NCBI GenBank assembly: GCA_036874045.1
Contig: CM072343.1
Location: 1,508,001-1,572,000, forward strand
From: Cymodocea nodosa
Lineage: Eukaryota; Streptophyta; Magnoliopsida; Alismatales; Cymodoceaceae
Direction: 5' to 3'
DNA length: 64,000 bases
Shown: one piece after another, positions 1-64,000 of the stretch
Layout of the letters: each line of letters begins with the position of its first letter
Numbering within the stretch: position 1 is the first letter of the stretch
Notes under the pieces: generated by a model
The model's database searches: none
What the model was told of the DNA's origin: nothing
What the model saw: only the letters and a program-made list of their open reading frames with translations
Position numbers and translations under genes: made by a program

Positions 1-1230
1 TCATGCCTATTCTCCCTATAAAATCACGAATCGAGACTTATAAGTTAATCTTTTCTTTAGTATATTGACATCAACTCAAAACCAAGGCTAGAAGCTTTAC
101 GATCTCCTAAGAGATGAGTTAGTGCTTGGTGAAAATGGTTTCCCTTCTTGCGACGTGATCACTCTTCATAGTAGTTGTCAATCATCATGTTTGGTTTGGA
201 ATCGACTTGACATCCAAAAAGTATTCTCACAGACCTTCGATGGTTGATGATTGGTGGTGGTATTGTGGAGTTTCAAAGAATTACCGACACTACCTACAAT
301 TAGCGTGGTTTTCCACACTTTCCACACAACTCTTTGTTCTTCTCCTATTCTTTTTATATTTCTTTTAGTAGTAACTATTTCTGCTTAAATGATTGGTTAG
401 ATTTCCTTCATTCATATCAACGATGTTGATTTCTTCCTTATTTCACGATTTAAATCCTGCATGATACATGCAATCATGATTTTCCTTTGAATTTTATGTT
501 TCTGCAATTGTTTATAGTGGCATATTAGAAAATAATTGGTCCGTAGAGTTAATATAACTCAATAGACTTACTTCGTTGACTTAACTGTTAACTCAACAGA
601 CTTACCTTATTGAGTAAAGCTTAACTCAATAGACTTAATAATAATATAAAACATGTGCAATAAATAATTTAAAATAACTTTTCGAATACTTATGAATTGT
701 AAGTATCTGATGCTTATATGCATTTCAGATAATTAGTATCTAACTTTTTGAAAGATAACTTAAGTCATGTTTCCAGGTCACAACACGTGTCTCACTAGTT
801 TTTATGGTAAAATGATATTTTAGATACTTGCAAACATAACTACCCGATACTTAAACACATTTTGGATAGTTACCATATAACCTTTCAAAAGACAACTTAA
901 GTCATATATTCATGTTACAACATGTGTATTTCTTAAAACAATAATAAAATATTCTTTAAGCATTTAAAACTAAACTGTTTAGTACATAAAATAAAACTTT
1001 ACAAAACAACAAACATTTCAGATACTTCAGGAATTAAAAAACCTATAACTCATCGACAATTCAAAAATATACTTAATTAACACTAATTTTCTGAAATTAT
1101 ATAGATTCTTTCATTAAAGCAGGTAATCGTGTAATTATAACATAATAGCTTAATTTTCATATGATAAGCTAAATTAATACAATTAAACATTATTTAACTA
1201 TTAATATTATGTACTTTTTTGTTATAAACA
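1..1230 (-). mobile_element. LTR of the A/B Ty3-gypsy family, cut by the window start
   Basis: This stretch aligns by eye with the LTR of element B (about 37090-38359), including the block on clearing up the 'aagctttacgatctcc' region, the hairpin motifs of the CGTTGAGTT type and the terminal segment ending in TATAAACA. It is more diverged than the LTRs of B. The right edge at 1230 is the outer (5') edge of a minus-strand LTR, so any element body would lie to the left, outside the window; a solo LTR is equally possible. The DNA to its right is intron 2 of a duplicated GT77 gene, and the paralogous intron (around 10865) lacks the LTR. No coding sequence is visible. Confidence 0.75.
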
Positions 1231-1839
1231 ATCTCCATAAATACTCCTTTTACATATAGATATTTGAGGAGCTTTTTTGAATTACGAACTCCTTAACTAA
1301 AATAATAATGAATATTTAGGATTTGTAGAAGTTGAAATGGATTTAAGAAGAATGATATTAGATTAAGAAAGAGTATGTGCTATTTACTCTAGATTATTAC
1401 TAATGGTATTTAAGTATGAATTAATTGGAAGTGTATTAATTATGTATTACGCTCATGGAATCCTATGTCACTTAGTTGTGATGGTAGAATTTGTTGAGAA
1501 CTTCACATTTTCAAATGGGAGACACTGTAAGATCTCAAATTTTGTATAGTTTCTTACATTGTTTAAATTAAATAATTAACTATGCTAAATAAAAACCAAG
1601 ACAAAACACTTGCATAAAGATCAACTTAAGTACTTTAGGTACATCCCATTGTTAGTTTTCGATCCAACTAAAGATATCAATTGGACCCAAATGCAGAATA
1701 TATGTTCATTGATTGTACAAATGTATGATGTTTACAGGTTGTTTTGTTTTGCAATGTAATGTATTAATTATCTTGGGAAGTGATTACTATACATCTCATC
1801 TCCTGCCTAAAAGGTTTCTCTTTCTTATGATGATATCAG

Positions 1840-3057
1840 GTGAGACCTTTGAATCATTCGCATGTCTTGCATGGTCTAGGGAAAATGAATACATACCTTT
1901 GTAGTTGCATGATTTTCCTTCGTCCTACAAACAGAACAAAAAATGTAATTCAAACGTGGGCTGAAGAATTAGAAGGTCAAACATGGTTTGCAACAAAAGA
2001 TGCGATGACTGACCAACCGGTCTTGAACTCCGCTTTGAAGAAACGTGCTGACGAAGTAAGCACAAAGTTTTTTGATACTTTTGCTTCTATTTCAATTCAA
2101 GTATTTTCCCTTATAATATAGCGAAAATCTAATTCCATTATCCTTTTGCGGGTACGTAGATATGCTCATTGTTAAGAAATTCACATCCACTCTGCCTGTA
2201 CTTCAAGATGTGGCACTTGTAGTAATTACCATGCATTCAAGTGATATGAAATTCCAAGTGATATTTCTTAGTGTCATAACTTATTCTCGGAAGGATTAGT
2301 AAAATGCATAAATTTATTTTTGAAAAAGAAAGGTTTAGTTGGAATTTCTGAAAGGAAATAAAATGAATTTCTTTAATAAATAACATGTTTACAAATAAAC
2401 TTGTTTTTGAGTACCCTAGATGCACTTAATGGTTAAAAATAGATTTTAGTTCAAATCTATTTTTAATAGATTTTTAGGTAACTTTTTGTTAGTCTCCACT
2501 TCTACTTTCGTCCGTCCACGGCTACGCAGATCTAGCTTTATTCATTATAGTTTGCAAAATTTTATTACTATTTTCAAGTTAATTTCTTCACACAACTCCT
2601 AGTACGATACAAATGCTCCTCATTCATAATCAACTCAAAGTTGCGTACAATCTCCCTGTCATCTTATAAATTTACAAACAATCATGAGATCGTGGACTAT
2701 CGCTTTCTATTATGAAATGACAATTAATCTTAAATAATTGGACAAAAGCATGTATATTTTAGTGATAACACCTGAAATATTTTTCTATTCCTCCGTCTAC
2801 CATAGAATACTCATTCGGCTTTTGCTTTTATCATAATCGTTGCACAGGTGGATTTATATTTGCTTCCTCAAAGTGCTTTTCCACCAGGTGGATTGTATTT
2901 TCGAAATTCGAAATGGGCGGAAGAAACCAAAGCTAAGAATGTTATTATCCATAACAATTACATCATCGGACATGATAACAAGAAAAGGCGGTTCCAACAA
3001 TATGGGCTTTGGTTGGTTGATAAACACTTCAACGAATCACCACTTGGAAAGATATAA
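1840..3057 (+). CDS. Partial GT77 xylosyltransferase-like gene (exons 3-4 of a tandem copy)
   Basis: Two exons (1840-2055 and 2848-3057) correspond to exons 3 and 4 of the complete gene at 8115-12649. Splice sites are intact (CAG before 1840, GTAAGC after 2055, CAG before 2848) and both exons are open to the normal C-terminal stop after the ESPLGKI ending. Exon 3 has the family's CSCMIFLRPTN motif; exon 4 starts VDLYLLPQSAFPPGG. Exons 1 and 2 are not in the window: the intron upstream runs into an LTR at 1230. They may lie beyond the window start, making this a full tandem paralogue, or may be absent. Exon 3 differs from its paralogue at 9 of 72 residues, exon 4 at none. No promoter of its own is visible. 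Confidence 0.8.
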
Positions 3058-3755
3058 GCTTAGTGATAAACTTTTTTTCAATTCCCACTGTCATTTGCCC
3101 TAGTTGTCTACGTGTAATATGTACTGCCATCAATTTGGTTACCATTTGAACACAATTCCTAACAATAATTAGGATGAAATCGATCCTCATCCAAATACAT
3201 AACAAAATGTTGCCACATTAATAGTTTGTTTTTAGCAAAACATTTGAAAAGACATGCATGCATGCAGAAAGTTATGAACTACCTGTAATGAACTGCAATC
3301 ACATTAATTTTTAGGGCATATCAAAGCACTTGGGAGCAGGTCAAGAATAGATGAGTGGTTTCACTTCTAGAATCTTATTTAAACTAAAGGAAAATTTTGT
3401 GTGTGGTTCTGTCCCTAGATTGATTAAGCAATGTGGTTGATTTCAGTAAATGGGAGAGAGGCAAGCAAGGCTTTACTTGCTTAACTCTAGGAAATAAGAA
3501 AAAATATCCAAAGGATCCAAAAGGCATGGGTAAGACGAGTAGAGCATGAAATATATATATGAATGACATGATGATGATGATGAGCTACAAAAGATGTTAA
3601 AATTAGTTGGTTGATGTTAGTTGTCAATTTGTGCTTAGCCATGACATGACCTAAGTGTACACTAAGTGCACCTCAGGAGAAGATCATAAAGCTTAAATTA
3701 TGGTTGGAGTACACCTACAAAGTATAGGCCCTAGGTGTTCATCGAATGGTTGCGA

Positions 3756-5043
3756 TTTTTTTTTTTTTGGCAAGTAGTCAAGCAGCGATTAAGATTAAAA
3801 ATGATCTCAACTAAGAAAAAAACAACTAAGATGCCAGAAGCAATACAAGTAATCTCTAGATCAGGACAAAAAGATTCAAAGATCATAAACAGCTAACAAC
3901 ATGCAGACACCAAAATATAAGCAAAGATTAGGCCTAATAGCAAGAAACCAAATTAATTTTCTCCATCATCTTCAACCAGGTCAGCCCAGCGAGCAACATT
4001 TCTTGAAGGCCTATTGCGCTGAGGCGTCGAATTTCAACCAGATGGCAGAGGGACGTGGTTCCAATTTTGATCAGATATGTGAACTTCCCAAGCGGTGTGG
4101 ATTTCATTAATCTTTTCAACGCCATTTCCAAAAAGGTTATCTAACCAAAAAACAATTAAAGAGATAATAGAGTTGAATATTGAGATAATATTCAAAGTGG
4201 AAGATTTAAAAGTGAGATTATTTCTACAAATCCAAAAGACCCAAAGAGCAACAACATTAATAAAGTAAACCATAAAGAAGAGTTCAATGAAAAAGGAATA
4301 TGAGAAGAGAGAGTGAATAAATCAGAAATAAAGTGATCATTAAAAAGGCATCTAGGAGTTTTGAAAAGAAAGCTCCAAAATTCTGAAGGATAAATACAAT
4401 TAACAAAAAGATGTTTAGAGTCTTCTTCTATACCAATATTGCAACCAACACAACATGGATCACCCAATAATTAAAAAGGCATCTTTTAAGGAGATTTGCT
4501 TTGGTGAGGATTTTACTGTGCAAGACAAGCCACGTAAAAATATTGGTCTTAAGAGAGACTTTGGTGTAACAGACATGTCATTAGCCTTCAACCATTAAAA
4601 TAGAGTAGAATGATTTAGTAGTATGTGAGTTATTATTACTTAGATTCCAAGAGGTATAATCAGGGGTTTTAGAAAGGGAAATATTATTGATGATACTTAT
4701 GAATTGTGGAAAAGAATCAGGGATACTTTGATTCCAAGAGGATTTAAAAAGTTGATTTTTACGAAAAGCTTTTAAAGCGGAGGCCACTGAAAGCTTGGGG
4801 TTTTTTGCCCAAATAAAAAGTTCAGGGTAAATATGACGGAGTTAAAATTGTGATTCCAATTGTTTTTCCAAAATAAAGTGTGTTTGTCATTGCCAACAAT
4901 AGAAGCAGTAAAAGTAGAGAAAGTGGTATAAAGATTTTTAATAATCTTCTAAAAGGGAGAGGAATGAGAGTTAGATTGGTTCATCAAATTACTAATATCT
5001 CGAATGCTCAAGTATTTCGTTTTAATAATATCAAACCAGAAAG
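3756..5043 (-). mobile_element. L1-type LINE 3' fragment (left duplicate)
   Basis: On the minus strand, short ORFs read as the C-terminal part of a plant LINE reverse transcriptase ORF. The zf-RVT-type signature CVGCNIGIEEDSKHLFVNC is visible near 4390-4460, followed by hydrophobic and FW/NNLTF segments typical of this tail. A run of 13 T at 3756-3768 is the poly-A tail of the minus-strand element. It is 5'-truncated and its reading frame is interrupted several times, so it is a dead copy. The same insertion is present in the right duplicate, so the LINE landed before the duplication. Confidence 0.75.
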
Positions 5044-8023
5044 TATTTTTCGAAAGGCAGATTGTGGTTTCTGCGTGTTAGCTCCTGTGGCATCATCATT
5101 ATTTTTTTCTTTTAAAAATTTATTTTAAATCTTTGTAAGCCATCTTGAAATTCTGAAATTATTCATTTATAATTTAGATATATTAATCTAAAATTTATCA
5201 GTGATGAAAATTATATTTAAAATAAATATTAGTAAAAGAAATAATTTATTTATTTCAAATAGTTGACAAATATACAAAATGGAATAAAAATGATTTGGAT
5301 ATGGAGTATTTAAATTGAAATCATGGTGTTTGGATATAAAAGATGTGAATATCCAAATATTCAAAATTCTATGAATAAGAAATAATATAGATGTATATAC
5401 CAATATCTAAAATATTAAAATGCTCCTAAATATAAGCTTAAACTATCTTAAACATAAATTTGGATATGAAACATAAATAAATGTCTAAACATTTAAAATA
5501 TAATATGTTTTTAAATATGAGTCTAAACTATCTAAAATATTAAAATGCTCATAGACATGAGCTTTAACTATATGAAAATATATATTTTGACCCAAAACCG
5601 TATATAAGTATCAAAATTTGTGAAAGACACCAAGATATGATGTGCATGGTGAATTAACTAAAATACCCTTGCATAGGTCTAGCTAACATTTGTTTCCAAA
5701 TAAAAGCTTAAATTGTCTAACAAATACATCTTGACATGAAAGCAAACGTAAGTGTTAAGACACTAAAAAAGGGACCCTAAAGTGTCCTTTACATGGAAAA
5801 TGACTAAAATACGTCTACACGGGCTTTATTGTGTAGTATTCTTAGATATGAGCCTAAATTATCTAAAATATTATAATAGTCCTAGTATTAGCCTAAACTA
5901 TCTAAAATATTATAATGCTCTTAGATATAAGTTTAAATATCTAAAAATATATTTTGACATGAAATACATATATCTACATACACAAATCTCCAAAATACCT
6001 TTCCACATGAAAAATCCCCAAGATACCCTTCCATATGGAAAATCCCTAAAATACCCTTTCACATAGAAAATCTCCAAAATACCCTTCCACATATGTTAAT
6101 ATAAAAAAGAAATAGACAAAAAAATTGAAAACAATGATGAAAAGGAAATGAAGTTTTGAGAAATGGTAAGGGGAAAATTTGGGTGTGCCATTGTGCCACC
6201 CCTTTTGCCATGCCACTACTCCACTAGTCTTTAGATTGTGCATTGCATCTTCCCCCATAATTATGCAACCCATGATCCTTAGTGTGATATCAAGTTAGTG
6301 AAAACACAACACCTCAACACACGATAAGGCATTCAGTTGCACTCACAAGACAAAGAAGGTGGAAGAAGATATTGATTAACAAACATAAAACAATAGAAGT
6401 TTATATGGTTTGGTAACAACCTATGTTCACAGGATGATCTAGTGGTGCTTTTTCTTCAACATTCATGGCAACAATCACCATTGTATTACATTAGTACAAT
6501 GGGTATTTATATCTTGAACCTAGGGTTTAATAACCCTAATCTATGAACCATTACACATAGACTTAGAAGATTATTCAAAGATAGTTAACTTAGTACAAAA
6601 CTCTGTAGCCTTGGTAGGTAATTACTTAACTCACTGTTTAGCTACTTTAACCTGTCATCTAAGTATTACTGTGATAGATGTATTTATACCTACCACCAAG
6701 CATCAATTCTTGTAAGAATTTTGAAGTTAATTATGTTTAGGTGGGAGCAAAATTAAGACGGGTGACTACTTAGGAAGTTCTCGTGTAGTATCTATGAGTA
6801 GTAGTGCTGGCTCTACTCAAGCGTTAACAAACCGTAGGTATGTGTACCACTTATCCAACTTACGTGCTAATGTTATAGACTTTACCTTAGTTAGTAATCT
6901 CAACTGAGTTGGTGTATGAAGTCACTTACGATACCTCGGACTAGTTGAGAATCTTTATAGGACAAAGTATGCGGTACTTAGAGAAGTCTATCATATTAAG
7001 GTATTGTAAAGTCTCTACAAGTTTTCATCTTTTTAGTTATTCTTCATGTATATTAGACTATTTTAATGTCTATTGAAGATCACATGTTGTCAACTTTATA
7101 GATACTTTTAATGTAACTATTTAAATATCCATGAGACTCACCTACTAACTTGCATACGTTACTAAAATAAAAAGAAGGTGAAGATGTAGGAAATATCTCA
7201 TGCGGTGCCTTCTCCGTTCGTCCTCCCTGATTATTTTCCCTTGTAGCTGCCGTATTTTTTGCCGTAAAGTTTGTGAAGATGCAGGTCACGTCACCCACAT
7301 CTCACTCTTCTTCTTTTTTTTGTTTTGACTACCGTTGCTGGGGATGTGTGTGCTGCACGTGGTTGGCTTTGACAACACTTTAGATTCAAGTGCCGATGCT
7401 GCTACCATACATTGAAGTTTTATCTGTATGATATCGTTATGCATCAACTATCTTTCCAGTGGTTGATGAAATTGAAGTTGATATGTGAAATTAGTCTACC
7501 CTGGCTGGATTTTATGTTCCTTTTGTTCTTTCTCTTTCTTGCTTACTTTGCCATTGTTTGAGTGGCTTTTTGTGCTGTTGGCTTTTGACTCTTAAAACTC
7601 AAGATGTTTTTGTTTAACTTTCTTGTATCATTAGTCTCAGTTGTGACTTTACAACTGGTGGTAATTTCATACATTCAACTTTGTCGTGAAAAAAAAGGAA
7701 CTTGATTCACGTTCATTGAACGTGGTACACATGGTCACAAGTGTCGTGTACGTTCGGTAATACTGTAGTAGTCTTCTTTTGGAATACTAATATATAAAAC
7801 ATTATTTTGATGTCCACAGGATGAGTCATTCTTGATCATCGATCAAAATCACAATCCTCGATGAAAATGTATAACACGAACACAGCTACCAACTCTCTCA
7901 CATCGACTCGCACCACAAATCCTTTCTACGAAACCAAGTAATTCGATCTGAATAGGTGATCTCTTATGTACGTCAATAATTCATCCTCTCTCATCTCACG
8001 TCGATCGATCATCTCCCACCCTC
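5044..8023. other. Intergenic region, AT-rich, no gene found
   Basis: I see no coding sequence here. The part from 5130 to 5980 has loosely repeated phrases such as 'taaaatattaaaatgctc' and 'gacatgaaa', probably a decayed repeat. A 28-bp tandem repeat lies at 5986-6097. At about 6390-6540 the wording (TATGGTTTGGTAACAACC, then a poorly preserved LTR-like stretch) recalls Copia-type LTRs, but no ends or TSD could be fixed. From 7000 to 8020 I see nothing specific apart from the approach to the gene 1 promoter. Confidence 0.5.
5986..6097. repeat. 28-bp tandem repeat, four units
   Basis: Four consecutive imperfect units of about 28 bp share the core AAATCYCCAAAATACCCTTCC followed by a CACATGG-like end. 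The small ORFs on both strands across it are products of the repeat and not genes. Confidence 0.8.
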
Positions 8024-8045
8024 TATATATATATACATATATCCA
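8024..8045 (+). promoter_or_regulatory. TATA-like stretch upstream of gene 1
   Basis: An alternating TA run (TATATATATATAC) lies about 75-90 bp before the chosen ATG at 8115, a position that fits a plant core promoter with a short 5' UTR. Low-complexity TA runs occur elsewhere in the window, so this is only suggestive. Confidence 0.35.
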
Positions 8046-8114
8046 GAAACTACAAATCTGCAAATTAACCCACGTATTTCCTTCTCCTGCTCTTCCAATC
8101 GTCGTCCAGTTCCA

Positions 8115-11100
8115 ATGTCGATGTCGCGCACCATCTCCCAGTCTCCCAGACTTGCTCGACCCTCTGATGCAACCTTCCACTGCATCTACAACCGCCGTGG
8201 CTTCCTCCTCCTCCTCCTCCCCCTTCTCCTGCTCCTCCTCCTCCTCCTTCGAGGCATCGAGTTCCCCCGGTACGGCGTCCCCACCATGCTCTTCGTCCAC
8301 AACGACAAGGCGCCCTTGGAGAGGTGGAAACACTACACCTTGAAGGAGGCCGCTGCCTTCGTCGGGGGCAAGGGAACTGTCATCGTCTGCACGGTGAGCC
8401 AGCCATTCTTGCCGTTCCTAAACAACTGGCTGATCAGTGTGAGCAGGCAGGGTAGGGCCGGGGAGGTGCTCGTGGTGGCGGAGGACTACGCTACCTTGTA
8501 CGAGGTGAACGCTAGGTGGCCGGGACATGCCGTATCGATCGAACCTCCCATCGACAAACAGTCCGCGCACAACTATGGATCTAAGGTGCGGGAAAAATCA
8601 TTTGAATACAATATCAAAGGATGAGAGTGAATGTCTCGCACTGTTGTAGGACGTATGGAGTCTTTTATCCAATACTGAATCTTATGTGTGTGTCTTTATA
8701 TATATATATATACAATTTGAACACCTCTTTTTAATTTAATGTATCTTGTTCAACAGGGATTCTTCAATTTTACATCCCGCAGGCCAAGACACTTATTGCA
8801 AATCTTGAAACTGGGATACAACGTGTTGTATAATGACGTCGACATGGTTTGGTCGGCCGATCCATTCCCATATTTCGAGGGTAACCATGATATCTACATT
8901 ACCGATGATGCGGCTAAGGTATGCAAATATTAAAAGAATATTAGAGTTGCTGGAATTAATTTGAACAAAGACTACGTACTTTAATTACGTAATCATGGGT
9001 GTTTTATATATACAAGCCTCTCAACTTTCTTTTTATGAAAGAAAATTAAATGTAGTTTTAAAAAATCTTAAAAGTTTCAACCACAACTGAAATATCATCT
9101 ACAAATTATAATAGCGTGACTATGTGACGAGAGAGCGCAAAACTCATGCAGAATGAAACTAGACTGGAAAATTACTAGACCATGTTGCCGTCCAACATAA
9201 CACACCACTGCATATATAGAGTCTGATGACACCTCTTGGCCATCGAAGAGACACCCAACATAAATAGAAGATACATTGAAATAACTACTATCCATAAAAA
9301 GGAAATTAACTACTAAGGCATGAAAGGTTGCTTTGACGCTTTCGATCTCCACCTTATCTTAAGATCTATTCATTGGGGTCACGCGGAGCCCCATCTTCGA
9401 CTTCTGATCTACCTTCAATGTTGCCGCCGACGTGTACCTCATCATCTACATCAAATTACAACGTAAAAATTAAATAAAAAGTAGTTAAACAAGCACATTT
9501 CAATTCCCAGGTAGAACAAGTCATCGCATCCTCCATGGAAGGCCTTTCACCTATGAATGAACCCCTAGAAATAACTCATTAATACCTAAGTTTGTAGATC
9601 TTCCAATCAAGTTTTTAACCTTTTGTCTAAAACTCGATCCCTTTCCGTGTCACACTTGCGTGCCACACTTGTCTAACTTGAGTACTAATTGTTGAAGAGC
9701 CTTTCTTTGATCGATCTTTTCCAAATTGTGGACTAATCAACCAGTCTTTGTTCCAAATTGGTGCTTCTCTCGCTATCTGTCAACTAATTTGACAAATAGA
9801 AACTTCCTTGGAATTACTCTTGCTATAATCAAGAAATGGAAAATTGAGTGTAATTGATGTCATTAATTTGTAGGAAAACATCATTTCACCAACTAATTAG
9901 CAGGAAGCGTGTCTAGGTCCATACAATCTTCCATCAACCACATCCCAAGAATCATGCTTAATTACCTAATCTTGGTAGAGTAAGTCCAAGTAGTAATCGA
10001 TGTGGTGAAAATTGTATAAGGGAATTAGGTGCAACTAATTTGGGAGCGATAATTTAAGTCTTAAGTCTATCTAACTTGATGTAGGATGTGTGAGTCAAAA
10101 TTTTTGAGCTTATACTACATACTCTTGATAATAGAAATAGGTGACTATTGAATTCAGTTGATTACGTTAACAAGATATCATGCATACAACCTAACATATC
10201 TATAATATAATATGATAGATACCAAATGCACCTCCTGTCAGCCTAACATGCACAATCAAAAGTAAGGTAAGTAAAAAGCATTGTTTTTATCTCCCTTCCT
10301 AGGCATTAGAAAAGGGGGGTTGGTTTCAAAACTAACCGGTAGAAAGCAAGTTGGAGTTGGAAGGTCTCATGAGCCTAAAGGAGGATGAAGGATTTGAGAG
10401 GGGAAGACACTTCCCTCTCCCTATATATATATTTATCCCCTAGACTCATGATCAAAATCGGGGACAATAAATGAAGACATTTCTCTCTTCCAAATTAATA
10501 AGGATAGTCCTTCAATTTGAAGGTGGATTCTCTACTTTCAAACATATAATAGCCTAAATCTCAAGCCAAATGTCAAATTCCTAATCCATATCCTGTGACA
10601 CATGACTCACTATATACATAGATCAATGACTCAATAAATTATAGATTGTGTCTTACCAAGGTATGTGGTTGTGGGCTATTATGGCTTGGCTTTTGGTCTA
10701 ATAAGGCTAAACACTAATGGGGCATTGATTAGGGTACCTTCGGAGTCACCACCAATGCGTACGATAGATTGCCTTTCATCAATAACCCCTAGTTATAGGG
10801 ATCCCCAAAAATACTCCTTTTTACGTATAGATTGCCTTTCATCAATAACCCCTAGTTATGGGTATCCCCATAAATACTCCTTTTTACGTATAGATATTTG
10901 AGGAGCTTTTTTGAGTTCCGAACTCTTAACTAAAATAATAATGAATATTTAAGATTTGTAGAAGTTGAAATGGATTTAAGAAGAATGATAGTAGATTAAG
11001 AAAGAGTATATGTGTTATTTACTCTAGATTATTACTAATGGTATTTAAGTATGAATTAATTGGAAGTGTATTAATTATGTATTATGCTCATGGAATCCTA

Positions 11101-12649
11101 TGTCACTTAGTTGTGATGGTGGAATTTGTTGAGAACTTCACATTTTCAAATGGGAGACATTTTAAAATCTCAAGTTTTGTATAGTTTCTCACATTGTTTA
11201 AATTAAATAATTAACTATGCTAAATAAAGACCAAGACAAAACACTTGCATAAAGATCAACTTAAGTACTTTAGGTACATCTCATTGTTAGTTTTCGATCC
11301 AACTAAAGATAACAATTGGACGCGAATGCAAAATTTATGTTCATTGATTTTACGAATGTAATGTATTAATTATCTTGGGAAGTGATTACTATATATCTCA
11401 ACTACTGCCTAAAAGGTTTCTCTCTCTCGTGATGATATCAGGTGAAGCCTTTGGATCATTCGCATGCCTTGCATGGTCTAGGGAAAATGATGACAAATCT
11501 TTGCAGTTGCATGATTTTCCTTCGTCCTACAAACAGAACAAAAAATGTAATTCAAACGTGGGCCGAAGAATTAGAAGGTCAAACATGGTCTGCAACAAGA
11601 AATGCGATGAATGACCAACCGGTCTTGAACTCCGCTTTGAAGAAACGTGCTGACGAAGTAAGCACAGAGTTTTTTGATACTTTTGCTTCTATTTCAATTC
11701 AAGTATTTTCCTTTATAATATAGCGAAAATCTAATTCCATTATCCTTTTGTGGGTACGTAGATATGCTCATTGTTAAGAAATTCACATCCACTCTGCCTA
11801 TACTTCAAGATGTGGCACTTGTAGTAATTACCATGCATTCAAGTGATATGAAATTCCAAGTGATATTTCTTAGTGTCATAACTTATTCTCGGAAGGATTA
11901 GTAAAATGCATAAATTTATTTTTGAAAAAGAAAGGTTTAGTTGGAATTTCTGAAAGGAAATAAAATGAATTTCTTTAATAAATAACATGTTTACAAATAA
12001 ACTTGTTTTTGAGTACCCTAGATGCACTTAATGGTTAAAAATAGATTTTAGTTCAAATCTATTTTTAATAGATTTTTAGGTAACTTTTTGTTAGTCTCCA
12101 CTCCTACTTTCGTTCGTCTAGATCTAGCTTTATTCATTATAGTTTGCAAAATTTTATTACTATTTTCAAGTTAATTTCTTCACACAACTCCTAGTACGAT
12201 ACAAATGCTCCTCATTCATAATCAACTCAAAGTTGCGTACAATCTCCCTGTCATCTTATAAATTTACAAACAATCATGAGATCGTGGACTATCGCTTTCT
12301 ATTATGAAATGACAATTAATCTTAAATAATTGGACAAAAGCATGTATATTTTAGTGATAACACCTGAAATATTTTTCTATTCCTCCGTCTACCATAGAAT
12401 ACTCATTCGGCTTTTGCTTTTATCATAATCGTTGCACAGGTGGATTTATATTTGCTTCCTCAAAGTGCTTTTCCACCAGGTGGATTGTATTTTCGAAATT
12501 CGAAATGGGCGGAAGAAACCAAAGCTAAGAATGTTATTATCCATAACAATTACATCATCGGACATGATAACAAGAAAAGGCGGTTCCAACAATATGGGCT
12601 TTGGTTGGTTGATAAACACTTCAACGAATCACCACTTGGAAAGATATAA
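8115..12649 (+). CDS. MGP4/RGXT-like: GT77 glycosyltransferase, RGXT/MGP4 type (rhamnogalacturonan-II xylosyltransferase-like)
   Basis: Four exons: 8115-8585, 8757-8918, 11442-11657, 12440-12649; all junctions GT-AG and phase 0, giving about 352 aa, close to the roughly 360 aa of Arabidopsis RGXT proteins. Residues 29-45 are an almost pure leucine signal anchor, so a Golgi type II protein is expected. The catalytic domain shows SQPFLPFLNNWLIS near 100, NFTSRRPRHLLQILKLGYN from about 161, the DxD motif NDVDMVW at 184-186, CSCMIFLRPTN in exon 3 and a C-terminal ESPLGKI. Known RGXT enzymes transfer xylose from UDP-xylose to fucose in pectic rhamnogalacturonan II; the substrate here is inferred from family. 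The ATG at 8115 matches the family N-terminus. Intron 2 (2.5 kb) contains one edge of the 3.8-kb duplication. The gene looks intact. Exon 1 is much richer in GC than the rest. Confidence 0.93.
8919..11441. other. Large intron 2 of gene 1
   Basis: This 2.5-kb intron holds no exon or gene that I can support. A short minus-strand ORF near 9095-9352 has no recognisable features. Around 10764-10889 is a 63-bp tandem duplication, and from 10868 onward the sequence is the right copy of the segmental duplication. Confidence 0.6.
10764..10889. repeat. 63-bp tandem duplication in intron 2
   Basis: Two nearly identical units of 63 bp, each starting ATAGATTGCCTTTCATC and ending TTTTTACGT. The second unit abuts the point where similarity to the left duplicate begins, and the homologous left position is where the LTR inserted. 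Confidence 0.85.
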
Positions 12650-14630
12650 GCTTAGTGATAAACTTTTTTTCAATTCCCACTGTCATTTGCCCCAGTTGTC
12701 TACGTGTAATATGTGCTACCATCAATTTGGTTACCATTTGAACACAATTCCTAACAATAATTAGGATGAAATCGATCCTCATCCAAATACATAACAAAAT
12801 GTTGCCACATTAATAGTTTGTTTTTAGCAAAACATTTGAAAAGGCATGCATGCATGCAGAAAGTTATGAACTACCTGTAATGAACTGCAATCACATTAAT
12901 TTTTAGGGCATATCAAAGCACTTGGGAGCAGGTCAAGAATAGATGAGTGGTTTCACTTCTAGAATCTTATTTAAACTAAAGGAAAATTTTGTGTGTGGTT
13001 CTGTCCCTAGATTGATTAAGCAATGTGGTTGATTTCAGTAAATGGGAGAGAGGCAAGGAAGGCTTTACTTGCTTAACTCTGGGAAATAAGAAAAAATATC
13101 CAAAGGATCCAAAAGGCATGGGTAAGACGAGTAGAGCATGAAATATATATATGAATGACATGATGATGATGAGCTACAAAAGATGTTAAAATTAGTTGGT
13201 TGATGTTAGTTGTCAATTTGTGCTTAGCCATGACATGACCTAAGTGTACACTAAGTGCACCTAAGGAGAAGATCAGGAAGCTTAAATATGGTTGGAGCAC
13301 ACCTACAAAGTATAGGCCCTAGGTGTTCATCGAATGGTTGTGATTTTTTTTTTTTTGGCAAGTAGTCAAGCAGCGATTAAGATTAAAAATGATCTCAACT
13401 AAGAAAAAAACAACTAAGATGCCAGAAGCAATACAAGTAATCTCTAGATCAGGACAAAAAGATTCAAAGATCATAAACAGCTAACAACATGCAGACACCA
13501 AAATATAAGCAAAGATTAGGCCTAATAGCAAGAAACCAAATTAATTTTCTCCATCATCTTCAACCAGGTCAGCCCAGCGAGCAACATTTCTTGAAGGCCT
13601 ATTGCGCTGAGGCGTCGAATTTCAACCAGATGGCAGAGGGACGTGGTTCCAATTTTGATCAGATATGTGAACTTCCCAAGCGGTGTGGATTTCATTAATC
13701 TTTTCAACGCCATTTCCAAAAAGGTTATCTAACCAAAAAACAATTAAAGAGATAATAGAGTTGAATATTGAGATAATATTCAAAGTGGAAGATTTAAAAG
13801 TGAGATTATTTCTACAAATCCAAAAGACCCAAAGAGCAACAACATTAATAAAGTAAACCATAAAGAAGAGTTCAATGAAAAAGGAATATGAGAAGAGAGA
13901 GTGAATAAATCAGAAATAAAGTGATCATTAAAAAGGCATCTAGGAGTTTTGAAAAGAAAGCTCCAAAATTCTGAAGGATAAATACAATTAACAAAAAGAT
14001 GTTTAGAGTCTTCTTCTATACCAATATTGCAACCAACACAACATGGATCACCCAATAATTAAAAAGGCATCTTTTAAGGAGATTTGCTTTGGTGAGGATT
14101 TTACTGTGCAAGACAAGCCACGTAAAAATATTGGTCTTAAGAGAGACTTTGGTGTAACAGACATGTCATTAGCCTTCAACCATTAAAATAGAGTAGAATG
14201 ATTTAGTAGTATGTGAGTTATTATTACTTAGATTCCAAGAGGTATAATCAGGGGTTTTAGAAAGGGAAATATTATTGATGATACTTATGAATTGTGGAAA
14301 AGAATCAGGGATACTTTGATTCCAAGAGGATTTAAAAAGTTGATTTTTACGAAAAGCTTTTAAAGCGGAGGCCACTGAAAGCTTGGGGTTTTTTGCCCAA
14401 ATAAAAAGTTCAGGGTAAATATGACGGAGTTAAAATTGTGATTCCAATTGTTTTTCCAAAATAAAGTGTGTTTGTCATTGCCAACAATAGAAGCAGTAAA
14501 AGTAGAGAAAGTGGTATAAAGATTTTTAATAATCTTCTAAAAGGGAGAGGAATGAGAGTTAGATTGGTTCATCAAATTACTAATATCTCGAGTGCTCAAG
14601 TATTTCGTTTTAATAATATCAAACCAGAAA
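10868..14630 (+). repeat. Right copy of the 3.8-kb segmental duplication
   Basis: Direct repeat of 1231-5043, offset by about 9.59-9.63 kb. It contains exons 3 and 4 of the intact GT77 gene and an L1 LINE fragment. In this copy the LINE similarity continues past the duplication edge to about 14725, so the right copy holds the longer, probably original, LINE junction. Confidence 0.92.
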
Positions 14631-14725
14631 GGTTTCCTAGTGTCACCAAATTATTAAGCACCTTAAGAACTTTCCTTTTAATGCCCAAAAGAAGGTATTA
14701 AGACTGAGTATACCGAGGCCGACGA
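13344..14725 (-). mobile_element. L1-type LINE 3' fragment (right duplicate)
   Basis: Same element as at 3756-5043, with the poly-A tail seen as a T run at 13344-13356 and the zf-RVT-type motif CVGCNIGIEEDSKHLFVNC near 13980-14050. The coding similarity extends upstream on the minus strand to about 14725, where a GLGILSLNT-like motif typical of this part of plant LINE reverse transcriptases is visible. It is 5'-truncated and its frame is interrupted several times. Confidence 0.75.
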
Positions 14726-17082
14726 ATCATATATGTTCCAATCAACATGACGTGAAACCAGGTTCTGATCATTTAACTTACGTTAGCATTGATAGTGAGA
14801 ATTGCATGACGTGAAACGAAGTTCTCTAGCAGCCCCCTCAACCTCACAAAGACATCTTCGCGCCTCCAGCTTCTCCGTTAATCTCAGTTTCACACGTGTT
14901 CTGGCGTCTCTATTCATCTTGCACAAATGCATTCCAAAGTCACGCGGAAGGTTCCAACTTCTAGGTTAGGATCACAATTGAACCTATATTAGGGTTACAG
15001 TTTCAGTTAAACATTGGCTTTTAAATTTTAAAATAATCAAGTTATAATTCAGTCCAAATCGAACTACATTTCAATTCACGTGAAACTGCATTCCAGTAGT
15101 AATCAGGTTACAGTTCATTACTGATTAGATTTTGTTTCTATAGTAGTTACAGTTCAGTTCAAATCACGCTACATTTCTCTACAAATTAACTTATTTTTCA
15201 ATAAAATTTAGATTACATCTTAGATAAAGATTTGTGATAAATGTAAAATGGTAAATTCATCGACCATCCATCAATTGGTCTACCATTCATCAATCACCCA
15301 CCTCTTTTGAAGACGATCAGATGCGGAGGGATTTTCTTTTAAATTAAAGGATGAGAACATTAACACCCTTAGTTGCGAAATCACAACTAAATAAAAGCTC
15401 ACAGTGTATAATCGAAAGACAATACGAGTATGCTAATTAGGCAGGCCGAAATGATCACAGAAAGACAAGTCGAAGAGGTCAAAAGGCACGAAGATGGGAA
15501 CAAAAGGAAGTAACATCCACACTACAACAAAGAGACGAAGTTACACGTACCTTCTACAAAAATAAAAAGACGCTTTTAGATAATGATCTTTTGAATATGT
15601 CTTCAACCTTTATTCTAAGCTCAATTTTAATTTATAGTGGCATGCTTGGCATTCTCTTATTTTGACTTTCTTCCGGATCATGTATCTACCTAAATGGAAA
15701 TAATATTCTCTTTGGAAGAATAAATTTGAACGTCATCTTGATCTTCTACATTATTTTTTTAACTATATTGCTTTTTGGTTAAAACATTCTTTCTCAGGAG
15801 CAAGTGCAGATAGATACTACAAAGGAGATCATTTCTCTTTGAGATCGATATGTGACTTCTATTTGTGTTATTAAAAATCCAACGAGGATAATGCAAATGA
15901 AGTAATTTAGCGTAATTCGTTTCTTTGTACTTTAATTTGTTGTTATTCCTATGTTTTATTACCTCTTTCTTCAGCTATGATTTCATATATAGAGTCTTCA
16001 ATTTTATTTAGCTGCTTAATTTTGCAAATAAAAAATAAAAAAGTTTGCGAAACCAAAACTACATATTTAGATTTAAATTCAAATTCTTTTCTAAAAGAAA
16101 TATAGAAAATCGTCGACCGTGGTGGTTCCTGGCCACAAGCTGGGACACCAACAAAATTGACGTAAAGACTTAATTGGGTATGAAAAGACCATAACACCCC
16201 TATGGACCACGGGTAATCTCGCACGTTGACTTCGACCTCTTGGTCAATCCTGTCCATCGATCGGAGCGCGACTCTGCAGCCAACTAATGTCATAAAACAA
16301 AAGTGCACGTTACTGACAACCAATTCTAGCTAACTCCGAATATTATCATAATCAAAATTCGAATCTAGAAGATAATGATTATTTCGTTCATTAAACTGTC
16401 GTTTGCGTGATCAATGACCTGACGCTACCATTTTTAATTGTTAACGGCAAATAAGTCAATCTCACCGTATACTAAACTATAGGCTATTAAGTAACAGCAA
16501 CCAGAATTTTGAAATTATATTTTTTTTGAAATTTGAACACTAGCGATGATATTTTCTTATCGATCTTTGGAAAATAAAACAAATAAATAAACTAAACTTG
16601 GTGATCCTCAGACATGTACTTAACAATTAAAATCTAGAAAGTAAAAATCATAATTATATGGCAATAATTTAATTAAATAAATAATAATAATTCCACCGGA
16701 AAGGGCGGGGACAGAAGACGAAGAGAAGACCCCACACACACACCAGTCATCACGACCGCAGGACAAATCCATTATTGATGAATCCACCCCGGGCCGGCAG
16801 CTTAACAGCCTTCACCTTCCACTCCTGCTCCTTCACTCCCCAAGTTCTATTCTCACTCTACCCTCCACTCCGCCTCTTCAATTCTCAACAGAATCAGCTG
16901 CTGCGACCACCACCGACACACGCACACACGCACACAGAGACCAGCTGAGCTCGGCTGGTACTGTGACTTCAAGGCAGCGATGACCCATTAAGGAGAGACA
17001 GAGACAGAGAGAGAGGAGCTGGAACAGGAGACTGGAGACCCATCACGGCTCTTGGGTTGTGGATGGCTTAGGAGTGGGAAAG
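14726..17082. other. Intergenic region and 5' leader of gene 2
   Basis: No gene is recognisable. A 124-codon open frame on the minus strand (15949-16323) has no family features and is probably chance. From about 16680 the sequence turns GC-richer with CA runs (16730-16745, 16918-16935) and GA runs (16990-17020). This is typical of the transcribed leader and proximal promoter of a plant housekeeping-type gene. I could not fix a TATA box. Confidence 0.5.
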
Positions 17083-20000
17083 ATGGATTCTTTGGAGAGA
17101 GGGGTTCCACCGAAGCACCCGCCTTTGCTCCATGCTGCACCGGCGAACAATGAGAGGTCGTTCTTCAACAGGCGCAGATCTAGGCTTGCCAGGCTGTTGC
17201 TGTTCGAGAAGATGGATTACGTACAGTTGGTCTACACCACCGTCACTTTTTTCTTTCTGGTTATGCTCATCCAGACGTTTCTGCCGGTTTCTGTGGTGGA
17301 GAAATCGGGGACTTCCGGAATGTCAGCGGTGAGGAGGAGAGACGGGGTGCTGGCCGAAGTTGGTGACTTGGATTTTGGAGAGGGGATAAGGTTTGAGCCG
17401 ACCAAGTTGCTGGAGAGGTTTCGGAAGGAGAAGATGGCCGTCAATCTCTCTTATTTTGGTAGGCAGGGGAAGCGTTCTGCTTTCATGAAGCCCCGGATTG
17501 CTCTGGTGTGTAGTGGGATTGATTTCTTATTGCTGCTTGATTTTCCAGTTTCATGGAATTCAAACGGAAATTTGAACTTCGGTGTATAGGTACTTGTGGA
17601 TCTGTCAGTAGATGCATCACAATTGCAGATGGTGAGCATTGCAATTGCCTTAAAGGATATCGGATATGATGTAGAGGTCAGTACTTCCAACTACTTTGAT
17701 TCCACTTTATCAATCGGAATTCACAACATGTACTACAAAGATTTCTTTTTAGCTGATTGTTGTCAGGATCTTAATCTGTGATGCTTGAGTAATTTCTTAG
17801 TTTTTTGTTAATAGTTATTAGGATTTTAATATGAGCTGGTCGAGTAACCTTTTTTCCTACTCTGTGAGTCCTGTTTATTAGGGGGAAAATCCCATAAAAT
17901 GCTGGGATGCGATCCTTGTCATGATTCCTAATTACATGAGTAATTTTGCTTGTTTCTTGTTCTCATGCAGGTCCATGCAATTGAAGATGGTCCTGTTCGC
18001 TCTATATGGATAAATGCAGGGTTTTCCACTAGCATTATATCAACTAACAAGAAATTAGGAACGACTGTAGATTGGTTAAAGTGAGATGTTTTTCAATTTA
18101 AACTCTTCTTTTAACTTGGTGGGATGGGTGAACAAAATGAACAATTTTTCTCATGTTCCCAGCTCTATCAAGTATAAATATTTAATCCAATATTTGGAAA
18201 TGTAATATGTATAATCTAAAAATATCAGTTAAAATTATCATCTTTTAAGCATTATAAACTCATATCAATTTCATACCTTGTGCAGCTTCAATGGAATTCT
18301 TGTAAATAGTTTAGAATCCAAGCCTATCCTCTCATGGTAAGGAAACTTTCAATCTTTTGCTTTCATAGTCAGTTGCCTTATTCATATATTGGAGCTTTTG
18401 TCTAAGTTGTGTTGTCAATAAATTTACCATTTTAAACTTATCTATTTGTGTGTATGTAAATTAATTCTGTTGTTAAGAGAGAAGTCATCACAATTTTGGT
18501 GGTGGAGCATGGATGGGAGATTTTCAGTGAAATCTTTGTATCAGATGCTAAACTTTTCAGGGACTAGGGTGTGGAAGATGAAGCTCATTTGGAGGAATTG
18601 GATTCCTAAAATGGTCCAGTTCTATGCCTGGTAGGTGTGGCAAACCTCCTCTTTAAGTGCCCATCGGTGAGGTGGCTTTGGTACTTAAGGTTGATAATAC
18701 ACAACAGTACATGGCATGGTTTTGAAGGTATGAGCAGGTAAGAAGGTGTTGGAGTTCCGTTGATGGAAGATGTGGTTCACCATTCCATATACAGTGTGGT
18801 ATGGGAGATGGCTAGAAAGAAATAATAGGGTGTTCCTGGATGTATACCGTGACAAGAATTATTTTCAGGCCGAGGTAGCTAATTGCGTTGTGGAGTAGAC
18901 AAGATCTTGGAAGGTCAGAGCTGACTTTGAACAACACAAAAGTTCAAGCTTGGCTTCTGTCTCTAGTCACCCTATAAGTGATCTTGTGGTTGCTGCAGCA
19001 TTTTTTATATAGCATCTTTTTAGTTTTTACTTCATACTTGATGGTGTTTCTTTTGTTTTCTTCGGGTAGGCTTCTCCTAAAAACTTGTAGTCCAGATTTG
19101 GTTTTGCTTATAGCTTGCCTACAGCTTGTGTAGGTCCCTCAATTTACAGGTTTTGATATATTTCTTTTTTCTTCTGCTCAAAAAAGAAAATAATTCTGTT
19201 GTTAAGGGAGAGACTTGTGTTTAAGCTGGCTCCTAATGGTTTCAAGATGATAATATTGGGTATTTATATGGAAAGATGAAGTTATGTGGTGGCACGAACA
19301 CTTCTTGACAGTTGTAGCAAAATGAGTCAAGTTTGCAATTATAAGAGCAATATTAATTTATTTTAACAAAATTATTTATTCTTGATAACAAAAATATGTA
19401 TAATCATACATCAAGTATATGCATTAATATAGAAAATATTTTATTCAATTTTAACCCATATGAAGAGAATAATGGAATGTTGTGTGCTATTTTAGGGCTT
19501 AATAAGGCAAAGCAACATGAATGTTTACATGCATTGGCATGTATATATGCACCAATAATTGAAAAGAATGCATAAATTACAAACCATATATTAGGGTAAT
19601 GGTACATGGTGCTATAAGTATATCATCTCTTCCAAACTAGCTGTATTTATGCCACTGTGGTAAAAAAAGGTTTGCAAGTATATTGCGTTTGAATCCCAAG
19701 TTAATAAACAAATACTTTCGCATAAAATAATAGCTCTTGTTACTAACAAGGATGATAACAATTTGTGCTGGCTAAGCCCTTTAAGAGAATTCCCTAATCT
19801 TGCCATCCAAGGGCTCTACCAAGACAAATATGGGTTGGCACAAGCATAAGGGGAGGTAGGATGGAAGGTTGATTAGATTTACTATGGATCCTTTCGTTTC
19901 TAAGTTTATGCAATAAGATAAATATATCATTTGTCTCTTTTTATGGTGAATTTCATGTAGGAAAGCATACTTATACATGATACAGTCTTTCACAGGAACC

Positions 20001-23000
20001 ATTCAAATCATTACCTGTTGTATGGACCATATATGAAAAGTCACTAGCCCTTCGCCTCAACCATTATATCGCAACTAATAAGACTCAGCTCATAAGGGAC
20101 TGGAGACAAGCATTCAGCAGGGCCACTGTCATTGTCTTTCCAAACCATTTGTTGACGGTATAATTTACAACCTCCTGAATATTAACATCCCAGAAGCTCT
20201 TGTGTGAGCATTGTGCATGAGTTATTTATAAATTCATTACTTTGTCTTTTGCTTAAACACTTTTTATTTTCTTTTCAGTTGATGTATTCCATATTTGACA
20301 TTGGCAACTATTATGTGATTCCTGGTTCTCCAGCTGAAGCATGGAGAGCTAATAATTACATTTCCCAGCACAGTAGTCAAAATTCACGTGCTGAAATGGG
20401 TTATGAATCAGAAGATTTTATCATTTCTATTGTTGGAAGTCAATTCTCATATAGTGGATTGTTTTTAGAGCATGCACTCGTTTTGCAATCCTTAGCCACA
20501 ATTCTCCCAGAGTTTTCTTCTTCTTCCCAGGTGAAAATTGGCATCTTGAATGAGAATCTAAGAAACACACATAATGACTCTCTTGAGGTTTGTCTGTTGT
20601 GCACTCCCTTACTATTATTTCTTAGCTATTGCCATAACAGTGTTTAATGTTGGACCATTACTAATGTTGGGATTACATTACACATGGTATTATGAGGCGC
20701 TTGAATTTTTTATCATTTTCTTAATCATAAATTGGTAAGCATGTTGCATAAGCATACATTGATTACTGTAATTTATATCAACAGGAAGTTGCATTCAAGT
20801 TAGGTTTCTCAAGAGAAAGTGTGGATCAGATTGGTTTTGATGAAGATTTTAACAGTTTCCTTAGCATTTCTGACATTGTAATATATGGTTCATTTCTCCA
20901 AGAACCCCATTTCCCCCCTGTTTTGATTCAAGCTATGTCCCTTGGGAAACTAGTGATTGCTCCCGATCTTCCCATGATCAAGAAACATGTATGTTTTTTG
21001 TTCCTGTTTAGATTATTTGTGTATTTCTTTAAAATTCTACTAATGATATCTGCAATCATGGTAAGGTGTATGACAGAGTAAATGGATATACTTTTCCAAG
21101 AGAGAATATAGGCATGCTCTCACGGATTCTAAACAAAGCTATTTCAAATGGAAAATTATCTTACTCGGCCAAAAAAGTTGCATCCACCGGCAAGGGGCTT
21201 GCCAGCAATCTTATGGTGTCTGAGGCTGTTGAAGGATATGCTCTATTGCTTGAAAATATTCTCAAGTTTCCTTCAGAAGTTGAGGTCCCTAAAGGTGTTG
21301 AAGAGATTCCTCTGAAGCTAAAAGAGGAATGGCAATGGAGTCTTTTTGAAAGTGTTATGCGTGAAAATTATCTTGATGATAGTAATTCAATGAAGACCAA
21401 TATAGTAGATAAGCTTGAGAAGAAGTGGAATTTGGTTCAGATAGGAAATTCCTACAATACTACCAAGATTGTGGATGAAGTATACATCCCAATTAATTGG
21501 ACAGAAGAAAGAAATATTGAGATTGGGAATGCTAGAAAGAGATTACTAGAAGAAGAGGTAGGGATTATCAACTAATATTTTGCATCAATAACTGCTTCTT
21601 TTGGGACTATTGTCTTAAACTTGTTAGAAAATGCAGTTGAAGGACAGGACTGAACGGACTCATGCAAGATGGGAAGACGTCTATCGTTCTATCAAAAGAG
21701 CTGAAAGGGCTAAAAATGAATTGCATGATATAGATGACAGAGAGCTTGAGAGAACTGGGCAGACTATTTGCATATATGAACCTTATTTTGGGGAGGGGAC
21801 ATGGCATTTTCTACACAATACGTCCCTTTATCGTGGAATAGGCTTGGTGAGTACTTATTGTACTTATAATTAGCTCATTTCAAATCTATCAATGAAACTT
21901 AAATTCCAATTTTTCTTTATTTTAACTAGATCTGCATAGAATGATTTTAGTGATGTTATTGAACCACAAAATAAATCTGACATTACCAGCATACTTCTTG
22001 CAAAAGCATTTCTAGATCCTATAAATGATTGGGCACTATACACCCTAATGTATTCTAATGGGTGCATGACAATGTATTTCATTGAAATGACAGTCTACAA
22101 AAGGCCGAAGATCTGGTCCTGATGACATTGATGCTTCTTCTCGGCTACCAATTCTTAACCACGCCTATTATAGAGATGTCCTCGGTGTACATGGAGCCTT
22201 TTTTGCTTTAGCTAACAGGATTGATCGAATACATAAAAATGCTTGGATTGGGTTTCAGTCCTGGAGATTGAACGCCCAAAAGGTACCATTTCTAATAATA
22301 ACTCTGACGTGCAATCTTAACTTTTAGATTCTCTGGATTTTTTTTAGCAGTCTTTTAGTAGCTCTGTGAAATACTTGGAATTTATCTATGCAATCATTAT
22401 CAGTGGTCTTAAATTTTTAACCTTTAAATCTCTGTCAATGGCCGTCATTACAATTTTTTATTTCAGATGCTTGTTCTTGAAGTTGGCATTCGGAAGTGTC
22501 ATTTCGCCATATTGCTTGTCATTCTCTTTCTTTTTTCACCACTGAATTCAGGTATTCTCCTTGACAGAAATCCTTAACAAAGAAGGCTGAGGGTAAACTA
22601 GTTGATGCCATAGAATCCCGAAGGCATGGAGATGCACTTTATTTTTGGGTTCGTATGGACAGAGATCCAAGAAACCCTCTCCAATATGATTTTTGGTCAT
22701 TTTGTGATGCTATAAATGCTGGAAATTGCAGGCAAGACTCATCTTTCAGCACTATACTCTACACCATGTGCATTTTGTTATATCCCACTTTCTTCCGTTC
22801 CAGCTAGATTGTGTTTTAATGAGAATGAACAAACTGATTTATATCTTTCAAAAATAAAAATTGAAAAAAACAGTGCTCGTAAAAGGAGGGTATCTTGCCA
22901 GTAAAATTTTGGTTTCATAACCTGAAAGTGTTGTGTCAACAATTGTTTTGTGTCTGTCTTCTTAGGCAACTAATTCACTTGTTGCAGATTTGCAGTTTCT

Positions 23001-25309
23001 AAAGCTCTTCGAAAGATGTATGGCATGCCACCTGAGTGGGATTCTTTGCCACCGATGCCTGCAGCTGGAGTAGATTCATGGTCTGTCATGCATAGCTGGG
23101 CGTTACCTACAAGATCATTCCTTGAATTCGTGATGTTCTCAAGGTTCAAAATAAACACAAGCATAGATGATAAGTGGGATTTCCGGTTTATTCTCATCCA
23201 GCATTCTGTGGTGGGGATAATTTTAGTTTTGTCATCTAAAATATTCTGTATATGGTGCAGAATGTTCGTAGACGCCTTGGACTCAGAGATGTATGACGAG
23301 CATCACAAAAGTGGCACTTGCTATTTGAGCTTGTCGAAGGTAGTCATTAACCATTACATTTCTGTCTTTTACATTGTTAGGCCCTATTTGGTAACAAAAG
23401 CTTCCCAAAGCAGTTGGATCGTCTAGAGTCCCACTGCTTTGAGAAACAGGAGCATGCATTATCCTTGTGAATAGTTCACTTCACTTTCAACCGTCAGCGT
23501 TTAGTATCTTGTGGTTGCAGAATGATCTTTAATGGGTCCTTGGCATCCTCACTCCCTACTACTAAAGGAATCAGGTTACAATTCTTTTTAACTTGGTGGT
23601 TTAACTTACAGCCACAATCTTTAAATGCCATAGGAATACTACATACTATACTTATAAATTTTTTTTAAAAAAACCTTGATAGATGATGGCCTTACATTGA
23701 ATAAATGGAGATCGAACTTAAACTTGTACATGTTAATTTTCTTCACTTATTATCAATTAATTTTAAGTTAGAATTTCAATCAAAACAAATTCACACACAT
23801 CTACTTGTAAACACTTGTAGTAAATATATAAATAAATCACGTTGAATAAGCGTGAAAAAGTATTGGAAATAGACTTATGTTGAATAAGTAGAGATCGAAC
23901 TGAAACTTATATATCTTGATTTTCTCTACTCGTTGCTAATTGGTTTGGAGTTAAAATTTAATAGTCCTATTGGTTACTAATTCTTACAAATATAACTCCT
24001 GTTACATTTGACATCCATAGCCCAATCTAAAGATTGTCACAGCACAACACTTGCAGTTGTAAATACTCTCGTAATTAAAATTTCTTCTTATTGTTTTTGG
24101 TAAAAACATTAGATAGATGTCCAGTCAGTTGTACGATCCTGTTAGTGTGTGTGCTTCTGATCCTGTTTCATGTCTTCACATTAAATATAAAAAAGAGGTC
24201 AATTTTGTTGGGTAATACTCCTAAAAATATCACATCGTCTTATAAGTTTGAATCAATCTTATTAATTTAAAATTAGATGACTATAAATCTTGTGAAATTT
24301 CTACTTAAATGAAGTACTGATCATTTGTCTAAAGCTTTAAAAAATTCGTCAATTTCTCTTGGAACTTCAAGCATAGATTTTCAAATCAAAAAATCTTAGT
24401 AAACATAACTTAGATTAAGTAAAAAATTTAATGCATAATAGACTATAATATACATTAACTAATTGTATAATTAGATCTTTAGTTTTAAAAAAAAATTAAA
24501 ATAAGAGGTGTCTTTGGTTTACAATAAAAGAGTGTTTTTACTCTTGAGTACCTATAAGAAAAATTGCTATAGGTCAAGGTCGAGCAATGTAAGGTGAGAG
24601 CAAGAGGAGGAGGAGGAGGAACGTCAAGGCGTGCGAAGGAGGAGGTGGCAGAAGTTGTCGGGGTTTGAGATGCACAGGAGAAGATCTAAAGGGGTGGTGG
24701 AAGGAAGGAAGGAAGGAAGGAGAGATACAAAGGGGTGAAAGATTTAATCTTAGTCTTCCATGGATGGCCTGCATTTGCATTTCTTTTCATTTACAGTATA
24801 TTCTTGGTAGAAACACTTTTAGGAACAGCCCTCCCCCAAAAAAATGAAAATAAAAAAATAAGAATTGTTTCTTGCAGGATCGACAATGTTATTCTCGTGT
24901 TATGGAACTGGTGGTCAATGTTTGGGCGTACCACAGCGCACGACGACTGGTGTACGTGAACGCCGAGACGGGGGAAATGAAAGAGCAACACAGATTGAAG
25001 ACTCGAAGAGGGCGGATGTGGATCAGATGGTTCTCGTTCTCCACGCTGAAGAGCATGGACGAGGACCTTGCGGAAGAATTCGATTCGGAGCATCCCACCA
25101 GACGATGGCTGTGGCCGTCGACGGGTGAGGTGTTCTGGCAGGGCATATATGAGCGAGAGAGAAGCATGCGCCTGCAGCAAAAGAAACGAAGAAAGCAGTG
25201 GAGCAGGGAGAAGATCAGAAGAATAAAGTCCAGAGCAAAACAAAAACCCCTTGGAACATATGTAAAACCACACCTTGACTATAATTCCAGTACCACCATC
25301 GTCTTGTAA
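17083..25309 (+). CDS. Large GT-B glycosyltransferase, At4g01210-like (glycosyl transferase family 1 domain)
   Basis: Fourteen exons: 17083-17505, 17590-17676, 17971-18080, 18286-18336, 19986-20157, 20279-20587, 20785-20988, 21066-21557, 21637-21846, 22094-22282, 22568-22731, 22988-23143, 23261-23339, 24878-25309. They form one open frame of about 1025 aa, close to the roughly 1030 aa of Arabidopsis At4g01210. The ATG at 17083 (MDSLERGVPP) fits the family start; an in-frame GTG just upstream is not needed. A basic stretch (RRRSRLAR) precedes one membrane segment at about residues 49-69, suggesting a Golgi type II protein. Residues near 420-447 (SFLQEPHFPPVLIQAMSLGK, then APDLP) are the donor-binding signature of GT4-type enzymes. 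The C-terminus is strongly basic. Intron 11 uses a GC donor. Substrate is unknown to me. No break is visible. Intron 4 carries a LINE. Confidence 0.92.
18462..19206 (+). mobile_element. 5'-truncated L1 LINE in intron 4, with 16-bp target-site duplication
   Basis: The 16-bp sequence TAATTCTGTTGTTAAG occurs at 18462-18477 and again at 19191-19206. Between them lies about 0.7 kb whose beginning reads as the end of a LINE reverse transcriptase ORF (DGRFSVKSLYQML, then KLIWRNWIPKMVQFYAW), followed by a 3' tail and an A-rich end (AAAAAAGAAAA) just before the second duplication. This is a standard target-primed insertion, same sense as the host gene. The open part ends after about 60 codons. Confidence 0.88.
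22732..22987 (+). other. GC-AG intron 11 of gene 2
   Basis: Exon 11 ends ...AATTGCAG and the intron begins GCAAGA; it ends TTGTTGCAG. Only this junction keeps the reading frame and gives the family-typical NAGNCRFAVSKAL. The strong surrounding match (CAG before, AAG after the GC) is what is usual for GC-AG introns. Confidence 0.85.
23340..24877 (+). other. Intron 13 of gene 2, repeat-bearing
   Basis: A 1.5-kb intron without a gene. It contains two related stretches of about 90 bp (23694-23790 and 23878-23970; both with AGATCGAACT and a TTTTCTYCACT-like part), offset 184 bp, likely remnants of a repeat. Near 24606-24620 is a GGA microsatellite and near 24702-24721 a GGAA one. Short ORFs here and on the opposite strand of exon 14 are shadows. 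Confidence 0.65.
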
Positions 25310-27119
25310 AATTGTTGTTGCCTTTTGAATGCAATTTTCTCTTTTGTTCTCTTACGATCGTTCATCTGGCTGGCAGGCCTATATCTTTCTTTCTTTGTTC
25401 TTTCTTTTGAAGGAAGAACCGCTTGAGATGTGAGTGATTCTAGTACCAGTATTTATTGTAAAAGTTGAGCGTCCGCGTCGTACAAGAGTCGGCGGTAGAG
25501 AATCAGACGCCCCATTCTGGTGGTAGGAATTTGATTCCAAACGTCGATCCACTGTTTTAGGTATGTAATATATATTTTGCAAGATAACCATACAAATACT
25601 AGGGTTAATCGCATAATTAGCAAAAGGGAAAAAAGAAAACTTGAGAAGAAATAGCTGCAGATTTTCTCCATGGTGTCTCTACACACTCTCAAACAAACGC
25701 ATGATTGGATAATCATGTCTGGTTGAATTGAGCTAAAGAGCAGCCATGTTCAGAATAGAAAAAAGGTTGGGAGGTCTGGAAGGCTCCGTTGCTCCACCCA
25801 CCATGAGAATTTGGAAGCTTGTCGATTTGCTGCTGGACGATCTTTTTAGCCCTCTTTTGAGGTTTGAGGAGAAACGAGGGTTACGTCCAAATAGGACGTT
25901 AAACTTGGGTATTGTATTAAAATCCCTAGGTGTTAATTAAGTCAATCTTTCCAACAAAAGCCATTTTAGGAATAGAAACTCCGTTGTAATTTTTGACTTT
26001 CCGCAACTTTGAGGACCTTTCTTGGTGTATGCAAATTCCATGCATTGGACGTCTACTGGGGATGCAAATACATGCACATGATATAGATGTAAGTGTTTCT
26101 ACATTCATATCCATTTTTAAAATTTGAATATTGATATGGATATAATACGGGTACTAGTTAATTTAAAATTTATATCCTTAAAAAGTACATAAGGATATGG
26201 CTCAGATCTTTTGGATAAATGGAATGTGATTTACACCATAGACAAATGCAAATAAGCTATTAGATGAAATAGGCGTGGCTTTATGGCCAAATATTTATCC
26301 CTTGAAGAATGAATTTAATTTCTCATACATATATAGTAGCATTGTGATGGTTATGAAAATTTTGAGATGAATCACATTGATGTCCTAGAAATTTTTTATG
26401 ACCCAAACACTTGTCTAAATTCGTTGGAATGCCTACGTATTAAGGGTATTTCTTTTACTTGTTCTTAAATTTTTGTTATAATATTTTTGCTTCATATTAT
26501 CAGTGATGTGAGATCTTTCTTACATATTTAGGATGTAAAAATTGGAGATGCAATTAGAAGTAATGCCCCTTGGGTTTGATTTTTAGTAAATATTTATGTT
26601 ATTTATTTAATTTTCAATTTAAATGTACTTATACATAATACTTAAAAATGTCATTGTTTTTCTTTTAAAGTATAATTTTATTCTTTTTAATTATGATTTT
26701 TTATTTCTTATTCTTATAAGTTGAAGTCTTACAACAATTAATAATTATTGTGACATTATTATCAACAAAGTGAATTACCTAACACCCATACTCGACATTT
26801 GGAAATTCTTATGTCTCGAAGAAAGGATCAATATTTTAAGATAATGAGGAGGCAATTATTCTCAGAAGATATTATTTTTGAGATTGCTATCAAGATGCAT
26901 TAATATTTCTAAAGGATGAGAATATATACATAAGAGTTTTGATTAATGTCATCATTTTTATAAAGTACATTTGGTATGAGATTAGAATAAGATAGTGAAA
27001 AACCATTGCATAAATCTCTATTTATAGTGATATATTGTTATGATTGAGTAACTTTTTAGAGAATGAACTTTGAAGGAAGACATAGATTTTAAGAGAGGTA
27101 ATGAAGTTCTGGCATTCTA
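25310..27119. other. 3' flank of gene 2 and intergenic DNA
   Basis: No gene is visible. The first 150 bp probably contain the 3' UTR of gene 2. The rest is AT-rich with no ends or motifs that I can assign; part of 26500-27119 may be decayed internal sequence of element D, but I see no coding trace. Confidence 0.5.
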
Positions 27120-28845
27120 GGAAGAAAAAAAAATTTAAATCACGATCATAGTAGGTTTGTTAAGGGACTAGCAAAACGTAGGTATAGAGAAAGTGTTTAG
27201 AATGAAAATATGCATAATATTAGAGTTTAATGAATGGTTAATGATATGTTATTTAGCTTATCAAATGAGAATTAGGTTATTCTATTACATTTATGTAAAC
27301 TTGAAGCTTAATTGAAGAATAGGCATAATATAAAGGAATTAACGTTAATTAAGTATCATTTTTGAATCATTGAAAAATTTCCTTTATAAATCGTATTAAA
27401 TATTGTTTACACTTGTGTAGTATTTATATATAATGGTTCTATTACTAATTGTAGGGTTGTACGAGTCTGTTGAGTTACCACATAACTTAACGGAGTCAAT
27501 CCATTGAGTTAAGTAGTTAAGTTAATGAAGTTAGTCTATTGAGTTATATTAACTCTATGAACTAGTTATTATCTAGTGTGCGATTCTAAGTAGTTATAGG
27601 AAATGCATAGGAAAATCACATTGCATGATTTACGCCCATGATCTATATCGTAGAATGAAGAAGCAATTATAGCCATTAATGTGCAAGAAAGAAGGATCCA
27701 GTTAGTCATTTTGGCACCAGTAGTTATTAGTGAAAGAAAAGAAATATAAAAAGATTGAAAGAAATCAAGAGAAAAGGAAGATAGCTATACTCATTGTAAA
27801 AAGTGTCAGATGATCCTTGAGATATCTTCCACTACCAATTACCATTCATCGAAGGTTTGTAGAAATAATTTCTAGAGTCAGATTGATTTCGAGTAAACCA
27901 TAGTGACTAACAACCATTATAGAGGAGTAATCGTGTCATAAGAAGGAAATACTTCTTCACCAAGCACCAATTCATCTCTTAGGAGATGATTAAAGCTTCT
28001 AGCCTTGGTATCAGGTTGATGTCCATTTGTTGAAAAGGAGATCATCTTACAAAAGTCTAGGTTCACAATCCAATAGGGAGAGAAGTGCTTTACAATAAGT
28101 AGTTAAGTTTTCAGATGTATAACTACATTGCATGTAGTGTTGGAGGTCTTTTATTTTCAATAGAGAGTTTGCCATTCATTAATCATCCACCTTAAGGAAT
28201 ATTAACATTTATGTTTACATCCATGTATTTATTATGTTCTTTGTTTGTATTTGTGTTTGTATTGTTTGTTTGTGAGTGTTAAATGTTGTGTGTTTATTCT
28301 ATTTCAGTATAGTATGAAAACAATATGACTTTATTTTGAAGCTAGTTAGTTTAAATCTTTGAAATTGTGTAGTGACTATTTTCTATTTAAATTCAATCGA
28401 AAGCTAAACCTATTCGTTGTTAAATTTGATGTAAATAGTAATTAGAGAGTGTAAGTTTGTTGTTTGCATTCTCTGGTATCACCCAATGGATGGCCGAATT
28501 CAAGTGCAAAACAACTATAGTGAGAGTAAGTCACAGATCTATCCATTGAGTTATTTGTAACTCAACGAAGTTAGTCCGATGAGTTATCTATTAACTCAAC
28601 GAACTTAGTTAATTAAGCTAAGTAGTAACTCAACAAAGTGAGAGGTTTTGTAGTACAACACTACACCCATTTCAAAGTACCCTAGAAATTGATTTCAATT
28701 ACTCCCTATGGTTCAACCTATTCTTGCACACTTATTTACAACTGACACTATGCACTTGCAATAAATTAAACGAACAAATTTACTAGATTTAAATCTTGTT
28801 CGAGAGATTGCTTGTTTTCTTATAAAAAATTATTTTAAGCAAACA
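27120..28845 (+). mobile_element. Element D: old 3' end and LTR of an A/B-family relative
   Basis: From 27150 the sequence reads GGGACTAGCAAAAC, then AGGTATAGAGAAAG (a polypurine stretch), then TGTTTAGAATGAAAA at 27197. These are the same landmarks as at the 3' end of element A (59795-59840). The LTR then follows the A/B LTR layout in order: hairpin motifs, a TATA-like AAATATAAAAAG near 27740, and the block on GCTTCTAGCCTTGG near 27990. It ends near 28833-28845 against element E. Divergence from A is much larger than that between the two LTRs of A, so D is older or from another subfamily. No coding part is recognisable. Confidence 0.7.
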
Positions 28846-29532
28846 AGATAGTCTCCCTAAAATGAGAGATATTTGCTCCTTACTATTAATGGGTGGGTGA
28901 GTTATCACTATAAAATCTGCAAGATAAATAAAATCTTCTATTTTAATTAGAAAATCTTCTATTATCCCCATAGGGGTATGAATAGACCTATCAACAAGTT
29001 GAATTACAATTCTAGTAGGCTTGAGGTTATCTAATTCCAACTCTCTATAAATAGAATAAGACATAACATTAATTCTAGCTCCTAAATCTACTAACACCTT
29101 ATCAAATTGAGTTTGTCCTATTGTGCAAGTAATGACAGGTGTACCAATATCACAATATTTCTTAGTAATTGTATTGAAACTAATGAAATAATGGACTCAG
29201 GAATGCTTTCTTAAGTACTTTATTAGTTCTCTTCCTAGTGCACAAATCCTTAAGATATTTACCATAAGAAAGGATTTGTTGAATAACTTCAAGTAGTGGG
29301 AGATTTACTTTAACTTGTTCAAAGATTTTTCTAATGTGGTCAAGCTAAGGATCTTGCTTATTTTTCAACATATGGGGATATGGAGGTGATACCTTATCAT
29401 TACTAGGTGCCATTATTACCTCAGATGTTTCTATAGAGTTTTCTACTTCTATAGGTTCTTCTACTTTTATTTCTTTCTCTAGTATTTCTTCATTAATTAC
29501 TTTATCATGTTCCTCTAAATTAATAGGAGTGG
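28846..29532 (-). mobile_element. Element E, left part: protease region of a minus-strand gypsy fossil
   Basis: The minus strand shows the DLGA-type aspartic protease signature of Athila/Tat-like Ty3-gypsy elements (MLVDLGARINVMS near 29060-29097), then an ILGR motif near 28860. Upstream of these (29345-29530) is an acidic linker stretch. The fragment is cut on the right by element A (TSD AGTGG at 29528-29532) and resumes as the zinc-knuckle part at 61963. It is broken. Confidence 0.75.
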
Positions 29533-31665
29533 TGTTTAGAATGAAAAAGTGCATAATATTAACGGTTAAATGATGGTTAATTGCAGAATATTTAGCTTAT
29601 CATATGAGGATTAAGTCATTATGTTATAATTGCACTTTTATATGCTTTAATAAAAGAATCTACATAATTTTAGGAAATTAACATTAATTAAGTACATTTC
29701 TGAACTATCGGTAAGTTGTAGGTTTTTAATTCTTAAGTATCCAAATTTTCTATTATTTCAGAGAGTTATATTGCATGTATCGGACAGTTATGCTTTAAAT
29801 GCTTAAAAAATATTTTATTATTTCCTAGAGTACATATGTTGTAATCATAATGCATGACTTAAGTGAATTTTCGGTAAGTTATCTAATAACTATTCGAAAT
29901 GCATCTGGGCATCAGATAGTTAGGTTCATAAGTATCCGAAATATTTGAACTCGTTAAGTTAGAATTATGCACATGTTGAATTTAAATGCTTTATTATGTC
30001 ATGTGAGTTGCATATGTATAACTCGTTAAGTTAGCATAACTATACGTGTTGAGTTAATTGAATATACACTAAGGTAACGTGTTATGTTAGTAAGCTTATA
30101 AGTTATTTCTTTATTGCACGTGTTTTATAGTAAATCAACGAAGTAAGTCTGTTGAGTTATCTGTAACTCCACGGACCATTAATTTTCTAATATACTACTG
30201 TAGCAATTGAAGAAATATGAAATTTGAAGGAAAACCATGATTGCACGTACCATGCAGGAATTCACTCATGGAATGAAGAAGAAATCACCATCGTTGATAT
30301 GAATGAAGGAAATCCAACCGATCATTTAAGCAGAAGTAGTTATTACTGAAAGAAATATAAAAAAAGAAAAAAAGACGAAGAAAGTGTGTGAGCAAAGGTA
30401 GAGAACCACACTAATTGCATGAAGCGTCGGAAGTTCCTTGAAGCTCCACACCACCACCAAAATCACCAACTATTGGAGGTTTGTGAGGATACTTTCTTGA
30501 TGTCGGGTCGATTCCGAGCCAAACACGATGACTGACAACCATTGTAAGGAGTGATCACGTCGCGGGAAGGAAAGCCATTTTCACCAAGCACCGACTCATA
30601 TTTTAGGAGATCGTAAAACTTCTAGCCTTGGTTTCGGGTTGATGCTAGTATGCTGAAGATGAGGTCATCTTACAATTCTTGATTTGCGATTCTATAGGGA
30701 GAAGAGGCAAGATTGTAAGTGATTAAGTTTTCAGTAGTGTAATCACGTCGCATGTAGTGATGGAAGTTTTTATTATCGATAGAGATTTTTACATTTCACC
30801 TTTCATTCATCTTTAGGAACATATCAAAACAAAAATACCAAAAACAACAAGTTATCTGTGTTTACATTTAGTATTAAAGTGTTGTATTATTTGTTTTGTA
30901 TCGTGATTAATGTTATCATTGTCAGTATTGTGAATGTTTCATGTTTGTTTGATTCAGAAAATAGAAAATAGTTTTATTGTTTACTGAAATTGATTCGTTC
31001 CAGATACTTAAAGATTTTAATGGTTACTATTTGAAATATCTGAATGTTAGTATTGCTTAATGATAAATCTAATATTAACTAACATTAAAGAGCTTAATTG
31101 ATATTATTTACAATTTGTGGAATTGCCCAATGGTTGGTTGAATTCCTTTATAATTAACAATATTCAACTAGAAAAATAGGCTCGTGGAGTTAACTTAAGT
31201 CCATGAGGTTAGTCCGTTGAGTTAGCTATAACTCCATAAACTAAGTCCGTTGTGTTAACCTTAACTCAATGGAGTGCTTAACTAAACACATATAAACTCC
31301 AATATAAAAATCAAAATTATACACAATTCTTACTCAATCTCTGTGGGATCGACTTGTACTTGCACATAAATACAATATACATTGTGCACTTGCAATTAAA
31401 ATACAAATTGGAATTAATGTCTAATTTCTGTGAAAGGTTGTTCATTTACTTCTAAAAGAAATTATTGATATAAGCAAGTTTAAGATTTAACTTTTCACAA
31501 CCAAACAAGTTTTCTAGTGCCGTTGCCAGGGAACTAATCAAGTTCTCTAGTGCTGCCTAACAAATAGAAGTTAACAAATCAATACAATTTTTCTAGCGTC
31601 GTTGCTGGAGAACTAATCAAGTTCTCTGGTACCACCTAACAAACAGAAGTTAACAAATCAATACA
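29533..31665 (+). repeat. 5' LTR of element A
   Basis: 2133 bp, same length as the 3' LTR. A TATA-like GAAATATAAAAAAAG is at about 30350, with the CGTTGAGTTA-type hairpin motifs about 190 bp upstream (30120-30175) and again near 31180-31270. The last 170 bp hold two imperfect repeats that look like extra primer-binding sites. Confidence 0.92.
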
Positions 31666-31690
31666 AGTTTTCTAGCGCCGTTATCGGGGA
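31505..31690 (+). repeat. PBS-like tandem units at the LTR/leader boundary, with the functional-position PBS
   Basis: The phrase AAGTTTTCTAGYGCCGTTGC...GGGA recurs at about 31506, 31588 and 31666 with a period of about 80-85 bp. The last one follows the LTR end directly; its core TAGCGCCGTTATCGGGGA (31673-31690) matches the complement of the tRNA-Asp 3' end (TGGCGCCGTTGCCGGGGA) at 15 of 18 positions. The two earlier units are inside the LTR as judged by the TSD, and the 3' LTR also has them. Confidence 0.8.
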
Positions 31691-31771
31691 TTGAGAAGCT
31701 AAGCAACTGTGAGTACTGTTTTATTTTAATAGTAGGAGGAGTGTTGTGTGTTTTATTTTATAATTTAGAAT

Positions 31772-34589
31772 ATGACATATGCTTATGTTCAAAGATTTCT
31801 GAAACCTATAGTTAACATATGTGAATTCTACAATTTGGAAGGTCATGACATCTCTGATTGTTTGAAATTAAGACGATTGCAAATGGTTAGAGCACATGAA
31901 CAATAATGAATTATATTCAATATAATAGAGTTGAGTATGAGAATCTTATAGTTTACCCAACTGATGGTCAGCTTAGAATGTGTAATATGTTGAGAGACAA
32001 GGAAGTTTGAGATAAATATGATAGACTAGAGCGTAGCTTAGAGCAGAACATGGATAGAATGGAACAATATATGTGTCAGCAACAAGAAGTCAACCAATTA
32101 AACTATAGGGAAGAATATATAAAACCTAAAATTGATATCATTTACGAAATTGAAAAAACCATAATGAAAATCGATCAAAAATTGAATGCAATGAGATTAG
32201 ATGATCTGGAAAGAAAATTAAAAGCATTGGACGAATTTACAATGAAATTACAAGTTATGTAACAAGAAAACACAAATGAAAATTGTAATGTTACAGATTT
32301 TCATAATTTACAAGATATACAGAAAAAAGAAAATACCAATGCAATAGAATTTAAAGAATGTAATTTAAAACTAAAAACAATTGAAGATCATAATCACGAA
32401 AATGAAATACAAGAACCTCATAAAAGTAATGAAAATCTAGAAGATATATGTATAACATTAAGATTTGGAATTGATATACCACCAAAAATTCAAAAAGAAA
32501 GTAACATGAAGGTGGATAAGAATAAAATTCAAAATGATAATGAAAATGTAATATTTGAAAATGTAGAAATCAACGAAGAAAAATCTAACTCTGAAAATGA
32601 GACTAAAAATGATCAAACAAATAAAATGAAAGATAAAGAATATTGTAAATCACAATCATTAGCACCCTATCCTGAAAGATTATAACAAACATTTCCTGAA
32701 AAATAAGAAAAAATTAGAGAAATTTTTGAAAAAGTACAAGTTAACATTCCTTTGTTAGACTTATTGCATAAAATGCCACATTGTGCTAAATTTCTTAAGG
32801 ATTGGTGTATTAAGAAAAGAGAGCGAAAAGTTTTAAGGAAAGTCTTTTTAGTTGAGCAAAGTAGTTTCCTATTTCTGCCACAAATTCCTAAAAAGTTATC
32901 TGATCCTGGAATCCCTGTTATATCATGTACCATAGGAAATACCATTCTAGAAAGAACCTTAATAGACCTAGGTGCAAGTATATATGTTATGTCGAGTGAT
33001 ATATGTGCATCTTTAGGATTAGAAGGCTTAATCCCTACTAGGACTGTTATTCAATTAGCTAATAGAAGTATAAGATACCCTAGAGGTAAAATAGAGGATT
33101 TCTTAATTAAAATCAAAAACTTCATATATCCTATTGATATTGTGATTTTGGATTCCCAACAAATTAGGCATTAGAATCATGACACATCTTTAATTTTGGG
33201 AAGACAATTCTTAGCAACATCAAAGACTGTTATAAATTGTAAAACTGGAGGAATGAAGTTAGTATATGGTAAAGATATTCAATTAAACATTTTTAAAGTA
33301 GAAAAGTTTGAGGAGTTAGAAATGTCCTTACATACTATAGATTTTTTAGAGGATGAAGGAGATATGCTAGATGATGTGATTCAAGAAGAACTAAATAGGC
33401 AACTAAATTTTGAAAATTTAGGAGAAAGTGAAAGCATAAATGTAGAAGGAGATCAAGAAGAGATTAATATAGAAAATGAAAATGTTCAATTAGAAGATCT
33501 AGCTCTTAATGATCAATATTTAGATTTAAAACCTTTACCTCCTAAATTAACCTATATATTTCTGGAAGAAGAACGAATATGTCCAATCATTATTGCTTCA
33601 GATTTAAAAGAAGATCAAATTTCTAAATTAAAAGATGTAGTAAAAACTTATAAAGAATCAACAGGATGGACTACGACTGATATAAAAGGGTTAAGTGTAA
33701 CTTTATGCTGTCATCACATATATTTAGAAGAGAATGCTAAACCAGTTAGAATTCTTGAGAGGAGATTAAATCCAAACTTTAAAGAAGTAGTCAGGAAGGA
33801 AATAGTGAAATGGTTAGATAATAACATAATTTATCCGATTTCTGATAGCTCATGGGTTAGTCCAATCCATATAGTTCCTAAGAAATTAGGATTAATAGTT
33901 ATTAGGAATGAAAGTTAGGACTTGATACCTACTAGAATTCAATCAGGCTGGAGAGTGTGTATAGATTATAGAAAGCTGAATGTTGTGACTAGGAAAGATC
34001 ATTTTCCCTTACCTTTTGTAGATCAAATGCTAGAGAAATTAGAAGGGCAATAATATTTTTGTTTCCTAGATGGGTATTTAGGATATAACTAAGTTTTAGT
34101 AGCATTAGAGGATCAAGAGAAAACAACTTTCACCTGTCCTAATGAAACTTATGCTTTTAAGAGAATGCCATTCAGATTATGCAATGCACTAGTCACCTTT
34201 CAAAGGAGTATGCAAGGCATATTCATTAGAATGACTGAAGATTTTTTAGAAATATTTATAGATGATTTTAATATTTATGGAACTTCGTATGAAGTATGTT
34301 TAAACAATTTAGACCAAGTATTAAAATGTTATGTAGAAAAAAGTTTAGTTCTAAGTTGGGAAAAATGTCACTTCATGGTTAAACAAGGAATAGCCTTGGG
34401 ATATTTTGTTTCAAAGAAAGGGTTGGAAGTAGATAAAGCTAAAATAAAAGTAATTTCTAATCTACCAGAACCTAAATCAGTAAAAGATATTAGATCATTT
34501 CTAGGACATGCTAGATTTTATAGAAGATTTATTAAAGATTTTAGCAAACTAGCTAGACCTTTAACTAATCTATTAAAAGATGTCCCATT
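31772..34589 (+). mobile_element. Element A: knuckle, protease and reverse transcriptase region (fossil)
   Basis: The first ATG after the PBS is only about 80 bp downstream. It opens a short stretch ending in a zinc-knuckle-like segment (EFYNLEGHDISDC). A lysine/asparagine-rich linker follows, then the protease with DLGAS near 32960 and the reverse transcriptase from about 33590, with the catalytic IFIDDF near 34255 and the FLGHARFYRRFI motif of the thumb near 34500. No capsid domain precedes the knuckle. Motifs are those of Athila/Tat-type gypsy elements. The region is broken in several places and is cut at its right end by unit C. Confidence 0.88.
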
Positions 34590-35329
34590 TGTTAAGAACG
34601 AATGACTTCACCAGAGGGGGGGTGAATGGAGAACAAAGTGAATTTAAGCCTATTTTTCACTTTACTAACTAATTTGATTAATCAGTTTGCATAAGTAATA
34701 ATCAGATAAAAATATCATGCACAACAGAAATAAAGGTAAGAAACACAAGAGAATTTTAGGTGGTTCACCAACTCGGCTAGTCCACCCCCAAGGGTCACTT
34801 GGGCTTCACTAAGTGTCTCAACACTTACACACTTACTTTCAGGTCGAAGCAAGAACCAAACATATAGAAGTTTTCAGGTATAAACTCTAGAAAACCAACA
34901 CTCAAAAGTTTTCATGTATAAACTCCAAAAAACCAACCTCTTGAGTTTTCAGGTCGAAACTCAAACCAACAACTAAATGTAGCTTTCAGGTTGAAGCCAC
35001 GAACCAAATGATCCTTCTTGGATCAGAGTTTCAGCACATGGAGAGCTTTAAGAATCTTCTTGTAAATTCAGCTTTCAATCGATTCTTTGTTGAACTGAAT
35101 TTGAGCTTTCTTCTATATCAGTAATTGATCTGCAATGTATACTGTATCTCTATATGTAATTGTATCTGTAATCTCACTTGTAAGCTTTGCTGTATATCCG
35201 TTGTCTGTATTTTGTATATATACTTGATATGTACAACGATCATATTTTCCTCCAACGGATGTATTCTACTGTACTTGATTAGGCTCAAGTCCCAATACGG
35301 TAAGTTACCGTTCAGAAAATCATTTCAAG

Positions 35330-36200
35330 ATATCTTACCAATTTTCCTATCCTTTCGGATAGTTAGCTATGCAACTCTCTGAAGAGTATCTGTAACTTAC
35401 CGAAAGATCACTTAACCTTTACTGCCAAGTAGGATTCTAGAATATTTAAATGTGAGCTGTCATTCAATTGGATACTTATAACTGTAACTCACCAAACAAT
35501 TATATTCTTGTCGGATAGTTTGTCTCTGTTAACTTTCCGATTGTTTTAATTCAGCACGTGCATAAAGGCTGACTTAAGTTTCAGATGGTTATCCCTATAA
35601 TTCACCGAAACGCTTTAGGATATCAGATAGTTATCTTTCTAACTCTCCAAAAACTTATTTGCACTTCTTTCTGGAATTCTACACGTGGGAAATTCAGTGA
35701 CTTAAGTTTCGGATGGTTAAACTGTAACTCACCGAAACTCTTTTGAAATTTCGGATAGTTATCTTTCTAACTCTCCGAAAACCCATTTGAGCATCTATTT
35801 GGAATTCTGCACATGGGAATTTCAATGACTTAAGTTCTGGAAAGTTACGCCTATAACTTACCGAAAAACTCGAATTGTTATCTAACTCTCCGAAAAGAAA
35901 ACTTGGATAGTTATCTAACTCTCTGAAAACCTTTAAGCTTCCATTCTGTATTTCTGCATGTGGTTTATTGAATGACTTAACTTTCAGATAGTTATACCTG
36001 TAACTCTCCGAAAAGTACTTTAAGCTTCCGGATAGTTAACTCTTTAACTATCCGATCATTCAATCCCCTTAACTGTCTGATTAAATAACTCTCTGAAGGC
36101 TTTGTAAAATTGGATAGTTATTCTTCTAACTGTCTGATAGTATTGCTGCTGCTTTGAACTTTCTCTTCGGATACTTAGACCTATAACTGTCCGATTTTCC
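35330..36200. repeat. Array of imperfect hairpins (TCGGATAGTTA ... TAACTNTCCGA) in unit C
   Basis: At least ten consecutive copies of an inverted pair, each with arms of about 11-13 nt and a loop of 4-8 nt. Examples lie near 35708-35740, 35748-35780 and 36000-36030. Units vary in arms and loops but keep the pairing. The same motif type occurs in the A/B LTRs (37860-38150 and 48970-49230), although these belong to a different family. Confidence 0.8.
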
Positions 36201-36269
36201 TGTAGCTCTATAGCAGTATCTTCTGGAACTTTCTCTATCTATTCGTTTACTTTCTGATCTTTTGTTGAG

Positions 36270-38359
36270 TGTTTGGGTTTTCCCAACACTACACTAGAAA
36301 AACTTGGATTTGTTACTTCTATTTTTACTTAGTTAATTTATCTTTATGCCTATTCTTTCTTTTAGAAGTAAACAAACAACCTTTAATACAATTTAGATAT
36401 TAATTCCAATTTGTACTTTAACTGCAAGTGCACAGTGTCTATTGTATCAGTGTGCAAGTACAGGTCGATCCCATAGGGAATTGCTGACGAATTTAAGAAA
36501 TGTTTGTTTGTGAACAATTCAAATTTATATTCAATAAGCACTCCGTTGAGTTACAGTTAACTCAACGGACTAAGTTCGTTGAGTTGTGGATAACTCAACG
36601 GACTATCCTCGTGGACTTAAGTTAACTTCACGAGTCTGTCTCTTCTTTATAATACTGCTATTTACAGAGGAATTCCGCCAACCATTGGGCGATTCCACAG
36701 ATTGTAAATAACATCAATTAAGCTTTTTAATGCTAGTTAACATTGGATTTATCATTAAGCAATACTAACATTCAGATGATTCAAACAGTAACCATTAAAA
36801 TCTTTAAGTTTTTTTTTGTACGAACCAATTTCAGTAAACTGTAAAATTAAAACTAACATAAAACAATCATAAAACTGATACAGATAACATTAATCACGAT
36901 ACAACACAAACAATACAATACTCAAATACAACATACAAACAAAGATAAATTGTTTTTGGTATTTTTGTTTTGATGTGAACATGGAAATGGGCGAAAGGTG
37001 AAATGTAAAGTAATCTCACTTGACAGTAAATACTTCCGACACTACTTGCAACGCGATTACACCATTAAAAATTAAACTACTTACAATTCTGTCTCCTCTC
37101 CCTATAGAATCGCAAGTCCAGAATTGCAAGATGGTCTCCTCTTCAGCATACAGGCATCAACCCGAAGCCAAGGCTAAAAGCTTTACGATCTCCTGAAATA
37201 TGAGTTGGCGCTTGGTGAAAATGGCTTCCCTTCCCGCGACGCGATCACTCCTCACAGTGGTTGTCAGGCACTGTGTTTGGCTCAGAATCGACCCGACATC
37301 AGGCAAGTATCCTCACAGACCTCCGATGATTGGTGATTATGGTGGTGATAACGATGGTTGGTGTGATACTTCGGAGAATCGCCGATACCGTCTGTAGAAA
37401 GCTTGGTGCTCCTCCTCTGTATACACTGGCCGTCAATCGATCACACACACTTTTTTTTTTTCTTCTTTTCTTTTATATTTCTTCAGTAGTAACTGCTTCT
37501 GCTTGAATGGTCGGTTGGATTTCTTTCCTTCAGATCAACGGCGATGATTTCTTTCTTCCTACGCGATTGAATTCCTGCGTGATACGTGCAAACGTGGTTT
37601 TTCCTTCCAACTGTTTGTTCCTGCAACCGCTACAGTGGCATATTAGAAAATATATAGTCCGTGGAGTTACAGATAACTCAACGGACTTTCTTCGTTGATT
37701 TAACTATAAAACACGTGCAAGCCGCTAACCTAACATGTTACCTTAGTGTATATTCATGTAACTCAACGCGTACAGTTATGCTAACTTAACGAGTTATAAC
37801 TTAAGTAAATCTACCAGATCTCGACACGTGTCAGCAGCAGTTTAAACATAAAATAACATTTCGGAGAGTTACAGGTCTAACTATCCGATGCTCAGATGCA
37901 TTTTCGGATAGTTACAGCTAACTCACCAAAAGTTTACTTAAGACATTCATTCTGGTTTCGACACGTGTACATCTGGAAATAATAAAATATTCTCTCAAAA
38001 CATAACTGTTCGGCAATTTAAACATAACTATCCGATACATATTCGATCTGTTAAACATAACTATCCGATACATATTCGGTCTGTTAAACATAACTATCCG
38101 AATTTGTTCGGTATGTTAAACATAACTGTCCGAAATATCAAAAAATTCGGATACTTAAGAATTTCACAGCCTGCAACTTACCGACAGTTCATAAATGTAC
38201 TAAATTAACATTAATTCCCCAAAATTAAACAGATTCTTCAATTAAAGCATATAACAGTGCAATTATAACATAATGACTTAATTCTCATATGATAAGCTAA
38301 ATATTATGCAATTAACCATCATTTAACCGTTAATAATATGCACTTTTTCATTCTAAACA
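36270..38359 (-). repeat. 3' LTR of element B
   Basis: 2090 bp. Contains CGTTGAGTTA-type hairpins (perfect 12-bp arms TCCGTTGAGTTA and TAACTCAACGGA at 36542-36569), a TATA-like stretch read on the minus strand near 37470, and TCGGATAGTTA-type motifs at 37860-38150. It is about 31 bp longer than the other LTR because one unit of a short tandem repeat near 38030-38100 is extra. Confidence 0.9.
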
Positions 38360-40164
38360 CTTCCCCCATACCTAAATTTTGCTAGTCCCTTAGCAAACTA
38401 AGATCTAATTAATTGATCTTTCAAAAAGTGCTCGAATTAATTCTTCCCCTTTTATTTTTTTTCTTCTATTCAGCATAAACATATATTCTGTATGTTTCAG
38501 TAATCAACCTGCAAAGATATTTAGAATATATGTAAATTACATACAAAGTATATCATCTTCATATAGGTGTTAATTATATTATCGTTTGTTCTTCTTTTCA
38601 TCATCTGTAATCCTGAATTTTCCAATAAGTTTTCTAGAAGAAATTTCAACAACATACGAATCAAAGTACAATCCAATTCAATCTGATTAAGACAAGTAGA
38701 ATAAAGAATTGTATTTCCATTAAACAACTTCAAAAGTCAATTCCAGATTCATATTTCAGCAATTCTAGATAACAGAAAATATACTCGATTCATAAGATAT
38801 CTGTATTTCACAAAACACTTGTATCTTTTCAGAACAGTATATATTTTTTTCTTTTCTTTTTTTTGTGTACTTTAAAAGTTAATTTGACAAGCTTGAATCA
38901 TACAAGAGCTTTCTAATGTACCCATGTAACGAGCTTTCAGTCAACAATCCCAGATCTGATCAGGATCTTAGGTTGCCAGATTTTTAGAGTCCTTTTTCAG
39001 GTCAACAATCCTTACATACCTATCTGCTCAAGTACAAAAGGCTCATGATCAAACAAGTCAATAAACTCTCAAAGTTTTTTCTTTTTTCTTTTTTTAAAAA
39101 TAAATGCACACACAAAACAAAACATTAATCACATACTATATATGCACGTATTTCATTAATACAGATGTAGTAAAACACCAATCTCATATAATCCTGCTTC
39201 TATCATTTACTAAAAATATGAATCCATAACAATAAACTCATACTTTATCTGTAGTTTAATAAGATCTACACATAAATCATTCTACAAGTTCAATCAGTCA
39301 AAGTAAATGTATCTTTCATCATATGTGTTTCATTTAATCTAGAATTCACATCTCAGCTCCTTCAGGACTTCAGATAATTTTATGATTAAGCATTAAATAT
39401 TCTGATTTCATTTTAAAATCGTGAAACTGTTAAACTCATGAAATTCAGAAAAATCATAAGATACTATATCTAGATTTACATAAATAATAAATTCTATAGC
39501 ATCTTCTATAACCTTCTAAATATAACATTCAAGTAGTTTATAAAAATTTTAAAGTCTCAATTATCGAATAGTTACATTAAGTTCATAAAAATTTTCAATT
39601 TCCTCAAAACTTTGTAATACCATTTTAATTCCTTTAATTAACAAACTTACATGGCTGTTACTTTAATTACCTCCCCCCCATACCTACATTTTGCATTGTC
39701 CTTAATGTAAAAGATTTGACAATAAGTACAGTAATTGTAGCAGGCATGAATAAAGTTTTGTTTGATTTAAAATTCAGGATAAGTAATTGGTTACATACCT
39801 TGTTCCATTTGTATCTCTTTCTACATATTTCGATTTTTGATTCTGAAAAACTTTTCATTCCCAGATAAACACAGAATATAAAACAAAATAACATTTAACA
39901 GATATTAATAAATCAATGTCTTGTGTGGAACCCAAGCTCCTATGCCTTTGGTGGCTCACAAGCAAGCTAGTTGGTTTCCTAGAACAGATACCAACAAACT
40001 AGATTGATATTTTGTTTTTTTTTTTAAATGAACATGAAAACTTCAAAATTCTTTTTTTTTTTCTTTCTAAAAATAAATGCAGAATACACAACATTAAACA
40101 CACAAAATCACAGCTTAAGAACATGATTGAAAAGTAGAAACAAATGGAATAAATGTATCAGTTC
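38360..40164 (-). other. Element B: 3' noncoding region with two polypurine tracts
   Basis: Read on the minus strand, TATGGGGGAAG (38360-38370) abuts the 3' LTR and is the expected polypurine tract. A second one, TATGGGGGGAGG (39670-39681), lies 1.3 kb upstream in a similar sentence (a GGACA/GGGACT block, then CAAAAT.TAAGTATGGGGG). The rest is noncoding and collinear with 57946-59824 of element A. Confidence 0.8.
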
Positions 40165-41280
40165 AAGCAAACTTTTTAGGCATAGTTCTTCTTGCTATTA
40201 ATTCTGTTTTAAAGCAGTTCTTGTTCATTTTTAATTTGTAAACATGCAATATATTATAAATTCCAAATACGAGTGTATTACCATTAATGATATGTAATGC
40301 AGAAAGAGATCCTTTTTGGTTCCAAGGTAATGTAGCGGTTTCTATTTCTACATCTATTTCAATATACTTCTCTTCCCACTTCTATTCATTCATGTCTTCC
40401 ATAATCCATATTTGAAATTTCATCAGTTCATCCCACCATCTTATCAGACATAAAGTAGGATCATCTTCTTCATTATACCACATTCCTATTTGAATTTCAT
40501 TAAATTCTGCAGATGGTGGTTTAGCTATTTCACTCGGTATAGGTAAAATTTCTATATAATCATCATAACTGTCTATGCTCACTATGTATAAATCAGATCC
40601 ATATGCTAATGATATCTCCGTGACTAAATAGATATATCCATCAAGTATGACATGTGTTTGGTTAATTACTGATTTCTGTCCTAGATATATCATAATGTTT
40701 TCATTCCAAGATCTGTTCAGAAAATTATACACACTTAAGCGTAAATCTTCACCCCAATTTCCTGTAGGTCTCCAATAATATAATTTTCAGGAATTGCAGA
40801 ATTTTTATTAGAAAATATTAAAGCTGACCTACAATTTACAGTTGGTGCTTCAAATCTATTAGGTCTTCCTATATTCCATTCTTCTTTTGTTATAGGATTT
40901 CTTATCAAAATATCCGGTAATAATAAACTTGCATACCTTGGTCTCGTCTTGTATATGATTAATCCTTCATCTATCCCCATAATATGACTCATTCCTTCTA
41001 ATGCATTGGGTGGAATTCCAGTAGTTTCTTCCATAGCCAGATATTCATGGGTATTTGAACTATGATTAAATGACCTTCATATGAATCCATCTCTAATCTT
41101 AGTCATTTTTGCTGCTTGTAGTCCCTGAAAATATTTTTCTTCAATACAGTCTTTAATTTCCTTTGATACACAACACAGCCTGCACAGATCTTTAGCTGAC
41201 AAGTTACTTAGTATTTCCCTTAGTGCATCCAACAGTAATTGCATTAATTCCATTTGTCGATTCAGTCTGAAGCTTTCCAT
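40165..41280 (-). mobile_element. Element B: captured F-box gene (fossil)
   Basis: On the minus strand the start shows LLLDALREILSNLSAKDLCR, then CCVSKEIKD: a normal plant F-box of about 40 residues near the N-terminus. Downstream segments resemble the F-box-associated interaction domain (LDGYIYLVTEI, then GMWYNEEDDP and RWWDELMKFQIWIMED). The position, between integrase and the 3' polypurine tracts, is the same as in element A. The family is common in plant genomes and acts in SCF ubiquitin ligases. This copy is interrupted more than once. Function in the element is unknown. Confidence 0.82.
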
Positions 41281-42625
41281 TCTATAAATATTTGTTGTCG
41301 GATGAAGGTTGAATCAGCTGCTTCTCCTTCCAGTTCCTCCAATGCTTTCTCCTTTCTTTTAAAAGTGCTGGTAACTCATAAATAACATTCTGTTTCATAT
41401 ATATACTGTGCATCCATAAAGTGAATAAATCTCGTTGCAAGAACGTGTCTTGCAACGTGCATCGTGGTTCCTGTTTTTATGGGTACGTGTACCACTACTA
41501 ATTTCAAATTTTGGTAACCGCTAAACCGACAAAGTTTCGTTTGTAGTTAAAAGAATAACCGTTTTGCTTAATCCACGAACTATCCTCGTTGAGTTACAGA
41601 TTACTCAACAGAACACAGTCAGTTACTGTTGCTAACTCCACGAACTAACTTCGTTGAGTTACAGATAACTCAACGGAGTGACCTTATATTATATTACTGA
41701 CCTCGTGGAGTTACGGTTAACTCAACGGACTTACTTCTTTGAGTTAACACTTGGCAACTTCTAAGTTTCACTCTTGTAAGTTTTTTATTCTATTTTTTTT
41801 TCTTTGTCATTCTGCTAACTGTAATAAAGTTAAATCTATGTCATTAATGCCTCATTTTGATTAAAATATATTTAAATCTGAACATTATATAAAGATTTAA
41901 CTTGCAGGTCATTTTATGTTATGAAGAATTTACATTTTACCTTATAACATGTAGAAATTTTTAAGCAGTTATCCTGTCATTCAGCAAATTGTAAATCTGT
42001 TACATATTCATAAAGTTCCACAAATTACATAATATTCAATAAATTCCATTCATTTCACATCCAAATACGTATGAAAATTGCATCTGAAAAATTATATTCA
42101 TTAATATGAATCAATTACATTACAAGTACATCATACAATTTCATACAATTTAATATCTATGCCAAAATTCATCTACTTCCTTCTGGAGCTTTTCTAATTT
42201 TAGATCTTTACTACAGTACTCCGTTGAGTTATAGTTAACTCAACGGAATAAGCTCGTTGACTAACTCAAGACTCAATGGAGTAAGCTCGTTGAGTTAAGC
42301 GTAACTCAACAGACTCCCCGTACAAGCAAATATAATAATAAAAATATTACAGAGAATAGTTTTTCTATTTTTTTACAGGGTTAACCGATACTATGCTTCG
42401 GTCAGACCTAAATATTTTTTATTTTTTTATTTTTCTTTCGGTTGAATCGATACTATGTTTCGGTAAAACCAATATTTTTTTCTGAAAATTAATATACAAT
42501 TTTTTTTAATGTTCCGGTCATACCGATGGATCTAGTCTGTTGAACCGCAACTATTTTTATGTTTTATATATATTTTTAATGTTTTTTTTTTATATATATA
42601 TATAAACATAAAAACTGATTTCTTA
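41281..42625 (-). other. Element B: spacer between integrase and F-box ORF
   Basis: Noncoding. It has the third hairpin class (TCGGTT/AACCGA type; 42370-42540) and the CGTTGAGTTA class (41580-41740, 42215-42310). On the minus strand a TATA-like TATATATATGAAAC lies near 41390-41400, some 100 bp before the F-box start. The spacer is shorter than the matching part of A because the extra ORF is not there. Confidence 0.7.
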
Positions 42626-43715
42626 CTAAGTAAAGCTCGAGTAGTCCTCTACTCTGACTTCTTCTATAATTCCAAAGGAGCTTTTTGGTGTTATCAGAAT
42701 AGGTTTAAGTCTTTGTCCATTTACTTTAAATATATTCTGATTTTTAGGATTTTCAATTTCAATAGCTCTATAAGGATAAACATTTCGAACTATGTAAGGT
42801 CCTGCCCATCTAGATCTTAATTTTCCTAGATGGTTATGGAGTCTAGCCATATAAAGATATACTTCTTGTCCTATTTCAAAGCTTTTAGGAATAATTTTTC
42901 TATCATGTCAGAATTTAATTTTCTCTTTTTCTCTTACAGTATTCGAATAAGCTTCATTTCTAAATTCTTCTAATTCAATTAGTTGCATTTTCCTATTTTT
43001 AGCAGCTTGATTTAAATTAGTGTTCAAAGTTTTTAATGCCTAATAAGCTTTATGTTCTATTTCAACAGGTAAATGACAACTTTTTCCATATACTAGCCTA
43101 AAAGGTGACATACCTAAGCTCGTTTTATAAGCAGTTCTATAAGCCCAAAGTGCATCTATTAGCCCAATCTGTTCTAGTAGGATTTACTACTTTTTCCAAG
43201 ATTAATTTAATTTGTTTGTTTGCACTTTCTACTTGTCCACTTGTTTGCGGATGATATGATGTTGCAATTTTGTGGTTTACTCCATATTTCTTCATTAAGG
43301 CTTCAAAACTTCTATTACAGAAATGAGTTCCTCTATCATTGATAATAGCTTTAGGTATTCCAAATCTGGCAAATATATTTGTTCTTATAAATTGTATTAC
43401 CACTTTGTTATCATTAGTTTTTGTAGGAATAGCTTCTATCCATTTAGATACATAATCCACCCTCAACAATATGTAATTAAATTGATTAGACATAGGAAAT
43501 GGACCCATAAAATCTATTCCCCACACATCAAAGGTTTCAACCTCAACAATAGGATTAAGAGGCATCATATTCTTCTTTGATATTCTTCCTATTTGTTGAC
43601 ATCTTAAACAACTTAAGTAATATTTATGAGCATCTTTGAATAGTGTTGGCCAATAAAACCCACATTGCAGAATTTTTGCAGTAGTTTTCCCTAAACCAAA
43701 ATGTCCTCCACAAGC
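42626..43715 (-). mobile_element. Element B: integrase (fossil)
   Basis: The minus strand has the catalytic-core landmarks DVWGIDFMGPFP, then INDRGTHFC and SGQVESANKQIK, that is the D, D and E of a Ty3-gypsy integrase. A zinc-binding part lies before it (about 43580-43710) and a basic C-terminal segment (LGKLRSRWAGPYIV) after it. Broken in places. Confidence 0.9.
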
Positions 43716-45470
43716 TTAGTCATGACAGAAAGACAATATGCTCGAATATTCAGTTTCTAGAACACACCTCCTTAAAACCATATCAGGACATTTCTTAAAT
43801 AAGTAAGGGTCTTCCCAATAGTAATATTTTACTCTTGAGAAAACTAATTTCTTATCCTGCCTATTCCAATCCTTAGGTGTTAAACCAGTAACTAAGTAAT
43901 TAACTATGTTTGCATACCAAGGCATTGTGTTGATGGTTATTAATTGTTCATCAGGAAAATTATCCTTAATTTCAATATTTGATTTTTCTATTTGTAATCT
44001 TGATAAATGATCTGCTACTACATTCTCACAACCTTTTTTATCTTTAATTTCTAGATCAAATTCTTGCAATAATAATATCCATCGGATCAATCTAGGTTTA
44101 GTTTCTTTTTTCTTTATTAGATGTTTTAGAGCTGAATGATCCGCGTATACTATTACTTTAGCTCCAATCAAATATGATCTAAACTTTTCTAAAGCAAACA
44201 CAACAGCTAATAATTCTTTTTCAGTAGTTGTGTAATTAACTTGAGCATCATTTAAGGTTTTGCTTGCATAATGAATCACTCTAGGAGATTTTTCTATCTT
44301 CTGTCCTAACACTGCTCCTACAACAAAATCAGAAGCATCGCACATTAATTCAAATGGATGATTCCAATTAGGTGCTTGAATTATAGGAGTTGAAATTAAG
44401 CTAGTCTTAAGTTTGAAAAATGCTTCCTTGCAATTTTTATCAAAGTTAAATGGAACATCTTTTAATAGATTAGTTAAAGGTCTAGCTATCTTGCTAAAGT
44501 CTTTAACAAATCTTCTATAAAAACCAGCATGTCCTAGAAATGATCTAATATCTTTTACTGATTTAGGTTTTGGTAGATTAGAAATTACTTCTATTTTAGC
44601 TTTATCTACTTCCAACCCTTTTTTAGAAACAACATGCCCTAAGACTATTCCTTGTTTAACCATGAAGTAACATTTTTCCCAATTTAAAACCAGATTTTTT
44701 TTCCACACAACGTTTTAATATTTGGTCTAAATTGCTTAAACACACTTCATATGAGTTACCATATACAGTAAAATCATCCATAAATATTTCTAAAAATTCA
44801 TCAGTCATTCTAGTAAATATGCCCTGCACACACCTTTGAAAGGTAACTGGCGCATTTCATAATCCGAATGGCATTCTTTTAAAAGCATAAGTTCCATTAG
44901 GACAGGTGAAAGTTGTTTTCTTTTGATCCTCTAATGCTACTGGAATTTGATTATACCCTGAATACCCGTCTAGGAAACAAAAATATTCTTGCCCTGCTAA
45001 TCTTTCCAACATTTGATCTATAAAAGGTAAGGGAAAATGATCTTTCCTAGTCACAACATTCAGCTTTCTATAGTCTATACATACTCTCCAGCCTGATTGA
45101 ATTCTAGTAGGTATCAAGTCTTGACATTCATTCCTAATAACTGTTAATCCTGATTTCTTAGGAACTACATGGATTTGACTAACCCACGAGCTATCAGAAA
45201 TCTGATAAATTATATCATTATTTAACCATTTAACTATTTCCTTCCTGACTACTTCTTTAAGGTTTGGATTTAATCTCCTCTCAAGAATTCTAATAGGTTT
45301 AGCATTCTCTTCTAAATATATGTGGTGACAGCATAAAGTTGAACTTAACCCTTTTATATTAGTCATAGTCCATCCTATTGCTTCTTTATAACTTTTTACT
45401 ACATCTTTTAATTTAGCTATTTGATCCTCTTTTAAATCTGAAGCAATAATGATTGGACAGGTCCGTTTAT
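43716..45470 (-). mobile_element. Element B: reverse transcriptase and RNase H (fossil)
   Basis: The upstream part (about 44857-45366) has the RT fingers and palm (WRVCIDYRKLNVVTRKDHFPLP and a FLDGYSGYNQI motif). The downstream part (43716-44708) has the thumb ([16 protein letters not shown]), RNase H with [13 protein letters not shown] and [10 protein letters not shown], and the start of the integrase zinc region. Typical Ty3-gypsy. It carries breaks. Confidence 0.92.
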
Positions 45471-45582
45471 CTTCTAGAAATATATATGTTAATTCAGGAG
45501 GTAAATGTTTTAATTCTAAATGCTGCTCATCAGAAGCTAGAGCTCCTAATTGAACATCATCATTTTTTAAATTAATTTCTTC

Positions 45583-47259
45583 CTAATCTCCTTCTATATT
45601 TATGCTTTCACTTTCTTCTAAAGTTTCAGAATTGATTTGCCTATTTAATTCTTCTTGAATCACATCATCTAACATATCTCCTTCATCCTTTAGAAAGTCT
45701 ATGGTATGTAAGGACATTTCTAACTCCTCAAACATTTCTGGTTTGAAAATATTTAATTGAGTATCCTCATTACTATATGCTAACTTCATTACTCCAGTTT
45801 TACAATTTATAACAGCCCCTAATGTTGCTAAAAATGGCCTTCCCAAAATTAAAGATGTATCACTATTTTTATGCTTAATTTGTTGGGAATCCAAAATTAC
45901 AGTATCAATAGGATATATAAAATTCTTGATTTTAATTAAGACATCCTCTATTTTTCCTCTAGGGTATCTTATACTTCTATCAGCTAATTGAATAACCGTA
46001 TTAGTAGGAGTTAAGCCTTCTAATCCTAAGGATGCAAATATATCACTTGGCATAACATTTATACCTGCACCTAAGTCTATTAAGGTTCTTTCTAGAATGG
46101 TATTTCTTATGGTGCATGATATAACAGGGATTCCAGGTTCAGATAACTTTTTAGGAATTTGTGGCAGAAATAGGGAACTACTTTGCTCAGCTAAAAAGAC
46201 CTTTCTAAGAACTTTTCGCTCTCTTTTCTTAGTACACCAATCCTTCAGAAATTTAGCACAAGGTGGCATATTCTGCAATAGATCTAACAAAGGAATGTTA
46301 ACTTGTACTTTTTCAAAAATTTCTTTGATTTTTTCTTGTTTTTCAGGAATTGTTTGTTGTAATCTTTCAAGATAGAGTGCTAAAGATTTTGATTTCAAAG
46401 ACTCTTTTTCTTTCAGTTGATTTGTTTGATCATTTTTAGCTTCAATTGCAGATTTAGATTGTTCTTTAGTGATTTCTAGATTTTCAGCTATTACATTTTC
46501 ATTATCATTTTGATTTTTACTCTTGTCCACCTTCATATCATTTTCATTTTGAGTTCTTGGTGGTATATCAGTTCCAGATCTTAATGTTACATCTTCTAGA
46601 TTTTCGTTACTTTCATGATGTTTTTGTATATCATTTTCGTGATTATGATCTTCAATTGTTTTTAGTTTTAATGTGCATTCTTTAAATTCTCTTACATTAG
46701 TGTTTTCTGTTTGTTGTATATTTTGCAAGTTATGCAGGTTTATAACATTATAATTTTCATTGTCCTGTTGCAAAACTTGTATTTTCATTGCATTTTTGTC
46801 TAATGCTTTTAATTTTGTTTCCATATCATCTAATTTCATTGCATTCAATTTTTGATCAATTTTCTTTATGGCTTTTTTAGTTTCGTAAATTATATCCTGT
46901 TTAGGTTCTGAATATGCCTCCTTATAGTTTAATCGGTTGACTTCTTGTTGTTGACACACAAAGTATTCCAGTTTGTCCAGATTTTGCTCTATACTATGCT
47001 CCAATCTGTCATAGCTATCCCAAACTTCAGTGTCTCTCATCATATTACACATTCTATACTGACCATCAGTTGAGTAAACTATAGGATTCTTATACTCGGC
47101 TCTATTATATTGAGGATAATTCATTTGTTGTTCATGGGATCTAACAATCTGTAAATGTCTCAATTTCAAACATTCAGAAATGTCGTGTCCTTCAAAATTG
47201 TAGAATTCACGTATGCTAATTAAAGGTTTCAGAAATCTTTAAGCATAAGCATATGCCAT
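45583..47259 (-). mobile_element. Element B: knuckle-linker-protease ORF (fossil)
   Basis: Most of this is a long open stretch of more than 500 codons on the minus strand. Near its beginning is the knuckle-like EFYNFEGHDISEC and a long lysine/asparagine-rich linker with coiled-coil character. Next come VTLRSGTDIPP (a landmark of the gag-protease junction in Athila-type elements) and the protease with DLGAGINVMPSD near 46070. The ATG-proximal end is only about 95 bp after the PBS; no capsid domain precedes the knuckle. Confidence 0.88.
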
Positions 47260-47353
47260 ATTCTCAATTACAAAAGAAAACACACAACTCTGACTATTAA
47301 AATGAAACAGCTCTAACTGTTGCTTATATCTATTCAATTCAATTCAATTCAAT

Positions 47354-47371
47354 TCCCCGGTAATGGCGCCA
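47354..47371 (-). other. Primer-binding site of element B (tRNA-Asp)
   Basis: The minus strand reads TGGCGCCATTACCGGGGA, matching the complement of the plant tRNA-Asp 3' end (TGGCGCCGTTGCCGGGGA) at 16 of 18 positions. It lies 7 bp inside the 5' LTR end. Confidence 0.88.
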
Positions 47372-47378
47372 TAAAACT

Positions 47379-49437
47379 TGTTTGAGTTTTCCTAGCACTA
47401 CAATAGAAAAACTTGGATTTGTTACTTCTATTTTTACTTAGTTAATTTATCTTTATGCCTATTCTTTCTTTTAGAAGTAAACAAACAACCTTTAATACAA
47501 TTTAGATATTAATTCCAATTTGTACTTTAACTGTAAGTGCATAGTGTCTATTGTATCAGTGTGCAAGTACAGGTTGATCTCACAGGGAATTGCTGACGAA
47601 TTTAGGAAATGTTTGTTTGTGAACAATTCAAATTTATATTCAATAAGCACTCCGTTGAGTTACAGTTAACTCAACAGACTAAGTTCGTTGAGTTATGGAT
47701 AGCTCAACGGACTATCCTCGTGGACTTAAGTTAACTCCACGAGCCTGTCTATTCTTTATAATACTATTATTTACAAAGGAATTCGGCCAACCATTGGGCG
47801 ATTCCACAGATTGTAAATAACATCAATTAAGCTTTTTAATGCTAGTTAACATTGGATTTATCATTAAGCAATACTAACATTCAAATGATTCAAACAGTAA
47901 CCATTAAAATCTTTAAGTTTTTTTTTGTACGAACCAATTTCAGTAAACTGTAAAATTAAAACTAACATAAAATAATCATAAAATTGATACAGATAACATT
48001 AATCACGATACAACACAAACAATACAACACTCAAATACAACATACAAACAAAGATAAATTGTTTTTGGTATTTTTGTTTTGATGTGAACATGGAAATGGG
48101 CGAAAGGTGAAATGTAAAGTAATCTCACTTGATAGTAAATACTTCCGACACTACTTGCAACGCGATTACACCACTGAAAATTAAACCACTTACAATTCTG
48201 TCTCCTCTCCCTATAGAATCGCGAGTCCAGAATTGCAAGATGATCTCCTCTTCAGCATATAGGCATCAACCCGAAGCCAAGGCTAAAAGCTTTACAATCT
48301 CCTGAAATATGAGTCGGCGCTTGGTGAAAATGGCTTCCCTTCCCGCGACGTGATCACTCCTCATAGTGGTTGTCAGACATTGTGTTTGGCTCGGAATCGA
48401 CCCGGCAACAGGTAAATATCCTCACAGACCTCCGATGATTGGTGATTATGGTGGTGATAACGATTGTTGGTGTGATACTTCGGAGAATCGCTAATACTAT
48501 CTACAGAAAGCTCAGTGCTCCTCCTCTGTATACACTGGCCGTCCATCGATCACACACACTTCTTTTTTTTTTCTTCTTTTCTCTTATATTTCTTCAGTAG
48601 TAACTGCTTCTGCTTGAATGGTCGGTTGGATTTCCTTCCTTCAGATCAACGTCGATGATTTCTTTCTCCTTGCGCGATTGAATTCTTGCATGATACGTGC
48701 AAACGTGATTTTTCCTTCCAACTGTCTGTTCCTGCAACTGCTACAGTGGCATATTAGAAAATATATAGTTTGTGGAGTTACAGATAACTCAACGGACTTT
48801 CTTCGTTGATTTAACTATAAAACATGTGTAAGCCGCTAACATAACGTGTTACCTTAGTGTATATTCATGTAACTCAACGTGTACAGTTATGCTAACTTAA
48901 CGAGTTATAACTTAAGTAAATCTACCAGATCTCGACACGTGTCAGCAGCAGTTTAAACATAAAATAACATTTCGGAGAGTTACAGGTCTAACTATTCGAT
49001 GCTCAGATGCATTTTCGGATAGTTATAGCTAACTCACCAAAAGTTCATTTAAGACATTCATTCTGGTTTCGACACGTGTACATCTGGAAATAATAAAATA
49101 TTCTCTCAAAACATAACTGTTCGGCAATTTAAACATAACTATCCGATACATATTCGGTCTGTTAAACATAACTGTCCGAATTTGTTCGGTATATTAAACA
49201 TAACTGTCCGAAATATCAGAAAATTCGGATAATTAAGAATTTCACAGCCTACAACTTACCGACAGTTCATAAATGTACTAAATTAACATTAATTCCCCAA
49301 AATTAAGCAGATTCTTCAATTAAAGCATATAACAGTGAAATTATAACATAATTGCTTAATTCTCATATGATAAGCTAAATATTATGTAATTAATCATCAT
49401 TTAACCGTTAATAATATGCACTTTTTCATTCTAAACA
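47379..49437 (-). repeat. 5' LTR of element B
   Basis: 2059 bp, the partner of 36270-38359. Same order of motifs; one short tandem unit fewer near 49140-49170. The TATA-like stretch, read on the minus strand, is near 48590. Confidence 0.9.
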
Positions 49438-49521
49438 CTGAGCTATCATATCTGTGAAATGCAATTTGGTTTCCTCACATAGGTTTTTGCATTATCAAAA
49501 TACTAGGGTCTTAACACCATT

Positions 49522-51352
49522 CAACTTTGATAAAAATTGCAAGGAAGCATTTTTCAAGCTTAAAACTAGCTTAATTTCAACTCCTATAATACAAGCACCT
49601 AATTAGAGCCATCCATTTGAATTAATGTGCGATGCATCTGATTTTGCTATAGGAGTAATGTTGGGACAGAAGATAGAGAAATCTTCTAGAGTGATTCATT
49701 ATGCAAGCAAAACTTTAAATGATGCTCAAGTTAATTATACAACTACTGAAAAAGAATTGTTAGCTGTTGTGTTTGCCCTAGAAAAGTTTAGCTCATATCT
49801 AATTGGAGCTAAAGTGATAGTATACACGGATCATTTAGCTTTAAAACACCTAATAGCAAAGAAAGAGACTAAACCTAGATTGATCTGATGGATATTATTA
49901 TTACAAGAATTTGATCTAGAAATTAAAGATAAAAAAGGTTGTGAGAATGTAGTAGCAGATCATTTATCAAGGTTATAAATAGAAATATCAAATATTGAAA
50001 TTAAGGATAATTTTCCTAATGAATAATTAATGACCATCAACATAATGCATTGGTATGCAGATATAGTTAATTACTTAGTTACTGGTTTAATACCTAAGGA
50101 TTAGAATAGTTAGGATAAGAAATTATTCTTTTCAAGAGTAACATATTACTATTAGGAAGACCCATACTTATTTAAGAAATGTCTTGATCTGGTTTTAAGG
50201 AGGTGTGTTCTAGAAACTGAATATCAGAGCATATTATCTTTTTGCCATGACCAAGCATGTGGAGGGCATTTTGGTTTAGGGAAAACTACTGCCAAAATTC
50301 TGCAATGTGGATTTTATTGGCTAACACTATTCAAAGATACTCATAAATATTGCTTAAGTTGTTTAAGATGTTAACAAATAGGAAGAATATCAAAGAGGAA
50401 TATGATACCTCTTAATCCTATTGTTGAGGTTGAAATCTTTGATGTGTGGGGAATAGATTTTATGGGTCCATTTCCTATGTCTAATCAATTTAATTATATA
50501 TTGTTGGGGGTGAATTATGTATCTAAATGGATAGAAGTTATTCTTACAAAAACTAATGATAACAAAGTGGTAATACATTTTATAAGAATTAATATAATTG
50601 CCAAATTTGGAATACCTAAAGCTATTATTAGTGATAGAGGAACTCATTTCTGTAATAGAAGTTTTGAAGCCTTAATGAAGAAATATGGAGTAAATCACAA
50701 AATTACAACATCATATCATTTGCAAACAAGTGGACAAGTAGAAAGTGCAAATAAACAAATTAAGTTGATCTTAGAAAAAGTGGTAAATCCTACTAGAAAA
50801 GATTGGGCTAATAGATTAATAGATGCACTTTGGGCTTATAGTACTGCTTATAAGACAAACTTAGGTATGTCACCTTTTAGGCTAGTATATGAAAAAAGTT
50901 GTCATTTACTAGTTGAAATTGAAAATAAAGCTTATTGGGCATTAAAAACTCTAAACACTAATTTAAATTAAGTTGTTGAAAATAGGAAAATGCAATTGAT
51001 TGAATTAGAAGAATTTAGGAATGAAACTTATTCAAAAACTGTAAGAGAAAAAGAGAAAATGAAGTTTTGGCATGACAAGAAAATTATTCCAAAAACCTTT
51101 GAAATAGGACAAGAAGTATTTATTTATATGACTAGACTCCATAACCATCTAGAAAAATTAAGATCTAGATGGGCAAGACTTTATATAATTCGAAATATTT
51201 ATCCCTACGAAGCTATTGAAATTGAAAATGCTAAAAATTAGAATATATTTAAAGTAAATGGACAAAGACTTAGACTTATTTTGAAAATACCAAAAAGTTC
51301 ATTTGGAATTATAGAAGAAGTAAGAGTAGATGACTACTTGAGCTTTACTTAG
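49522..51352 (+). mobile_element. Element A: RNase H and integrase region (fossil)
   Basis: After the nested unit, the A sequence resumes with RNase H ([15 protein letters not shown] near 49625, then [10 protein letters not shown]), followed by the integrase zinc region (about 50220-50400). The catalytic core has DVWGIDFMGPFP near 50440, SDRGTHFC near 50630 and SGQVESANKQIK near 50735, and a C-terminal segment (LEKLRSRWARLYII) ends near 51350. It carries several breaks. Confidence 0.9.
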
Positions 51353-52081
51353 TAAAAAAAAAATTAATTATCTAAGTGTGTGTTATATATATATAAAAAA
51401 AAACATAGTCATGGTTCAACTGAAAGAAATTATCGATTTTATTGAAACATATATTAAAAGAAAAAAATCGTTGCGGTTCAACCAACAGGATCTATCGGTC
51501 TGACCGAAACATTAAAAACATAAAAAATCTATATATTATATTAAGTAAAAATGTCGATTTTGTCGAAGTATAGTATCAGTTCTACCGAAAAAAAAGAAAC
51601 AATACAGTATTTAATTTCGGTTCAACCGAGGAATATAATGGTTTGACCAAAATGCTAAAATGTTGAAAAAATTAAGAGTCGGTTACACTGGAAATTCTTC
51701 GGTCTAGACCGAAGTAATTATTATTATTATAAGTATTTTTATTAGTTATAACTTTACGGAAAGTCCGTTGAGTTATGCTTAACTCAACGAACTTACTTCG
51801 TTGAGTCTAGGATAAGTTAACGAACTTACCCCGTTGAGTTAACTATAACTCAATGGAGTACTGTAGTTAAGTCCACGGACTTAGTCCGTGGAGTTAACTG
51901 TAACTCCACAGTGAGGTAGATGAGAGAACGAGAGTTTGCGTGGGAAAATGACCCGATTACCCGCATAAACTTAGGGCTTATTTATACTAAAACTTAGGAT
52001 TTTGGGGCATTATACGCAGACTCATTTGAAACTTAGAATAGTAGAGATCAGAGTGATTTCGTTTCGTTCCATTACTCCACG
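51353..52081 (+). promoter_or_regulatory. Element A: hairpin-rich spacer and possible internal promoter for the extra ORF
   Basis: From 51420 to 51714 lies a set of TCGGTT/AACCGA-type inverted pairs, including a perfect 18-bp palindrome CTTCGGTCTAGACCGAAG (51697-51714). From 51763 to 51910 follow CGTTGAGTTA/TAACTCAACG pairs. A TATA-like TTATTTATACT is at about 51987, some 95 bp before the ORF start at 52082. Promoter activity is inferred. Confidence 0.5.
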
Positions 52082-54330
52082 ATGACAAAGATGACATCAG
52101 AATTCTGGGAGGACATAGTTGACATGACAGAATTTCTCAAAGAATCAGAAGAATGGCACACAAGGCAGAAGATTAGAAATACAATATGGGAAAAAGAGCT
52201 ACAAAAGGTAAAACCTGACCTTTTCTACTGGAGGAAAGTTTTAGTAGATTTAGACATAAAAATACCTCAGATTATGGAAACAAGAATCAAAGTAGCTACA
52301 GAAGTTGCATTAAATAGAGAAAAAAATCAGACCAAATAATGAAGTTGCCCTAGAATTGATCCAACGTAAGTCCTGACTATGGTTCAAAAGACGCATAGGT
52401 GGACGTGCTCGGTGGGAAATTTGGGAACAACAGAGGAAAGGAAATGAAGAACATACAACTGAAGAACAACAAAAACCAACTGCTAAAAGACCTGTCTCTA
52501 AGGAACAGCAACCAGGACCATCCATTCCACTGCCAAGGCTATTAGAAAGAGCAGCATTTTTGGGGCCATCTACGCTAGAGGAATGGAAAGAATTTGCAGA
52601 GTTGGTTAAAATTGCCAAAAGCCAAGGAAATTCTAAGGATATGGTTGTGGTAAAAATGCATTTACTATATGATGCACTCTGCAAGAAAATGGTCAAAGAA
52701 AAGTTGAAGGCCCAATATAAAATTAAAGTAGAGTAACATCAAGAAGTAGATAGATCAATGACTGTAAAAGAAACTGAAGCTGGTCCTTCAAGTCCAGCAA
52801 TTATAGAAAAAGTAAAACAAGAAGAGCCAGTACCTGTGGCTCGAGGGCCTGTAGAGCCTATTTTTGTAGATTTAATCTTAGAAGAAGAAGAGGAAGATCA
52901 GACACAGCTAATTAGAAGAAGGAAATGAAAAGAGATAGTGCCTGAACATCAAGAAGAGATTAAACCTAAGCCAACAATATCAGTAGGGCTTGTAGAGCCA
53001 ATTTTTGTAGACCTGCTATCCGAATATGAGGAGTAGGAGCAGTAGCAGCAAGAGCAAAGAGAAGAAGAAAAATAGGTTGAAATTAATCTGCAGCTTGTAC
53101 AAACAGAAGATACTGAAATTAGGGAAGAAGTTGATTTGCCCGTGACTCCATCCCAATCTGCCACAGAATCAGAAAGAATATGACAATGCAGATTGGTAGT
53201 TAGGAGGAAGAAGAAAGAGAAGAAACTGAACAAGAAGCTGAACAAGAGTGTATGGAACAAAAAGGAAATATTTCAACAAATTCCACTAAAGAGCAAAGGA
53301 CTCTTCAGCAAATTTTTGAAAGAATTTAAGATAGAGTAGAGAGTTCTATCGGCTCTCCATCAAAGATAGAAGTAGAAACAAAAAGGCTGGAATCTCCAGA
53401 TCATTTTTAACAAAGTCAAATTCAACACATGGAAGAGGAAATTCAAGAACAAACCCTTCTCGAGCAACAAATGCAAATTCCTAACCCGTTTGAAGCTACC
53501 ATTCTAAATGAAGTATACTTTTGGAGTTAGGAAGCTTATAATAAATATCAAGAGATAAAGGGGTATGATATTATTTATAGTAGGCCAGTAAACTGAGACG
53601 GTATGTAAGAAATTAAGGACTTATTTGAGTTTTAGGGTCTACTGCAATTTATTTCTCAACAGAGAGGGCATGTAGTATATGAAAATCTAATGCCCTACTT
53701 TTATGCCAATTTGAGAGAAGGAGAAAGTGGATTAATTTCCAACGTGGAGCAAGCTGATGTACAGATAACACTAGAGCTTCTCCACAATATTTTCGGACTG
53801 AGAAAGGAAAGAATTGAAATTCTAGAAGAAACAACTATAGTGGAATGGGCTGAACAGGAAATTAAATAGTGTATAGCCATCGACCCTAGTGTGCCATTAC
53901 TGAACATATTGAAGTACTTAAATGGAAAGGCACACATGGTTGTAACTATACTGGTAAAAATTGTTTATCAAAGACAAGGCCACGACATTGAACTTAGTCA
54001 ATTTGTCAAGTGGGCCACATATGCAGTTGTGAACAAGATTCAAGTTAATTGGTTTGCAGTTTTTATCTCCAAACTGAGAGCAATAAAGAAAAAATTATTT
54101 TATGAAGATTTGATTCCACTACTGATGGTAGACAATATTGATTTCACGAAATGAACATTCAAAAAGATAAGATCTAGAACCATTTTAGTGAAAGAATATA
54201 GAAGTTATGTTGCTACTGAAATATCTAGACCTTCTAGAGACATTATAGGGGCTGTTGAACGGATAAATCAATTAGAGCAATAATTAGAAAAACTCTAGAA
54301 TGAAGTAGATGAACTTAGGAATAAAGATTA
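52082..54330 (+). mobile_element. Element A: extra ORF between integrase and gag (fossil)
   Basis: The region starts MTKMTSEFWEDIVDMTEFLK and shows several open stretches in one direction. The middle is rich in E, K and Q. The later part (about 53500-54160) has a YFYANLREGESGLISNV-like segment and a helical end that recall the 'putative plant transposon protein' domain seen in Athila/Tat-lineage elements; I cannot verify this without a profile search. Near 54240-54330 is a coiled-coil-like tail. It carries many breaks. Element B lacks this ORF. Confidence 0.6.
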
Positions 54331-55327
54331 AATTGTATTGTTCGTCTACTTATACTTATATTTGTACTAAAAATATCTGATTGAATGTAAATGTAACTAT
54401 TCATATAAATGAATGTTTGAAATTTAGATGTTTTTACATTCGTGTTTGAGAATGAATGATATAATTGATGAACTATATTGAATATTATATAACTGTTTTA
54501 AGATATGCAAGATTGTTTAAAAGATTTACAAATTTTATGAATGACATGGTTAAATGCATGATAATTGGTTAATGCTTGAATATATCTACATGTTGAAAAG
54601 TAAAATGTAAATTCTACATAACAGGAAATGAACTGTAAGTTAAATATGCATATAATGTTTAGATTTAAATGAGTTTTATTTAGAACACTGCATTAATGAC
54701 ATGTATTTAACTTTATTTAAGTTGACAAAATGCAGGAGAGAAAATATATATAGAAGTTAATACGAGGAGTAAGTTTTAGAAAAATTTGCTAAGTGTTAAC
54801 TCAACGAAGTAAGTCCGTTGAGTTAACCTTAACTCCACGAGGTCAATAATAAAATATAAGGTTACTTCGTTGAGTTAACTGTAACTCAATGAAGTTAGTC
54901 CATGGAGTTAGCAAATAAGTAATTGAAGCTAGTCCATTGAGTTAACTATAACTCAACGAGGTTAGTTCATGGATTAAGCTGAACGGTTATTCTTTTAGCC
55001 ACGAATGAAACTTTGTAGGTTTAGCGATTACTAAAATTTGAAATTAGAAGTGAAACACGTATCTATAAAAATAGAAACCATACTACACATTACAAGACAC
55101 GTTCTTGCAATGAGATTCATTTGCCTTATGAACGTGTATTATAAATATAGAACAGAATGTTATTTACTAGTTACCAGCACTTAAGGAAGGAAAAGTAAAT
55201 TCATTGGGGAACTAGAAGGAGAAGTAGTTGATTCAACTTCATCTATCAACAACTATTTATTGAGAATAAAGCTTTAGACTAGTATGTAATTAATCTTCTG
55301 CTATTTTACTTTATGTAAGAGTTTATG
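54331..55327 (+). promoter_or_regulatory. Element A: spacer with hairpins, TATA-like box and splice-donor-like site before gag
   Basis: Noncoding. CGTTGAGTTA/TAACTCAACG-type pairs at 54795-54965 are followed by a TATA-like TATTATAAATATAG near 55138-55150, some 175 bp further on. A GTATGT that fits a plant 5' splice site is at 55282-55287. The gag ATG (55328) lies just after it. The layout suggests a separate transcription unit. Confidence 0.5.
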
Positions 55328-56675
55328 AGCACAGGGATTCGTTCTCCTAGCACTAAACGATTAGTAAGAATACCTACATAGGATTATTTAATATAGAGGC
55401 GTATCGAAATATTTTATGAATTGGACTTTAATGAAATCCTTAGGGGTGTAGCTAACCTTTCTTTAAAAGGGAACAAAGATATGGCTACTCTAGTAGAAAA
55501 ACCATTAGGGAAAATTCTGTATCCTGAATTAGCTGATGAACCTTCATGTATTTGATTGCCAAACTTTAAGGGAGATATGTTTGAACTGAAATCTAATTAT
55601 ATTAGTCAATTGCTACACTTTCATGGATTAGAGAGAGTAGATGTCTATTATTTCCTTAGAGAATTTAACGAAGTTTGTCAAATGATGAAAATGCCGAACA
55701 TGAGTATTGATGCTATTAAACTTAGATATATCTCTTTTGCTTTAAAAGGCACAGCTAAGAGATGGTTATATACTCTGTCGCCTAATTCAATTTCTGCATG
55801 GACTGAATTTTACTCTGTTTTTCTAGAAAAATATTATCCAACACATCAAACGATTAAAAAGAAAAAGGAACTATTAATGTATAGCCAAAAATAGGGAGAA
55901 TCATTTTGGAAATATTTTGAAAGAATAAAAGATTTACTGACTCAATATCCACATCATGTAATGAGTAAAGCACAATTAATAGGTATAATTTATGAAGGCA
56001 TAGATGCTTCAACGAAATCTTTATTAGAATCTACTTGTTAGAATGTATTTTTAAAACTGTGTAGTGAAGAAGCATGAGAATATTTAGAGAACTTTGTAAA
56101 AAGAACTACATAGTGGGAAAACTTTATTGGAGCTATTACAGATAAAAAAATATTGTTAAGGGGAATGCATGAAATAGATTCAAGCACTATGCTTGAAGTT
56201 AAATTAATTGAATTAACAAAGAAAATAGAAGAGTTATCATTAAATCAAAAGCTAGTAGAAAAAAATGCAAATGTTAATGATTTAGATATTATTTATGCTA
56301 GAAACTAGAAAGATAACTTTGGAAATTCTTATAACCCTAATTGGAGAAATCACCCAAATCTATCTTGGAGAAACAACAATTTCCAGGGAGGAGAAAATAT
56401 AAATGACAAAAATATAAGTTATGAAGCATTAATTGAACAAGGATCTAGAATATAGAAGTTAGAAAAGATAATTCAACAATTAAATAATCGTCTAGATCTT
56501 GTATTTGGAAATACTGCCATTTAAAATCAAAATATGAATAGAAATATACCCCTTAGATAGAAGGAATCAACAGAAGTTAGACCTACTGGAGAATTGCCAA
56601 TGCAAGCAGTACCTAACCCTATCAACAAGACTATTAATGAAATTGATACCTCCTATGGGAGGGATGCTGAATGAA
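55328..56675 (+). mobile_element. Element A: gag capsid-domain ORF, located downstream of pol (fossil)
   Basis: The region begins MSTGIRSPSTKRLVRIPT. From 55556 it matches the retrotransposon gag domain of Athila-type elements: FELKSNYISQLLHFHGLERV, then IKLRYISFALKGTAKRWLY and FLEKYYP. Near 56320-56380 is the NPNWRNHPNLSWRNN phrase that follows the capsid domain in Athila gag. In ordinary elements this block precedes protease; here it follows integrase and the extra ORF. A few breaks are present. Family assignment is firm; the location is what is unusual. Confidence 0.88.
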
Positions 56676-56754
56676 GCAGTATAACTAAAGCAATTATGTA
56701 TAATATAGTAAGTATAAAAAAAGAAGAAGGGTTTAATTATAGTTTGTAATATCG

Positions 56755-56871
56755 TAGAGTTATTACTTAACTCAACGAACTTAGTCGGTTGAGTTATGAC
56801 CTAACTCCAAGAGGGTAAGTAAGTAGCTATGTTGATTTTGTGTCTGTTAAACTTTTGTTTATGTTTTACAG
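56755..56871 (+). promoter_or_regulatory. Element A: hairpin pair and splice-acceptor-like site before the F-box ORF
   Basis: A CGTTGAGTT-like pair is at about 56755-56815. A pyrimidine-rich stretch ends TGTTTTACAG at 56871, which fits a plant 3' splice site; the F-box ATG follows at 56883. Confidence 0.5.
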
Positions 56872-56882
56872 AATCACAATAG

Positions 56883-57945
56883 ATGGAATTGATGAAATTA
56901 CCACTAGATGCACTAAGGGAAGTACTAAGTAACCTGTCAGGTAAAGATCTGTGTAGATTGTGTTGTGTATCAAAGGAAATTAAAGACTGTGATAGAGAAA
57001 AATATTTTCATGGACTACAAGTTGCAAAAATGACTAAGATTAGAGATAAATTTTTATGGAAGTCATTTAATCATAGTTCAATCAGCTATGAATATCTGAA
57101 TATGGAAGAAAATGCTGGAATTCCACCCAATACATTAGAAGGAATAAATCATATTATGGGGATAGACGAAGGATTAATTATTTACAAAACCAAACCAAGG
57201 TATGCAATTCTGTTACCTGATATTTTGATTAGAAATCTTATCACTAGAGAAGAATGGAATATAGGAAGGCCTAATAGATATGAAGTACCAACTGAAAATT
57301 GTGGGTTAGTTTTAACATTTTCTGATAAAAATTCGACCATTCCTGAAAAATTGTATTACTGTAGGCCAACTGGAAATTGGGATGAAGATTTATGTTTAAG
57401 TGTGTATAATTTTTTGAATAGATCTTGGACTGAAAATACTATGATATATCTAGGATAGAAAACATTAATTAACAACATACATGTCATACTTGATGGATAT
57501 ATATATCTAGTCACAAATATATCAGTTGCATTTAGATATGATTTATACATAGTAAACATAAATAGTTATGATGATGACTTTATAGAAATATTACCTATAC
57601 TGAGTGATATAGCTAAACCACCGTCTGTAGAATATGATAAAATTCAATTAAGAATGTGGTATAATGAATATGATGAACTTACTTTATGTCGATCAGATGG
57701 TGGGATGAATTGAGGAAATTTCAAATATGGATTATGAAAGACCTAAATGAATGGAAGTGAGAAGAGGAATATATTGAAATACATGTAGAAATAGAAACAA
57801 CTACATTATCTTGGAACAAAAGAGGATTCCTTTCTGCATTTCATTTCATTAATGGTAATACACTTATATTTAGTATTGATAACATACTACAAGTTTACAA
57901 GTTAAAAAAGGAAAGCGGACTGCATTAAAACAGAATTAATAGCAA
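56883..57945 (+). mobile_element. Element A: captured F-box gene (fossil)
   Basis: Starts MELMKLPLDALREVLSNLSG, a normal F-box, followed by CRLCCVSKEIKD. The next 150 residues (NHIMGIDEGLIIYK, then LLPDILIRN and EEWNIGRPNR) and the later segments are collinear with the F-box ORF of element B and resemble F-box-associated domain proteins. The first 190 codons are open; later parts carry breaks. It lies 12 bp after an acceptor-like site. Plant F-box proteins of this type are SCF substrate receptors; the target here is unknown. Confidence 0.82.
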
Positions 57946-59824
57946 GAATGATTATGCCTGAAAAGTTTGCTTGGACTAACACGTTTATTTCGTTTGTTAC
58001 TACTTTTCAATTATGTTCTTAAACTATGATTTTGTGCTTTTAATGTTGTGTGTATTCTGTGTTTATTTAAAAAAAAAAGAGAAAGAAAAATTTGAGTTTT
58101 AGTTTTATTTTATAAGAAAAGAAAAACAAAATATCAATCTAGTTTGTTGGTATTTGTTCTGGGAAACCAACTGACTTGCTTGTAAGCCACCAAAGGCATA
58201 GGAGCCTGGGTTCCACACAAGACACTGAATTAATAATTTATGTTTTGTTATTTTGTTATATATTTTACTTTTATTTGTGAATGAAAAGTTTTTTAGAATA
58301 AAAAACAGAAGATATTGAAGGAGATACAAAAGAACAATGTATGTAATTGATTACTTAACTTGAATTTACATTTAAACCCAGTTTGTGGAGTTATTCATTA
58401 ACTCAATGAATTAAGTTCATTGAGTTAGGTACTAAATCAACAAAACAATATTCATGCTTGCTAACATTTACTATAAAATCTTTTACATTGAGGACACTAC
58501 AAAATGTAAGTATGGGGGGGAGGTTATTAGATTAACAGCCAAGTAATTTTGTTAATTAGAGGAATTAGAATGGTGCTGTAAAGTTCTATGGAAATTGAAA
58601 TTTTTTTTTTTTATGAATTTGCTATAACTATCCGATAATTGAGACTGTCAAATTTTTAAGAACTATAACTATTTGAATGTTATATTTATAATCTTATATA
58701 AGATGCTACAGAATTTTACTATTCATAGAAATCTAGATATAGTATCGTATGTTTTTGCTAAATTTTATGAATTTAACAGTTTCATGATTTTAAAAAGAAA
58801 TCAAAATGCTTAACTGAAACTTAGTAAATTATCTGAAATCTTGAAAGAGCTTAAATGTTGATTTTTGGATTAAATGGAATACATATGATCAATGATACAT
58901 TTAATTTGATTGATTAAACTTGTAAAATGATTTATGTGTAGATCTTATTAAACTACAGAAAAAGTATGAGCTTATTGATATAGATTTATATTTTCAGTGA
59001 ATAATAGGAGCTATATGAGATTTGTATTTTATTGTATTTGTATTAATGAAATACGTATATATATACTGTGTTGAAAAGAAAAAAAGAGGAAAAAAAAGAG
59101 AAAAAATTTGAAAGTTTATTGACTTGTTTGATCACGAGACTTTTGTACTTGAGCAGATAGGTATGTAAGGATTGTTGACTTGAAAAAAGACTCTTTAAAT
59201 TTGGCAACCTAAGATCTTGATCAGATCTAGGATTGTTGATTGAAAGCTTGATACATGGGTACACTAGAAAGCTCTTGTATGATTCAAGCTTTTCAAATTA
59301 ACTTTTAAAGTACAAATATACATATACTATTTTGAAAAGATAAAAGTATTTTGTGAAATATAGAAATCTTTTGAATCGAGTATATTTTCTGTTATCTAAG
59401 ATTATTGAAGTATGAATCTAGAATAGACTTTTGAAGTTGTTTATCTGAGATACAATTCTTTATTCTATTTGTTTTAATCATATTAAATTGGATTGTGTTT
59501 TGATTCATATGTAGTTGAAATTTATTCTAGAAATCATATTAGAAAATTCAGGATTACAGATGTTGGAAAAGAAGAGAAAAATGATAATATAATTACCACC
59601 TATGTGATGTTAATATATTTTGTATGTAATTTACATATGTTTTAAATATATTTGTTGGTTGAAGAGGAGAAAACAATGTTAAAACAGATTACTGAAAAAT
59701 ACAGAATATCTATATAGTAATCTAATTTATGTATTTTGAAGAATTAATTCTAGCAACTTTAGAAAGATCAACTAGTTAAATTTTAGTTTACTAAGGGACT
59801 AGCAAAATTTAAGTATGGGGGAAG
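57946..59824 (+). other. Element A: 3' noncoding region with two polypurine tracts
   Basis: TATGGGGGAAG (59814-59824) abuts the 3' LTR and is the expected polypurine tract. A second, TATGGGGGGGAGG, is at 58511-58523, in the same relative place as in element B. A CGTTGAGTTA-type pair is near 58380-58440. No ORF is recognisable. Confidence 0.8.
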
Positions 59825-61957
59825 TGTTTAGAATGAAAAAGTGCATAATATTAATGGTTAAATGATGGTTAATTACAGAATATTTAGCTTATCATATGAG
59901 GATTATGTCATTATGTTATAATTGCACTTTTGTATGCTTTAATGAAAGAATCTGTATAATTTCAGGAAATTAATGTTAATTAAGTACATTTCTAAACTGT
60001 TGGTAAGTTGAAGGTTTTTAATTCTTAAGTATCTGAATTTTTTGTTATTTCGGAGAGTTATATTGCATGTATTAGACAGTTATGTTTTAAATATTTAAAG
60101 AATATTTTATTATTTCTTGGAGTACATGTGTTGTAACCATAATGCATGACTTAAGTGAATTTTCGGTAAGTTATCTAGTAACTATCCGAAATGCATCTAG
60201 GCATCAGACAGTTAGGTTCGTAGGTATCTGAAATATTTGAACTCGTTAAGTTAGAATTATGCATGTGTTGAATTTAAATGCTTTATTATGTCACATGAGT
60301 TGCAAATGTATAACTCGTTAAATTAGCATAACTATACATTTTGAGTTAATTGAATATACACTAAGGTAACACGTTATGTTAGTAAGCTTATAAGTTATTT
60401 CTTTATTGCACGTGTTTTATAGTAAATGAACGAAGCAGGTCCGTTGAGTTATTTGTAACTCCACAGACCATTTATTTTCTAATATGCCACCGTAGTAGTT
60501 GCAGAAACAGGAAATTTGAAGGAAAACCACGATTGCACGTATCACGTAGGAATTCACTCGTGGAATGAAGAAGAAATCACCATCGTTGATATGAATGAAG
60601 GAAATCTAATCGATCATTTAAGCAGAAGCAGTTATTACTGAAAGAAATATAAAAGAAGAAAAAAAAGATGAAGAAAGTGTGTGTGCAGAGGTGGAGAACC
60701 ATGCTAATTGCAGGAAGCGTCGGAAGTTCCCTGAAGCTCCACACCACCACCAAAATCACTAATCATCGAAGGTCTGTGAGGATACTTTCCTGATGTCGAG
60801 TCGATTTCGAGCCAAATACGGTGACTGACAACCATTGTGAGGAGTGATCACATCACAGGAAGGGAAGCCATTTTCACCAAGCATCGACTCATATCTCAGG
60901 AGATCGTAAAGCTTCTAGCCTTGGTTTCGGGTTGATGCTAGTATGTTGAAGAGGAGGTCATCTTACAATTCTTGATTCACGATTCTATAGGGAGAGGAGG
61001 CAATATTGTAAGTGATTAAGTTTTTAGTGGTGAAATCGCGTTGCATGTAGTGACAGAAGTTTTTACTATCGATAGAGATTTTTACATTTCATCTTTCATT
61101 CTTCTTTAAGATTATATCAAAACAAAAATACCAAAAACAACAAATTATCTGTATTTACATTTAGTATTAAAGTGTTGTATTGTTTGTTTTGTATCATGAT
61201 TAATGTTATCATTGTCAGTATTGTGAATGTTTTTTGTTTATTTGATTCAGAAAATAGAAAATAGTTTTATTGTTACTGAAATGGATTCGTTCCAAATACT
61301 CAAAGATTTTAATGGTTACTATTTGAAATATCTAAATGTTAGTATTGCTTAATGATAAATCTAATATTAACTAACATTAAAGAGATTAATTGATGTTATT
61401 TATAATCTATGGAACCACCCAATGGTTGGTCGAATTCCTCTGTAATTAACAATATTCTATTGGAAAAATAGACTTGTGGAGTTAACCTAAGTCCACGAGG
61501 TTAGTCCGTTAAGTTAGCCATAACTCCACGAACTAAGTTTGTTGTGTTAACCTTAACTTAATAGAGTACTTAACTGAACACATATAAACTCTAATATAAA
61601 AATTAGAACAGTACACAATTCTTACTCAATCTCTATAGGATCGACCTGTACTTGCACACAAATACAATATACACTATGCATTTGCAGTTAAAATACAAAT
61701 TGGAATTAATGTTTAATTTGTGTGAAAGGTTGTTTGTTTACTTCTAAAAGAAATTATTGATATAAGCAAGTTTAAGATTTAACTTTTCACAACCAAACAA
61801 GTTTTCTATCACTATTGCTAGGGAACTAATCAAGTTCTCTAGTGCCGCCTAACAAATAGAAGTTAACAAATCAATACAAGTTTTCTAGCGCCGTTGCTAG
61901 GGAACTAACCAAGTTCTCTAGTGCCACCTAACAAACAAAAGTTAACAAATCAATACA
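59825..61957 (+). repeat. 3' LTR of element A
   Basis: 2133 bp; same ends and motif order as the 5' LTR. TATA-like GAAATATAAAAGAAG near 60645, hairpin motifs near 60430-60475 and 61480-61560, two PBS-like units in the last 170 bp. Confidence 0.92.
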
Positions 61958-61962
61958 AGTGG

Positions 61963-62440
61963 AAGTTTCTATTTTAGCATTATTATAATCTAAACTAGAT
62001 CTAAGGGTTACACACACCTCAAATGGGTCATCTATATTTATAAAGCTCAAATCTAAACTAGATAGGTCAAGATTAAGCTCATTTACTTCATTCCTATTTG
62101 AGTTTCTATTTCTTTCCAAATTATCTAAAATAATATTTGATTCAATAATGGCTTGTTCTAAACTACTAGTGGAATCATAATTATAAGAGTAATTTTCTTC
62201 ATTTGGATATTGATTTGCATATGTGTTATTATAATCTATATATGGATTGAAATTATTGCTCCTCCCAAAATTATAGTAGTACTCACTTGAATCATATTGG
62301 AAAGGTTGTCCTAGATCTTCCTTCAACATAAAAAATGGACAATCCTCCCTAACGTGATCATCAAGATTGCATCTATTACATCTAAGGAATTGGGCAAAGT
62401 TAAAATTATGAGAATAATAGTTATATGGCTTCATTATTAA
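61963..62440 (-). mobile_element. Element E, right part: zinc-knuckle region of a minus-strand gypsy fossil
   Basis: A minus-strand open stretch starts MKPYNYYSHNFNFAQFLRC (62434) and immediately shows a complete CCHC knuckle, CNRCNLDDHVREDC (C-x2-C-x4-H-x4-C), followed by an N/Y-rich and acidic segment. As in A and B, the knuckle is near the very start of the ORF. It is cut on the left by element A. No LTR or PBS of its own could be assigned in 62441-62661. Confidence 0.8.
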
Positions 62441-62661
62441 AATTCATTGATTAATTGATCAAAATATTTAATAAATTTTAAATTTTAAAATTCTCTTTTC
62501 TTTTTTTGGTATTGTTGTTTTTATTTTTATAATTTATTCTTAAGAGAAGAAAATAACATTTGATAGTTAAAACTAATTATCTAACGAACTCTAGATAGTT
62601 TACTACTATCTAATAGCCCAATGAATTTTTTTTTAAAGATTTTTAAAGCAAAGGTGAAAGT

Positions 62662-64000
62662 GAGGATCAAAATGACTTCACAAGAGGGAGGGTGAATTGT
62701 AAATTTAAATATTTTAACAATTAAGTCCAAAAACACATAATAAAATCTATTTTTCTATTATGTACTAGATTTTTACAATATTACACAACAGGGTATAATA
62801 ATATTAGACACTTTGATATCTTTTACCCTTGAGTAATAAAAATAATGTGGAAACTTACACCTTTTGATATTGAAATTAAATACACAAGATGTTGACCTTT
62901 ACTTTACCAAGCTCTTCTTCTTCAACTATTGGAACCTTGCTCTTTGAATTACTTCGTAGACCTTCAACTTTGATTTCCTTAGACCTTTAGTTTTTCATGT
63001 AAATCTTGTGTGGTGTAAGTAATTTTTCTTTATGAAAACTTTTGAACTCTCTAGATAGGGAATATTTCTATTAGAAATATATTTGCTCTTACTAGTAAGG
63101 AATTTCTCTATATTGAAAGGGATGCTTCACTCTTGAAAAGGGATGCTTTGAAGTGTAGTTCAGACCTACTATTTATTATAGTCTTCAAACTAGAGATACA
63201 TGTTCATTATGTTCATCCACTATTACCATTTTTCCATGATCTCATGTCTTTTTAATCTTTGAATTACCCACATTCTTCATATCCTACATGATTCCCACAT
63301 TCTCCTATCTTAAATCCATTGAGAACATGCTTCTAGTGAATCGTAGAGTTTTCCACCTAAGTGATCATTTTTGTCGAATAGTTAACCTATAATACTTGTA
63401 AAAACTCACACTTATTTGATATCTCTTTGAGTTTTTTACTTACAAAATACGTGACTTAAAATAACTTAATATAAATGTTAGTCATTAGTAAAACTTAGAC
63501 AGTTATTCTAACTCTTTGATTTCTTTAAACATGCACATGGAAAATACATGAGAAACTTAGCTTAAGTTATTTAAAATATACGTGTAGAAAATCATAACCA
63601 TACGAGTTTTTAAAATAACTCTTTGACTTTTTCAAAATATTAACCAATACCTATATGACTTTTTAAAACATGTAAATGCATAACTATATGACTAAGGCAA
63701 AGACTTAGACTTATTTAGACCTATTTTCAAACTAAGTCAAATATTTATTATCAAAATAAAAATTCCTAACAAAAGGCTTAACTACTTAACTAAAGCTTGG
63801 AATTAAAATTAAACCACTATCTAAACAAGAAGTAAACATGCAAATGACAAACTATGTTAATCAACATAAAAGTTAAATCCTAAAATTAGTCAAAATCCTA
63901 ATGTAATTAACACTAATTCATTAGTAACAATGCTAAAAACTTATATGGGTAAATTTAAGTTCTAAATTTATAATTGCAAGTGCACTACATCTAATGAACT
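62662..64000. mobile_element. C-like LTR, running off the window end
   Basis: At 62668 the sequence AATGACTTCACAAGAGGGAGGGTGAATTG-type phrase repeats the start of unit C (34601 onward, AATGACTTCACCAGAGG). Later parts have loosely paired GTTA/TAACTCT segments, as in C. It is noncoding and clearly diverged from C. The right edge is outside the window. Confidence 0.6.

Follow-up and report, generated by a model that had tools for sequence, protein, structure and literature searches.

The genome of Cymodocea nodosa holds retrotransposons in which gag lies behind pol, an order that is real, general and fixed in many copies. From their gene order and splice-site sequences we judge it likely that they represent an Athila-like clade of Ty3/gypsy elements, pol first and gag last, and that in the most abundant family seen gag is housed in an intron of an F-box gene, whose splicing gave rise to gag-less copies. 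The arrangement occurs in element A of a stretch of 64,000 nucleotides (C15:1508001-1572000, henceforth the window) and was followed through the assembly searched (374.6 Mb, 28 contigs). A preliminary description of the window had placed the capsid block of A behind integrase and an extra ORF, and the Pfam profiles bear this out, with Retrotrans_gag at 55556-55891 (E 6.9e-8) and rve, the integrase core, at 50375-50968 (E 1.2e-12).

Self-comparison, LTR ends and TSDs showed the window to be a nest in which element E holds A, A holds insertion F and F holds element B. Element A is a single element (29533-61957) flanked by the TSD AGTGG at 29528-29532 and 61958-61962, and all its parts lie on the forward strand: the 5′ LTR (TGTTTAG...AATACA, 29533-31665, delimited by LTR comparison and TSD), the primer binding site (PBS; TAGCGCCGTTATCGGGGA, 31673-31690), the start of the pol ORF, with a short N-terminus, knuckle and linker and without capsid (31775-32400), linker and protease (32401-33453), reverse transcriptase as far as insertion F (33457-34589) and, beyond the insertion, RNase H and integrase (49517-51349). 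Behind these follow a broken ORF, ORFx (52037-54151), a GT-AG intron of an F-box gene (55282-56871) with the whole gag ORF inside it (55325-56674; own ATG at 55325 and TGA at 56674, capsid present, knuckle absent), exon 2 of the F-box gene (56872-57925), whose frame is broken further on, and the 3′ LTR (59824-61957). The gag frame spans 449 codons from ATG to TGA, and in A, an old copy, 11 stops interrupt it; the F-box domain (PF00646) was recognized at 56883-57455 (E 8e-9). ORFx has a weak likeness to Transposase_32 (E 0.046 in A and 0.0021 in the related copy L025, both under the cut-off). Insertion F (34590-49516, strand unassigned, TSD CCATT) consists of the parts 34590-36269 and 49438-49516 and contains element B on the reverse strand (36270-49437). 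Both A and B have paired LTRs, 91% and 94% identical, with a 5-bp TSD (AGTGG in A; TTGAG/CTGAG, one difference, in B). The enzyme order PR-RT-RH-INT typical of Ty3/gypsy is present with its Pfam domains, protease being under the Pfam cut-off (the B homologue of the A protease matched Asp_protease_2 at E 0.0011). Elsewhere in the window, 1231-5043 and 10864-14631 form a direct duplication (97% identical, about 9.6 kb apart), and exon-like ORFs on the forward strand at 16.7-21.6 kb probably belong to a host gene, one of them weakly resembling glycosyl transferases group 1 (E 3.6e-5, under the cut-off).

The 1348-base gag block recurs at 92-100% identity in at least 40 places in the genome, A included. 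We took the ten best copies after A with about 10 kb on each side; located on several contigs, all ten show the order gag-tail-3′LTR, nine keep the spacer before gag and nine carry the F-box behind it. Integrase or its remnant lies upstream of gag in four, the remaining six being cut or interrupted before integrase. One copy (C16:11462000-11476672) is unbroken and reads LTR-knuckle-PR-RT-RH-INT-ORFx-gag-F-box-tail-LTR; its front match begins 7 bases past the LTR match, so that a capsid gene has no room there. Wherever the stretch from LTR to protease is present (this copy, two more fronts in L010, A and B), gag is absent from it. The same order extends to other families. The eight best Retrotrans_gag loci genome-wide (L001-L008) all fall outside A's family, and gag lies behind integrase in every case, with 52-57% identity to A gag over the core and an integrase that is 61-68% identical to that of B in six loci and, over a fragment, 43% identical to that of A in L004. 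Three families besides A can be distinguished with gag behind integrase: L034 (= L002) and L035 (= L001), which when read at greater length give knuckle-PR-RT-RH-INT-gag, and L040, in which integrase runs on into gag. An LTR pair and TSD were looked for in the L034 copy and not recovered. Many copies with one order had been named as the support to be sought, and these ten copies and three families supply it.

We crossed the 150 top-ranking matches to gag with the same number for integrase, which gave 16 same-strand pairs within 2.5 kb, all of them integrase-first, and zero gag-first pairs within 12 kb. One pair at 11.6 kb is probably due to chance (about 0.7 expected), and 2 pairs were on opposite strands. 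When 137 matches of L034 gag were crossed with the best 150 integrase matches, all 33 pairs within 4 kb were integrase-first and no further pair appeared within 12 kb; the two sets of pairs overlap, being partly the same copies, and both are silent on the gag matches that had no partner among the matches listed (134/150 and 104/137). A preponderance of copies with gag ahead of protease, envisaged in the preliminary description as the contrary outcome, was not seen among these copies and matches, and no gag-first relative turned up in anything examined (genome matches listed and fetched copies). Two candidates for such an arrangement were rejected: a 1076-aa frame with gag at C5:6537022 is integrase running into gag, and L036, considered as a gag-first control, proved to be a gag-less relative, so that the genome yielded no gag-first control. 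An integrase tree of 16 rows and a gag tree of 14, both built from this genome's copies only, agree in their groups: support is 99-100 for each of the F-box, L034 and L035 groups, L040 is a single row, and relations between groups are weakly resolved.

Between the PBS (~31673) and the protease, A has nothing beyond the short start of an ORF, a knuckle that has decayed (ICEFYNLEGHDISDC, with Tyr for the second Cys) and a linker, and no capsid in the domain reading, much as had been described. The front knuckle of this family has stayed intact in L025 (CEFCNLEGHDISDC), and A and B carry it in decayed form; for E, a knuckle scan agreed that the pol ORF opens at the knuckle. The PBS TGGCGCCGTTGCCGGGGA is exact in L034 and has one change each in L035 and L036; both TAGCGCCGTTATCGGGGA and TGGCGCCGTTGCCGGGGA are putatively of the tRNA-Asp type. 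The leader from PBS to pol is 1.0-1.2 kb long in L034 and L035, and since its longest open stretch is 62 codons it hides no capsid. The idea that gag had been split, the knuckle staying in front and the capsid going behind, had to be abandoned: the rear gag of L034 and L040, like that of L008, keeps its own CCHC knuckle, and the one in front is a second, with which the pol ORFs of L034, L035, L036 and E open. A rear knuckle was not found in family A (L029-L031 and the window scanned), in the L035-type loci L001, L003, L005, L006 and L035, or in L007.

The gag ORF of family A occupies an intron. In the unspliced L029/L030, about 95% identical to B, the sequence reads GACTG/GTATGTAATT...gag...TTTTACAG/AATCGACAAATGG, and in B and L033 it has the spliced form GACTG/AATCGACAAATGG. 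Element B retains pol and has neither ORFx nor gag, with the exact spliced junction at 41264-41266. Allowing up to 2 mismatches, unspliced donor sites number 3502 in the genome, acceptor sites 1803 and spliced junctions 228, B included, against 2, 1 and 1 for the respective controls; the surroundings were read in two of the 228, B and L033. Of 19 exact acceptors in part of C1, among the matches listed, 11 are preceded by an exact donor at a distance of 1547-1578 bases, and for the other 8 no such donor lies within 3 kb. At least 39 copies besides B match the B junction stretch at 96-98%, and identity among eleven gag copies from the subfamily of A is 92.4-94.5%, an age comparison that is rough because the two sets of identities come from different regions. 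We read the B-type elements as probable retrocopies of spliced RNA, which kept LTRs and pol and lost gag; a gag gene in a removable intron would account for the origin of such capsid-less offspring. In B, gag is missing through an exact intron loss. Three other gaps do not qualify as splicing: the loss of ORFx in B has no fitting GT-AG pair at its ends, and the unspliced L029 is also without ORFx; the pol-internal deletions of two copies have ends resembling short-homology deletions; and the gap upstream in copy C3, considered as a leader-gag splice, is occupied by another repeat.

A further gag-less lineage, a young one, is represented by L036/L037 (L036:1-5201, L037:1-3410; C6), whose LTR stretches agree at 99.5% across 841 bases and whose pol frame runs open from knuckle to integrase inclusive (1491 aa by the genome listing, 1413 aa inside L036). 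In the copy read, gag was looked for before and behind pol and none was found; frames of 1489-1491 aa occur in 13 of the 150 L036-front matches listed, of which one copy was read. In the integrase tree L036 is the sister of the F-box family (99/98), which makes gag loss the simpler reading, in a tree that is unrooted. B, L033 and L036/L037 all miss a Gag of their own, and such copies may borrow the capsid of others.

We compared Nei-Gojobori dN/dS between subfamily 1 (the copies A, C16, C18, C5 and C19) and subfamily 2. Ratios were 0.21-0.43 for gag (14 comparisons, with L029 and L031; C16 counted twice as two stretches) and 0.15-0.29 for integrase (16 comparisons, with L029, L031, L033 and B). 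The F-box gave 0.33-0.47 in the ten comparisons that leave A out; the five that include A, where the frame of this gene is broken, gave 0.40-0.64. By these ratios gag was evidently under purifying selection in the past between the subfamilies. Within subfamily 1 the gag ratio is 0.41-1.07, which fits decay after insertion. In L029/L030 the gag reading frame is uninterrupted over its full length of about 447 codons, and long open gag frames exist at other loci as well (L034-gag matches). L031:4604-6001 (C14) has a 677-aa frame in which a deletion fused gag to the F-box part. Stops inside gag copies are often TAG genome-wide, a bias that would fit methylated CAG decaying in the silenced repeats of plants and not a changed code.

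The expression of these elements may be pictured as follows. The first ORF past the PBS, opening at the zinc knuckle, encodes protease, reverse transcriptase, RNase H and integrase, and behind integrase gag forms an ORF apart, which has start and stop codons of its own. Given that the pol ATG of A lies about 100 bases past the PBS, full-length RNA should yield Pol, and gag would require another route, presumably a separate 3′ RNA for gag and F-box with the intron kept or spliced, produced from an internal promoter or by leader splicing. No strong leader splice donor common to both subfamilies was found, only weak sites. In family A, unspliced RNA retains gag, and splicing removes it and connects the F-box exons, as the spliced genomic copies show; spliced genomic RNA packaged in the capsids of other copies may have yielded the gag-less B copies. 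Palindromic units (TAACTCAA/TTGAGTTA and TAACTCCA/TGGAGTTA) cluster in the LTRs (5-7 each) and in the inter-ORF spacers of A (51768-51901, 54797-54949 and 56768-56802), the spacers holding 6 before ORFx, 8 before gag and 3 separating gag from F-box exon 2; the tail has a further 3, and the coding parts of A have just 1 among them. The totals for L034 and L035 are 2 and 1, with none in the spacers, and the units are possible internal control elements of family A only. More tentatively, one may imagine a multipartite system with an intron-encoded capsid cistron behind pol, under regulation of its own, which splicing would turn off to yield instead an F-box protein that possibly suppresses silencing; the clade would then consist of elements that supply capsid and gag-less pol elements, with particles in common. 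Some plant RNA viruses carry F-box proteins, and the silencing-suppressor idea draws on this analogy. A PDB sequence search with gag and F-box gave nothing up to E 0.1.

Gag could have reached its place in other ways. It is rather unlikely, though worth weighing, that the rear gag was not moved at all but captured from another element into an env-like position, the original front gag being lost afterwards. The rear is where other Athila-group elements hold extra ORFs (PMC1142308, in its accessible text), and the front and rear knuckles of L034 are what two formerly knuckle-bearing pieces would leave; integrase and gag nevertheless share families, so a capture would need to predate the family split, and no donor element was identified.

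The chance that the rear gag is dead cargo, with capsid supplied by ordinary gag-first elements outside our sample, seems small. Many gag copies do carry stops, and gag-less families with open pol frames are young; the gag ratios between subfamilies, however, come near those of integrase, and the open frames of L029/L030 and other loci likewise speak against dead cargo. That the block in A stems from a nested insertion or an assembly error, as the nested state of the region (E, A, F, B) might suggest, is on these data practically out of the question and was rejected: ten other copies on several contigs have the same order and neighbours, other families share it, and a separate element at 51.9-56.9 kb is contradicted by block ends that lie at splice sites in a coherent gene, with no LTRs or TSD of its own seen. 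We retain the pol-first, gag-last clade as the probable reading.

The gag-first order is usually tied to Gag being made in large excess over Pol. A clade that has pol first and numbers thousands of copies implies that other means can fix the Gag/Pol ratio, plausibly splicing in this case, and provides a natural system in which to test them; reverse transcription of spliced RNA would also be one exact route to gag-less elements. Ty3/gypsy elements are defined as GAG-PROT-RT-RH-INT in a classification that, in the portions available, lists 159 elements without a reliably identified GAG (PMC6317226); as gag-before-pol is part of the definition, gag-last elements would score there as gag-lacking. 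The Metaviridae profile likewise gives gag-pol, gag and pol, or gag, pol and env in its accessible text (PMC7879559). By its enzymes the clade is Ty3/gypsy, failing one defining feature, since GAG before PROT is absent from the elements examined. The suggestion that no described Ty3/gypsy lineage has this order agrees with the literature searched, mostly without subscription papers, in which we found no gag-last lineage. Viral contigs scanned with the L034 integrase contained no relative.

A close likeness is to the Athila group (Athila, Calypso, Diaspora; OTA), which shares long LTRs, ORFs behind pol and PR-RT-RH-INT, and whose PBS is of the tRNA-Asp type; so far as the accessible text goes, gag comes first there in one gag-pol ORF, whereas here it comes last, and env loss is proposed to proceed via packaged mis-spliced RNA, a route that here would remove gag (PMC1142308). 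The ATHILA ORF-1 domain PF03078 is reported in 16% of Athila elements (PMC6317226, available portions); a profile search of this genome gave no match, the control being silent as well. In an Athila-related pine family, sequence past integrase was not obtained according to the sections at hand (PMC2633040), which leaves it neutral as a precedent. Retand elements share a long region behind pol, and of 63 clusters 7 are without GAG and 2 more without GAG and AP; their extra ORFs, however, are antisense with another domain, and no gag behind pol is seen in the available text (PMC11963269). The Gmr1 group, Ty3/gypsy with a Ty1/copia-like INT order, also has an altered domain order, but the change lies within pol and the accessible text states no shift of gag (PMC2774666), the feature that differs here. 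A functional parallel is offered by BARE1 (Ty1/copia), which splices to give a Gag-only RNA, and BARE2, which has no Gag product and relies on BARE1 particles for packaging (PMC3735527, as far as its available text goes). The likeness would lie in the use of splicing and in gag-less copies; BARE1 and BARE2 are gag-first, and a small deletion took away the gag start codon of BARE2, whereas in the elements described here gag would have been removed as an intron.
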